Part shown: positions 1-64,000 of the stretch, one piece after another
Position numbering within the stretch: the first letter of the stretch is position 1
Layout of the letters: each line of letters starts with the position of its first letter
NCBI GenBank assembly: GCA_013115135.1
Contig: JABANP010000047.1
Coordinates: 145,781-209,780 of the forward strand
Length of the DNA: 64,000 bases
Direction of reading: 5' to 3'
From: Perkinsus olseni
Lineage: Eukaryota; Perkinsozoa; Perkinsida; Perkinsidae
Notes under the pieces: generated by a model
The model's database searches: none
What the model saw: only the letters and a program-made list of their open reading frames with translations
What the model was told of the DNA's origin: nothing
Program-made: the position numbers and the translations under genes

Positions 1-1428
1 TGCACCGTGTCATCCAGATAGTGGCCAAAATATGTCAGATTCGTGGTTTGATGAAGCATGTGATTGACTCCGGAGACACTGACGATGGGCCCGATCTGGA
101 AGACTCTCAGCCCTTTATGGATGGAAAGGTAGAGTATAGTCATGGATGGAGGGAGGCAGTCATCGGCGTCGTGTCACCACAGGGAGGATCGTCAAGCATG
201 GACAGACGGCGAAGTTTGGAGTCATCCCGAGATCCGATGCTCAGCGTTAGGTCCACGGGAGATTCCGCGGCCGGTGCTGGTTGATGGCCCGGCGGCGGCA
301 CTCATGCTCACGAGTTGTATTTATAACGTGTTATTGAATTTTCTGTTGGTTTTGTTGCTGAGTGGCATGCAGATGACCTGCATGGAGCGGCGACCATCGA
401 TCGTGTGAGAGGCGTATGCCACGGGAACTAGGGATGTATCAAAGCGGCGTGTGTACCCGAACAAATTTTGGGAACATCCTTGATGGCGATTTGGACAGTT
501 GGAGCCTCAAGAGGAACATTAGGTGGAGTCGAACTCAATGCCATTGAGAATTCCGAATTGAGTCAATGACGTTAAGGATGGCAGGGACTGAAGAAGCTGA
601 CTGGCCAAGGGAGCTACAGGGAAGCGGGTTTGATCGCTCGCAAAAATGTCACAAGCTGAGCTTGTCAAGCTCTTGACCGAATACACGAGAGCAGCCCATG
701 ATGAACTGTCGCCCGCAGCCGACTCCCGCGAGGCGGTGGTCGCTGTGGACAGAACCACAGACAGAGACTCACCAAGCTCGAACCACCGGACATCCATTAG
801 GACTGATGGCGTCTATCGACAATCATAGACCGACTCCTGCAGACTTCGAGGCATCGTTGAAGACAAACTCTAGTCTGACCTCCACGTCAAGGGATTGAGT
901 GGTGAAGCGCTTATTCGGCAAATTCTACCGAACACCGAATAACACGCCTTAATCATTGGTATCGCTTGAATATCTACACTAGCTTCATTTGTGCGGAGTA
1001 TGCTCCAATGGCTAAACATCATCACTACATAACATAGCATATCACACCGCTGAGCCGAGCCGGCTCGATCAGCCATCTCCGGCCACTATGAGGGAACTGG
1101 TTGCAGGCGGGGTATCTGTTACGAGATACTTTCGGACCCTGAAAGACTCAACGGTTCAACCACTACGTCCAGGTCGTAGAGAAGGGCAATGTTACACATG
1201 TGGTTTGCGAAGCCGGCAGAGCGAGCCTGAGAAGTTCATTCCCTCCCTGCATCAGATGAAGGAATTGAAGCTCATCCCCGTAAAGCTGTTCGACTGTGAG
1301 AACACAAACCATACTCCGCACTAGGGAAATCGGCGAGCCTTGGCGTCGGCGTGCAACAATTCCACGACTCAAAAATTGGCTAGAAGCCTTCCAGCCTCCT
1401 AGAGGAGAGGCGCTCGTTTGGGCAGCCC
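1..1428. other. No supported gene; downstream flank of the transporter array
   Basis: I see only short overlapping ORFs with no recognisable domain, no consistent codon pattern and no splice-linked frames. The region lies downstream (3') of the first minus-strand transporter gene. A gene fragment running off the left edge cannot be excluded. Confidence 0.4.
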
Positions 1429-2916
1429 TCAATAAGAGGGTGCCAATGCGTCTTCGGGCGAAACCTTCTCAGAGAAAGAAGGATCCGTCCCACCTACTCT
1501 AAATCGGAACCTCCCGAGGAAATAAGCCTTGGACTCCCGGAACGTCAATCTAGCAATAAGGATACAAGAGAGCCCAAGGGCAATAGGCAACAATATGAAG
1601 ACCCCATCCCAACTGTAGGTAGCTATCCATGATACTAGGCCTTGCTGTATGGCAGCTCCACATGCACCAACACCATCAATGATGCCTGCAACCTGACCGA
1701 CTGCCTCTCTATTTCCTCTGAGGGCATCTTGTCGACCTAAGTCCGTACAAACCGCTGAAGAAACGACGTTGGCAGCACCGCCGATGAAGAAGCCTGCTAG
1801 CGAAAGCATGACGTATAGGTAGGCAACGGTTGGGTCGTCGATATGCAACAGAGACACCGGGATGAGGGCTAGGAGCTGGAAAAGGAAGAGGGAGGGAGCT
1901 CTTCCCGAGCCTGGGACAACTGCCATCATATCAGACAACCAACCACAGGCAAGACTTCCGATCACAACACCAATGTTGTAGATGGTATCAAAGAAGTTAG
2001 CTTGCTCCGGTGTAAGGTGGGCGTGCTCATTCAAGTACAGCGGAAGCCAGAAGAACATGGCGTAGTTGACACCCTTGACACACGCATAGGTCAGAGCGTA
2101 TACCAATACGCCCGGGATGAGCCATGCCCGCCAGAACTTGATGGGTTGTCTGTTCGCTTGCTCTCCTGCCACTGGTGGCTGTACCTCATCAGAGCAACCA
2201 CACTCAAGCTCCGCATCTCCCGATGGTGGTTCGCTATTTCGCATCTGATCCGTGACCCTACAGAGGGCATCATCGAGACTTTTCGGGAGGGTCAATACAG
2301 TAAGCAAGCCCACGATGACCAGTATCACTGCCGGAGTGATGAAGGTAGCGGAAATGACAGTTCTTCCGGTTTCCCCAAACAGAACTATCATGGACGAGGC
2401 AAGATTCGCTCCTACTATGTTACCGACCGCAGCGTTTGTTGCCCAAACACCGAAGATTAAACCTGAATGCATGTCCCCGAAATAGTTGCCCATGATTTTA
2501 ACGAGGACAGGCCAGACCGCTGACTGAAAAACACCGTTGAAGACGTTCAAGACATAGTAGAGGTAATACACCCCAGGTGCCGTGAAGAAGACCACAAGTA
2601 GACCAAATATGCATTGGTCAATGGCAGCGAGAGATACAGCGGCTAACATGACAAGGACAGGGTTATAAATATCCCCGAGTACACCAGTGACGAGCATTCC
2701 TATAGCATATGATAACATAAAGACAACATCCATCACTCCGAAGAAGACTGTAGGATAATCGAACGCGGGGTCCTTCAAAAGGGGGGCCGCACTCGATATC
2801 GACTTCCGGGTTGCATGGACCATCACATACACCAGGAAGGTCCAGACAAAGGCCAAGACTTGATAAAATAGACGAGGGTTCGGAATAATGTGGGCAATGG
2901 TGACCGGGATGATCAT
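1429..2916 (-). CDS. OPA-type MFS transporter, copy A (sugar-phosphate/phosphate antiporter)
   Basis: A single-exon 495-residue protein starting at a true ATG. It has about 12 hydrophobic segments split by a charged Cys-containing central loop (about residues 215-260), the usual layout of the major facilitator superfamily. The first helix ends in a basic RKSISS stretch like the organophosphate:phosphate antiporter (SLC37/GlpT/UhpC) group, whose members exchange phosphorylated sugars or glycerol phosphate for phosphate. Substrate and membrane are inferred only. It is the first of three tandem minus-strand copies. Its C-terminal half is almost identical to copy B, yet a 107-nt block (1562-1668) is identical to the otherwise divergent copy C, which indicates gene conversion. 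No intron is visible, unlike most other genes in the window. Confidence 0.87.
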   Translation of the reverse strand: MIIPVTIAHIIPNPRLFYQVLAFVWTFLVYVMVHATRKSISSAAPLLKDPAFDYPTVFFGVMDVVFMLSYAIGMLVTGVLGDIYNPVLVMLAAVSLAAIDQCIFGLLVVFFTAPGVYYLYYVLNVFNGVFQSAVWPVLVKIMGNYFGDMHSGLIFGVWATNAAVGNIVGANLASSMIVLFGETGRTVISATFITPAVILVIVGLLTVLTLPKSLDDALCRVTDQMRNSEPPSGDAELECGCSDEVQPPVAGEQANRQPIKFWRAWLIPGVLVYALTYACVKGVNYAMFFWLPLYLNEHAHLTPEQANFFDTIYNIGVVIGSLACGWLSDMMAVVPGSGRAPSLFLFQLLALIPVSLLHIDDPTVAYLYVMLSLAGFFIGGAANVVSSAVCTDLGRQDALRGNREAVGQVAGIIDGVGACGAAIQQGLVSWIATYSWDGVFILLPIALGLSCILIARLTFRESKAYFLGRFRFRVGGTDPSFSEKVSPEDALAPSY

Positions 2917-3673
2917 GGTGTATCTTCAGTGTCGCGATCAACTTGAAAACGAGACGACCCTGACGCTGCGGTCTTGCGCATGCGTGCTCGCCGCCCAGAA
3001 GTTGCCAGGCAAACTGCGTACCGCAATCCGAAAAGTGCTTGCTTGGGAAGCCTCTGCCCCTTTCAGAAGGGCTTCTGGAAGCTCGTGAGAGTACTCAGGA
3101 GGGGACCAGCAGCTCTTTACTCGGGCTGGAGCTGCTATTAGGTGACGCCTTGCGTGCAACGATCGCGTGCATCGATGTGTGCTCACCGATACCGAACATA
3201 TACTATGGTGAAATGCTGATCATGGCGGGAGCAACTCATTGGATACATGTCGCCGTTTTGGTCTACAATGTTACCATGCCTACCACCAATAGGATCGGTC
3301 CAACTAGGAGAGACACATACACATTCCTGTGAGAATTCTTGCTAGCGTTCTGGAAGAGGTACGACTGAGCGCCTCGCCTCAAGTGTGGGTGCGATAACCG
3401 GACGCCCATTAAGCCGATCGCAGGTACAGCATTCCGTTGCCGAAGGACGTCGTTGAGATTCAAGTGGCCCCGATCGAGAGGATTTGGGCCGGGCGCGCGC
3501 ATACTCGGTCAGCTGTTCTCTTCGCTTCACCTATTCCGTCGCCCATGCTGTGTGACTAGACGGACTCAAATCGTTAACTGGTGAAACAAAGTTCTGTGAA
3601 CATCGACGTGAGCGTATAAGAATTCCACAACTGCTGTGATAATAAGTAGTCAAGTACTGCGTTGATGCGCCCC
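2917..3673. other. Spacer between transporter copies A and B, partly duplicated
   Basis: No gene is supported. Stretches just upstream of copy A (for example near 2920-3090) resemble those upstream of copy B (near 5215-5345), including a shared TATCTT..TGTCGCGAT run and a related Cys/Leu-coding-like segment. The tandem duplication therefore seems to have included the 5' flank and probably its promoter. Confidence 0.45.
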
Positions 3674-5155
3674 TCATGGCGCTGCCGAGCCATCCTCCGT
3701 GTAGACTTTCTCAGAGGAAGCGGCGGCGTCCGCACTATCTACTCTAGTTCGACACCTTCCGAGGAAATAAGCCTTGGACTCCCGGAACGCTAATCTGGCA
3801 ATAAGAATACAAGAGAGCCCAAGAGCGACAGACAGCAATATAAAGACTCCATTCCAACTGTAGGTAGCTATCCATGATACTAGGCCTTGCTGTATGGCAG
3901 CGCCACCTGCACCAACACCATCAATGATGCCTGCGACCTGGCTCATTGCTTCCCTATTCCCCTTGAGGGCATCTTGTCGGCCCAAATCAGCACAGACGGC
4001 TGAAACTAAGACGATGGCAGCGCCACCGATGAAGAAGCCGGCCAGGAAAAGCATGACGTACAGATAGGCAACAGTTGGGTCGTCGATACGCAACAGAGAC
4101 ACCGGGATGAGGGCTAGGAGCTGGAAAAGGAAGAGGGAGGGAGCTCTTCCCGAGCCTGGGACAACTGCCATCATATCAGACAACCAACCACAGGCAAGAC
4201 TTCCAACCACGACGCCGAGACTGTAAATGGTGTCACAGAAGTCAGCATGCTTTGGTGTGAGGTGAGCATGCTCATTCAAGTACAGCGGTGTCCAGAAGAA
4301 CATGGCGTCATTAACACCTTTTACACAGGCGTAGGTCAAGGCTGATAACAATACGCCCGGGATGAGCCATGCCCGCCAGAACTTGATGGGTTGTCTGTTC
4401 GCTTGCTCTCCTGCCACTGGTGGCTGTACCTCCTCAGTGCAACCACACTCAAGCTCCGCATCTCCCGATGGTGGCTCGCTATTTCGCGTCTGATCCGTGG
4501 CCCTGCAAAGGGCCTCATTGAGACTTCTCGGGAGGGTCAATACGGTGAGCAAGCCCACGATAACCAGTATCACTGCCGGGACCATCAATGTAGCGGAAAT
4601 GACCGTTCTTCCGGTTTGGCCGAATACGACGATCATAAGGGAGGCAAGGTTGCCTCCTACTATGTTGCCTACCGCGATGTTCGTAGCCCATACACCGAAG
4701 ATCACACCCGAGTGCATGTTGCCAAAATAGTTCGACATAATCTTGATGAGAACCGGCCAAATAGCAGATTGAAAGACACCATTACAAGCGTATAAGACGT
4801 AGTATAGGTAATACACCCCAGGTGTCGTGAAGAAGACGACGAGTATACCAAATGTGCATTGGTCAATGGCAGCGAGAGATACAGCGGCTAACATAACAAG
4901 GACAGGGTTATAAATATCCCCGAGTACGCCAGTGACGACCATTCCTATAGCATATGATAACATAAAGACAACATCCATCACTCCGAAGAAGACTGTAGGA
5001 TAATCGAACGCGGGGTCCTTCAAAAGGGGGGCCGCACTCGATATCGACTTTCGGGTTGCCTCAACCATCACATACACCAGGAAAGTCCACAAGAAGGCCA
5101 GGACTTGATAAAATAGACGAGGGTTCGAGATAGAGCGAGCAATAGTGGAAATCAT
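3674..5155 (-). CDS. OPA-type MFS transporter, copy B
   Basis: A single-exon transporter, about 493 residues from the first true ATG (5155); the reading frame is open 12 nt further upstream but without ATG. It shares the SLC37-like helix-1 motif and the charged central loop with copy A. Differences cluster around the second half: a Val-Lys-Gly-Val-Asn-Asp motif where copies A and C have Asn-Tyr, plus Thr and Lys changes in the next loop. These might alter substrate choice, but that is inference. Sequence shared with copy A is near-identical over long blocks, for example around 4085-4200, suggesting a recent duplication or continuing conversion. Confidence 0.86.
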   Translation of the reverse strand: MISTIARSISNPRLFYQVLAFLWTFLVYVMVEATRKSISSAAPLLKDPAFDYPTVFFGVMDVVFMLSYAIGMVVTGVLGDIYNPVLVMLAAVSLAAIDQCTFGILVVFFTTPGVYYLYYVLYACNGVFQSAIWPVLIKIMSNYFGNMHSGVIFGVWATNIAVGNIVGGNLASLMIVVFGQTGRTVISATLMVPAVILVIVGLLTVLTLPRSLNEALCRATDQTRNSEPPSGDAELECGCTEEVQPPVAGEQANRQPIKFWRAWLIPGVLLSALTYACVKGVNDAMFFWTPLYLNEHAHLTPKHADFCDTIYSLGVVVGSLACGWLSDMMAVVPGSGRAPSLFLFQLLALIPVSLLRIDDPTVAYLYVMLFLAGFFIGGAAIVLVSAVCADLGRQDALKGNREAMSQVAGIIDGVGAGGAAIQQGLVSWIATYSWNGVFILLSVALGLSCILIARLAFRESKAYFLGRCRTRVDSADAAASSEKVYTEDGSAAP

Positions 5156-6438
5156 GGTATCATCCAAATCCGGTAATGAATTGAGAGTTCAGCTACTTGG
5201 AGACAAAGCCATCACGGCATGGTCTTGCGCGTACGTTCTGTATCTTGGATGTCGCGATACGCCATTTGCATAGACGTCAGTGGGATCCGTGCGTAAGTGG
5301 CATCTGCCTTTCTGAGGACGGCTCTTCCGAGCTCGGGAAGGTGCCCGGCACGAGCTTAGAGAAAATCTTTCCGAGTTGGAATTGGACCTCGAGTGAAACC
5401 TCGCGTGCAACGCTAGCGGAGTCGGAGCGCCGCGACGCCGATACCGTCGCTAGTACGGTCCAACTGGAGGCCATCTCGCGGATGTTCCTCATTAGCGCGG
5501 CAAAAATATAGAAGACGAAAGTTTCGTCCCGAAAGGAGGATTGTGAGAAGCCGTGCCAGGGAAACCCGCTAGGCGCTTTCGGGCTGTCCCTGTACACTCA
5601 ACTGTACGCGGGCCCAGAAAGAAAAGTATGTTACGCTCCGTCTATGTTTATGCGTGCAGAGTAGTCTGGGCAATAGCTCTTTCATAAGATCCATCTCACA
5701 AGCTCCCTTTGGCCTTGTGTTCCACGTATGAGATAGAAGACTACAACAACGTACTCGGAACAACTAGCTCTCAGCGATACAGTCAGCGACGCTCACATTT
5801 CTTCCTTCGCTCTCATCCACACTCAATACGCGGCAGAAGGAACCGGGTTTTGTCTACGACATCGTTTGAGCTAGAGCCCAATGGAGTTCAACTCAGCTCG
5901 TGCAACAACTCCCAGACAAAACCCCGTTGCCTTCACATGAACATATTACTGTCATGTTGCATATCTGGACCAAACGTCGCGAGGGGTTTACCTTGTTAAG
6001 GATCATAGTGCGAATGACAGTGACTCGTTGATTCTGAAAATCTTGAAAACCCCGGCTCACCCCTCGAACCAGCACCCGCAATGCGGATTCCAAAAACCGC
6101 CTCACAAATTGTGGGCCACAATATTGTAACATACCAGACTACGGCCTCTCTAGCTCAGGATTCCCTAGGCGGCTGACACTCAACCTACTCGCTCCCCATT
6201 GCCTATCAGGTGGAGCGTCTATCAATGGAGATACGCTCATGTTCCAGGTTACACCGCACCAACTACAACCGGATTCATCTACTTCACTAGGGACTCAAGG
6301 CACTGAAGTGATTAAGAGAAATGACATCAGCTCCTCTACAACGGCGGTAGAATTAAATACGCGGAGATTATAGTACGAGTGAATTCTAATGGAAGGCATT
6401 GCCGGGTAAGATAAACACGGAAAAATATTCACAAATAT
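5156..6438. other. Spacer between transporter copies B and C
   Basis: About 1.3 kb with no supported gene. The first part resembles the upstream flank of copy A. The remainder holds only short ORFs without domains. Confidence 0.4.
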
Positions 6439-7869
6439 TCACTTAGAAACGTTATCACAACTCTGCTGCCTCGAAGCTCTGAGGCCCCTGAGGAACCCTC
6501 TAGTCTCTTTATAGGCTCGTGTCCCAAGAAGAATACAAGAGAGCCCAAGGGCAATAGGCAACAATATGAAGACCCCATCCCAACTGTAGGTAGCTATCCA
6601 TGATACTAGGCCTTGCTGTATGGCAGCTCCACATGCACCCGTGCCGTCGATGATACCTGTTACTTGACTTACTGCTTTACGATTGCCCTTGAGAGCATCC
6701 TGCCGACCAATGTCTGTGCATATAACAGAACCAACAAGATTGGAAGCACCACCAATTAGGAAGCCAGCCAAGAGAAGCATCACGCTCAAGTAAGCTACAG
6801 TGGGGTCGTCCACGTGCAGCAAGGACACGGGTATCAGAGCGAGAAAAATAAATAGGAAGAGCGATGGCGATCTTCCCGATTCCTGGACCCGAGCCATGTA
6901 ATCGGATACCCATCCGCAGACTATACACCCAAACACCGTGCCGATGTTGTAAAGCATATCAAACAGGTTGGCCTTCTCGGGTGAGATGTCGGCATGCTCA
7001 TTCAGGTAGAGTGGGAGCCAGAAGAACATGGCGTAGTTGACACCCTTCACACATGCATAGGTCAGAGCGAATATTAATACGCCTGGGATGAGCCATGCCC
7101 GCCAGAACTTAATTGGCTTCTCGTCGTCCTCATTTTGCATAGCAGCACCATCAGCATCGACGTGGCTCTCATCGCTGTCGCTGCTAGGAACAGTCTGACG
7201 CATTGCTGAACCAGTATTGGCAAGAGCAAGCTCTAGGCTTGCTGGGAGAAGAAGGAAAGTCAACAACGTCACAATAACCACGATCAGAACCGGAGAAATG
7301 AAAGTGGCAGCAATAACAATCTTGCCGGTTTCACCGAAAATAACAATCATAAGAGAAGCTAAACTCGAGCCGACGATGTTCCCAACGGCCGAGTTGGTAG
7401 CCCAAAAACCGAATACCAATCCAGAGTGCAAGTGACTGAAGTAATCTCCCATTACCTTAACCAGCACGGGCCAAATGGCAGACTGAGCGGCACCGTTAAG
7501 GCCGTTAAGGACGTAATACAAATAATGAAAACCCTTAGAGGTATAAGACACGATAAGGAGCCCACAAAGACATTGGACGGCCGCAGCCAGAACGACGAAG
7601 AGCAGAACAACCAGCATTGGGTTGAAGATATCTCCGAGAATACCAGTGAATAACATGGCAATAGCGTAGGAGATCATGAAAACAACATCCATCGCGCCAA
7701 AGAACGCCGTAGGGTATCCAAACTCCTCGGCCTTAAGCAACGGGGCGGCGCTGGAAATGGACTTTCGCATTGCATGAACCATCACATAGACCAGAAAGGT
7801 GAGAGTGAACGCCAAGACCTGGTAGAACAAGGCTGGCTTTGGCACGATCCGTGAGAAGTTGATGAACAT
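6439..7869 (-). CDS. OPA-type MFS transporter, copy C
   Basis: A single-exon 476-residue member of the same SLC37/OPA-like family, starting at a true ATG. It is clearly the most divergent of the three copies, with a shorter, more acidic central loop (poly-Asp/Glu near residue 225) and a different basic C-terminus. Against that background, the 107-nt identity to copy A at 6533-6639, and high similarity around 7020-7110, are best explained by gene conversion. Likely an integral membrane antiporter for phosphorylated metabolites; substrate unknown. Confidence 0.86.
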   Translation of the reverse strand: MFINFSRIVPKPALFYQVLAFTLTFLVYVMVHAMRKSISSAAPLLKAEEFGYPTAFFGAMDVVFMISYAIAMLFTGILGDIFNPMLVVLLFVVLAAAVQCLCGLLIVSYTSKGFHYLYYVLNGLNGAAQSAIWPVLVKVMGDYFSHLHSGLVFGFWATNSAVGNIVGSSLASLMIVIFGETGKIVIAATFISPVLIVVIVTLLTFLLLPASLELALANTGSAMRQTVPSSDSDESHVDADGAAMQNEDDEKPIKFWRAWLIPGVLIFALTYACVKGVNYAMFFWLPLYLNEHADISPEKANLFDMLYNIGTVFGCIVCGWVSDYMARVQESGRSPSLFLFIFLALIPVSLLHVDDPTVAYLSVMLLLAGFLIGGASNLVGSVICTDIGRQDALKGNRKAVSQVTGIIDGTGACGAAIQQGLVSWIATYSWDGVFILLPIALGLSCILLGTRAYKETRGFLRGLRASRQQSCDNVSK

Positions 7870-8397
7870 GATGATGATTCCTGGCGGGATGAACAGGGGC
7901 TCGTGTGATTGATGGAGATGTGCGCAGGTTGGGAAGCTAGACGAGAGCTAAGTTGAGTCGAGTCACACAAATCCGCTAGCTAGTGGTCACCTCTCTGTCT
8001 CTCTTGGTGCCCAACTGTACATCGCAAAAGGCCACTCATGTGCACTTATAGGTCGCCAAGCCATGGTGTTCCTGTTCGGTCTGTAGTCCGCGGCGCCTCG
8101 GGCTTTCCGAATAGTCGACCGAACTGTTGTGTACAGGGGGACAGCTACAACGAGGATGCAGCGGCATGGAGGTTATGAGTGTTGGCATTCAACATTTTCA
8201 AGATACAATCGGTTCTGATGTGACTATTAGTAGTAGTGTGGCTTGCGATAGAGAAGCTGAGCGCCCCGCATAGCTTCGCTCCGTCTTCCCGAACTCTACA
8301 TCACTGTGTCAATTCAACCGTAGGACACCTCACGTGAACACTGTGGGGCTAGCCAGGGCCAATCGTTCTGAGAATCTTCCAGAGGTAGTTCTCATTA
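7870..8397. other. Intergenic region 5' of transporter copy C
   Basis: No gene is supported. It separates the start of copy C from the stop of the next minus-strand gene and presumably holds the promoter of copy C. I recognise no specific element. Confidence 0.4.
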
Positions 8398-10602
8398 TCA
8401 ACATGCGGGGTTGTAGCACCAAGTCTCGGTGGGAACAGCATAACGCAGCATCGCTCCAATACCGATGAGCATGAATGTTAAGATGCTCATTAACAAACAG
8501 AAGAGGTAGATGTACCTACCATGGCCGAGTTGACGCCCCTAAAGCAGCTCGATGTACCTGTTGATGTAGCTGCCAATCTGTGAGCACTCGGGTTCATCGA
8601 AGAAAAGTGTAGGGTCGTTACTCGAACCCCAAGAGCAGAACTGTTTGGTCGCGTAACCGAAGGATGCATTAGTTCGGAAGGCCTCGTACGGGTCGTCGGG
8701 ATTCTTGGCCTTCCTGAACGTGCAGAGGTAGCAGGGCCCTCGGCAGCTGCGAGGCTACACTAGCAGGCTCAAAGGCTGTTGGCCTCGGTAATTGGACGGT
8801 ATACACGACTCCACTGTGGTACTGGCTATGTCATCATCGCAGGGAAGCACGGACGCAGCACTGCCTTGGATCTGGGGAAGAGTTGGTACTAGCTTCAACT
8901 TGAAAATACACAAAGACACCTTTGGCACGTTCAATCTGTCAATACGATTGTTAATTCTCTTCAACGCAGCTTCGTTGGTAGTAGACTCTCCCACGTACAA
9001 GCAACGACAGTAGACATCCTAAATGAGCCACAATCTCGACAGCTGGGCCATCGGGAGGGGAAGCTGTGGAACACGGAGGCCTGCCGCTTGACAGACGTAC
9101 CCGAAACATCTTCTGGCCGGGAATATCAATACCGTAATAGGGACAAGTCTGCTCAAACTGAGAGCTTGCCTTGTACAGAAAGTTCACATTCGAAGAGTCA
9201 TGAACGACTCTAATCCGGTTCACGTCGGTGTCCTGCAGGTGCACCCAACACAGGTTGCACAACTGCCGCTGCTGGTCAGTACCATGCAGTCGTGGTGGAG
9301 CACCCAACACCGTTGGCATCGGGTCGGATAGACGACCCTCACGTCGAAGCGACCACTGAACATGGACTTGTACGCAGGAGAGTTGCACTCTCGTAGATGG
9401 GCCTCCATGTCAGCTTGATGGGGCAGACCTGGGCCTTGACAGTGCTCGCTAAAGTAGTATCTACTCAGGCTCGGAGTAATGGCGGCTGATCGGCGTGTCG
9501 ACCTATCTGCAGTTCATGAGCTGGTTGTAGACACAGTCGTCTTGGAAGTTGATGCAGTTGTGCGTCCGAGCTGTCACTCCGAAGCACTCTCGGGCCGCCG
9601 CCATCTGTTGATCGATCGGAAAAGGTGACCCACAGCAGCAGCAGCAGCCTTACTCTGATAAGGAGGCCTACTACCAAGGAGCCAGCTACGACTAGGACGA
9701 AGCGAGCTATCCAAGGGCCATGCTTGCACAGACCACCCAAGAAGCCAACCTGTGGCGGCGGCGGGGGCGAACGGTCATCAGCCCGGTCATCAGCCTACTC
9801 GCCATGTCATCTGGTCAAGGTCAAGCTCAGCGACAGGCAAGTTAGAGAAGAACTTGAAGCCGAAGCTCATAAGGAAGCAGACGACAAGGAGCAGACCATA
9901 GAAGGCGGCCACCACAAACATGTAGACCTCCAACGATCGGATCTGGGCAATGGTGATGGTCGGAACAACAAGGAGGAGCGCTACAGCAGCTACTGTGGAC
10001 ATGCTGCAGGAGGTGTCGAGGACTGTGGACACACCGCCGAAGCCGGTCTTTCTCACACTGCCAGGTCTTCCGGAAATATCTAGCGAAGGTCCAAAACGAT
10101 TGGGCATCCTAAGGACACTGGGTGATGGTGACACGGGTGGTGACACTCACGACGAATGGTGGGTCCCTCGTGTAGAACTTGAGAGCCTCTCCGTCTACTA
10201 TGGTGTTGGAGGACTGCACACACTCATCGAGCAAGTTGTCGGGGCCAAACCCAGTATGCATTCGGAAGGGGAAATAAATGAATAGAAACAGCCCTAGCGG
10301 GAAGTGGTGGCAAGAGAGGCCACGCAGGCAGCTCTACCGATGATTGAGACGTTCATCTTGAGCTTGAAAAATGAGGCCAGACGGTAGCTGGACCTCCGCC
10401 GTTTGAAGTGCTCAGCCTGGTTGTCGACGAAGCCGGTGCAGAGGCCGATGATGGTGCCTGGCAGGTGGGCCTCGGTTGCAGGGCAGTGAGGCGATATACC
10501 TATCACAGGCAGTCGTGTCCATGGACTGTCCTTCCCCATTGGTGAGTGATAACAGAGAGAACAAAGCGCTGCTGCAGTATAGCCGTCAGTGATGGCCACC
10601 AT
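8398..10602 (-). CDS. Multi-exon Cys-rich multi-pass membrane protein, unknown function
   Basis: No single long ORF, but exons join in frame across tiny GT-AG introns: 10294-10337 (44 nt), 10109-10150 (42), 10004-10058 (55), 9750-9798 (49), 9605-9653 (49) and 9263-9303 (41). The product has at least five hydrophobic segments: one after the first intron, two in the exon ending near 9799, one before 9654 (WIARFVLVVAGSLVVGL) and one near the C-terminus (LFCLLMSILTFMLIGIGA). Cys-rich loops lie between them (for example CFGVTARTHNCINFQDDC, and CRGPCYLC near 8735), and it ends in a Cys at 8398-8400. The junctions near 9500 and at 9005-9115 are uncertain, as is the start (ATG at 10602 chosen as the first in frame). 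The cysteines suggest disulfide-bonded extracellular or lumenal loops. I do not recognise the family. Confidence 0.65.
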
Positions 10603-10653
10603 CACCCTCCCATCTGATTGTCTATAATCGACACTAATCAACCTAAGATACTA

Positions 10654-10824
10654 CAGGGTGGTGCAACATAAAGCACACAGTTTCAAGCATTGGACAACTG
10701 CGGTTGAGATTTTGGGTTTATGGGTTTTAGATGGTGCTTACTCCAATTCTGAAGTACGTTTGGGTTGACCTTTTCTCTGTAACTCAGCAGCTTCAAGTTG
10801 TGTGCTTTATGTTGCCCCACCCTG
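10654..10824. mobile_element. Tc1/mariner-like MITE with TA target duplication
   Basis: A 171-bp non-coding element with terminal inverted repeats of about 35 bp (CAGGGTGGTGCAACATAAAG on the left, the near-perfect complement on the right) flanked on both sides by TA (10652-10653 and 10825-10826). TIRs beginning CAGGG next to a duplicated TA are typical of non-autonomous Tc1/mariner elements. The interior has no ORF. The two TIRs differ at only a few positions, suggesting a fairly recent insertion. Confidence 0.8.
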
Positions 10825-10826
10825 TA

Positions 10827-11110
10827 CAATTAACGATAACGCAATTCACGCGCCACCGGAGTCCGGCGACCGGACACAGACACGACCCTGTAAGCAGCAG
10901 CCACCGGACACTCCTGTTGTTATCTCATCATATCACGGCTATGCTCTCGGAAGGCCGTGACAATGCGGACTCGGTGGCGATAGCAGGCCTTATACCGCCG
11001 CTCTGACCATCGCCTTCACCCGTCAGGACTTACCAACACAACACTACTACTGGTAGGACGTACAAATGATAATAATAGTGCTACTCAAGGCAGCTGCTGC
11101 TGTTGCCGCC
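10827..11110. other. Intergenic region, nothing recognised
   Basis: It lies between the MITE and the 3' end of the Gln-rich gene. No coding or RNA signal is apparent. Confidence 0.35.
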
Positions 11111-12808
11111 CTACTGCTGTTGTTGGCGTTGATGCTGTTGGGCATAGTAAGCTGAGCACTTAGCAGCATATTCAGCCATCTGCTTCTGATAGGTGGCCAG
11201 CGCTGCTGCGTACTCCTCCAACGAGGACGTCGCCTTCACAGCCTGACCAGCGTACGGAGGGCCACCAGCAGGAGTAGTAGGCCCCGGGCTGAGCACTCGA
11301 CGCTGGTATCGCCTGCTGCTGCTGCTGTTGACCATATATGCCAGCATAAGGCATAGACCCGCTACTGCTGCTGCTGCTGCTGGCACCACCATAGACCCCC
11401 AGACCTCCCGACGCCTGCTGTTGTTTCGGCGCTTGCTGCTGCTGCTGGGCCGGGTAATTCATTCCGTACTGCTGTTGTTGGCCGGGAGTGGAGTACTGGG
11501 CTGCGCTGAGAGGAGTAGTGGCAGAAGGCTGTTGAGGGTAAGGTGTAGGGGCCATGGCGGCATGCCTTCCGAAGGTAGGGACCGCAGCAGCAGTAGTGGC
11601 GGCGGCGGTGGGCTGTTGTTTCACCAGCCTGCTGGCCGTAGTAGCTCGCTGCCGCCGACATCTGGGCAGCCCTAGAGGCCATGTCCATCATACCAGTATT
11701 AGCAGGCCGTGATGACTGAGCGTAGGGTTGAGGTGGCAGGGGGCTCCTCGACTGGTAGGCCGCTGTTGCTGGTGTGCTCATCATGGTAGGGCCTGCGTGC
11801 TGCTGCTGTTGCCATTGAGGGGCAGCGGCTGGGGACCTGACACGCCACTGGTGACCAGGCCGAACACGGTGGCTGGAGGGACGCTGAGGTCGGCAGGAGC
11901 CCTCCCTTACCCGTACGACCCGAAGCCTGGTCTAGGCATGGGCATCCCCAAGGGCTGAGCGGCAGTAGGGGGTTGGGCCGTCGGCTGTTGTTGCTGCTGC
12001 TGCATCGGAGGCCTGTAGGAAGCGATAGTTAAGCGATGACCGCGGCACTCCCCCTCCTCCTCACCGTTGCTGCTGCTGCTGCTGGCCATACGACAGCCGC
12101 TGCTGATAAGGAGAAGGTAATGGACTAGGGTACGGCCTGGGAACGAAAAATGCATAACCCATCCGACGGAGCGATGCACCACCTCAATGGTTGCTGCTGC
12201 TGTTGTGGGAGTGGTTCACGTCTCGGCGTCGAACCCCCACCAGGCATCGGCGGCCGCTGCTGGTCATACGGCGGTGCAGCGACCCTGACGACCACAACAC
12301 CGTCACCGACCCTCCGATCACCTATCTTACCTCTGCCGTTTATCCGGCATGCCACCACCATCAGCCTGCCCCAGCTGCCTCTTCTCACTGTAACTGCCAT
12401 CAACACCCCATCAGTCCTCCGCCCCTCCCCTTCCTGCCCACCTTGCCGCCACTGCCGACGTCCTCACCGGCGCCGCCTTGATCCGGGCCTCCCTCTCACG
12501 CTCCATCTTCTCCTTCTGTTCCTTCGCCAACTTCTCCCTCATCTCCCTATCCTTCTCCAGCTGCTCCCTCATCTTCGCCTCCCTCTCCGCCCGCTCCTTG
12601 GCCAGCTTATCCGCCAGCTCCCTGTCTCGCTTCGCCTGTTCCTTCGCCTCGATCTCCGACCACACCTTTTGACAGGAGTCGTTCTTAGCATCCTGACCGA
12701 GGAGGAACCCTTAACCACAATTTCGAGGCGCGCGAGAATTACCATGGGAGAAACATGCCAGCCCCCTATAAATTCCTCCTTGTTTCCCCCTGCCCAACCA
12801 GGCACCAT
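11111..12808 (-). CDS. Gln-rich protein with charged single-helix/coiled-coil segment
   Basis: Starts at ATG 12808. A 50-nt intron (12693-12742) joins in frame to a long, strongly alternating Lys/Arg/Glu helix (about 75 residues), followed by several more exons rich in Gln, Pro, Gly and Ala with poly-Gln tracts. One well-supported short intron lies near 12008-12057. The C-terminus carries a Tyr/Ala motif (AAALATYQKQMAEYAAKCSAYYAQ in part) ending QQQQ. The Tyr-rich C-terminal motif resembles those of FUBP/KSRP-type single-strand nucleic-acid-binding proteins, but I see no KH domain, so the function is open. Internal exon boundaries between about 11110 and 12420 are approximate. The 50-nt intron carries a family II intronic element. 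Confidence 0.6.
12719..12740 (+). repeat. Intronic repeat, family II (antisense to host gene)
   Basis: AATTTCGAGGCGCGCGAG, one mismatch from the family consensus over its first 17 nt. It sits within the 50-nt intron of the Gln-rich gene, in the orientation opposite to transcription. Confidence 0.6.
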
Positions 12809-14257
12809 CGCAGTGAATTGATACTCAGTCCGCTGCTCACCACCATCATCAACCTACAGCGAGTGTGGCTGTACGGTGGGTAATGACCAGCCCGGCTTGT
12901 ACTACCTCCCGCTTTGCCTCTTGGAACTGGATGACCTCTTCTCCCTCACCTCCCTCCGGGAAGCATCTCCTTCAGCCTAGCTGTAGTGGCAGGTATTATG
13001 GAGTTACCATAACTACTACCTGCAACGATGATAATAATAGAACAGTCGGTGGGAAGACGTAAGACCAAGAGATGATACGAATTACGATAACGATGATGAT
13101 GATGAGAAAGTCCTATACTTGAGATCACAACGGTTATGATGAATGCCAATATTCATACCAAATTTCCGCTGCATCATACTCTACACTACGTTACACTTCG
13201 ACTGGGGTAGAATAAAATAGTCATTAGTTACACAGTGAAGGCAGCACAGAGGGGTATGGAACGTTCGTGTTTACGCCAGCTGCAGTCCCAGGCGTCCACA
13301 GCATTTATCGGGATGATTACCGACAAGACCTCATCAGCACTGTCCTACAAGTACAACAGCCCATCTATTCACTGCAGTTGAGAATTTCTTTCCCTCCGTC
13401 CAACCGAGGGCATCGACCCGACAGCAGCTACTTTTGAATACCATAAGCAGGACCAGGACGACTGTCGGTGGTGGAGCTGTCTCTTATCAAAGCCAAAGCG
13501 CAGCGCCTGTGAATCCCCTGGTCCGGCATTTCCCATGTCTCTCGTCGTCATCGTCGCTGCTTCAACAGAGTCGGTTTTCGATTTCCGCAATAATTTCAAA
13601 GGGTGCTAAGACGGGCTTAGCAGCAGCAGCACACACCCGTGAGGCCGCGGGTGTGGCGAATGTTCCCTGGGCTGTCCTTGGGCTGCTGCTCTCGGGCCTA
13701 CCTTTCCTCTCTTGCCCACAAATCCCCTCTACAAACTAAACCGAGCGCAGGAGGAGGCACTTCATGATGACGAGGAGTGACGAGAAGGAGGCGCTGATGA
13801 TGACGATGAGGGTGTGGCTGGGAAGGAGGAAAAGAAAGAACAGGAGGCGGAGCGAAGCACCATCCAGATTATTATCCATTACACTAGAATGCCCAAGTTA
13901 ACCCTCTAGCTCTCTTTGACCCTTCGACAGCGGCGAAGCTCCCACGAACGCTTCGCCGATTCCTCACGGACAGGACGGCTGCTCCTCTCGCGGAATTTTG
14001 AGAATTACCAGGACCCTCAGAAGGCATGCAGGCTTGCATCCTGCACTCTCAATATCGTTCAACAAGAGCCTTCATGCACGTCACAGAGTCATTCTTCCAA
14101 AGAACCTCTTCGCCTTCCCGGACGCCCAACGGGAAGGGTAAGAGTCGAACCCTCTACTTCATGCCACCAAAGCATTCATACCGATTACTCTAGACCGTTC
14201 AGGCAGCTATTCCGACTTCACAAACACTCACTAGTGTGCACACTACCACAATCGAGG
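12809..14257. other. Region without a supported gene
   Basis: Several short ORFs exist on both strands, including a Lys/Glu/Asp-rich run on the + strand near 13790-13860. I find no domain and no convincing splice-linked frame. It could hold the 3' exons of the next minus-strand gene. Confidence 0.35.
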
Positions 14258-15037
14258 TCAATGGGAAGTGAGTCGAATGCTGTTCACAATAGTAGTAAGT
14301 ATTGGAAAAATTGGGGATCCCCAGCCCATGGCTCCCTCCGCGAGTTCCCTATTATCATTATTATTACTATGCTTCTCTAGTAGATCATCCAAAGGGATCC
14401 CCTTCAGCGTGATGGCTGCATGAGCTGCCGCTTGGACTGCCACTCGCTCGTCCGATTGATACCCACCATCGAAGTCTACCCTCCCTCCACCGTTGGGCTG
14501 CTGATACCACCACACGCTACAGCGGTAGGGGAGGCCCTGAGGGGAGGAAGAGGGGCGTATTCTGACACCTCTAGCTACTGCCAGCCTACCTTGCTGGCTG
14601 CCTCAGTCCTATTAGCCGAATGGTTATCATGGACCACTTCCAAATGAATGCCCTCTGCTCCAAATACCTTGCAAACATGCATCAGATTCTCAGCGGAGCG
14701 AAGCTCCTCTCGCCATTACTCCCCCAACGACTTCTTTTAAAGTCCAACGTATACGGCAGGACAGAGGCAGCCCGAAGCTCCTTCCTTTTCGCGTCCGCTT
14801 TCACTGCAGCCCGACGCCTCTCCTCCTCATCGAAGTGGGTATCACCACCGGACGTGGGCATTCTGTACTGCCCTCCTGGAGGTATCAGCACCGGCTGCGT
14901 CCTGACACGATCACATATCATGTCGCGCGCCACGAAATTACCCCCTACGGCAGGACACTCCGTAGGTAGAGGATCCGGCTGCTGCCATTGTCCGTCTCAT
15001 ATTCATCATAGGCGATTGGGCGACGGTGGGGCGCCAT
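14258..15037 (-). CDS. Multi-exon protein, C-terminal region weakly like a dsRNA-binding domain
   Basis: Exons read on the minus strand include a charged segment (residues around PTSGGDTHFDEEERRRA), then LMHVCKVFGAEGIHLEVVHD. A clear 53-nt intron (about 14547-14599) leads to RCSVWWYQQ, GGGRVDFDGGYQ and an Ala-rich helix AVQAAAHAAITLKGI. The order beta strand, Gly-rich turn, Ala-rich helix recalls the second half of a double-stranded-RNA-binding domain, but the match is weak. The start (ATG 15037), a possible 47-nt intron at about 14893-14939 and the frame near 14700 are uncertain. The gene carries family II and family III intronic motifs. Confidence 0.45.
14561..14574 (+). repeat. Intronic repeat, family III (antisense to host gene)
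   Basis: TCTGACACCTCTAG lies inside the 53-nt intron of the minus-strand gene, so it is in antisense orientation and cannot be acting as the acceptor there. Confidence 0.6.
14922..14939 (-). repeat. Intronic or exonic repeat, family II
   Basis: Exact 18-nt AATTTCGTGGCGCGCGAC on the minus strand. It may be the 5' part of a 47-nt intron (GTAATTTCG...ACGCAG). It can also be read through as coding (Asn-Phe-Val-Ala-Arg-Asp). Confidence 0.6.
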
Positions 15038-15076
15038 GACGGAGAAGGCGGGAGCCCCCGGGTCCGGTGGAAGGTA

Positions 15077-15090
15077 TCTGACACCTCTAG
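15077..15090 (+). repeat. Intronic repeat, family III
   Basis: TCTGACACCTCTAG followed by CT, as at 14561, with a shared GTAT(T) before it. It lies just upstream of the minus-strand dsRBD-like gene. Confidence 0.55.
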
Positions 15091-15634
15091 CTCCACTCTA
15101 CCACCATCATCATGATGATGGCCACCATCCTACACCTGCTTATGCAGCTCGCTAGCCGTACCACCCTCGGACCTGACAACAAGTCCGTTTGGCCTCATGG
15201 GGAGGGCCATCGAGGAGAGTACTTTTCGCCACTTCCTGAAACGCTTCGCTCCGCCTTCACCGACTCAGCCTCCACCATATGAACATCACTATCAACAGGC
15301 TTTCTCACCTGCGCAGGTCACAGTGGAGAGCATATCCAAGCTTGACCCATGCAAGATACGGACTAAGTCAGGAGCCTTACCCAGATCAAAGCCTGCTTTT
15401 CCTGCTCCCTCTCCGGCGCTGCCCGCTGGTTGGTCCATCACCGTAAAAAACAGCTGCTTCTAGCAATCAATCCCTCCCTCAGGCGCGCGCTTATCCCGTC
15501 GACAGATTCTCATTAAAGGCACTGAACGCGAACCCTTCCCCAAGTAGAGCACACTGAGACCACCTGAGTTTGAAAGCGCTTCCAAAGTGGTGTTTAAATA
15601 CTATAACTACAAAACCTTTCCAGCACTATTGCCT
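15091..15634. other. Intergenic region, nothing recognised
   Basis: It separates the dsRBD-like gene from the tandem four-repeat family. No supported ORF or RNA. Confidence 0.35.
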
Positions 15635-17093
15635 TTACTGAAAAAACAAGGAACCCATGACGGAGCGATGCCTGGCCAAATTAAGGCAGGCCTTCAACGA
15701 CAGGCCCACAGAGGCCATCGCGTTGACGACATTGAGGAGAATTGAAGTGACCAGGACGGCGTTAGACCCCACCGGTTTTCTCAGGAAGGGCCAATCCTCG
15801 AGCTTGAACTCGATGCTCCTTCCATAGAGGGAGTCCTCCTTCAACACGTCCTTCCATACCTGAGGGGCCTGCAGGGCCTCCCTCACAGCAGCTATGGCCG
15901 GGGACAGAGTGCGCTGGTCAGTACTGGTGATTCTGATCTTGTTAGGGCGTTGAACATGACACTGACCACTGGGTTCTCCGGCTTGTTAACGGAGCCACTG
16001 CCCGACTTCTCCGGGCGACGCCAGTAGATCACCGGAAGCTTTCCTTCAACTACCCCGACTATCTCGAAATTCTGTTGCCACATAACCTGGAGTATGTTCG
16101 ATAACAACAGCCTAGTGTCCACTCTAGACTTAAAGAAGGCATCAAAGGGGAGGCCCTTGAGGACCCATTCCTCAGCCTCACCGCACTCCTGTTGCCGAGC
16201 ACAACCCCTCGGCCAGCCGGCAGCGATCGCTCCGGAAATGGCAGAGACTAAGAACTGGTCCAACCCCTGGTGGGGTGGGCCGAACAGTCGAACGCGATCC
16301 TCCTGATTGAAGCTGAGGCCCACGTACTCCGCCCGCTCTCCCTCCTTCTGCGGCATGCTTTGGAAGAACATCTTAGGCTTGAGGCCGCGACTGTCGGCCA
16401 CCCTCATAGTCCCCACCAGCCGATACCCGGACACCTTCTCGAGTGAAACCAGCGTGCCCAGTATAGCCTGGCGAGCCAGCACACCGTCCGACCCGAAACT
16501 GATCCACGGCACCGTGTCCAGGGAGAGGTCGACCCCATCAGGGGAATCTTCTACTTCATCAACCACCCATGCGGTCTCTAGACCACTTCGGACGGTCGAG
16601 ACCAGCGCGTCGCGGGCCTCGTCCGGCATGCCAGTAGTGACCGCAGTGACCCCCGACCACCCCTGCAGGGCCAGACACAAATCAGGGAGGAGGGGAGGAG
16701 TCGTTGGGGTCAGCTCGGAGTATCCAAACTCGAAGGAAGCCTAGCTTGCGATGGGAGATATCAACGTCGGTGACGACCTTGAACCCGGACCGTCGAACAG
16801 CATCCATCAGGCCCAGAGCCAACTTGCTGGTCTCGAAACCGGTCGGCCTTGAAGTTCCACCAAGGAAAGCCTCTTAGCTTGAACTTATGCACGCCAGTGG
16901 AGTCTTTGAGGTTCTCATCCTTCTGTATACCATCACTCCAACAACTCTCGATCGCCTGCCTGACACCATCCACGAGATGCTGAGGTCCCCGCTGGACGTA
17001 GATCTTGTCATGGCCTAGTATGGCAAGACTGCAGTAGCCAGCAGAGGTAGGGACGAAGGGATATGCCTCTTGAAAATCAACTTTAAATACCAT
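15635..17093 (-). pseudogene. Four-repeat family, copy 1 (frameshifted)
   Basis: First of five tandem minus-strand copies of an undescribed protein. Each copy consists of four divergent repeats of about 110-130 residues. A repeat has a hydrophobic strand followed by HDxDxIR, a helix ending in W, a basic motif near xEFKLxGxP(W/F), a helix of type ARxxLxxIxxxL and a GxELxxxxDxS..FRR strand. In this copy the conserved blocks lie in different frames: one nucleotide must be skipped near 16865 (after FPW) and near 16705 (after ADP), and there is a -1 change near 15945. The start is unclear (ATG 17093 taken) and the Met-Gly start of the sister copies is missing. Probably a decayed copy; sequence error cannot be excluded. 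Confidence 0.6.
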
Positions 17094-17720
17094 TAAAAGA
17101 GAAAGGAAAGAAGAGAAGCTGAGGATCGGACTGTCCGGTAAGCCAGGAATTCCGTCAGGCAATGGCGACGAAAAGCCTACGGGTATTAAGGGACATCAAT
17201 CGACAGCTCATCGCAATCACGTTACATGAGAACTTTCCTACTCTTCATCATGAAGAAAGAAGCCTTCACTCTCAACATCGACGACGGGTGGATCCACAAG
17301 ATGCGGTGAGCTTCCCATGAAAGTAGTTAGCGCAAACTAACGCGATGGAAGGATCGTGGAATAGCAGATAATCATGGCAACGATCCGACAACTGTACGCC
17401 CACAATTGGAAAATCTTATCGACCACCTGCCCCACTACTACAAACTCCGCCATACTGCTGAGCCACCCGCCTCTAAGGCGCCTCCCTGACCATCGCAGAG
17501 CACTGCAGGGCTGCTAGAATAAGCATGCAATGCTTAGAATACTGCAGGCACAAATCGAACTGGTCCTCCCTGCCATTCCCCAGTCGCTACCCTTCCAAAC
17601 TCCAACCAAAACCCCTCGTATTGAAGACAAAGCTTTCTGTAAGAAATAAGACTCATCAAAACGCCTCTGCTCCCTCAAGCTCACTAAGGAGCGCCATAGA
17701 ACCGGAATACATCATCACCA
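17094..17720. other. Spacer in the four-repeat family array
   Basis: No gene supported between copies 1 and 2. Confidence 0.35.
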
Positions 17721-19306
17721 TCACGACTCCTCCCTCCCCTTCCCCCTAGTAAAGTATAGCGTGGAGAGATCAAGTCTGTACCACTCACTCTCAGTGGCAA
17801 CGCACAGCCTCGAGAGGTCCAGCGAGGCCCTCAGCTGCCACCCAAGTTCCGCCATGACGTTGACCAGGGTGAGGAGGACGGCTGTGGCATAGACGGTGGT
17901 CTTGGGCCCAGGGGTCCACGTGTGGAAGGGGGACTTCACCAACTTCAATTGGGCACTCCTCCCAAACATGCTCAAGTCTTGCACTGCTTCGACCGGGAAT
18001 TCTGGCGGGCACAGCGCCATGCGTATCCTAGGTTGAAGCTCGGCAATTAAGGAATCGTCCGTCGAGGATATCCTGACCTCATCAATGTCATAGAATGAAA
18101 CGCAAACGATCGGCTCCTCCGGCACTCGCATCGCTCCGCTAGACTTCCGGAAGATCATAAGGGAGGTCTCAGCCAGCCTACCAGTATAGTCGATCTTTGG
18201 CATGAGTTCGAATCCCAGCGACCACATTTTTTGCAGTATTTTCCCCATCATTATTCTCACCTCCACCGAATCCTCCCCCTGAGTGCCCCCATGGGGAGCC
18301 GTTCAACCTCCACTCGTACGCGTTGTCCCTACCGCCCTCCTGCCGCACGCCGTGCAACCAGCTACGGCCAATCACGGCGCTCAGCTCCTGCTGGACGAAG
18401 GGATCCAGGAACTCTCCCGGGGTCGGGAATATTCTTATAATATCATTATCATCCAAATGCATGCCCACATAGCTGCCCCGATCCGCGGGAGAATCCGGCG
18501 GCGGTACTCGGAACAACAGACTGGACTTGGCCCCGTGGTTCATAGACAACGACAGAGACCTCTCCAACCTGTAGCCAGCCTTCCGTTCAAGCTCCGTCAG
18601 AATCCCAAGGAGAATCTGCCTCGCCTCCACCGGTCTATCCCCTCCCGCCGAAAAGGGAGACCCAGCCAGCTGAAACTGATACGCTCCACTATAGTCGGTC
18701 TCGCTGGTGATCTGCCACGAGTTCACTATCCCTTGCCGCACCGCCTCCTGAATGACATACTGCCGATTCGCGTCGTCCTCTTCCATCACAATACGAAGAT
18801 CGTTCTTATCATGCAGACCAATGAGTACGTCCCTCCGAGGACTACGGGCAGCCATCTGGTCGATCCTCTTGAGTATCCAAGTTTGGACGAAGAAAGGCCT
18901 GGACATATCAATATCATCAACGATGCCCCAGCCAGCCTCCCTCAATGACTCCACTATCCTCATGGCGTATCTTCTCACGTCTACTGTAGCCTTGCCATGT
19001 GCCGCCCAAATCCAGCTCGAGAACTCAAACTCATGCAGGCCATCCACTTTACTACATTTCCTATCCCTTTTAATGAGGCCCCTATCAATAGCCCTTCTCA
19101 CCGCCTCCAGTACCTCCTCAGGGCACTTGTAGGCGTAGATTCGGCTGTTATGGGCCAGGACCAGGGCCGAGAATCCCTGGGAGGTGGGAGTGTTGGGTTG
19201 GGGGTCATGGAAGCCTTTGACCCCGCCGAAACCAATACGCAGCTGATTCAACTGACGGGTGTCGATGCCGAAGATCGACACGCCAACGGGGAGAGCTGTT
19301 ACCCAT
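17721..19306 (-). pseudogene. Four-repeat family, copy 2 (one or two frame breaks)
   Basis: Two overlapping frames together give the full four-repeat protein, ending in the typical STLYFTRGK. One nucleotide must be skipped in a run of five G near 18290 (SPWG, then GTQGEDSVEVR). Upstream, the 5' ATG at 19306 reads Met-Gly-Asn-Ser, like copy 4, but joins the long frame only by a second one-nucleotide skip or an unrecognised intron. All four repeats align well with copies 3-5. It is either a young pseudogene, an assembly error in homopolymers, or a gene that tolerates frameshifts. The Met-Gly start would predict N-myristoylation. Confidence 0.55.
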
Positions 19307-19482
19307 TACGAAATGGTATAATATCCTAAAACTTGTGTTGTGCATGCTTCAACCTCGGATTCGCCCAGACTAACGAAATTCGCTCCAAGTGACAGTACAA
19401 AATTAAACACCCAATCATGCACTACCTCACCAAATGAGCGGAGCGTAGCGGTGGTAGATTTTGTTTTGAACCAGAGTCGACC

Positions 19483-21012
19483 TTAGATACGAGCATGCGT
19501 GAAGTACATGGTGGCCGTATCCAGCTTGTACTGATTCTTATCATCAGCATAGTACTTCCTTGACACATCAAGTGCCGTCCTCATGACCCATCCCAGTTGA
19601 TAGAGAACATCGACCAAGGACAGCAGCACGCTGCCGCAATAGAGAGCGTTGTGGGAGTTGGTACAGGTGTGGAAGGGGGAGCCCTTCAACTTCATCTGGA
19701 GAGATCTGCCATACCGACCGAAGCGCTTTGATGGGGTCAGCCGACAGAGCGGGGCTCATCAAAGCTTGACGGACAGGGCCCTCAATAGCATCTAGTATCT
19801 TCTCATCTGTACAGGTCAACCTAATGTCGTCAGTATCATGCATAGATACTCCCAGGACAGGTTCCGTTGGCGGGAGTGGGACACTACCCTCCTTAGACCT
19901 CCGGAATACCATCAGGGACATGTCGGCCAGCTTGCCACTGCAATCAATTTTAGGCATGAGTTCGAATCCCAGCGCCCACATCCCCTTCAACATCCTCCCC
20001 TACCAGTATACGTGAATCGACGGTCTCCGTTCCATGGGCATCCCACGGCCTGCCCGACAACTTCCATTCGTGCGCTCCACCATACTCCCTCTCCCTCTGG
20101 ATACCCCTCGGCCAGCCCTCCCTTATAGCAGCACGTAGCGTATCTTTCACAGTCTCATCCAGAGCTGACCAAGGTGGGCACATCAATCTCACGTCATCAA
20201 TATCATTCAAACTCAGTCCGACGTACGTGACCTCTCCGTACTCTCTCGAACTCTCAGAATGCCGGAATATCAAGCTAGACTTTGTCGCTTTGCCAGCGGA
20301 CAAGGCCAGAGAGTGGGCCATTCTATACCCAGTACCCTTCTCAATCTGGGCACACATCGCCACCAGCATTCGTCTGATCTTCACCGAGTCCTCTCCGTTC
20401 GCCCCGAGGCTCCCAAAAGGCCGCCCCTTGAGCACGAACTCATGGGCCCCACCATAGTCGCCCTCCCTCGCAATCTTCCACGAGGATTCAATTCCAATGC
20501 GAGCGGCTTCTGTGATGTTGAAGACACGAGTTGCCTCGTCCTCACACAAAATACGAATATCGTCACTACCGTGCAGCCCCACGACGAAGTCCTTCCGATA
20601 GGACCTCCCAAAATCATCACCCTCACGGCGGCGCAGGATGAGCATTTGAAGGAAGCCAGACCTAGACATGTCGACGTCCTCAACCACCTCCCAGCGGACT
20701 TTCTGCAGCTCTTCGATCATCCTCATCATGACTCTTCGTACCTCCACCGTCTTCTTGCCGTTGGCCATCCACAACTTGCTGGCTCAACTTGAACTTATGC
20801 AGCCCCTTGGCCTTATCGGACGGCCCGTCTCCCTTCAAGTGCCGCCTACCCCTAAGGGAGTTCCTGACAGCTTGTTTTACTTCCTCAGGGCACTTCAGTC
20901 CATAGAGGGCCCCCATACCACAGAGGGTGAGGGCACAGAGGCCCTGGGGGGTTGGGGTGTCGGGGGAGGGCTCATACAGCCCCTCCAAACCACTACAACA
21001 GACGCATCCCAT
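19483..21012 (-). pseudogene. Four-repeat family, copy 3 (three +1 frame breaks), MGCVCC start
   Basis: Starts at ATG 21012 with Met-Gly-Cys-Val-Cys-Cys-Ser, a strong candidate for N-myristoylation plus palmitoylation (an SH4-like membrane anchor). The four-repeat alignment to copies 4 and 5 is continuous only if one nucleotide is skipped at 20775 (KFKLSQQ, LWMANGKK), in the GGGG run near 20003 (ILVG, RMLKGMW) and near 19716 (ALRS, YGRSLQ). It ends ATMYFTHARI. No in-frame stop falls inside the conserved blocks. The pattern fits recent inactivation or systematic sequence error, and the anchor suggests the ancestral protein was peripheral on a membrane. Confidence 0.6.
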
Positions 21013-21169
21013 TGAGGGGCGGAAGAACAGACTAGGAATGGGGCAATAGACTACCGTCAGCGATACCACACCTCCCCCACCCAAACACTGAAGGTATCTC
21101 CGCCAGCATAACAAGAGTATCGCAGTCAGAGCGAATACTGAAGCAAGCAGCATGTGATCGATGTTAACA

Positions 21170-22773
21170 TTAATGGGGAGTCGAATGGGATGGAGAAAAA
21201 ATTTGAAATAACCAGGCCTGTGCTACCGCCTGGGAGACGGCCCGCATGAAATACATAGACGAGAGATCTTCTTTATAGCTGCTACTACTTCTATTCCCGT
21301 TACCGTTGTTGTGACTCTCAGTCCTCACCTTACCAGACACGTCCAAGGGAGGCCTTCAACTCCCATCCGAGTTCCCTCAGAGCATCTATCATCGTTAATA
21401 TTATCAACCCCGCAGCCAGTGCCGTCTGGGAGCACATCATGCCATGGAAAGGGCCAACCAGATATCTTGAATTCTAAGGCCCTACCATACCATCGGGAAC
21501 TCTCCACAACATCCACGGGTAGGTGGGGAGGTCCTAAGCTTGCACGCACGCGCGAAGATACTTCCTCCACCACTTTGGTATCAGTACAGGTGAACCTGAC
21601 TCTGTCATAGGTGTGAAGGGAGAGGCAGAGCACCGGGGGAGGTGGGAGGGTTCGAAGGGCCATCGGAGGCCTGCGGAACATCATAAAGGACAGATCAGCT
21701 AATTTACCACTACAGTCAACCTTGGGCATGAGTTCGAATCCCAGGGACTGCATTATTCCGATTATTCTCCCCACCAGCATTCTAGCATCCACCGTATCAG
21801 TACCATCGGCCAACCATGGATACCCCCTCAGTTTCCACTCGTAACTTTCCCCGTACATCCCTTCCTTCTGTACACCTCTGGGCCATGTCTCGGTGATACC
21901 TCTACCAATTTCGTCGCGCGCCACGAAATCCAGAGACTCTCCGGGAGCAGGAATTAATCTGATATCATCTCCACTGTTGAGACTGATGCCGAGGTAAGTC
22001 GACGACCTTCCACCTCGGCCGTACTCATCCTGACCAATCGAAGGCATCTTGAATACTAGGCTCGACTGTGACCCTTGTCGTGCTGATAGAGTATAGGTGT
22101 TCGACAGAAGATACCCTCTTGCCCTCTCGAGCTCCTCACACATGCCGAGTATCATCTGCCGGGCTGCCACTGTGTCAACACCACCAGCGAGGAATGGTCT
22201 ACCCTTGAGTTTGAACTCGTACGCTCCAGCATACTCTGATTCCTTCGTTATTTTCCAGGCGCGCGAAATCCCTCCCCGGATGGCATCCTGGACTGCACTC
22301 ACCCTCAGTGGCTCGTCGGGCAATAACATTCTAACATCATCAGTATCATGGAAGCCTACCATAAGATTCCTTCCATGGGTCAACCTATCATCACCATCGA
22401 TTCGCCTCAACACCCACCCCTGCAGAAAATGACGACGAGAGAGATCAACCTCATCCACTACCTCCCACCCGGCCCGCTCGGTTGCCTCTAAAATATTCAT
22501 AACGACCCTTCGAGTGTCCATAGTGTTCGCCCCACCAGCATACCACAGCCAATCCCTCAACGTGAATTTCTGTAGGCCCTGAGCCTTTGACGACGGCCCC
22601 TCCCTTTTGATGGCAGCCGCCCCCACGGCCTCATGCACAGCTCGTATCACTTCCGCTGGGCACTTGAGGGCGTAGATATGATAATGATCTGATAGTAGTA
22701 GAAGGCATAAGCCTTGAGGGGTCGGATGGAAGGGGTCGGCCACCGACAGAGAGGAGAGGACACTATTACCCAT
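21170..22773 (-). pseudogene. Four-repeat family, copy 4 (C-terminal frame breaks), MGNS start
   Basis: ATG 22773 gives Met-Gly-Asn-Ser, predicted to be N-myristoylated. The first three and a half repeats are intact (about 445 residues, including DTDDVRML, VDEVDLSRRH and GFELMPKVDCSGKL). Near the end the conserved frame requires skipping one nucleotide near 21438 (HDV, CSQTAL) and near 21347 (KASL, LDVSGK), after which the frame runs to a stop at 21170. If not corrected, translation ends 18 codons after the last break in a truncated fourth repeat and may still be functional. The family VARD codons at 21913-21929 coincide with intronic repeat family II. Confidence 0.6.
21913..21929 (-). repeat. 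Family II sequence inside coding DNA
   Basis: A 17-nt exact match to ATTTCGTGGCGCGCGAC within copy 4, read as Phe-Val-Ala-Arg-Asp. Sister copies have the same protein length here without the motif. It could be chance or an in-frame replacement. Confidence 0.4.
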
Positions 22774-22889
22774 GAGAAGTCAACTCTAAAAAGCCGTGGC
22801 CCACACAACCACAACGCGACACCCTCATGAGTTGACAAAATTATGGTATGCACGCGTCACATCATCACTTTCATGCATATGCTGTCCTA

Positions 22890-24407
22890 CTACTTCTTAG
22901 AGAAGTAAATGGTAACCAGCCCCATCTTATGATAATGCTCCGATCTACTATAATTCTCATTGGCCGTCCTGTGGTCGCGATAGAACTTCCCTGACACATC
23001 CAGCGCTGCCCTGAACTCCCATCCAACCCCTTCAAGGGCATCCATAAGGTTGACCAGCAGCAAGCCACAGCACAGCACCGACTGTGAGTTAGCCTTCCCA
23101 GGTTGGAAGGCTGGCACCTTCAACTTCATCGTGACACCCTTGCCGTACTTCCCACAGGAGTCTGCTGCGAGCTCCACGTTGATGCATGGGGGACCGAGTA
23201 TACCATTGACGACCTTGGCAAGGGTCTCGAGGGAGGACTCTTCGGTGCTCGATAACCTTATTTCATCCTTGTCATGGAAAGATACACAAAGGAGCGGTAT
23301 ACACGAGTTGTCATCTGATGGAATCGAACCCGCAACCTTTCGCATGACAATCGTGGACATATCAGAGAGCTTCCCACTGCAGTCGAATGCTGTCATGAGC
23401 TCGAACCCTCTTGACCAGAAGTGGCCTAAGATACGCCCGATCAAGAGCTGTGCATCGATCTCCACAGGCCCCTTCGCAGACCACGGGCTCCCCTTCAGCT
23501 GCCATTGATACGAGCCTCCGTAAACTCCCTTCGTCTCGATCCCATACGGCCAAGCCTCAGTCAAGCACAGCTCCAGCGAGGGCCCGAGGTCCTCCATGAG
23601 AGCATCGCCCGGGGTGGTGAAGATGCGTATCTTGTCTTCATCATGGAGGCTGATCCCAACATAGATGGTATCTTTCGGCTGCTGCTGCTGGTCGCCCTGG
23701 GGGAAGAAGACAAGGCTCGACTTCGAGTATTGATTATTCGATAACTTCACAGATCTGCTCACTATGTTACCATAGCACTTCTCAAGCTCACAAGATACCG
23801 CCAAGACCATCTGCCTCACGGCGACTGTGCCCTCCTCCTCCGCAAGGAAGGGGTGTCCAGCAAGCTTCATCAACCGACCATCGGGAGAATCTTCCTCTTT
23901 TTCGACCTTCAAAGTAGAAGATATCCCCTTAATAATAACAGCAGCAGCCTTCCTGTCGCCCTCATCATCGGTATCAGGGACTATCAGGCGGACGTCCGCT
24001 TTGTCGTGTAACCCGAGAAGGCAGCTCTTGCCCTGGGCGAGGGAGTCCCGCTTCTTCAGGACCCATACTTGCATGAAGGTTGTTCGTGACATGCCAACAT
24101 CGACCTCAAGATACCATCCAACCTCGCGAAGGGCGTCTGTCAATCTGACCACGGCCTGCTCACCCTTGCCGCCGCTGCCAGTCCAAATGGAACTCCCAAA
24201 GGTAAACTTGTACAGGCCTGCGGACTTCTTCGAGGACCCTTCATTCTTGATGTCTCCGAAGGAGGTCCTCACCGCTGCTTTGACCGCATCCGGGCACTTC
24301 AACGCGTACAGATCGTGCTTGCCACTGAGGACTAGCACACAGTAGCCATGCTCAGTAGGCTCGTTCGGACGATTGTCTCGAAGACCTCCGAGGCCTCCAG
24401 CACCCAT
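22890..24407 (-). CDS. Four-repeat family, copy 5 (intact)
   Basis: The only copy readable as one frame: about 505 residues from ATG 24407 (Met-Gly-Ala-Gly-Gly-Leu), aligned with the Met-Gly starts of copies 3 and 4. The frame is open further upstream, to 24506, but the alignment supports the inner start. Four repeats are visible (about 15-145, 145-265, 265-385, 385-505), each with the HDxDxIR-like strand, the EFKL/YQWQLKGSPW block and GFELMTAFDCSG-type ends. It lacks a signal peptide or membrane helix. A glycine-2 start suggests N-myristoylation. The repeat is not a domain I can name; it vaguely recalls unnamed fungal proteins with a K-L-x-G-x-P-W block, which I could not check. It is divergent from the DHHC acyltransferase gene, separated by under 200 bp. 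Confidence 0.72.
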   Translation of the reverse strand: MGAGGLGGLRDNRPNEPTEHGYCVLVLSGKHDLYALKCPDAVKAAVRTSFGDIKNEGSSKKSAGLYKFTFGSSIWTGSGGKGEQAVVRLTDALREVGWYLEVDVGMSRTTFMQVWVLKKRDSLAQGKSCLLGLHDKADVRLIVPDTDDEGDRKAAAVIIKGISSTLKVEKEEDSPDGRLMKLAGHPFLAEEEGTVAVRQMVLAVSCELEKCYGNIVSRSVKLSNNQYSKSSLVFFPQGDQQQQPKDTIYVGISLHDEDKIRIFTTPGDALMEDLGPSLELCLTEAWPYGIETKGVYGGSYQWQLKGSPWSAKGPVEIDAQLLIGRILGHFWSRGFELMTAFDCSGKLSDMSTIVMRKVAGSIPSDDNSCIPLLCVSFHDKDEIRLSSTEESSLETLAKVVNGILGPPCINVELAADSCGKYGKGVTMKLKVPAFQPGKANSQSVLCCGLLLVNLMDALEGVGWEFRAALDVSGKFYRDHRTANENYSRSEHYHKMGLVTIYFSKK

Positions 24408-24592
24408 TGTGTGAAGAAGAAGAGGAAAGCCCTGGAGAGCTGATCTGACTATGGACAACAGTGAAGGGCGTATGGGCTTGCATTGGCGGCCCTGCCGCGA
24501 GGCCACGGCTACAGTGACCTATTGAATAGGATATCGCGTCTCCTACTACGCGAGTGAGCAATCATCCGGGCGCGCGCTACTTACGCTGTCCC
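24408..24592. promoter_or_regulatory. Divergent intergenic region (putative bidirectional promoter)
   Basis: Only about 185 bp separate the start of copy 5 (minus) from the first ATG of the DHHC gene (plus). By position it must serve as 5' flank of both. I recognise no motif. Confidence 0.35.
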
Positions 24593-27107
24593 ATGGCCGC
24601 GGCGGCCGTGGCAGAAGACAACGCAGGACCGCCTGAGTGGTCATTAGTACAGGATGCGGCATCTACCAGCAGTACCTCGCTGGATAAAGGCACCATTCAT
24701 ATTGCTGTGGCAGGTAGATCATCATGGACGAGAGTCGACCTAAAGATACTTCTCTCAGTTGCCCAATCGGATCGGCTACCGCGTGGGAAGGTGTTTTGAT
24801 TTATCGATCAAGTTGATGGGACCAGCATTGGTACGGAGTATCTTTCTTCTCCGTCAATGACCAGCTCGACCTCCTTAGATACTACTAGCGTTCTCCCTTT
24901 ACGGTTTTTGTACCTGCACCTACTTTGCCGTTATCATCCACTACTACAACACGGCATGGGTCTGGCTCGGTGCCACTGCCGTTGGCCTCTTCCTTCTCAT
25001 CAATATGATATACAATTATGTCCAGGTAGGGTCGTTTTTGCAATTTTTTCATCAGAATCCACACTGCATCTCAGGCGGCCCGAACCTCCCCTGGAGTGCC
25101 ACCTGTGTGTGACCCAGAGGCCCCAGCCGGCACCGATGGGGGTAGGAGTACCACACCAAGCGTTCATCATCATCGCTGTCTTCTCAGATCCTGAGGAGTT
25201 CGCCCTGCAGAACGCACTACAGCTCCGGTTGTCCAAGTACGGCAAAGGCTATCAAGGATTCGCTGATAGTGACAGCTCGGGTGAGTCTGGTGGTGAATGA
25301 ACAATACTGAGATAGTGGTATCAGAGGCAACTCAATCGATAGACATTGCGATTCGTTCAAAGCACTGGTGGATTCTCTCTGGTCGGGTCGTGTTCGTAGA
25401 AGCCCGGATGGATCACTCGGATACGAAGCTTTCCGAGGAGGCCGATCACTGGTGTATTTATCAGTTGGAGAGTCGACTCCCTACGTGCGGGTTTTAGATG
25501 ACGAAGAGAATGCCAGCAGCATGAAGCCCTCTTCGCCGACCCTCTTCCCGCTCTGTCGGAAGTGCAACAGGTGGTCAGAGGGGATGGAGTTGGTTCAAAA
25601 GTGACAGGTGTTCGGAGTGAGCAGTTTGCTCGTCATAAAGTAATCGCTGAACGTTGATGAAACTTTAGCGGCAGGTGGAGGATAAAGAGTGGCAGGATTT
25701 GGAATATGTACGGTAGCCCTCCTCGACTAGACGGAACAATGACCACTCCGAAAGATGAAGCTTCTCTCATCCAAACTGTAGTCGTGGATCCCTAGTATTC
25801 CTGCGATGAAAGTTGATCGGCAGGGGAGTATTTCTACGGCGCGTCGGAACCATAAACTTTTCTCACGTGCAGGTACAAGCCACCCCGAGCGCATCATTGT
25901 TCAGTATGTAAAGTATGTGTATTGAAGATGGACCATCACTGCCCTTGGCTTAACAATTGTGTCGGGCATCGGAACTACAAGTAGTAGCTCCCTTATCAAA
26001 GCAGCGCTAATTCGAGCCGACGGGTCGACTACTTCCGCTGCGAAGGGGTGGCGCTCCGATTTTCGCGGACAATTAGTCACGAAAAAATACAACATGCAAT
26101 AATGAGGCCACCATGCCGCGCGGCGCGTGGGCGGTGGAACGAACGAAGCAGTGGTGGAGTACCTAGTGCTGTATCGAATCGTCACGTGGCATGGTGGCAT
26201 CATTTTCGAATGTTGCAGACTGTATCTACCAAACGGTTTTGCAGGGGAAAAATTCCCCTTCAGTACCGGCCGTATTCGGCTAATTTCCCAAAGGTTTGGG
26301 TGAAAAAATAACATTTTTCATGGATGAATAACCGTTGGTTAGATGATTAGAATACCGCCTGTGTAATGCGGCTTAACGCTAGGTGCTGTAGTATTATTGT
26401 CCTGTCATCCACCTCTCCGTTGAAAGATACTTTTACCTCTTCCTGCTGTACCTCGAGCTGTGCTGCCTCTTCGTGGTCCTCTTATTTTTCGAACCCTTCT
26501 CTACGGCGATGTTCCCAACGCGAGGATCCCCTCGATGGAACATCTCCATTGGCTATAAGCAGGTAATAATTTCGTGGCGCGCGACACAGTGTGACTTTCC
26601 CTATTGCTCATCTCTTTCCAGGCGGTGGCGATGTCCTTTGTTATTTGCTTGGCCATTGCCATTGCCGTGGGCATTCTTCTCGGCTTCCACACGTATCTAG
26701 TCCTTACGAACCAGACGACGATAGACTTCCAGTCCAACGTCCGGGAGGCCAGGCTAGCGAAGCAACAGGGAAGGCTCTTCATGTAATACGGGTGCTGCCA
26801 CTCTGGGTATTATCATGTCGCAATGCTCCGCTCAGCAACCCCTTCGATCTGGGACGGGCGAGGAATTTTCATCAAGTTTTTGGAGACTACAGTTTCTGGT
26901 CATTCCGGTGGATGGTACCATGGGCCAACTCGAAGGTGAGCAGTTGTCGCGCGCCACGAAATTCCAATGAGCTGCTATCCTCAGCCGGCACCTAATTGTG
27001 ATGGATACTTGTGGCCCACCATCGGCACGAGAGGGGCCCCTCGAGGCAGCGGAGGTCATCGGAGGACCGTCTATCGGCACGCCGGCGGTCAGCAGCCAGC
27101 TGAGTGA
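24593..27107 (+). CDS. DHHC-type protein S-palmitoyltransferase
   Basis: A multi-exon gene encoding a zDHHC acyltransferase, which moves palmitate from acyl-CoA to cysteines of membrane proteins. Visible parts in order: a [15 protein letters not shown] segment and two N-terminal helices (about 24790-25026); the cysteine-rich domain with [12 protein letters not shown], then the catalytic DHHC in [13 protein letters not shown] (25870-25975); further helices ([13 protein letters not shown], then [14 protein letters not shown]); the TTxE-like LTNQTTID; and the [14 protein letters not shown] motif. It ends at 27105-27107. Introns include 24714-24758 (45 nt), 24831-24878 (48), a 447-nt one near 25979-26425, and about 26933-26984 (around 50). 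The first exon does not join in phase unambiguously, so the N-terminus is tentative. Neighbouring Met-Gly proteins are plausible but unproven substrates. Confidence 0.88.
24714..24758 (+). repeat. Intronic repeat, family I (45-nt intron)
   Basis: The intron ends in GTCGACCTAAAGATACTT..CTCAG. This closely matches the 3' halves of the introns at 49834-49895 and 48820-48877, which belong to unrelated genes. Confidence 0.65.
24831..24878 (+). repeat. Intronic repeat, family I, rearranged or inverted (48-nt intron)
   Basis: GGAGTATCTTTCTTCTCC near the 5' end and GCTCGACC near the 3' end: the reverse-complement order of the family I motifs. Confidence 0.45.
26091..26214. repeat. Imperfect inverted repeat inside a long DHHC intron
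   Basis: Arms 26091-26117 and 26188-26214 are complementary at about 23 of 27 positions (core GGCATGGTGGC), separated by about 70 nt of GC-rich sequence. This intron is about ten times longer than most in the window, so the hairpin may be an inserted non-autonomous element. Confidence 0.5.
26568..26585 (+). repeat. Intronic repeat, family II (sense)
   Basis: AATTTCGTGGCGCGCGAC begins 5 nt into the intron GTAATAATTTCG... of the DHHC gene (intron about 26563-26622). Confidence 0.65.
26946..26963 (-). repeat. Intronic repeat, family II (antisense)
   Basis: The exact reverse complement of the 26568 copy, inside the roughly 50-nt intron GTGAGCAGTTGTCGCGC... of the same DHHC gene. The two copies lie under 400 nt apart in opposite orientation. 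Confidence 0.65.
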
Positions 27108-27223
27108 AGCTTTGTCGTTGATTATGCATATAACATTAATAATGATACAGTTTTCTTCCATCACGCATTGTTAAGTTCTCTATTCAATTGCAGTCGATCG
27201 TAGTAGTGTTAGTTGTCATTATC

Positions 27224-29185
27224 ATGACTACCCCTCCAGGCCCTACCAGCGGTGCCTCCCCCGGGCCAGAGATGGTGGATGGTCATGAAGAGGTTAAGTA
27301 AGTAGGGCTGAAACGTATCTTTGGTTAGCGTCGAATTTAGACCATGAGCGTTAATGATAGAATCTTAATGGCAAATTTCCGTAATCGAAAGTCCGATGAT
27401 GGTTTGAGTTTCTATCTGTATCGCTGTCATTCAGACCTGCCGCCACCACCGGAGAGGTGACGGCCGAGGCAGCGGAGACTGTGGGAAGTGGAAGTCCCTT
27501 CTCCTGCTCCTGGTCCTCCACCGAGAGCAGCAGCAGCGGCTACCACGTGAGACCAGCGGGTCGAATGAGGCCTCACCGTCGTGCAGGCCATCGAACGACG
27601 GCTTTGCGATGCTGTCTTCCTCATGCTGGAACTGGCTGATGTCGAGAAGGAGGCGGCCCGTTCAGACGACATCCGACAAGTAGGGCTAGTCGTCTGTTGC
27701 CGTTGAGGAATTGCAAGATAGCAAGATTCCATGGTCAGGTCCTTGTAGAGCGGTTACGTGGAGTAGCATCTGACCTCCTTCTGTCGGGGGACCAAGACGC
27801 TGCTGAGGGAGCCCCAGCCTGCACCCATCTAGCGTCCGCCCTCAATCTAGTTGCCAGAGTTTTCGACCACCCGGAGGGGAGCCGAGAAGGAATGCTGCCT
27901 GCGGTGCGTTCTAGGGAGAGCTCCGACGTGGCGCTTTCGTGTTCATAAAATTGCCTGCTTCTTCATTCATCAAACGTTGGGAATCTGTGAGAGCACTCGG
28001 ATCAACTAGGAACAGGAGATTGGCGCCAGTGACTCTCCACACAGTCCTTATAGATTCTATTCCGAGCTCGATGGTCTGGGTGGATCCTCGCAGTTGGTTC
28101 CTTGATGCAGGCCCTGCTGGCTCTCCGTGGTGTGGTGGCAGCCTGTCCCCTCACCGAGCACTCGCCTGATAGGATGACCGCGGAGGCACAGGACGGCATC
28201 CTCGCGGCTGCTGGCATAGTCTATGTTGGGCTTGCTCTGTACGCACTCGCCTCCCTCCGCTACCGCCGTGTCACCACCTCTCGACAGGTACCAGAATCGT
28301 AAGGAGCCGTGCGCTGCTACTCGGTCGAGGGCCCAGGATGGACTTGGTTTTTTACACCGTTCCAGTGATGTTCGGGAAGAGTTCGAAGTGTAGTCAACGG
28401 AGCCGCCTTTGATGGCCTTGATCAGCTTTGCCTCAGTTACGTGAGTCGGTTGTACAGGGAGGTGCACTTCCCCCACAGTGAAGGCAGTGAGTGGCCCGAA
28501 GCCACCGGCCTGGTGCGGTTGATCAGACGGCTGAATGATCTAGTATGGGCAGCTGAGGTTACTGACAGTGATGCGGTGAGTGGTTAGTCAAGGTTTAGTA
28601 CCATAAATCGCCTTATTCAGGAGAACTTCACCCATCCGGTTGTATGCTTGCCGGGTAGCAAGGTGGTGATAGCTCCTGTTAGCGAATGCTTGGAGGGCAT
28701 CAGGAAGGGCGGAGCGACGCTCCTCGATTTTAATGTCACTAAGGTCGATCATGACGTCATCTACACTATGTGGTTCTCATCGGACGTAGGCTGTGGGCAT
28801 GCATGCATACCACTCCTTTCGCAACTCTTTCCAGGACGGCTCCATAAGGTGGCAGCTGGACTACACCTATGATCACTTCCTCGATCTCTCTCGTCGTCTG
28901 GCGAAGACCAGCCCGAGCTGTCCTCCCCTGCCGTCCACGAAGTACTCCATCATCACCACCATACTCAATCATGATGACGAGATTGACGATCGACTCGCCA
29001 GCGATCTCGGCCACTGGGTAGGGCGTGTCACCAGCCACTGCCCCTGTACTGTCTGTTGGCAGGTGAAGGACATCGTGAAGTCGGAGAGGGGTCCCATTGT
29101 GGAACAGGCCTTCGGGCTCGGGGCGGCCCTGAGGAGAACTGGAGGGAGCAGCTCAGACCAATGGTTTGAGGATCACCAAAGTTGA
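27224..29185 (+). CDS. Membrane-anchored PX-like domain protein
   Basis: ATG 27224. Exons join in frame over introns of 137 nt (27298-27434), 40 nt (about 27548-27587) and 57, 49 and 45 nt. The N-terminal part is Pro/Ser/Glu-rich and helical (LCDAVFLMLELADVEKEAAR). A hydrophobic segment near 28205-28255 (LAAAGIVYVGLALYALASL) could span a membrane. The C-terminal part contains WQLDYTYDHFLDLSRRL, then SCPPLPSTKY, the spacing of a phox-homology (PX) fold, in which a Tyr/Phe-rich strand precedes a helix and a Pro-rich turn and which usually binds phosphoinositides. The basic lipid-binding residues are only partly evident, so PX is tentative. The exon junction near 28380 is unresolved. It ends TGGSSSDQWFEDHQS. 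Confidence 0.6.
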
Positions 29186-29885
29186 TTAATATTAGCATGC
29201 AGCATGCAGGGAAGTTCCGTTAGCGTCGAAGTTGTTGCGTTGGCGACACGGAGTGGTGGGAGAAGGAAACAGGAAGTCCTAGAAAGAATAGGAGCGATGA
29301 GAACGATGGAAGGAACCCGTCGCTGGCGGCACCAATTGAGCCGTCATCGCCCGGCAAGAACCATTCTATGGTTTACTCGGATACCGGTTCGTTGATAAAT
29401 ACACCCCTGCACCAACTCTCACCATATCCGGTTTTTCGGCTCGTGCGCTGTCACCTGGTCACCGAGTGCTGCGACTTGCGATGGTATGTTCTTATGATTC
29501 GTAGAATATAGCCTCCACGTTTCAGGGCCTAACTCTTCGTAGTCAGTGAGAACTCCGAAAGTCGTGAGAAATTTTCTCCACAAAATTCTTAGCGTACATG
29601 GGTCGAAGATTAGGTGCAAAGTTATAGATATACTTTCCCAGTAAAAGTTGGTATTTTGGGGCGGCGCGATTTTAAGCCGTGTATGCTAACAAGCTGTGGA
29701 GAAGTGTAGGTATTCTGTACACATTTTCGGGTCTTTACGACTCTCCAAGTAATAGGTGAAATGAAGGGAGGCAATGCGCTAAATGTGACTGAGGACAGCT
29801 TCTGTAGTTGAGTGACCATCAATTGAGCAGCAACCTTCGGAAGGAGTGGCCTTGGACTAGAATCAGTCTGGAACTGCCATCACCA
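29186..29885. other. Intergenic region, nothing recognised
   Basis: About 700 bp between two plus-strand genes. It holds only short ORFs with no domain. Confidence 0.4.
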
Positions 29886-32187
29886 ATGGCTGAGGTTAAC
29901 ACTGTGTTGGACAGGATGAAGGCGAGGTGTGGTAGGCGGGGCTACAACGTGAATGACAGTATACCGGAGAACACAACTTGGGAGGGCATTGCTGAGCTAC
30001 TGAGGCCGCCTGGGGCTCATCGGAGCTCCACACAAATGGACAGTCGAACAGCTCATGATGGGGAGGAGACAATCTCTCGCGGCTCCAATCAAGAAGTGAG
30101 CTTGAGACCGTCGGACGGTTATGAAGTGGGCCGCCGTCCTTAGGGTACTCGAGAGAGGCCGCAGAGCACACCCGAGGAGAGGGCTTATGAGATTTTGATG
30201 GGAAACGAGGGACCGCATATCATCACTCGAGGCCTCCGCCCCAGGTGAGCACCCCATGTGGCGTTATGATCGATGATGGCTCTCAGGCACGTCTGCTGGG
30301 TACCGGTCAACATACCTGCACATCGCCAAGGCTCATCAGGAGCTCCTCCACACTCTACAGGGGTTCCACACTCGCAGTCGGCCAGCTGCGGTCCAGACCG
30401 GTCCAGCCGAGGCCCCCGCCCCTCTAATAGTGCCTCCTGAGAGCGGCGAAGAGCTGCGAGACCTCCCGAACGAGCTCGAGTTCAGCTTCGACTCGCCGCC
30501 CCAGAAGCCGGGGGCTTCCGGTGGTCGCTCGGGGCCCGTGTGGAGGTCGTCATACACCGACAAAGGCGGTCATTCAACAACAAGCGTGCGCCCGCTCCGA
30601 GAAGCAGCAGCGTCACTGGAGAGCTCTGCTGACCTTAGCGTGATCACTGCTTCAACTGAGGAGGAGCAGGAGGGGGCGTTGGAGGCTTCCATGTCTCAAG
30701 CCATCGTTGCTGAGCTCCTTAGTGGCACTGTGAACACGATGGCAGCTGTCGAGGAGGAAGACGAACCCGACCCACGCCGATTGGGCATCAACGATACGGC
30801 ATCAACGGCTGACCAGCGAGCCGGCGTTGTCACAGAGGACCTCCCAGAGGGGTCAAGGGGAACCGCTGTTGATGGCCATGATGAAGCGGATAGTATGCGG
30901 GCAGAGGAGAGGGCGTACTCGGTGGAATTGAGCGCAGAGGACGACATCGCTGCTGATGGCGATGATCATAAGCCGCCTGAGGAAGCAGCGAGATGGTCCA
31001 GGGACGTGCTGATGGACGACGAGCCTATCAATACTGGCGGACAAGGGTCAACAACCCGAAGGAGTTCAGCTGAGGCCGGCCAGTCCGATGCTGTTATACC
31101 TGCCGTTGATCAGGCTAAGCAGAAGGGCTTGGGCGGGAGCGGGACGGGAGAGGCCTCCAATAGCGACCTGGCGGGAGGGGCAGTGGAGGGGTATGAAGGA
31201 CCGAGATCCAGTGATGAGGTAAAGGGCACTGAGAGCAGCCAGGAGGAGGAGACTTATCAGGCAAGCGAGGGCTTCGGTGAGCTGATGACCATGATCGAGA
31301 AGCTGGCAGCAGCGAAGGAACATATCGAGGAAAGCTATGTCGACTCTGTCCAGCCCAGACAGGTTGACCATGTCCACTCCCAGGCAGGTCGACTCTGTCC
31401 ACCCCAGGCAGGTCGACTCTGTCCACCCCAGGCAGGTCGACTCTGTCCACCCCAGGCAGGTCGCCTCAGTGCTCTTGGCTGACTGCTATACCATACATGA
31501 AGGCCCATCGCTTGGCGGAGAGGCTGACGATGCCGTTGACGAGTCGAGCAGTGGGGGTCATGTGGCAGCACCGATGAAGGACGAGAAAGAGCATCGGGAT
31601 GGAAGATCGGTAGGGGAGCAGGGCCGAGGGGAGGTCGGAGAGGAGACACGTGAGGCGGACCGACCTGAGGGTCTTCCTAAGGAGGGCTCCGGCGTTGATG
31701 GCGGAGCTAAGGTACTCCTACCGAACCCTGAAACTCCTCACATCGCGTTAGACGAGCAGGACGGGGATCATCCGGTCCCTGTGGAAGCGCTGGTAGAGCA
31801 CCCGGGTACGGCAGGAGCATCGGCCACGGAGGAAGAAGGGCAGACGACGACGGAAGAGTTATCAAACACCCCAATCCCGTGAGGACGGCCAGACCAGTGG
31901 CCAAGAACCTCGGTATAGTGGACACATTCGACAGGCTAGTTCGGCAGGCCAGGGCCCACACGCAGCCCTCTCGCACCGCCCAGTCCCCACCTCCAAGGAC
32001 CCCCACACCAGGGGAGAACCCGACGGCGGCGGCGGGCGGGGTAGGAATCTTGCAGACGCGACGGTACTACCATCTACCCGAGTTCATATCGAAGGGGCAG
32101 AAGACCCTGAAGGTAACAGTATCGAAGAAAAGGCTTCTGGGAGGCGGCAGAGGCGGGAAGCAACTGTTCGACCCTGACCCCTTTTGA
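29886..32187 (+). CDS. Long acidic, low-complexity protein of unknown function
   Basis: ATG 29886 opens a short exon (LDRMKARCGRRGYNVN). A 48-nt intron (about 30097-30144) and another near 30245 lead to a long acidic Ser/Glu/Asp-rich exon (30330-31338) with no predicted fold. The frame then changes across the minisatellite at 31339-31459, continues in a second acidic exon, and after a 56-nt intron (about 31881-31936) ends in a basic tail with RRYYHLPEFISKGQKTLKV..KKRLLGG. The junction near 30245-30330 is off by one in phase and unresolved. Composition suggests an intrinsically disordered scaffold. I do not recognise a family. Confidence 0.55.
31339..31459 (+). repeat. 24-bp minisatellite whose unit carries splice signals
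   Basis: Five head-to-tail units (24, 25, 24, 24, 24 nt) of type GTCGACTCTGTCCACCCCAG followed by GCAG; the last three are identical. Each begins GT and ends CAG, so each can act as donor and acceptor. The flanking reading frames differ by one position, and the one 25-nt unit supplies exactly that. Confidence 0.8.
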
Positions 32188-32433
32188 AGAGTGGTTTTGA
32201 GTACGGCCAGCTTTGTACCATGCTCATCGATTGTTCATGTTAACGTTGTGGAGTTACACAGTACTGACTCGCCACTGTACTCGTCAAGACCCACAACCCC
32301 TAATGAAATCATGATCGGGTCTTAAACAAAGGAGTGGTACTCAACCACTCGTCGCCTCACGCAAGCAGGCCAATACCAGCATTAAGGACTGTGAACACGA
32401 GTCGATACTAATGGATGATACGCGGCACAGGTC
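32188..32433. other. Convergent intergenic region
   Basis: It lies between the 3' ends of the acidic plus-strand gene and the minus-strand bestrophin-like gene. No other feature seen. Confidence 0.4.
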
Positions 32434-33377
32434 TCAGGCGTTTTTCTTATCCTGTAGACCACGACGGCGACTAGATCGCCTAGGCTTCGACTCATCCCCT
32501 TGAGGATGCTCTATGATGGATTGGCCCACGAGGGACTCGATAGTGGCTACAGTACTGAGCCAGTACTTGTGCAGGTCGAAGCCCCTGGTTGAATTGAGTA
32601 CGTAGTCAGTAGTGAGGAGCCAAGTGTGCATGATAATAAAAATACATGATGAAATGACGATGACCGCCTGTGTGTCGTGGTTGGCGAGGGGCGCCACGTA
32701 CCCGAAGGGCATGAACAACAGGAAGGCCCAAGTCCCGCCATGAACGATCCAGGACAGGGTCGGAGGCACTGGTGTGCTCAAAAACATCATCGAGTCACCA
32801 GCGGACCCCCGACAGACGGTCAGATCCGCTTGGACCGACAGGCGTACGTGCATGGGGACGTCGTCGATGGCGGCGAGGATCCGCAGGAAGGACGAGTACA
32901 CCGCAGGTACGCTCAACGGCCGGGCTATACCGTCGTTCTTTCTCAACAACCCCATCGCCTCCAGGGCCTCGACCCGGTCCTCCCCGCGGCCCCCTGCCAT
33001 CTCCTACGAGATGGACAGCGTACCCGAGCAGCAGCAGTCGGTAAAGATCCACGTGTTGGGCCATGCCTTCACCAGTCAGGAATGACGGTGATGTCGACCG
33101 AGCGTCCGGCGGCGTGGCCGGTGAGGGTTCGAACCGACCACCAGCGGGAGAAGCTGACGGTCGTGTAGAAGCCAAAGAGGAGGCCTAGGATGATCGAGAA
33201 GACGTTCCAGAGCTTCTCGAGGGAGGCCAAGTGGAGGATGAGATTGTCCATGAAGGGGGCGTGTACGAAGGTGCCGAGAGCCGCCACGTAGAGGAGGGAG
33301 GGGATGATGAAGGCCAGCGGGGAGACGGTGGTGGGGCCGGCAGCGGTAGCAGAGAACGGGTAGGGCAGAGACATCAT
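32434..33377 (-). CDS. Bestrophin/UPF0187-like anion channel
   Basis: Two main exons. The first (33377 down to about 33080) has a hydrophobic segment and the family hallmark LLFGFYTTVSFSRWW followed by a helix ending near SVDIT; bestrophins carry GFYV..RWW at this place. A linking exon around 33050-32990 (AQHVDLYRLLLLGYAVHL) is joined by a 40-nt intron to the second exon, which has LEAMGLLRKNDG, two further hydrophobic segments (LSWIVHGGTWAFLLFMPFGYV and VIVISSCIFIIMHTWL) and a basic tail. Bestrophin-family proteins form pentameric chloride/bicarbonate channels. ATG 33377 is chosen as the first in-frame ATG, and upstream exons are possible. The junction near 33075 is uncertain. Confidence 0.7.
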
Positions 33378-33704
33378 TAAAAGGCTGTTGACCGCCTCCC
33401 CCAAATTAATGATAAATCAATACCGCACCATCCTCATCGAAATGTAACACTAGAGATGCTGTCCTCCCCTGGCGCGTGACGGGCTTGCCGCCAGAGGAGT
33501 CATTCGCTCTCCTCCTTAACAGTTGTGGTTTCTGTCACCTATCGTCGTCAGCCTCGACTCGGCCCCTTCCTGGTCGGCCTGTACGACGGCAACTCCCCGC
33601 CACCACCGCTGCCGCCGTCCCAGAAGCCTTTACTCGCTCTATTCACCGTGTCACCCTTGTGTGGCCGCAGCCCCCTGCCGAACACAAACAGTTCACAGAC
33701 AACG
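33378..33704. other. Intergenic region, nothing recognised
   Basis: It separates the bestrophin-like gene from the small membrane protein gene. The plus-strand ORFs here have no support. Confidence 0.35.
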
Positions 33705-34208
33705 CTACCTCGCTGACCTGTGGGACTCCTCCCTTCGCCGCTCTTCCTCCTTTTCTTTCCACTCATCACTGGCCTTGATACGAGTAGCATCCGCCTCCAG
33801 TCGATCGAGGTAGGCCAACCGCTCCTTCGGCGGTTCCTGATGCTCTGGGGCCCCTCCTGACAGAGCTGCTGGCAGCCGAATGGCGCATTTCCTCCCACTC
33901 ACCAATCCTCGCCTCAGCCGGTGCGGAAGGTGAGGTAGATCTTCCAGCGAAGTGATGGTATGCTAAGTACCCTACTATACCGCAGAGAATGATACTTATA
34001 GGTGATACTGAGGGCAGCCACCGAGCACCTTCACGGCTTGGCTTGGACGGCGTCCCTGAAGTCACAAATAGTGATAGTGACGGCGGGAGAGGGAAGACCA
34101 CCGAAACCCACCTTCTTCAAGCGGCTCACCATCACCACCCTCCTCGGGAACAATTCCCTCCTCGGCAAGCTGACGATAAGTACAGTAGCTGAGGTCGAAG
34201 GTCATCAT
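33705..34208 (-). CDS. Small single-pass membrane protein with charged C-terminal helix
   Basis: Three exons that join perfectly in phase over a 56-nt intron (about 34055-34110) and a 46-nt intron (33857-33902). The roughly 130-residue product starts MMTFDLSYCTYRQLAEEG, has one hydrophobic segment (ISIILCGIVGYLAYHHFAG) and a strongly charged helix (KASDEWKEKEEERRREES) before the stop at 33705. The short N-terminus, single helix and charged tail resemble small ER or mitochondrial tail proteins, but I recognise no family. Confidence 0.65.
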
Positions 34209-34363
34209 TGCGGCCTACCTCGGAGGCGAGGCACTCTATACTGTGCATCCCGCTGAGCTTCAGTAGCCGTTGCTCGCCACCTTGCTGGGGTAGGGGTAAC
34301 GCCGGCACAACCCCTGGCAACAGCCCTACCATCCCCAATCGGCCTGCCACCGTCTACCTACCT

Positions 34364-37300
34364 TCAGGCTTCTCTTCTGTGGCGAGGGAATCCACCGGGA
34401 CACACTCCGCTGGTGATGAAGGAGGGTAGTGGAGGCAGCGGCCAGGGGGGCAAAGGTGCTGTAATTCTTGCCCTGATACCGAGAGAGAATCCGTGCCGAT
34501 GCAGCTGCCTGCGATATGTGGCCCTACCTTGGCTAGAGAATGCGAACTCCTTGCCGAGGCAACAGCAGCTGCCAGCGAGGGCGGCGCTCCACACAATAAG
34601 CACTTTCATTATTAAAGAGTCAAAAACTGACGGCCAAGGACGAGTGCAGCGCGTCACGGAATGGCCCAGCCCAGTCGCGTTTTCGGGAGCATAGACGAAT
34701 GGCGGTGTTCCTGCTGAACCTTCCCCTTCTGCCCCACACACAACGCCCCCTCTCCGCGGAAAAGTCTGCTGCATTACACTTACGTGTCTAATTGAAATCC
34801 CCAGTGATTTCCCAGCCCGAAGCTCCATCGTTCCCGGTTTAAATAGCATCTTCATTTCCTCCAAAGTCAAGCTTCGACCCTCGTCCTTCTGTAGGGCGGC
34901 CGCGTCGCTTGCGTCAAAGGCCATATTAGTGAGCCGACTCTTGCCAGCTTGAAGACTCATGATTCGCTGATCGATAGAGTCCCGTACGACGAAGCGATAG
35001 ATCCTGACGGTGTGTTGCTGGCCCAGGCGATGCACTCTCATCATGGCCTGCTCCTCCACAGCAGGGTTCCACCAAAGGTCGAGCAAGTACAGGGTCCGAC
35101 CGGCGGTGAGGTTGAGGCCGACACCGCCAGCTCGCAAAGATACCAACAACACTTTCCCTTGTGTCGCGCTGTCCCCCTCATCCTCAGGCTCCGATACTTC
35201 GACATCATCACAGGCGTCCAGATGATTGGGCAACACCGCGGCGAAGTCCTTCTGGGAGCTCCTGTGGTTGAACCATGCCACGTTGTTCTGGCGTTCATTC
35301 TGATTCTGCTTGCCCGTGATGAGCCTGTAAGGGACTTGGTTGACGTCAAGCATATGTGAGATCATCCACAGGTAGGAAGTCCATTGAGAGAAGACCACCA
35401 CGTTCCATCCACGACGAACGTCCCTCTTCACGTACCGCAACAACTTCATCATCTTAGAACTCAAACGGAATTTGTATTCGACCCCTCGCTGCTCCTGGTT
35501 GGTGGCCTGCTCATCGTCCGACTGCGTAACAGCATTGACCATCGCCTGCGTTGGTATGACCTGCAGGGACTCCACCGAGACCGGGGCCCGGCATACAGGA
35601 CAAGAGCCGGCCCGCTTGATGCAAGCATTGGCGCATGGTTGACACATCGTGTGACCGCACACCGTCAGGACAGGCTGCTTCTTCACGTTATCGCTGGTCA
35701 GAGCTTCCAGACAGATGACGCACTCCGGCAGGGACTCGGATATTTTCAAGTCGTCTATGACTTTCTTCAGGTAATCCTTCCGGTGGGGAGACGTATCCTT
35801 CGGGCCACCCATGAGTCGATCATATAGCTCGTCAAGATTCTCTGCCATGCCGGAGTCATCTTCAAGGCGAGCGCTATTATCTTCATCATCTACCGGCACC
35901 CTGCCCATGACCTGTCCAGAAAGAAAGATTCAAGACGCGGCGAAGAGGCGATACCATCAATAGAGCATTAGATTGATGCATTGAGACCTTCTTCTCTGAT
36001 GACGTGTTATCGTCCCAAGAGCATCATCCACCTCCGCGACGGAGTCCTCACCTTGGCGAGTCTCGGTGGTAGACAGAGAATCGGGTGGCAAAGGGCCTGG
36101 CGGAGCCTCAGGATGAGGTTGAGTATCTATTAGCTACATACGGATGACGACTACGGATGGCTGGTGCTTACCTTCATCCGGTGTAGAGTCTCCGAGCGTT
36201 CGATGAAGCTGTTGAATTCTAGATGACTTCGCCAGAAGAGATGGGTATAAATCTCCTCCTCCTCAGCGGCAAGAGGAATCTCTAGGGTGCGCACCAGCTG
36301 ACACACAGAAGATAGTTCTTCTCTTTTCTCTGGTTCCAACATTGGTCGCTAGAGGTGTCAGAAAAGACGCTGATGAAGAGCCATCGGCGGTCCCACCTTG
36401 TCCGGCATCTGCACTAATGGTTGTCCATCGGAATCTTTGGTCTCCTTGGTCCTCCTTATCATTATACGAGATAGCATGTTATGCAACGCCGCGCGGCCTG
36501 CTTGATCTCCCTCCTTTACGGGATCCACTATATGCCTCTTGAAGAAGGCGAAGGACGACCATGGCTCGACGTGGAGAAACTGATTAGGAAGAGGCATTGC
36601 CTTCTTGATACGTACCCCGGATGGAGGGTAGTCGTCGGAATTCCCTCGCCGCCGAAGTTCACGAGGACGGTGAAGGGTCCCCCCTACCTGTATTATCGGG
36701 AAGAGGTCTTCTAGAGTGTTCTGCACAGGAGTGCCTGCAGGCTACAGCTAACCCAAGCATATGGCGACGGCCACTGATAGGGAGCTCACCCGACAAGCAC
36801 CAGAGACGATTTCCATGCAGGCACGTCCGCACTACTCGTGATATCGCGGTCACTCGGGACTTGATCAGATGACACTCATCCAGTACTATACGACGCCATC
36901 GGATGTGCTGAGCGAAAGACAATATACCAAGAGGGCAGGCACGTCGCGGAAGGGACTGCTCACTTTCATAATGTCGGGCCCGTCTCGAGTGACGACTCCG
37001 TAGGTGGTCATGACCAGGCCGGCTCTGTCCGCAGCGGCGACAAGCTCCTCGGGACTTCGTATTCTCTCGTTGCCGTAATACTGGAAGGGCTTACCTGTAG
37101 ATTATCAATGGTCATCGATCAAGAACCCCCGAAGTGCTCCGATACATTCCAATGCAGTCGAAACGAGGAGGACTAAAGAGGCGTAAGAACTCGAGAGACA
37201 TCAGAGTAGAGACAATCTTCATAGTACACAAGAAAGGTACTAGATATCGTCAACATCAGCATATCAGTTTCCCCAAGGGAACAAAATTCTCATGTAGAAG

Positions 37301-40300
37301 GTAGTTGTGGGTATCAGCTTGCCATCAGCATCACTCCCCACCCGATTCAAAATAGGGCCCTGGGTTGACCAGGGTGCAATCAACAGCGATTCTACTAGTG
37401 CCGTGTAATGCAAAGTGGACGGAAGCCGCGGCATCGCATCGAGCCGTGCATATCCGGTATGATCGAATAGAAGACCGAATTCAGTCTGCAGCCTTGTAGT
37501 CCGCGCAGTTCCTGCACCTAACTACTGTCGTTGAGCACTTTCGACACTCCTTTTTGTGCTTCCTGCGCAGCGGGTACAAGCCTCTGCTGGCTTGCTGTGG
37601 AATCGCACTGGGCAATTGCCGGTGATGTGTCCTAGACTGGTGCAGTAGTAGCAGATGGTAACGTCTTGCCCGAAGGTCCTGCGGCGGAGGACCGCTCACA
37701 CGGTTCGAAGCGATTATTCTTCGACCTTCTTAGACCTTCTGGCCCCACCGAGTGTTCTTAGACCTTCCGGCCCCACCGAGTGCCATGGAGGACCATACCC
37801 CCAGGAGGCTGCGAGGCTATCCTCTGAGGATGATTCTCAGGTAGGCTCCTGTAGAATATGCATTCAGCTGGCTCCGAAATAACTTTCGGTTTCTGCCCCG
37901 CCCGCTCGAAACTTGCCCCTATTTTGCAATGGATGACAAAGAAAGAACAGCAACTGGCCTCGCTTCCTCCCGCGGACTCGGGAACGACATGTTTCACGGC
38001 ACAACGGGAAGCACCACTATGGGACTTCTGCTCATACAAACCTTATATCATGCAGAGACTAGCTCAGATGATTTTTGTCGTGTATAAAAAGCGGCTACTA
38101 GAATTTCGCGTCTGAGCACGATCCGTGCCGCACAAGGACTGCCATGATGCAGCCCACCCTACCGAATGTCTTCGAGTCTCCCATATGCTCCACCGCTTCA
38201 CTCTGCCATTGATTCAATAGCGAGAGAGGGAAAACGATGAGTGTGGCCTTGGTGCTCAGCCGACAGGGACTCGAAGTTTCCTGAGAAGATCTTCGGTCGA
38301 ATGATTCGACTCGAATCCTTGGACGTGCGAGTAGACGCCCATGTGACGATGACGATGGTCGAGCGAGCGAAGATCCTCATCGTGGGGTAGCTTGCAGGGC
38401 TAGCCTCTTACCTTTCCAGAGACTCGGGGTTGCACTTCCACACCTTGATCTAGCAGCCACCGATCCGTTGCGATAAGTGATAAGGCCATTATGGTCTTCC
38501 CGAGGCCCATCTCACCAGCTAGTATCCCGCCCAGGCAATCCGGCGCTGCGCCAGGGAACTCCACAGAAGCCTCTGCCCTCGACGCATGCAAGTATAGCCT
38601 GGCATTGAGTGGACTGGAGGCTGATCTGGGTGACACGTCGCTAAGGCTCTACTTCGTGTTAGGATCCTTGGTCGGAAACTCAGCCCAGGAAGGATGCAGT
38701 GTGACTTCCGACTTCTCAACCTCAGCGGTCTCATGCGCATCTACAGTGTGACGAGCTGGCGAGCGTGGAGAAGGCTCTGACATACCGACTGCATCCGCAT
38801 ACAGGGCGATCGCTTCCTCAGGAAGGCCGCCACACTCTGCTGGCCACTCTCGCTTCATCATCCATCCGAGAGCTTGTGCCTGCCAACGACAAGGTTGCAC
38901 TACTCGCCAGACACCATATTCTACTTGGTAGGGTTTCAGCTCACACGCCATCACTCCTGATGGAGGGTACATCCCCGGTAAATTCAATCGTGCCAAGTAC
39001 TCAGTAGAGCCATCTCTAGTCTTGAGAACCTTTGAGGGCATGAGGATAGTCTACCTTGATACAACCCCATTGCGTTCTTATCGGAAGCACAACTATCACT
39101 CTGGGCCATGGACGATTTCCTCGCCAAGATGACACAGGCGAGCTCACTTCCTGCATTTGCGCGGACATCTCGCCCTCAGCCTCATCAACCTCCTCATCCT
39201 CAGTCCCTTCCCCGGAAGGGGACGCTAACGACTCCGTCTCAGGTGACGATGCGGCCTTAGCGTCACCTATGTTCCAACTTGCCTGAAAATAACGACATCA
39301 TCTACCATCTCCCACCGTCTCCCAAGGCCTTACAGCTCTCGTTGGCTTCAAGGCAAGGCATTCGCCATCGGTGAGCAGCGACCACCAGCAATCCCTGAGC
39401 TTATCATAGACGCCCTCCTGGTCAGCTGCCACTTCGAAATATCTCGCGAGATGCCTCCTATCGGTAGTAGCCTTCAGCCCGTGACTATCCACCATGACCG
39501 TCAAGGTGATGGGTATGTTGTCGCCCATCCGTACAGGGCCGCCGATGACCCCGGCATACGCTGCCAGGGCGCCTACTCTAGCTGTCACTGACAGCCCCAG
39601 ATCCAGCATCACCAAGGGCGATAGAACTTGCGCGATCGACCCAGGCAAATTTCCAACCTCATTGCTGGGAGGACTCAGCTGAGGCTGACTGAGACGGGCT
39701 ATGGCAGTCCCTCGGAGTACCCGGTCCCCGAGATTCACCGTCTTTCTTCTGCCACCCGTTCGTCGGACTCCTTTCGGCTCCTTGAAAGTGCAGGTCAAAT
39801 TTAATGCCTTACCGGGCTTCATTCTATTCTCGCCCGCCGACATCGGTCGGGTGCACATACAGAAAGTATTGATTTCTCCCAATACAATCCCTGTGCTCTT
39901 CGGCTCCGATAAAAGATTCTCTCCAGAGTTTCCGCTCGAAACGGGACTGCGTGGGCTGGATGCCTCGCCCCTCATCCACCTCAGTAGATCCACGGGTTTC
40001 CGCTCACTACTACTGCTGGATGATTCGAGAAAAATTCTTCCCGGTCTTTTCGCTCCGCTGACTGCCGGCTCCGTGAATTCGGCTCCGATATTCTCCGAAT
40101 ACTCTCCGAGCCACTGTGACGCGCTCTCATCACGTACTGCGCGACCTTCTCGGAATCGATCTGATCGACAACTTGGAGAATCCACCGGGCTCTCGCTAGT
40201 GAGGACCGCAATGCTATCACAAAATAGTGGCCTTGCGAGTAATGTGAATCGAAGTTCGATTATCGAATTCTGAGATCTATGCTCATAACGACTCATCCAC

Positions 40301-40588
40301 TCAGTGAAGAGCTAGAGGTGTCAGAAAGTTCATCTCAAGCTATAGCCCGACGCAGGACGTATCACACCAGCCACACTTCACCTGGGCGAAATATAAATCA
40401 ACTGCCTTTTCCAGGTTGCCCTTGGCGGCGCTCAGTAAGTCCTGTAGTCTCTCCTCAGATGGACTGTTGCCCACCAGACTTCTAAACATCGCTATAGTCT
40501 CCGAGTCCACGCCACCCGCTACACGGAGCCGCTTAGTTGGGGGCTGGGATGACGATGAGGAGGAGGAAGAGGAAGAGGAAGAGCTCAT
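34364..40588 (-). CDS. RAD5/HLTF-like SNF2 translocase with RING finger (post-replication repair)
   Basis: About 6 kb, multi-exon. ATG 40588 begins a poly-Ser tract followed by a UBA/CUE-like helix bundle (FRSLVGNSPSEERLQDLL), as in plant RAD5A. Next comes a HIRAN-like domain (39350-39700; LPGSIAQVLSPLV and GDNIPITLTVMV). The SNF2 motor has CELKPYQ, Walker A GEMGLGKT (near 38490), motif Ia ATLIVFPLSLLNQWQ, DEAH-box variant DECH (near 36880), a SGTPVQNTLEDL motif, a C3HC4 RING (CVICLEAL...CGHTMC...CPVC, near 35600-35740), then the second RecA lobe with SLRAGGVGLNLT and HRLGQQ. RAD5/HLTF proteins polyubiquitinate PCNA and remodel stalled forks. Most introns are short (45, 48, 70 nt); one exceeds 1 kb and holds a retroelement relic. 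The C-terminal end after about 34850 is uncertain: a strong GTAAGT donor near 34780 suggests a further intron. Confidence 0.88.
36349..36362 (-). repeat. Intronic repeat, family III (sense, at the acceptor)
   Basis: TCTGACACCTCTAG forms the last 14 nt of a 48-nt intron of the RAD5-like gene, where CTGAC would be a branch site 8 nt from the AG. Confidence 0.65.
37480..37800 (-). mobile_element. Degenerate retroelement zinc-knuckle ORF in a RAD5 intron
   Basis: On the minus strand, a CCHC knuckle CYYCTSLGHITGNC (37612-37654) is followed by CTRCAG and, one frame over, KECRKC and RCRNC. Such serial CxxC knuckles are typical of gag/ORF1 proteins of LTR and non-LTR retroelements. The frame change and short length mark it as a relic. 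It lies in the largest intron (about 1 kb) of the RAD5-like gene, on the same strand. Confidence 0.6.
37727..37782. repeat. Two-unit 28-bp tandem repeat
   Basis: TTCTTAGACCTTCYGGCCCC plus ACCGAGTG occurs twice head to tail with a single difference, next to the retroelement relic. Confidence 0.8.
40312..40325 (-). repeat. Intronic repeat, family III (sense, at the acceptor)
   Basis: TCTGACACCTCTAG ends the 70-nt first intron (40312-40381) of the RAD5-like gene, identical to the motif at 36349 in the same gene. Confidence 0.65.
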
Positions 40589-40696
40589 GGCACACGCTGC
40601 CTCGAGTATATAAACCACCCCGCAGCCCTGTGACAAGCCCGAAGCACTGAACTCGGCAACATCAGAGCCTATCTCCGACCGAAACATGTTGTATCA

Positions 40697-41049
40697 TCAG
40701 CGCTTACGGAAGAGTATCATAAACTCAAACATGGTGAGAGCTCCCACCATGATCGATCCTTGCACTATGTTGCCACTCTGCCCCCTTAGCGTTCGGTACC
40801 GTACGCACTGGACGAGGGCCGTCCCTAGTCCCCCGAGGACGCCTGAAATGGTTCAATTCCGTCACCCCGCGACGTGCGGCCGTCCAGAGTACTACATCCG
40901 CCAGCAAACCATTTAGTCCATCTCTTGTAGCGTTCCCTCCTAGCGAACCCCATCCGAGGACCCGATCCACCTCGCCCTAGTGCTGCCTCCTCCTTCTCCC
41001 ACATGCCCTCCGGCAGCTTGTAGCCTGCCGATTGCTCATAAAACGGCAT
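40697..41049 (-). CDS. Small two-helix membrane protein, possibly mitochondrial
   Basis: ATG 41049; one 53-nt intron (about 40848-40900) joins two exons in frame. The N-terminal part is hydrophilic (KLPEGMWEKEEAALG) and basic (RRERYKRWTKWFAGG). Two moderately hydrophobic segments follow (GVLGGLGTALVQCV and IMVGALTMFEFMILF), then a basic end FRKR. The layout is reminiscent of COX20-type assembly factors but without the diagnostic residues I would need, so it stays unnamed. It ends only about 110 bp upstream of the RAD5-like start, on the same strand. Confidence 0.6.
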
Positions 41050-42626
41050 ACTACTAGAGGGAAGATCATCGTCATTGTTAAAGCAGTCGCCTTCGACCGC
41101 AGGGGCCCGCCTTGAATAGAGGCGTTGTCGTTGCTCGTACTACCAAATACTCGTTACTCAGAGCTCCTCGGGTAAGCTACTCAGAGTAACGATCTTTTAC
41201 GCGTGCCCATACGACTTCGCTCTACCGTAAAGTGCTCACGGGAAGTACCCGGCGGTATTAATATTACATGGGGCTTGGCTGAAGCACAAGCATGCTCTAC
41301 GCACGGCAAGACCGTTGGTTGTCAATCATGACTAATGAGCAATCACCCTGCGCATCACCCCAGAGAACTACAAGTACGGCATGCGTATGGCCAAACTAGG
41401 ATTTCTGCAATGGACTAATTGCGATAATTTCCCGGACTCAACTCTCCTAACCAATTCGGTTTTCCATACAACACGAGTGCACCACAATCTGTGCAGCACG
41501 CATGCACATGCCCAGGTTTGGTGATATTTCCCTGGAGCCCTGCCGAACTCAACAAAACCGAGAACACCAGTCTTCTGAAAATCGGGAGCGCCTTCCGATA
41601 CAGGCCTACTGACGAAAATCGTCCGGAGAGCGTTCGATAAGGATATTTTACGAGCAAGTGAGCGGCCAGAGGCGGTCAGAGCCTACGGTGCAAATTTGGT
41701 GCCTTTTTTTCGAGTGGGATTGAAAAATCAACTCACAGTATGCCGGCAGATACCAGATTTTCGACAACTCGTCTTGATCTCGTCGATCTCCCCTCGAAAC
41801 TCTCCGGGATCGAGAAGTCAAGACTCTCTCGAATTCTCGGGTCGCAATAGATGTGCCGCGTCGCGGTGACCGCGAGGAGTACCCAGTCAAACCGGGGAAG
41901 TCTCCTCCCAGAAGCAACCTAAACGTGCGAAAAAACTTCATAACATCGAGTTGCTATTGTTCATCGCAGATAACCTTACCTAGTTCCCTTTGGCGCTGGC
42001 TGAGCGACTCTCAATGAGAGTCCGGGGCCTGGGGGCATGGTACCTACACAGAAGCGAGAGCGGCGGATGGAACCTAGTGTTCAGGGTATCAGTCAACGGG
42101 ACTATGGCGTGTTAGGCATTCGCGATGACAGCCCTCGCTTGCTGCTACAGTAGTTCAAAATCATAATTGTTGACCAGATAATCCACCAGGAAACTCCAAG
42201 GGCTCTAACCTGGAGTCTTTGCTTCCGGCTACTCAACAATTTTTCCGGTATCGACGATAACGGTGCTCACTACATACGCAGGAGTCCCCCACAGCCGGGT
42301 TGTCCATTGAACCTGAATCAGAGCCCGCTTAGTCCACTAAGCCTTAGTGGACTTCTCATACTTGAAGACCATCTAATACAGCGGTTCTCACGTGAACATA
42401 CTGTCAGTGCTAGGCTAGTTAGGCGCGTCAGATGTTTCTGTTAGTCATCGCATCGCTGAGTGATGGACTTGAAGCATCGAACCGATGCCTGTCTCTCTTC
42501 CGAGAACTGAACACTTGTCCGCAGAAACAAAGCCACAGTTCAAGCTGGGCTGCAAAGCTCAAGTGGCTAGGTCTGGCAATAGCAGGCCAATACTCAGTGA
42601 GAATTGGTGAACAAAGGACAAATAAA
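41050..42626. other. About 1.6 kb without a supported gene
   Basis: Two minus-strand ORFs (41415-41657 and 41648-41941) have no domain and low coding character. The region contains the 23-nt perfect palindrome at 42331-42353. Nothing else recognised. Confidence 0.4.
42331..42353. repeat. Perfect 11+1+11 palindrome
   Basis: AGTCCACTAAG, a single central C, then the exact reverse complement. It is in intergenic DNA. Confidence 0.85.
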
Positions 42627-44221
42627 TTATTTCACTGGTTGATACGCGTAGGACCTCAATAAAAGCACAGATACAACAAACAAAACGATGCAACCGCTCA
42701 GCCACAGAAGCGCCTCATCTAGCGGCCCGCCTAGCTGGCATGGGTACAGTGGATGGTCGAAAAGTCGAGAGCCACATATCGTGTTCGTTAAGGCACTGTA
42801 CGCAGCGAAGCACATGGCGAAAGTGATGCGGAGGCACCATCGTCCAGACCCGATCGGGCTCCCAACTAGTAGCAAGCTTGTGTCCTACGAGTAACATGAA
42901 GGGAGCACGGAGGGCCATCATCATGTTTGGGATGATCGAACAACGGAAGTTCCAGAGCTCTGCGAGTACAGGACTGGGCACAGAGTAATGATCTGAACTA
43001 CTTGACGGAGTCCAGGGTAAACTTCTAACATTGCTGAATCCAGGCGCCACCGCGGGTTGCAAAGGGATTAAAGGCATAATATGACGGTCAATATTGAGCA
43101 TAGAATGTAGAGTAGTTGCAACAGCTAGAATTGTATAAGGTGCGCACATGAGTCGAAGAGACGACCTGCAGAACAACCAGCTTGGGATCTGATTCTCGCT
43201 GCCTTCACCCAACCACAGGCCTCTTACGACTTCCGCGAACCTTGCTTCTGAGCCATACATGCCAGTAATGCGCCGCTTCAGGGTGTTGTGGTCCGCTGAT
43301 GATGAGCACTTAGATCGGCGAACGCTAAAGCTCTTCACTCCGGAACGAGACCTCTGCCAATCCTCACCGCATCGGAAGGCTCCCAGCCCTATTGATGAAA
43401 GCTGAAGCCAGTCCCAGGGCATATCCGGACAACATGTTTAGCTCGTCCCTCCCGAATATATACCTCTCCAGGCGCTGAGTGAGAATACTCAACCACTGCA
43501 AAAGCATCAGTGACACACAGAGCTTAATATGGTTCATATTAACCAAGATAACATCTTCCTTCTTGTGAGTCCGCAGGAAGACGGCCAGCTCATAGACACA
43601 CCAGAGGCGCTCGAGGTAATCAGGAGACCAGAGTATCAATAACTTGTTCGATACATGAAGATAGTCTGCTAGCCTCGATATACCATAGGACTTGGCAATG
43701 GGGTCATTCTGTGGTATACAACATTTGTCGAGAAATACCATCGTATTACGATGCTTGAATAACGGAATAATGAAAAGAGCAAGTAGAAATGATACAAAAC
43801 CGCAGAGAAGCACAATTATCTCGAAACGCAGTTGACAAAACTCTGCGGAGCTGAGGAGGTAGGCTCCTAATAGAGAACATAACAACATCACCACGTAAGT
43901 CGATGGACTACCGCAACAGATAAACAGAGCCATATGCTTCCAAAAGCCACCCGCTGACCACGAGTGGCTCAAGAAAATGTCGATTGACTTGACCGGAGCG
44001 GATGCAGAGTGTGCATTGACGTGACTCTCCGCATTACGAAGGAAGGATGCATCTCGCATGATGGTGGATAAGGGACAACCTCGTAGGCGAGCATCAATCA
44101 ATCCCACCACCCGAGAGCTCGACGACGACGACGATGGTCTTCGACCGTTGACAGCGGAACGCGTAGACATTTGCCAATATCCAGGACAGGCCTGAGAACA
44201 CGAATTGGACCCCAGTAGCAT
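42627..44221 (-). CDS. TIR-like-fold membrane protein (SHSW...FLDKCCI...RLWCVYE)
   Basis: ATG 44221 opens a Ser-rich N-terminus, then IDIFLSHSWS, two hydrophobic segments (YVVMLLCSLLGAYLL and IIVLLCGFVSFLLALFIIPLF), and NTMVFLDKCCIPQNDPIAKS...LLILWSPDYLERLWCVYELAVF. The order SHSW strand, FLDK..I.Q, then RLWCVYE recalls TIR-related domains that I associate with alveolate and stramenopile membrane proteins, here interrupted by a helical hairpin. A 43-nt intron (near 43370-43328) leads to more hydrophobic exons, ending at 42627. The last junction near 42880-42900 is unresolved. TIR-fold proteins act in signalling or NAD cleavage; whether this one is catalytic cannot be told (I see no clear catalytic Glu context beyond VYE). 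Confidence 0.6.
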
Positions 44222-45392
44222 GGAATGGACCCTCCTCGAGCGGTCGTCTCCAAGCGTGTTACGAAGAAGGCGATCCGCTCAGGCTTGCACGCAAGTGCAA
44301 AGGACGTAGGTCAGCTTTCGTTTTTCAGCCGAATAATACGTCCACAAATCGTGTCAAAAAACTCGTAAGTATGAACTATAACAGCGGACCAAGGTGCCAC
44401 TACAGTATGATGAGGTCTTGAGCTCATAATGAAGGCCGACCTACGAGAAAACTCCCTCGGAGCAGTACTGGGGTGTTGGGATGGTGGGGACGCGGCGCTA
44501 GTGCCTCCGGGACAGCCTGTGACAGGAATTACTGGTCCCATCAATCACTTGCAAGATAAGCAGGATATAGCGGTCGCAAATATAAAGAGTTACTCTCTTC
44601 GAGAATAGCCGGGCGAGTAAGGAGCCCGTAATTGTGACTCGGGTGAGCAGCACAACCCTCAGCTCGAAGATCGGGTGGACGCTAGCACATAGCCACAGGG
44701 CAGAAGCGTCCCCAACCTGGTAGAATATGGGCTTACCAGAAGAATGCAGCAGGCAGAGTGATGTGACATCGCCAGAAGCGGTAGCCTAGAGGGCACTGAT
44801 GTTACATCAGTGATGTAATCACCTGTGCCAAGACTCTTGGCACTGTCAGTGACGGAATGTCAAGACCACTGCAGCCCCACTCGGTGTCGCCGAGCCTGTG
44901 AGCCCAACTGCCGTTACTATAGCGGCACTTCGGTAGTCCGAGGGTAACAGCATCGATCTGTACTCAACCTCCGCCCAATGAACGAGAGAGTTTCAAATGA
45001 TCGACCATCGACTGAATAACTATAGGATTCATCGTCGCAGTTCCCTCTGAGATTTCCATCTCACTACTGAGACGTTTCTAGTGTCAGTGCCCCGTCTCTT
45101 GATATGCCCGTATCGTGTTTGCCTCTCTGGGCGTGTGGTTCCACTCGGATCGATCCAGACGTTTGTGTTAGATTCCAAGCTCGAGACGGCGTCCCTGGGA
45201 CCCAGCTGCGGTGAGCACCCACAGAGGTGGGAAGAGAGGCACTCAGATCACTGGGCCAGCACGGTGCGCGGGTTCTGAATTAGAACTCCTAGGTATCACG
45301 GGGCGGCGACTAATCAGGCAATATTTGCTGATGACGGGAGTGTTCCGGAATGGCGCAGCCTTCAGCACTGACGCGGATAGCGGCGAAATGAC
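44222..45392. other. Intergenic region with clustered short hairpins
   Basis: Short ORFs only. One minus-strand ORF (44311-44544) could be a 5' exon of the TIR-like gene. Hairpin-forming sequence clusters at 44794-44843. Confidence 0.4.
44794..44843. repeat. Nested inverted repeats, possible structured RNA
   Basis: CACTGATG/CATCAGTG (44794-44813) overlaps TTACATCA-G-TGATGTAA (44802-44818). These are followed by GTGCCAAG-act-CTTGGCAC (44825-44843). The overlap allows alternative pairings. Confidence 0.5.
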
Positions 45393-45778
45393 CTACGCAG
45401 ATAGCCTACCGACACACTCGAGACTTCCTCGTCCCTCAACGTTTATTGATGCAGTGAACTCAAGACAGGTGATCTGTCCAGGGGCGCGATGATAGGCTAT
45501 TATCGTACCAGAGCCAACGGCAAGAATGGTACCCATAAACAGCGCACTCGGGCCAGCGTACTTCATACAGCCTCTCAACGTACCCGTCTGAACAGCATAA
45601 CCAGCGATGCCCGCCGAGGCACCGATGAGACCTGAGACGAAGTGCGCCGTCGCCTCCGCTGTCCATGAATATCATTACCTCCCTGCATGAACATCATACC
45701 CATCTGTCGGGCGTAGAAGCCAACCTTGCTCGGTTGGTGTATTTGATACTGCTGCTGCTGCTGGTGCGAGAAGCTCAT
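45393..45778 (-). CDS. ROMO1/Mgr2-like mitochondrial inner-membrane protein
   Basis: ATG 45778; a 47-nt intron joins in phase to give KVGFYARQMGMMFMQGG, then LIGASAGIAGYAV, TLRGCMKYAGPSALF and MGTILAVGSGTI. This matches the plan of ROMO1 (reactive oxygen species modulator) and yeast Mgr2: a short basic start, a Gly-rich helix, a loop with RG(M)K, and a second Gly-rich helix. These proteins sit at the TIM23 presequence translocase. The poly-Gln N-terminus and the 33-residue C-terminal extension after AYHRAPG are unusual; the latter may reflect a missed intron. Confidence 0.6.
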
Positions 45779-45914
45779 TGGGACACGAAATAACTACAGC
45801 CGAGATGAGACGTCGCCATAGGAAGCTCGAAGGCAATAACAGGAATTACGCATGAAACTGATGATACCAGCAATCATTTTGAAATTATAATATCAACATC
45901 ACACTCGAAGATTC

Positions 45915-48900
45915 CTAGTCCGCAAACGTCCCCCTCACAGCCACCTCCTTGGCAATGACACCGTTCAACAAGGCCCTAGCATCGGAACCCCTTTCGGAGA
46001 CCTTCCTGCGAGGCATCACCAGAGCCCTCCCGACGTCCTCGTCCATACACCAATACTCAGCCAAAGCTTCCTTAGCAGACCCGAGATCAGACAGCAGTAC
46101 TGCATTCACCATCCTGCTAAGCCTTCCGAGGTCGCAATACTCACTGTAAGCCTGTCTGTCGTGGCATACTCCGCCACAGGGGTCCTCATCCGACCTCCAG
46201 CTCAACAGGACCTCTTCCACCTCTCTCGCCCTCTGATTGGCAGAATCTATCCGTGTGGCCGCCTGAAGCAGCTCTCCCTCGCACTGCTGGTCATTGGCGG
46301 TGACCCCAACTTGAAGGGGGGTCAGTTTGATGCTGTGCAGCGTCGCCGGATCCAGAATATCCTTCTCAGTGCGGACACCGTCGTTCTCCTCCCGCCTCAC
46401 CCCCACCGCAGCCCCTCTAGGGACTACGTCAAGGAAGGCACATGAGCCCAAGGGTGGCTGTAGGGTATTGAATCTGGTGAGAGTTGTGGACGGGTACGCT
46501 TGCTCGAATGAAGACTGCGCCTCTTCAACCTCCTCGCAGCCTTCATCACTATCCTCAGGAGCAAGACCAAACCATGAGGGAATATGTTCTGGCAGGACCT
46601 GGGCGAAGGACCGACTAGCCGCCATCTTAAAGGCTCGAAGAGGATCAGTCCACCAATCTGTATGGCTGTCCATAGGGTCATCTCCCAGTGGCTGATGGTG
46701 TACAAAAGCATCGACATCACAGTCGGTCTGCCATGGCCGAGGCAAGGCCCTGACCGGGGAGTAGAGGCCGAGAAAGAGGTTCACAGCGTGCTGCTTCTCC
46801 TGGTCCGAAACACTATTAGCGTAATGGCGATGGAGGGAGATGAGCAGCTCCCTGCTAGGGGCCGATAAGGCAACCCAATCCGTGTCACCACTACCACGCG
46901 GCATCACCCGTCTATGACCACCCAGCGAGCCGGAGGAGCTAGCATGCCCTTCAAGAGATTGCCCGGCACCCATAATGTTAGCATATTTCTTATGGGCCTC
47001 ACTACCAGCGTACTGCCATGCCAACTGATCCCCCATCTCCTCATACATCCTCGTGAGTTCTCTCATCACCATCAGTGGTGGCGGCTCCCCGGCCTCTGGG
47101 ACACCGATCAAGCCTTGCTCCCTCAGCTGGGAGCACAAGGCTGCGCAGCCAATATGATACTGGAAGACGTTGGTTCGATCCAGGCAGTCCACACAGCTCG
47201 ACCGGGCCACGCCACTTTGGAATCTTTTGACCTCACCATTGGCATGAATGTGAAGCCAACCCGTCGAGAGTGCCAGCCACTCGGACAGGATACCCAAATG
47301 GTCCACCAGATCCTGGCCGCCCCTCCTCAACCTAGCCTGGGCCACCAGATGCTTACTATACGCCTTCAGGTCGAACACGACATACCGTATCTTGACCGCT
47401 GAGGGCAGGTCAGCGTTGAGAGCATTGACCATCTTCTGATAATGCGAACCCAGCAGAAATTCTTGTTCGTTCTCTACCGTGGACAACGACCTTTGCCCTT
47501 CTTCCGATGGCTTCTCCTCCTCTCCTTCTTCTACTACTTCACCCTCTGCATGGCGCATCAAATTTATCACCAAAACCGGTGCGCCATACCGCCCCAACAG
47601 CCCCGAGAAATGCCGCCTCGACGCCGTGTTGTTCCTGTCTGTTCTCTGGAACCGAATCGGTGGTTTCGGCTTCACCAGACTCAGCTGACTCTGGTCCTGC
47701 ATCCAGAATACCGGAGCGCTGCCTCGAACCTGGACGAAGCTGGAGAAGGGCTGACGACCCATCCCACCAGTGGACAGGTCGATGAGTATCTGCTCTGTCT
47801 CCACCTCATTGGCAGCATCACCGTCGGCGTTGATGCCGCGCTTTCTGTACCGAGTCCCCGCGTAGAAGCGAGATCTTCGGCTGATGAGAATGATGCTGAG
47901 CACTCGGGAGAGGGCCGATATTTCGCGCGCCGCGAAATACCCGTAGATGATCGGTACATACCACTGCCGTACTCGCTGGTCGGGGTTGTCACGAAAACCT
48001 TCGCTGTGCGTCCAGTTCCACACAAAACGGGACAGCAATGATTCCGCTAAGTTGCTCTGCGCACTTTGTGAGATATCGTATGTATGGCAGTAGTAGTAGC
48101 CCCTAGAGGCCTGCATGTCCTGTATCAAATCGATGAGGCGACGCTCGTCCTTGGCGAGCTGTCGTTGATGTAAGATGGACCCGCCGCTCCCGGACGTACT
48201 ACTGCCAACCACCGCCGCCGCTGCCGCCGACTGTTGCTGCTGCTGGTCAGAGCTGCTGGCTGCCTTGAGTGGCAATAAGACTGTCTTTTCCGTACTCCAT
48301 ACCTAGGGAAGGATACCAGAGCCACTGCCTCTAGTAGCGGAGAGAATATCGAAGTTGCGAAGCTTGATACGACCAGTCTACCACATTCACGACTCTAACG
48401 AACAGAAACCGGAGAATCAGATGGTAGACACACTCGTATGAGGTTCTTGAGGTATGCTAGGCTCTTTGGAAATTCTAGTTTTAAAACCTAGGATTTCAGC
48501 CGCGCTTAAACTGCCTTTCAAACTAGCTGATCGGTTTTACACCTAGAACAGACAGGTTCCCAGAACTCGGTGAACGACGAGTCCTAAAATTTTTCATCCA
48601 TCACCGCGGAATTTTCTGCAGACAAGATTTGGAGAGAATACGACCAATGGCGCGAGGATTAAGGCGTTGGAGCAGGCGCCGTGAATGGCGGAATGCTTTA
48701 CTGGGCATACTGATCATTACCTGATGACAGCCTCGACCACCGATCCATCCGACAGGTCGAGCCTCTGATACCACTACCAGATAGTATCCTTGGAGAAGCT
48801 GGATCAACCCAACCACCGCCTGAAGGTATCTTAGGTCGGAGCGTGTAAGATACAGAACAGGTGAGAATGAATGTCACCTGTATATCACTAGCAAGTCGCT

Positions 48901-49225
48901 TGTCTGAAGAGTCCCTTATATCCCTATCAGTAGCATATATCAACGGCCTGGAGTTAACATGCCCAGCCTGTCTCGTGATACACAGATACTCCGCCTCCTC
49001 CAAACCCTGCCCGCGCCTGAATAGCGAGGGTGATAGCCATCATCAGCCCGGTAGTGGTTATTACCTTCTAAGGCCTCTTACATAGACCAAGTCATTAGAC
49101 TGGTAAACATCCATCTTGTCGAAGTCACAAAAGCCTTCCCTGCCTCTCACTGGCCGCAATGGATGGGACTTCCTCGTCATATTAACATCATCACTGATAC
49201 CCCTCTGTGCGAATCTTAGGTCCAT
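45915..49225 (-). CDS. FIG4-like SAC-domain phosphoinositide phosphatase
   Basis: The N-terminal exons lie at 49225-48720 (DVYQSNDLVYVRGL, EEAEYLCITRQ, LIQLLQGYYLVVVSEARPVG, the SAC N-lobe). An intron of about 415 nt follows, then a long exon from about 48302 (VWSTEKTVLLPL) to the stop at 45915. Key blocks: YYYCHTYDISQSAQSNL, VPIIYG, LISRRSRFYAGTRYRKRG, NEVETEQI, KPPIRFQRTD, RYGAPVLVINLMR, the CX5R catalytic loop CVDCLDRT, then LHRHYANSVSD and NLFLGLY...WWTDP, which are specific to FIG4 rather than SAC1. FIG4 removes the 5-phosphate of PI(3,5)P2 on endolysosomes in a complex with Fab1/Vac14. The start ATG 49225 is tentative. Poly-Gln and poly-Ala insert near 48240. One in-frame 45-nt segment looks like an intron (see findings). 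Confidence 0.87.
47920..47938 (-). repeat. Family II-like palindrome in FIG4 coding DNA
   Basis: ATTTCGCG-CGC-CGCGAAAT on the plus strand. Read on the minus strand it encodes Phe-Ala-Ala-Arg-Glu. It begins directly after GT and lies within a 45-nt GT...CTCAG segment. Confidence 0.5.
48820..48877 (-). repeat. Intronic repeat, family I (58-nt FIG4 intron)
   Basis: It contains ACCTGTTCTGTATCTT and CCGACCTAAGATACC..TTCAG. Both halves align with the intron at 49834-49895 of the neighbouring gene. Confidence 0.65.
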
Positions 49226-49664
49226 CCGTGCACTACTCAAAATATCATGATTATTATTGGTATGATACACCCCTCATTAGACAGTAAAATACACTTTCCA
49301 AGACGTACACACTACATCGACCTCCACCTTTTCTCCGGGAATCTCAGCTTCACCAACGCAGTTCGCATGATACGCCATGCTTGCTCTGCTTTTCGAACCT
49401 GCTACCATAACTTTCCTTTCGATTCCTACACGCACACAACGCCTGTCTCCAACCTCAAGCTTCAGCAGCCAGACCCTCGCCGCTGCTGCTCTTGTATTTT
49501 CTCATCAAACTAATACCAAACCATGCACACTACAGCGGCCATTATAAATCTCCCGCGACTATCAGCAGCCACTATCAACGACTCATGCTCTCCATCACCA
49601 TCATGAGCATCTCTCAGACTCAACCACCCAAGGCTACCAGAAACGTCATCATTGCGCAGGCATG
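49226..49664. other. Intergenic region 5' of the FIG4-like gene
   Basis: No gene supported between the FIG4-like start and the stop of the next minus-strand gene. Confidence 0.35.
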
Positions 49665-51200
49665 CTAGTAGGGACGAGGACCCTTCCTGTTGCCGTACTT
49701 CGGCTTCATTGTTGGTTTGCCGATCACTTGGTCAGACATCTCTCGTTCGAAGTCTTCAACCTCCCACTGCTCAGGCTTGTCAGAGTCCGGCTTGTTCCCT
49801 TCGAAAGGGTTACCGACAAAAGGATTAGACTTCCTGAAGGGGGAAAAGTATCAATAGGTCGACCGTGGAAGATACAAAACAGGTCAAGTTCTTACCCAAC
49901 CCCATACATCTCCCTCAGAGTAGACAATGAAGGTATCGATTCCTAAGCCACAAACCTCTGCTCTCACTGTCTCCTCACACGATGACTACTTCATTATCTT
50001 CCAATAGCTCCTTCAATGACGCCGCTACTTTACTCTTCCTCAGCGGTGCCGCAGAGTACTTAGATTCTGAGTGAAGAGAATCTTGCCTCTCTAAGGCCAG
50101 CCGCGAGAGACTCATGCTTGCTCCTAGTACTACCACCCATTCGTCAGTCAGTAAGCGCTCACACCCGTCAAGGGAAATGGGCGTCTCTGATAATGGTATA
50201 TTTACGCCATCACGCTCTATCCATAGCCTGCTTCTCACCGCGCTTCCATACATCACCACGAACCCCAGAAGATTGCTTAACCTATTACCATCAAAAGCGA
50301 TCGCCTCGGCCATCTGCGTAGCGCCCTCCACTGCGTCCTCCCCCAGTAAGACCTCATCATCTTCTTCGAGTAAATCAGCCTCATCATCAGCATCAAACTC
50401 GTCGTCAGCATCATGGATGGGGTCTAGCATCTCTGCAGCCTCGAGAGCTGCCGTGTGCCGCCTCTGCTGCCTCGGGGACATAGTCGATTCGGTACCGCCC
50501 CACCGGCGATACTTCGAAGGGCGCAATTTGCCCACCAGAGCTGCGCGCTCTTGCTCGACCTACATGCGAAAAAGAGAAATTTTCGCGGGAGAATTTTAAA
50601 CGGAATTTACACGAAAAATATCGAAGACATTGAAACAAGAGAATTCTCCCGATAAAATGAGAAAATTTAAGTAGAAAAACTTCGAGTAAATTTCAGCGGG
50701 AAATGTTGGAAATTGTCAGTTAAACTTTCAACTGTGAAAGAGAAAATTTCTTCCCGAACTCTCCACAATTTTTCAAGATTTTCATTACCTCCAGCCGCCT
50801 GGGCATCTTCATCAAAGTAGGTATCTCCTCCTCCCTCCCAGCATCCCTATACTCCTGCTTCAACTTACCAAACCGAAAACTGCGGACTCGCGATAGAATC
50901 CTCCGCAAATGCAGTTCCTGATAGGACCACAGTGAAACTCGCCCTCCTCCTCGAGAGCACCAACCCTCAGCTCAGCCTCCCGCTGCCTGGAGTAAGCAAG
51001 CCCGTTCGGATAAAGGGGATTGGGCCTTCTGTTGCTGCCGAATGCTGGCATTACGGCGGAGTTCCAGGCCATAGCCATCTCGATCTGGAGAGAACCTCAG
51101 GACCGCTGTTTCCAGCACTTGACCACTGCGGCTACTTTCTGTTGCTCTTCGAGCTTCTTCCGCCTCTCTCGGAACTCTTCTTCGGCCCTGAAACATGTGC
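49665..51200 (-). CDS. Multi-exon coiled-coil protein of unknown function
   Basis: Exons on the minus strand: a charged helix (FRERRKKLEEQQKVAAVVKC, near 51150), a linker (AFGSNRRPNPLYPNGLAY), LHLRRILSRVRSFRFGKLKQ, then KLRPSKYRRWGGTES and a very acidic stretch. Next is a compact block (RLSNLLGFVVMYGS...RLLTDEWVVVLGASMSL). Introns of about 38 and 62 nt (49834-49895) lead to LREMYGVGKSNPFVGNPFEG and a basic Lys/Pro-rich end, with a stop at 49665-49667. Phases agree across the last two introns. The 5' end is open and junctions between 50700 and 51080 are approximate. I do not recognise the family. Confidence 0.55.
49834..49895 (-). repeat. Intronic repeat, family I (62-nt intron)
   Basis: It contains CCTGTTTTGTATCTTCCA and GTCGACCTATTGATAC, the best-preserved copy of the family. 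The copy at 56974 in exportin-7 is its reverse complement. Confidence 0.7.
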
Positions 51201-52551
51201 CAACTGAAGTGACGTGATCTCAATCATGATGACGGAGAGGGCACGGTGGGGGTCGACGACGGTATGAACCCCTTACAAGTGGAAAAATAGACGAGTGGAC
51301 GAACTGAATTTGAAACAGTATCGGTTGATAAGACGCCTGCGGAGTCGAAGCGATTCAAATTCTCCGGAGAAGCGCTGTGCGAAAAACCTCGGAAACGACT
51401 ACGTCCAATTTCGCCGACATTTCAAAGCAACTAAGATAGGCTTGTTGCTGTTGGTAGCAGCATCGCCAACTCGACGAGTTAATACATCGCAACGATGAGT
51501 TACGGATGTTATGGTATTACTATCGACGAGGGAAAAAATCGAACCGCCAACTATTACTGTTTGAAGGCCCTCCTCCGGTCCATACCATTATTCATGAGCT
51601 GCAGCTGTCGTGCTACGAACTGCATCACAGGGTGGTCATCTCTGATAAGAAAGTATCTTCAACCCTCCCCAGTTAGCGCCGATGAACCTGTAAGTATCGT
51701 TGCCCCTGGTCCACTGATTGCCCTCGACGAAGCAGTCCTGGAAGCGCAGGTCAGGGTACTTCCGCAGGAGGAACTTCACCAATTTTGGGTACGGATTTTT
51801 AACCTTGCGCGTCTGAGGGGAGAAGAGAAAATGATGCCGAGCAAATGCCGGTAAAGGGAGAGGTCGTCGAAGAGAGGCCCCCAGTCATTGCGAAACTCAG
51901 AATCGATTCTAAAATGCGGTTCCAAAATCATGAGTTACATAATTGGCGTATCGAGCAGCCGCAGGATGGGGATATTTTGCAATGTACGCTCCCGGCTAAG
52001 TCGAAACTTCAATCGACCCATTCTGTGCGTCAGACGTTTCTGGAACGGATTCTTACACGTAAAGCGCGTTTCCGGAATAGATTAAAAACTTCAAAATTGG
52101 TTTATCGAACATCCCCAATTTCTCTGCCACTGCAGGCATCGAAATCTCGGAATGGAAGGGTGTTGGTGATAGCGTTAAGCCATACTGTTTCGAAATTATC
52201 TCCTCAAAACATGCGGGTGTCACGATGCCACCTTCTCCGAGGTTCTCCTTTCAGATACTACTAAATATAGAAGCATTTCAGCCTACTTGAAAATTGATAT
52301 TAAGATTCTCCATCGGAGGCACGCGTTCAGCACTTTGCATCCACGGGGGTCGTTGGGTGAGCCTGAGGAGGGGAAGATGTGGTATCTTCCGAGTAGGTCG
52401 GCCTACATCCCGGCTTCGGCTAGTCGGCGTATCCTACCGACAATGTCGAGCTTGTAACCACGATAGAAGTTGGTACCATAAGGATGGATATGGCCATAAG
52501 TCATTGGAAGGAAGAAGAATACAGACTACTACAGAAAATCATTTACGTCAG
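51201..52551. other. About 1.35 kb without a supported gene
   Basis: Plus-strand ORFs of up to 139 codons show no domain. A family I-like GTATCTTCCGAGTAGGTCGG occurs near 52383. The 5' exon of the coiled-coil gene may lie here. Confidence 0.4.
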
Positions 52552-52629
52552 AGGCGTTGCCGGGGTTCGAACCTGGGTTGAAGGATATTGCAGTGATGGT
52601 TGAGTGCTCTACCGTTCGGCCAAAACAGC
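52552..52629 (-). tRNA. tRNA-like sequence (possible pseudogene or tRNA-derived element)
   Basis: On the minus strand there are an intact A box TGGCCGAACGGTAGAGCA and an intact B box GGTTCGAACCC at about the right spacing, with a 4/5 T stem. The acceptor stem pairs at only about 5 of 7 positions, the D stem has mismatches, and I cannot place a convincing anticodon stem. It is therefore more likely a tRNA pseudogene or tRNA-derived repeat than a working tRNA. Confidence 0.5.
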
Positions 52630-52846
52630 CGAAGCGACTCTCGTGAATCGATCGGCCGCTGACCATGAAACTCAAAGGAGAGATGACTCGGTACCTTCGA
52701 CCATCATCCTGTGTATCAGCATTCCCGTGCCTCCACCTCTTGCCCCTACTACTGCCACTCTCCCGTCCTTATCAATAGTAGCCCCTCGTTCTCAGTTGGC
52801 CGTCCTCCTCTTGTGTGTGTTGTGCATCCCCCTACTCGGCCTACTA

Positions 52847-55800
52847 ATGGACGCGGCTTCCTTGGCTCAATTTGAAAGGCTCTGTACGGAGTTCTACAAC
52901 CCTCCCAATGAGCAGGCTCAAAGGCATGCTCATGAGGTCCTCACGCCCCTACTCAACGGCATTGACTCGGTACCACAATTACAGTAATACATTACTGCCG
53001 GGTCGACCCTAGTCAAAGACGGATTTTTAGATACGTCCTGGCGAACTCCTCCAACCAGCAAGCGCTCGTTTTTGCCTCTACCGCTTTGACTAAGGTCGCC
53101 ACTGCCAACTGGACCGCTGTTACTGAGCAGCAAAGGGAGGATATGAAGGTGATAACAACAACAGTCATCACCTCTAGGGTTATCACTATGGCCTTTAATT
53201 TTTGGAAAACATCCGAGTTTCGCTCGTCCAACATGCTGAGGACCTCGGTTGACCTCAGCCTGAGGTCAACCGCGTCAGGAGTTCGATGAAGGCTCCACGT
53301 CTATTATCCTTTACTTCGTCTACATGTCGATTCTCGCTCTTGTCTGTCCTATGCGGTCGAAGGCGTTCCTTCGCTCACGACTCTCCCTCATCATGTGTAT
53401 TGTTCGTGCGATGCGGAAGGGTACTCTAGTCCTGGAGTATCTCAGGGCTCGTGCAATTTGAGCGTCTTTGGTTCCTCTTCAAATGAATACGATATTGACA
53501 TGTACTTTATACTTTGGCATAAACTCGGTTTGAATCGACTTCACAGCAGTGGTCGATATTTTACTCCGTCCCCTTGGGATATCCCTGTGTTCTTTTTCAG
53601 AATTTCATGCTGAATTATCTCTTCCAGAATTGCGAGGCTCTCCAAAACAGTGCTCCGTAAGTGCTCTCTGTATCACGCGCATGCGTACATTATTTTCTAT
53701 CCGAAGGTACGCGGTGTCCTTCCTGGTTCGCTTTCTCTGTCGTATTGTGAAGCTCAGCTGGCTTGAGGGACCTCAACATCAGACTATTGTCAGCGATGTA
53801 ATAATTTTCATGAATTGGGCAAAAGTTGGTATGCAAAGGTTCCACGGGCAGGTACAAAAGTTCCTCTCAGCATCTACTCGCCATTGGATACTTGGTCTGG
53901 ACATCTATGTTCAGCTAACTGCGGATATCCAGCCCACCGTCGGGCCGGGGATGTCCCGATTTAGACGTACAAAGGGAGCCGTTACTGGAAAATTATCGAC
54001 AAGTGTTTTGACAAAAATTGCATCAGTTTTTACAACTATTAGCATGAGGAAAAATTAATCACCAGCGATCAACTTTCTATTCAGCAGTATGCATATTCTT
54101 TTCTCGATAAAATTCAGAATTTCCCATGCGAAGCAGAATGATTGTTGGCAAGGAGTTATCTTGTGGAAGAAGTTGTTTTCCTTGTCAGGCACGGCACTCT
54201 CATTTCGGGACATAGCGCTTCCCCAGATCTTCACAACGGCAGTGGATATCCTGACTCAGATGTATGAGGGGAAACTGCGGATTGATGATAAAATGGATGA
54301 ATTCAAATTGGTGAAGAAAGTAATGAGGAGGGCGAAGAGAATTGGGAGAAGTATGGTTTGTGTGCCAGGTGCTGCAGCTGGCTTATAACTGTTTGAGCTT
54401 TGATTTCATGGGTGAGTGTTGTCGGGAAATAATACTCCGACGCAATACCACATTTCCCCGAACTTGCGCATCTTCGGGTAGCGGGTCCCGCTGGGCGATC
54501 TACGCAGAGTTATGCGAGAATTAGCTGGATGTTATCGAGTGTCCGCGTAGTATAACAAGATGATGGCTCAGCACCGAGCGTGACAGGGGTGCAGTGTTTG
54601 GGTATTATTATCAACGATAGTATTTAGAGTACCATAAATTGAGTAAACATATTCATTATATGGTATTATATGTTATGAATAGATTACTGGCCGATAGTAT
54701 CTCCATAGTACAGGTACTATCCCTGATGAAACTTCTGAGGACCAGACCACAGTGATGGTGCCGCATAACTGGACGGTGTTGAAGGATAATATCATACCGA
54801 AGTTGTAGGAAGGCGGCTGATGAGATTGGACGAGGAACCGTCGGGCGTACTGTCGTTGTTGGTAGATTCTTCCAGTTGTACGACAGCAGCTGCAAGAATG
54901 GTTGGAAGGATTGCGCGATGTAGTATTGGTGGGGGTAGTCATCTAGGTATTTCGAGGCGCGTGGCGATTGATTTTTCTTCTATATCACAATCTGATACAG
55001 ATTTCGAAATCATACTGCCATACAGCCTAGGACAATTGATGATCGAATGTATTAGGCTGTGAGAGGCACAAGCAGGCGTAGCTGGAAGTAGTCACGGAGT
55101 GGAGTTCGGGAATGAGAGTTACCAACAGGGACGTATCTTTTCTCGACCCAGTATGGGTATTGCTTTGTCGTTCCACAGTTTGGCAGATCGACTTAGTGAT
55201 GTTGTTTCCGTTGTTTTGAAAAGTGTATGGGTTGGTCGTCTCTGGTTCAATGGCCTCTCTGCACGTGTGTTGTGACGAGGGTGTTATGATCGTCGCATGC
55301 TTCTTTTGTTGGTGTTGTTCAGATACTGTCTTCAGTGTTTGGTACTTCTTAGTTCGCTAAGACGATCATTCTTTCAAAATGAAGAGGAAAGTAGTAACTC
55401 AGGGGCACTAACGGTTGATCTGAAATCGATCGGCAGGGCGCACGCTACGTGCATGAATATCACTATGCTTGATTTCAGAAACAGCACTGTTACAGAGTAT
55501 GATGGAAGGCACTGCTCATTTGATATCTAATAAAGTTGGATTGTCGGATCCGCAATGTCTTCATGAGACGTGTCGGCTGATCGGAAGAATCAATACTAGT
55601 AGCCAATTCAAAGAGCTCAAGCAGGTGTGGCATGGGTCAATCTAAGATACGCCCTGAAGATATGTCCTAGGTACCAAGCTTCGAGATGTGGTTGGAGCAG
55701 GTCTATGGCTTCACCATTGACGCAATAAAGAATTGGCAGGTGGGGGTCTCTTGGTGAGGACTCGGGGGAAATTTGGTATGAGTTTTGGCTTTAGATACTC

Positions 55801-58800
55801 CCGAACAGTAAGCATTATCTGTTGCAATTCTGGGCGCAGCTTGTGATGCCTATCATGAATGACAAGGATAAAACACCGGGGTTCCATACTAAATTAGAGG
55901 ACTACATCTACACCATTACTGTGAGGTAGTAATAACAAGTACCACACCAACCAGTAATTATCCCTGAGACATATCTTACGGAACGGCTAGGGATGTCTTT
56001 TAAAGGAATGGGAATATCTTTTTAAGGACTGGGAATATCTTCTTTAAGGACTGGGAATATCTTTTTTAAGGACTGGGAATATTTTCTTTAAGGACTGGGA
56101 ATATCTTTTTTAAGGACTGGGAATATCTTTTTTAAGGACTGGGAATATCTTTTTAAGGACTGGGAATATTTTCTTAAAGGACGGGGGATTTCGATTTAAC
56201 CTGTACATGAAGCATTACACTAGTTAGGAGTATGCTGTATTCACTTCCTCTGTACTCAGCTCTAGTCACAAAGCGTTGTTTGTCTTGCATTCGACAATGT
56301 AGATTTATTGGGCAAGATAAAGATATTCTCCTTCAGTTACATAGACTCGAGGCTGTTCCTGGCGGACATGGCAGCACGGGGCGAGGACTCGATGGATGAT
56401 GAGGGCTTTGAAGATGCTCTACAGGATGAAGTGTTGAGTAATATGTGCATGCGTGCTAGTACCACACCTTCCGCAAATTGCCTCTTTATTTAGGAGGGGA
56501 GCAATTGGATGTCATAGCCCAATTGGCGAGGTTGAATTATCAGAAGACAGCACAGCATGTAGTGCTCGGGAAGGGGGTTGGGGAAAGCTGTTGACTTATA
56601 TTTCCGAGAAAAGTTTGGTAGCGTAGACGATCGTGGGCCAGAGGTTGAACCTGGCAAGATACGAGTGAGGTTGAAGTCAGCGTATCTTGATATTACCGTT
56701 TGGTGACTCTGGTCCACGTGGAACTCGCAGGGGTTTAGAACTCGGGCTTGAGAAGCGAGCTTGCTTGTCCAGCATTATAGTCTGATTGCAGGCGTCGCGC
56801 GCGATTGAGGGTCTTCTGGTGGAGAGGAGCATGTTCTTGATATGCTATGAAACGTATCTTCGGCCAGGTCTTGGAATTGTTCGGAGGTTGCACATCGGAA
56901 GCTAACGTGAATGAACACAAACTAGCATGGTTGGTATATATTATGGGAGCACTTGTTGGTGGAAATACTGGAAGTGAGTATCAAAAGTTGAAGCATGGAA
57001 GATACAAAATGGGTTGGATTTTAGGCACAAGCAGTATGAGGGCTCAACAGCAACAGCAACCAAGTGGCTCTCAACCTCTGCATGTAGGAATAACAGCAAA
57101 GTCCCTCGTGGTATTCTTTCTTGCCACCGACTCTTATAATTTCTCGAAGACGAATCCTGCAGGTTATCAACGGTGAAATTGCTGGCCGGGTGTTCTCGCT
57201 GATGAACCAAACGGACGCTAATACGAACCTGCCACCGGAATCTAAGGACCCAACGAATTTAGAAACCCTTGAACTTTCGTAAGGGAATCTTTCCCGTGCG
57301 TGGAGTATCTTAGGTTGACTCTTGGCAGATATCTTTATTTCATGGAACAGTTCAGGAAGGTTTATATTGGGGAGCATGCGAGGCAGCTGTCAGCTAGTAA
57401 TAATATCTGGCGTGGAGGGCAAGTTGTGTCGTGGGGCTTCTGGACTGGTGATTCCTAAATCGTACTTTGAGAATGTTATCATCACTTGAAGAAGGGATTC
57501 ACTTTATGGCGACGGCCTCGGCGATTATCCTCGCCCTCAGTAATCCTTAATATTGGAATATTATCCGGTTTCGCGGGAGTCTTCTGAGGGGAATGCCACA
57601 GCTCTTCACACGGATGGCGAGAACACGGGACGCTTCTTGGACCAGGGAACGCTCTTCTCATCCATCCGAGCAGTTTTCTCTTGAAAATTTCTATACTTGA
57701 GTTCCAGCAAATTCGATAATTCCCGTACTCCTCAAAAATAAGTCTCTTAATAGTTTCCCTATTTAGAGTTCTTTGTAGTTGGTCATTTCCGTATGTGTGC
57801 CAGTAGGCTACTCGTACCGTCGCTTAGGTGCACCCCCGTCTGCCTTGTCACGTGGAGACGTTTCGATGGCCTCGTCTGAGAATCCGAGTAGAGTGGTGCA
57901 GGAGAGAGTTTGTAAGTCGAGGAATCTGAGGTTGATGCTTGATTGATACGAATAAGGTACGGTGCTTGGTTTGAAGGATGAAGATGCTATTCTTGGAATA
58001 TTGATCAAGAAGATCGTTACCAACCTGCAGCATCGATACACACTGGAGGCCGTCCTCAAGAGTAATAATTTCGTGGCGCACGAGAAAAGGTCATTTCAAA
58101 ATGAATGCAGAAAATTGTAATCTCCGTGGATTTCCTTTTTTTGCTGCGGAGTTTTGGATTTTTGTCCGCAAAAAAGTAGAATTTTTGACCAGTTTTTTCT
58201 TTTCAGGGACCCTTGCGTATTTCTATGAGTTGGCAGCTGGTGTGAACATCGTGCATTCCGTTGACAAGATGAGTCCACATCTCATCATCAGTGGGAAGCT
58301 GTTGCTCAAGAATGATACTGTAATAGCCGGAGGGTCGGGGGAACGCTCACTTCGGCACCGCCGTCCTTGGGGAGAGGCTCACCGGTGTCTTGTAGTAGTT
58401 TGCAAGATGCCGGGGAGCATAGATCGCTAGCAAATACTGAGGGAGCTTCATTGTTGGCAATAGTTGAATACCGTTACACGGGTTGCGGGCATTTCTCTTC
58501 TGTGCTTGGCTGGAGGCTTCATGGTATCTTGTAGTACTTGAATAATGGCGGGAAGTGTTTTGGAGACATTTGTAGTTCTCGTGGGGTTCCCGTGTCCTGT
58601 GTTATCGTCCTGCTGAGGGCTCTGTAGTGCAAAAATGCATTTTGGGCTTTCGTGTATTGGTCACTTCAAGGAGTGTCTTCCGAATGCTTTTCGTTTTTTT
58701 TGATGTTGTGTAACCGTTCAGGTTCGTCATTTGATGGCAAATCATGCCAGCTCTACTTTGGGATTCCTTCATGCTGGCCCAAAATACGGACGATATCGTA

Positions 58801-60991
58801 ACGATTATAGGAGGGTAAAGAATTCCTCTTGCGGACTTCTTCCCTCAGGTACGCAATACTACGCGACTCTTGGGAAGCTGCTGTTCATGGAGTGTCGAGA
58901 TGGCAGCACCAGCACGACTGCATTGGAGACTTTCAACACTTTCATGATGCCCCAATATCAGGTGGGAAAAATTTTGGAAAAATATCTGGAAAATGGGAAA
59001 ATTTTTGGTGCAGGTTTTGGAGCAGCTTTGGCAAGCTGCTAACACCGGGGACGGATCGGCACTCCGCAGCGAGCAGCTGAGGCTGCCGCTGATTGGACTC
59101 TGCCGAGATTTGAGAGGAATCTGCCAGGCTTGTGTGTCACACGATATGTAATAATGGGCGATTTATTGACGAATCAGGAATTTTTGGCGCTTGTTTAATC
59201 GTTTGGAAGGTACACGATCTTGTTTAACTGGTTGGTGGACAACCCGAAGCAGCCGCAGAACTGCAAGATAACCGTCTTCTCGGCAGCACTCAACTTCTAC
59301 TGGGATGATCCAGAAGTCACAACTCCCCTCCTGAAATTTGTAAGCCGCGGGTTCGATACCTGGTATTGACATTGGATTTTTTTCCCTCGAGAGTGTTAGG
59401 TATCTTGCAATCTTGCAATTTCTCAACGTCGTGGCTTGTTCTCAGGTGGCTGAGTTCGTATATAACAAGGCGCAGCGTATCAACTTCGACCAGAACTCCC
59501 CCAATGGTATCCTCCTCTTCAGAGAGGCATCTAAGATACTGGTAGCATACAGTCAGAGGATGCTGCAACGTGAACAGAGTCAAGTACTATTGCAAGGGGG
59601 TGGCAGTGGTCACCTGGGTGCGTTCCTTGACCTCGATTCCGAGCGGGTCGTCATAGATCATGAATTCGGCTTCCCTCGACTATGGAAGGTCGAACTCGCT
59701 GAGTAGGTTGTTTTTTGGAAAGAGATATGGAACTTTGAATCTTCGATTCTTTTGCTTGGGATTTGGCGACCTTTGTCCGTGTGTTAAACGGACGATTCTC
59801 GCGTGATGTGGTATGTTGGATGGGGTGTAGTGCTTGTAAGGGAGTATCTTTGGCGAGGTTGACCTCTTTGGTTTCAGCCGGTGTACAAAGATATTTATCG
59901 TGAGAAGTACAAGGGCATCGGATGTGTGTTGGAGCTCTTCAGCAACGCGCTTCACGGCAACTACACAAACTTTGGTGTCTTTGAACTGTAATATCGAGGG
60001 CGGGGTTCGAACTATGGGCCTTCGGGATGTCAGCAAGGGTTGTTATCGTTCTGAGCTATTCGAGCGGTTGCAGGTATAATGACAATTCGTTGTCGATGTC
60101 ACTCTCGTTGGCATTGAAGTTATGCATGTCAATTCCGATAGCGGATCTGATGAGCTACTTGAAGTGTCTCAAACCGTAAGCCGCGAATTCTGTTAATTTT
60201 CGGCAACTTTTTTCTTTGTAGGTTCTTCATGTTCTTGGAGTTGGCCACGAGGAATCATGCGAAGTTAGTTTGCGAAGTTGCCGAGTCCGCGGAGCATCTA
60301 GGTAACCTTAATCGATCACTGGGGCGAGCGCTATTTGCTTTTGTCAATATCGTCGTGTTCAGCTGGCCTGATTCGGGCGTTGGAGGAAGGACTCACGTCG
60401 TTTGATTCGAGCGTTTGCATGCAGTGCTGCGCCAGCATTGACAACCTCTGCACATTCTTCTACGATATTGCTCACACTGGAGTGGGGTCTTCAGTTGGAG
60501 GAGGTAACTGTTATGAAACGGTTGATCGATTTGTAATTGTTATTTTTATTGCTAGGTACGGCTGCTACTGCTGAGGATGTGGCGCGGGTGACTCAAGGGT
60601 TGTTGGTACCTGGCGGACCAGTCGACGCGGAACTGCGAAGGGTGTTAAATTTGATGCTCCAATTGATAATGGCGGGAGAGTTCAATTCGACCTGGAGTAT
60701 ATCGAGACCGATATTGGCGTTGATTCTAATGTGAGGGGGTGCACGATTTGGGAGAGATTTGGTATGCGAAATTTGTGCATAGGTACAAAGACACGTATAC
60801 ACAAGCTCAGGAGTTGATAGTGAGGCAGCAGCCCACAGAAGATCGCCAACAGTAAGCGGCCGATCTGTCGATTCTTGCGCTCTTCCAGTTCCTCAACGCA
60901 GGTACGTTGGCAAGTGCTTCTCTGAGCTGATGGTGGGTGTGACGGATAGCCTTCAAACGAAAAATCGCGATCACTTCACGCGGAATATGTA
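52847..60991 (+). CDS. Exportin-7 (RanBP16)-like nuclear transport receptor
   Basis: ATG 52847 (LAQFERLCTEFYNPP) starts an importin-beta-type N-terminus. More than 20 exons follow along 8 kb and match exportin-7 in order: YVLANSSNQQALVFAS; FLCRIVKLSW (near 53740); SFRDIALPQIF (54212); LQLAYNCLSFDFMG (54376); FKELKQ and YGFTIDAIKNWQ (55610-55740); HYLLQFWAQLV; HKLAWLVYIMGALVGG (56920); YFMEQFRKVYIGEHA; FDQNSPNGILLFREASKILVAY (59480); NFGVFELY; QTKNRDHFTRN. Exportin-7 is a broad-specificity Ran-dependent carrier that moves cargo in both directions. Many introns are 46-60 nt, but several are 85-410 nt and hold repeats. ATG-TAA at 60989-60991 may be the stop or a GTAAGT donor, so a last exon could be missing. 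Confidence 0.88.
53247..53271. repeat. Perfect 12+1+12 palindrome in an exportin-7 intron
   Basis: GGTTGACCTCAG, a single central C, then the exact reverse complement. It sits in intronic DNA between the second and third coding exons, close to an outer GTGATAAC/GTTATCAC pair. Confidence 0.85.
55625..55670 (+). repeat. Intronic repeat, family I (46-nt exportin-7 intron)
   Basis: It contains GGTCAATCTAAGATACGCCC, matching the GTCGACCTAAAGATAC core with a few changes. Sense orientation. Confidence 0.5.
55992..56187 (+). repeat. 20-22-bp minisatellite in an exportin-7 intron
   Basis: Nine head-to-tail units of type GAATATCTTTTTTAAGGACT plus GG, varying mainly in T-run length, inside an intron of about 410 nt. 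Confidence 0.9.
56974..57020 (-). repeat. Intronic repeat, family I (antisense to exportin-7)
   Basis: Read on the minus strand: TTTTGTATCTTCCATGCTTC and TTTTGATACTCAC. This is the same order as the 49834 copy but inverted relative to its host gene; the intron itself starts GTGAGTATC. Confidence 0.6.
57279..57328 (+). repeat. Intronic repeat, family I (antisense; 50-nt exportin-7 intron)
   Basis: It contains GGAGTATCTTAGGTTGAC, the reverse complement of the GTCGACCTAAAGATAC core with two changes. Confidence 0.6.
58067..58080 (+). repeat. Intronic repeat, family II (sense)
   Basis: The exportin-7 intron at about 58062-58207 begins GTAATAATTTCGTGGCGC, identical over 18 nt to the start of the DHHC intron at 26563. 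Confidence 0.7.
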
Positions 60992-61568
60992 AGTGTTGGC
61001 ATCCGGGAGGTCCCTGGTTCGAATCTTGGCGGGGATGCTTTTCACGGAAGGTACCACTTTGCCCAGGCAGTGCGGTCTACTTCCTAGAAGTACTATAAAG
61101 CTGATAATGACGACGTTACTGTTAAAAACAACAACTGGACTACGCTGACTGTTGATGCGAGTTTCCTTTCAATGTCGTGATAGAGTTGGGTTCAGTGCTA
61201 CAAGAATTAAGCTTCGGAGATTCGTCCAATTAAGTAGTGTTGCCCCGTGGTTACATATCGTTAATGACTACCAACTGGGTGCGAAGAGCTGAAGTGCATT
61301 CAGTTGATCACCATCTCCGCAGGAACGCAGCTGTGAGTGGGAACTGGCATCTCTCCTAACTCCACTCGTCACTGACGAGTCGTCAGTCCTTCTGCACAAG
61401 CGTGTTGGAATGGCAGGGATGGATCGTTTAAGCCTTGATAGACGCTAGTTATGGAGGGGCGTAGAGTCCGCGCCCCATACCGTGTCTTCCGATATTTCTG
61501 GTCCACTCAAACACTCTCAACCCCGCAGCACTGTCTCTATAAACATCTCGGGAACATGTCCAAAATCT
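60992..61568. other. Convergent intergenic region
   Basis: It lies between the 3' ends of exportin-7 (plus) and a secreted-protein gene (minus). It contains GGTTCGAATCTT just after the exportin-7 end and a 17-nt palindrome at 61371-61387. No gene seen. Confidence 0.4.
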
Positions 61569-62429
61569 TCATATACTCTTGAGTTTCCCGACCTCTCCAG
61601 CTAGCTGCAATGCCTTGGCCATCTTGTCATTGAGGAATCTCTTCATCCAATCCCATCCAGCCTGGTATCCTTCAGGAGGGGTCCTCTCTAGCAGATCGAT
61701 CATGAGCGTGCACGTCACGTCATCCTTGGGATCCGTAGATACCTTCATGATCATGTCGGTCAAGTTGTCGGACAAGGGGAAAATGTTGGCAACCCTGCTC
61801 GGCATGTCGATCAAATTTGCTTTGATCTCCCCTTCACGGTCCGGGTCTTGGAAAAGGATAGTAGTCCATTTGCTGGGACGTATACTGAGGCTCGATAAAA
61901 GTGTAAATTATCAGGAGGTGATGACCATGAAAATTACCTAGCGCTGAAGTAAAGCTGTAGTGGGTCAGTCACCCTCCAGGAGACGGTCTGAATATCGTCC
62001 TCCCAAGACACGGTAATATCACCGTCTACATAGCGACCAACACACCTTTTTGGCTGAGCTTCGATCTGCGACAGAACGAAGCTGTTATAGCCTTAGGGGA
62101 ATGCCATGTGTGGCAACTGTTGCACCTTCCGTGAGAAGCTCATTAACTTGGACAACTTATTTGTCTGGCTTGATAGTATCAAGTTGATACTAGGCCGGTC
62201 AGCTTGGATACTTGCTTGCTTAGCTTAGTCACTTCACTGGCCAAGTTAGCCACTTGAACGTACACGTTCATGCCCTTCGGTTCCTGTCCATGCGGATTGG
62301 TATAATCACCCCTCACCTGAGGACGGACTGTTGCTGAGTTACTCTCACCTTTGGGTTAGCCTGCAGGGCCAAGGTCATTGCTGTAAGAGTCAGCACGAAT
62401 GATAATACATGGATGATGAGGGTGGTCAT
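61569..62429 (-). CDS. Secreted protein, paralogue A
   Basis: ATG 62429 opens a typical signal peptide (MTTLIIHVLSFVLTLTAMTL). Further exons encode a heptad-like linker (LASEVTKLSKQVSKLT), then CVGRYVDGDITVSWEDD...WRVTDPLQLYFSA. After an intron of about 53 nt come RPSKWTTILFQDPDREGEIK, NIFPLSDNLTDMIMK and a helical C-terminus (WMKRFLNDKMAKALQLAGEV). The whole plan, including exon order, matches paralogue B 660 bp away. Exon junctions near 62175 are not fully resolved because of a 17-nt palindrome. No known domain; the signal peptide and coiled segment suggest a secreted multimeric protein, possibly host-directed if the organism is a parasite (inference). Confidence 0.65.
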
Positions 62430-63087
62430 AATCTCACGAGGGATGATATCACTGATTATCCGAGGGTTCGGACCTGACACTGTGTATTCTGGCGGGGTCG
62501 AATGACTCTCGCGTGGCAACGCTAGCAAGGGAGCAGCAAGGACGATTCGACATCTTCCATCATCTACCGATTGCGCGTCTCCTAACTCGCCATCTGGTGG
62601 GCCTCAAATATTGCAAGAGTCTCTTGAATGATTTGGCACACAACAGTTGGTTTTTCAATCATGCCTGAGGATGGATTCTTCACTTTTCTGAGCCAGAATT
62701 CCTGCTAGCCGAATTGAAGCTCGCATGAATTCCCGACGTGTGGTGAGAGAAGTCATCGGTTGGAGGCCCTTCGATCCTCAAGAAGCTGTGGACGGTCACC
62801 TGGTAACTATGAAATCGCCTTGGATACTCTGATAGAAGGAGACTGCGAAAGGTTGACATCGACAGCAGTCTCGTCTCCAAATAAGTACGGGGCCTCCGGA
62901 GCCGAATGAGCCGCACAGGGCTCAGTAGTGTCCCCCCCCCCAGGAAAAAGAGCACCGTAGATGTCTTGGGATAGGCCCACACTTCCGTGTCCGATACTCT
63001 TTCCAATTAGTGATATACAACACCACATCATAATCTTAGATAAACATGAACATCACAGCGTCATCAAGTTATCATGATCAATACACT
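62430..63087. other. Spacer between the secreted-protein paralogues
   Basis: No gene is supported; it holds a C10 run near 62933 and short ORFs only. Confidence 0.4.
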
Positions 63088-63951
63088 TCAAGGCTTGATG
63101 CTTCCATATTCCCTGGCCAGTTCAAATGCTCTATCCATCTTGGCAACTAGGAAGTCCGCCATCCAATTCCTTCCAGGTTGGACACTCGGAGGAGGAGTTC
63201 CTTGAATGGTATTGATGAGACTTGAGCAGTCATATTCATACATATCCCAGTTTTCCAATGCCTGGTTGATCGTGTCGACCAAGTGGGCAATGGGATAGAT
63301 TTCGGCGAACTTATCTTTGATCTCTTCGAATGTCCCCCGTATTTCGGCAGCAGACTTGCGGTCGCCGTCCCAAAACCTGATACCTGCACCTCCCATGACT
63401 TGTACCCTGAAAACACAGCCGCTCGATCTGGTTAATGAGCCATACAACAACTGTGTACGTAGAGTACTCAGTTGATAGGGATTTAGCTAGTTGAAGATGA
63501 TTACTACCAAGATGAGAAGGCCATCTCTCGTGGTTCATTCACGGACCAGCGAAAGTGGTGTTTATGCAAAGCAGAGCTCACTGCCAGGTCACCGTCAATG
63601 TAGCGAGCTTCGCACTCTCCACGGCGCACCTTAATCTAGAATGGCAAGATGAATGGGCGATAGCTTTGGACAGTTAATGCTACTGTCCAGTTATGGTTAG
63701 CGGTACCTTTTGGGTGAATTGTATTAACTTGGACATCCGATCGTTCAACTTGGACATTTCGTTCAACAGCCTATCGTACTTATCCGACCCAGAACTATCA
63801 TCCTCCTGATCAACAGGAGTTTATGATGAACTTCGACGGGGCGGGAATCCCGCCGCGGGATTACCTTTGAGTTATTAGTGGCAGTTTGCAGGGCCCTCAC
63901 TGAGGTGAAAATCGACAGCAATAGTAAGGAGAAGGACGCGATGTTAACCAT
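63088..63951 (-). CDS. Secreted protein, paralogue B
   Basis: ATG 63951 opens a signal peptide (MVNIASFSLLLLSIFTSVRA). Then come a coiled segment (DKYDRLLNEMSKLNDRMSKL), CEARYIDGDLA, a core (MGGAGIRFWDGDRKSAAEIR, then IYPIAHLVDTINQAL) and a C-terminal helix (WMADFLVAKMDRAFELAREY) ending at 63088. It aligns with paralogue A in every block (ARYIDGD/GRYVDGD, DxDR, TPPP/TPPE, W(M)..F). Introns are short. The two genes are tandem and on the same strand. Function unknown. Confidence 0.66.
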
Positions 63952-64000
63952 TGCGCAGGGAGGGGAGAAAAACTACTGATGGACCGGCCGTTGTGAGCCA

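What the first reader, a model, noticed from the sequence alone, without database searches (positions are those of the whole stretch)
48820..57328. Family I introner-like element shared by introns of three unrelated genes, in both orientations
Seen directly: introns at 49834-49895 (coiled-coil gene), 48820-48877 (FIG4-like), 24714-24758 (DHHC) and 55625-55670, 56974 and 57279-57328 (exportin-7) share a two-part core, TTTTGTATCTTCCA and GTCGACCTAAAGATAC, often making up most of a 45-62-nt intron. The 56974 and 57279 copies are inverted relative to transcription. Non-homologous introns normally share only splice sites and the branch point, so a dispersed, orientation-independent core points to mobile intron-generating elements (introners), known in several algae and dinoflagellates. 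That this is such a family is inference.
Basis: partly seen in the sequence, partly recalled or inferred. Interest (0 to 1): 0.9.

Follow-up and report, generated by a model that had tools for sequence, protein, structure and literature searches.

The report
Repeated sequence inside Perkinsus introns
In the shellfish parasite Perkinsus olseni, small introns of unrelated genes share a short repeated sequence in both orientations, which suggests that old mobile-like elements built some of its introns, although movement itself was not shown.

Summary
The genome is Perkinsus olseni. Introns 48820-48877, 55625-55670, 56974-57024 and 57279-57328 come out exactly when P. olseni FIG4 and exportin-7 proteins are spliced onto the window. 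The shared core is a 39-nt asymmetric element, TGACCTNNTTYGTATCTTGCAYGGTYGACCTNAAGATAC. Copies 48826, 49848 and 56978 are full-length, 24732 is a weak half-copy, 55625 and 57279 hold fragments. Its 28-nt part occurs 130 times genome-wide (up to 3 mismatches) against 0 reversed controls. In sequence not chosen by the core, 6 of 7 profile hits lie in introns, 18% of that sequence. In 9 of 12 single-copy introns, removing the core leaves less than the shortest of 34 verified introns, 45 nt. Four further intron-shared families exist.

Against a classical introner: no target-site duplication, 0 of 8 copies absent from the other haplotype, divergent copies, copies outside introns. GTATCTT is also unusually constant, so a functional motif is a live rival. 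Best reading: a degenerate introner-like family; mobility not shown.

The parts
48820..48877 (-). 58-nt intron of the FIG4 (SAC-domain phosphatase) gene; family I core at 48826-48862, sense to the gene
   Evidence: Spliced alignment of P0001; profile hit E=7e-8
49834..49895 (-). 62-nt intron (reading-frame evidence only) of a minus-strand gene; family I core at 49848-49886, sense
   Evidence: Profile hit E=9e-10; BLAST E=2e-9 over 43 nt to the predicted intron L052:8177-8246; the gene finder predicts a longer intron, 49727-49895
56974..57024 (+). 51-nt exportin-7 intron; family I core at 56978-57014, antisense to the gene
   Evidence: Spliced alignment of P0121; profile hit E=9e-7
55625..55670 (+). 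46-nt exportin-7 intron with a family I fragment (CATGGGTCAATCTAAGATAC)
   Evidence: Spliced alignment; pairwise BLAST only
57279..57328 (+). 50-nt exportin-7 intron with an inverted family I fragment (GTATCTTAGGTTGAC)
   Evidence: Spliced alignment; pairwise BLAST only
56559..56867 (+). 309-nt exportin-7 intron with a weak family I copy at 56644-56670 and further GTATCTT sites
   Evidence: Spliced alignment; profile E=0.15; BLAST to L008 and L047 introns
   Evidence: Gene finder and profile hit E=1.6e-6; no homology check
24714..24758 (+). putative 45-nt intron of a DHHC-like gene with the half-element GAGTCGACCTAAAGATACT at 24732-24750
   Evidence: Weak profile hit E=0.12; reading frames; called intergenic by the gene finder
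52847..61084 (+). exportin-7 gene, 31 introns in the homology model (end computed as if ungapped)
   Evidence: P0121 spliced alignment, 99.4% of whole codons; end
45915..49225 (-). FIG4 gene, 3 introns in the homology model (low end from the ORF)
   Evidence: P0001 spliced alignment; ORF; Pfam Syja_N E=7e-59

Best explanation
The shared core is a 39-nt dispersed repeat ('family I') of the P. olseni genome that sits mainly in small spliceosomal introns and largely makes them up: an old, degenerate introner-like family. Inferred mechanism: copies of a short non-autonomous element inserted into genes in either orientation, and flanking or internal GT and AG dinucleotides served as splice sites, so that the insertion was spliced out as a new intron of about 50-70 nt. 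Later decay left the GTATCTT arm best preserved, perhaps because it helps splicing or binds a factor. Shown: the family, its copy number against controls, exact intron borders for the FIG4 and exportin-7 cases, intron preference, both orientations, and residual lengths mostly too short for a pre-existing intron. Inferred: insertion as the origin, the copying mechanism, and any role of GTATCTT. Not shown: mobility, or splicing in transcripts.
For: Exact introns. Copy number 130 against 0 controls for the 28-nt part, and 531 places against 1 for exact GTATCTTN{5,30}AAGATAC. Similarity between introns of unrelated genes up to 86% over 43 nt, E=2e-9. Intron preference: 6 of 7 profile hits with E below 0.5 in window plus C13:1-180000, or 3 of 4 once the three seed copies are set aside; introns are 18% of that sequence. 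Removing the 39-nt core from 12 single-copy introns leaves 12, 19, 23, 23, 31, 12, 33, 34, 37, 49, 61 and 85 nt (9 of 12 below 45); the shortest of 34 verified introns is 45 nt. Of these 12, two have homology-verified borders, two (49834-49895, L052:4394-4444) are my reading of the sequence, eight are gene-finder predictions. A CLN3-like gene has the element-bearing intron at residue 31/32 of the query, while two distant paralogs (44% and 27% identity) align across that junction without a break. Four other families behave likewise; over all five, 10 of 19 non-seed hits in that sequence are intronic. One predicted gene on contig C20 (L008) has profile hits with E of 1.3e-5 or better at six places, four labelled intron and two exon.
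Against: No target-site duplication: junction repeats average 1.9 nt in 12 element-bearing introns and 2.3 nt in 30 others. 0 of 8 copies compared are missing from the other haplotype at 5-8% divergence. The core does not end at fixed distances from the splice sites: 4-16 nt from the donor and 6-26 nt from the acceptor in the seven introns measured. Copies exist outside labelled introns: of 24 hits with E of 1.3e-4 or better, 15 are labelled intron, 2 exon, 7 intergenic (many of the loci were fetched because of the core). The bare heptamer is not intron-enriched in C13 (0.135 per kb in introns, 0.379 in exons, 0.225 between genes; in the window 1.03, 0.54 and 0.35). A fragment test without family models shows no overall excess of intron similarity. 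GTATCTT is more constant than neutral decay predicts. The profiles were seeded from intron copies.
Confidence: 0.55

Rival explanations
1. A functional sequence motif (GTATCTT/AAGATAC with AGGTYGA and GCATG boxes) bound by a DNA- or RNA-binding protein is kept by selection, and small introns are simply where it is tolerated. The similarity of introns would be convergence and constraint, not copying.
For: With simple repeats dropped and a trinucleotide model, AAGATAC is the most enriched 7-mer in the window (38 against 7.4 expected) and in window plus C13:1-180000 (82 against 29.5); most of its 21 one-mismatch neighbours stay near expectation, ATGATAC and AAGATTC being the largest exceptions in the window. 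Between haplotypes 5 of 39 sites are present in only one, 13.4 expected under neutral decay, P=0.002. In exportin-7/FIG4 introns 1 of 84 heptamer bases differs against 403 of 4852 others and 17 of 237 flanking bases. In 31 exact 28-nt pairs AGGTYGA sits at offset 0 (13) or 1 (14), elsewhere in 4, while the total stays 28. In ORF 22890-24518 the heptamer occurs 6 times in all three frames, 0.4 expected under synonymous shuffling, 0 of 200 shuffles as high.
Against: It does not explain about 40 nt of alignable sequence including spacers, nor four other intron families. The second arm is not kept: of 17 profile copies other than those that brought a locus in, 16 have GTATCTT and 2 have AAGATAC, so strict dyad geometry partly reflects searching for two exact arms. 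C13 alone shows a weaker excess (44 against 22, not among the 15 top 7-mers), and its 11 long ORFs show none: 0 against 0.84 expected. The neutral expectation assumes uniform divergence.
Confidence: 0.27
2. A short inverted-repeat transposon (MITE-like) inserted secondarily into introns that already existed.
For: The core is dispersed and partly palindromic with arms GTATCTT/AAGATAC; two copies occur in one predicted 146-nt and one predicted 202-nt intron.
Against: In 9 of 12 single-copy introns the remainder (12-37 nt) is shorter than any of 34 verified introns, so later deletion would have to be invoked each time.
Confidence: 0.12
3. Shared splicing signals (branch point, splice sites) or chance.
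For: TTGACC and TCGACC resemble branch points (recalled), and intron-labelled hits lean to one orientation: 13 sense against 2 antisense, not independent because one gene gives four.
Against: 130 against 0 and 531 against 1 genome-wide; antisense copies; at most 6 of 34 verified introns match the family.
Confidence: 0.03

Closest known systems
Introners of dinoflagellates (Roy et al. 2023, known here only through a passage of the review PMC11453091)
   Same: Several families of similar introns in one alveolate genome, attributed to mobile elements
   Different: There recent activity is reported in four of five species and 12,253 introns in Polarella; here copies are divergent, no polymorphism was seen in 8 compared, and no genome-wide intron set was available
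Introner elements of Amoebophrya (PMC7789003, passages seen)
   Same: Inverted repeats inside repeated introns of a myzozoan parasite
   Different: There 8-20 nt inverted repeats between the 5' and 3' ends of the intron, 3-5 nt direct repeats over the borders, mostly in non-canonical introns; here GT-AG introns, an internal 7-nt arm pair usually degenerate on one side, no direct repeats. My splicing models allowed GT-AG only
Introners as defined by Gozashti et al. 2022 (PMC9860276, passages seen)
   Same: Similar introns in unrelated genes, both orientations, similarity close to the splice borders
   Different: Border criterion met at both ends in 2 of 7 introns measured; no target-site duplication
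MITEs (recalled)
   Same: Short, dispersed, inverted repeat, no coding capacity
   Different: No terminal inverted repeat at the element ends was established and no transposase source was sought

Membership tests
Introner (PMC9860276 criteria) | At least four introns of unrelated genes with similar sequence (all-against-all BLAST, E 1e-5 or better) | tested here: met
   E of 2e-9, 1.4e-7, 1.2e-6 and others among introns of different loci (smaller database); most of those introns are gene-finder predictions
Introner (PMC9860276 criteria) | Similarity begins within 10 intronic nt of both splice borders | tested here: inconclusive
   Both ends in 2 of 7 introns measured (56974-57024, L052:4394-4444), one end only in five (coordinates compared by hand)
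Introner | Insertion in both orientations | tested here: met
   Asymmetric core: 13 sense, 2 antisense among intron-labelled hits with E of 1.3e-4 or better
Introner / cut-and-paste DNA element | Target-site duplications | tested here: not met
   Junction repeats 1.9 nt (n=12) against 2.3 nt (n=30); not obligatory, PMC9860276 reports them in 49 of 130 families
Introner / cut-and-paste DNA element | Terminal inverted repeats | tested here: inconclusive
   Arms GTATCTT/AAGATAC span 28 nt, but the element extends beyond one arm and both are exact in only 5 of 23 profile hits
Introner | Presence/absence polymorphism or intronless homologous site | tested here: inconclusive
   0 of 8 copies absent from the other haplotype; one intron absent from two distant paralogs, gain against loss unresolved; a tandem paralog of the L047 gene gave only a short, weak match
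Introner | Preference for introns | tested here: met
   6 of 7 hits, 3 of 4 non-seed, base rate 18%; labels partly from a home-made gene finder
Introner | Splicing seen in transcripts | not testable with these tools
   Only protein-level splicing models

The most novel reading that the evidence does not exclude
Many small introns of Perkinsus olseni were built by several short intron-generating repeat families, including one that looks like tRNA (SINE-like, both orientations), which would make Perkinsozoa an introner-shaped lineage and tRNA-like elements an intron source; the GTATCTT part of family I has since been kept by selection.
Probability: 0.35. Interest if true: 0.8.

Novelty: new member of a known kind. 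Interest (0 to 1): 0.6.

Why it matters
Where spliceosomal introns come from is a long-standing question. Introners are reported in dinoflagellates and in Amoebophrya; perkinsids are called the sister group of dinoflagellates in PMC11453091 (figure legend seen). A set of introner-like families there would push the phenomenon deeper in the alveolate tree, in a compact genome for which, as I recall, several strains and species are sequenced, so gain and loss could be dated. The tRNA-like family, if confirmed, would be an unusual intron source. My library search found one paper with both 'introner' and 'Perkinsus', on Amoebophrya; supplements, preprints and most subscription papers were not searchable, so prior reports cannot be excluded.

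Tried and rejected
RNA hairpin: folding 8 element introns gave z-scores of 0.52, -2.27, 0.43, 0.28, -1.29, -0.51, -1.07 and -1.83, so no consistent hairpin. Known RNA family: no Rfam match at gathering score in the window. Strand polarity over contig C1, suggested by the listing: dropped, because that listing omits minus-strand sites which one search shows. A Myb (SHAQKYF) factor as binder: one search found nothing, but its control genomes gave nothing either, so it says nothing. An early idea that the strict 28-nt spacing proves a protein dimer: weakened, because that set was chosen by requiring both exact arms; copies found by profile usually keep one arm. The heptamer as a general coding-sequence signal: rejected, the 11 C13 ORFs show none. 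The first gene finder missed exportin-7 and merged genes; the second labelled the verified intron 56974-57024 as exon, so labels are fallible; homology models replaced it for exportin-7 and FIG4. Fragment-level BLAST without family models shows no overall intron excess: cross-locus hits in 37 of 684 intron, 81 of 981 exon and 186 of 1864 intergenic fragments, though intron hits prefer intron partners, 11.5 intron-intron pairs against 0 after shuffling. One search listed ten single-copy introns; L037:153-228 and L052:7926-8049 had been left out and were added.

Other paper searches: search listings only.
Full report
What the organism is. The window is contig C412:145781-209780 of a 61.5-Mb assembly with 968 contigs. 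The 795-aa ORF 45915-48302(-) is 100% identical to a P. olseni hypothetical protein from a 209,780-bp contig, the length of C412, and the exportin-7 model matches 'Exportin 7 [Perkinsus olseni]'. The assembly holds allelic or near-allelic contigs: C382 aligns to window 47919-64000 at 94.7% and to 20378-27483 at 93.0% of ungapped columns, and C55 to C579 at 91.8%.

Checking the introns. I wrote a spliced protein-to-DNA alignment (GT-AG only). With P0121 as template exportin-7 starts at 52847 and has 31 introns, the last at 60989-61050; with P0001 FIG4 has three. The 49834-49895 and 24714-24758 introns rest on reading frames, not on homology.

What the shared core is. Starting from eight copies (three in the window, five in loci fetched because of the core), a profile converged on a 39-nt asymmetric element, TGACCTNNTTYGTATCTTGCAYGGTYGACCTNAAGATAC (the consensus line is my reading of the hits). 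In the window, good hits lie at 48826-48862, 49848-49886, 56978-57014 and 15333-15370; weak ones at 56644-56670 (E=0.15) and 24732-24750 (E=0.12). 55625 and 57279 hold fragments that pairwise BLAST sees.

Abundance. GTCGACCTAAAGATAC with up to 2 mismatches: 389 places against 31 for the reversed pattern. GTATCTTNCAYGGTCGACCTNAAGATAC with up to 3 mismatches: 130 against 0. Exact GTATCTTN{5,30}AAGATAC: 531 against 1. AAGATAC alone: 18,642 against 6,044. Of the first 50 exact pairs listed, 31 span 28 nt and 9 span 43 nt (lengths transcribed by hand); the first 50 pairs pointing apart show no such peak.

Are copies in introns? In sequence not chosen by the core (window plus C13:1-180000, 18.3% labelled intron), profile hits with E below 0.5 are 6 of 7 in introns, P=0.0002; without the three seed copies 3 of 4, P=0.02. 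Over the fetched loci searched, many chosen by the core, hits with E of 1.3e-4 or better are 15 intron, 2 exon, 7 intergenic by label (24 in all). One 'intergenic' one, L052:4398, looks to me like a 51-nt intron whose allele has a 1-nt deletion, so it is unlikely to be coding. The bare heptamer, by contrast, is denser in introns only in the window, not in C13. Element-bearing introns lie in genes for exportin-7, FIG4, a CLN3-like protein (Pfam E=3.4e-5, below the family's cut-off), an EF-hand protein and a predicted protein without Pfam match (L047).

Origin. Removing the 39-nt core from twelve single-copy introns leaves 12-37 nt in nine and 49, 61 and 85 nt in three, while the shortest of 34 verified introns is 45 nt; only two of the twelve have homology-verified borders. 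This argues that the element made the intron rather than entering an existing one. The CLN3-like gene has its element-bearing intron at query residue 31/32 on C55 and C579, and a close relative on C211 has a break of similar size there; two distant relatives, C15:30151-30363 (44%) and C32:79347-79700 (27%), align across it without a break. This fits gain in one branch, but loss in two is possible. Target-site duplications were not found. None of eight copies (48826, 49848, 56978, 56644, 24732 of the window; 4398, 8008, 8182 of L052) is missing from the other haplotype.

Not the only family. All-against-all BLAST of 486 introns (predicted, plus the 34 homology-verified ones) shows further sets shared between unrelated genes on both strands. 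Profiles for four of them hit, in window plus C13 and seeds included, introns in 5 of 7 (II), 5 of 10 (III, resembling the T-arm of tRNA), 3 of 4 (IV) and 3 of 3 (V) cases. Setting seeds aside, by hand from those listings, families I-V give 10 of 19, P=0.0008; family III alone gives 2 of 7. The families were defined by intron similarity, so some bias remains. The tRNA likeness is by eye: ARAGORN reports no tRNA and Rfam no match in the window. A broader fragment test without family models shows no overall intron excess, so the claim concerns these families, not introns in general.

The case for function. AAGATAC/GTATCTT is the most enriched 7-mer of the window once simple repeats are dropped (in one search, without that, CAG-type repeats rank higher). 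It is more constant between haplotypes than neutral decay predicts: 5 of 39 sites present in only one, 13.4 expected, P=0.002. Earlier versions of that test conditioned on one haplotype (27 of 28, 34 of 37) and overstate the effect. In the coding frame 22890-24518, whose third codon positions diverge most (12% against 3%), the heptamer occurs six times in all three frames; this is one locus. Profile copies keep GTATCTT (20 of 23) far better than AAGATAC (6 of 23); among the 17 not themselves chosen by the core it is 16 and 2, though the seeds shared GTATCTT. So whatever is constrained is one-sided, not a hairpin; folding agrees.

Verdict. The pattern is real and goes beyond shared splice signals. 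It fits an old introner-like family best, but features that would prove mobility were tested and not found, and a constrained motif remains a serious rival.

Papers. PMC7789003, PMC9860276 and PMC11453091: passages found by term. Other papers: search listings only. Branch-point, MITE and Myb remarks are recalled.

Noticed in passing
window 59988-60073, 60989-61050; L008 238-306, 672-724; C13:25580-25633 (L011): Introns that resemble the T-arm half of a tRNA (GGGATTCGAACC.GGGACCT), in both orientations and in several genes; in window plus C13 5 of 10 profile hits are intronic with seeds, 2 of 7 without. The likeness is by eye: ARAGORN and Rfam report nothing in the window.
   Followed up: partly
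window 26563-26597, 58062-58096, 14920-14940, 26943-26963: Second intron-shared family, TAATTTCGTGGCGCGCGACA, in two cases starting at the donor; also two exon-labelled hits at 21909 and 47918.
   Followed up: partly
window 60307-60337; L032 533-563 and 675-706; window 27701-27730, 59400-59428, 60871-60898: Two further intron-shared families (GCGCGCGCCCAGTTGATCGATTTG and CGTTGAGGAATTGCAAGATAGCAAGATTC), both orientations.
   Followed up: partly
L008 1-1816 (contig C20): One predicted gene with family I profile hits at 80, 374, 484, 831, 1358 and 1664 (E of 1.3e-5 or better), a weak one at 1500, and several tRNA-like stretches.
   Followed up: partly
window 21325-24518: AAGATAC/GTATCTT sites inside coding frames of a gene family without Pfam match, in all reading frames; 8 in two ORFs against 0.45 expected under synonymous shuffling.
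   Followed up: partly
window 55998-56186: 22-nt tandem array (8.7 copies; consensus contains AATATCT followed by T) inside an exportin-7 intron.
   Followed up: no
C12:5544-5835, C21:122120-122734, C26:68513-68679, C13:248627-248855: Tandem arrays containing AAGATAC with periods of about 26, 38, 40 and 37 nt (capped list).
   Followed up: no
window 53237-53277, 62170-62183, 63841-63854: Small indels between haplotypes whose extra sequence contains or is an inverted repeat (41, 14 and 14 nt).
   Followed up: no
C13:180000-200000 (L027, L028): A high-copy repeat fills 57-70% of this stretch.
   Followed up: no
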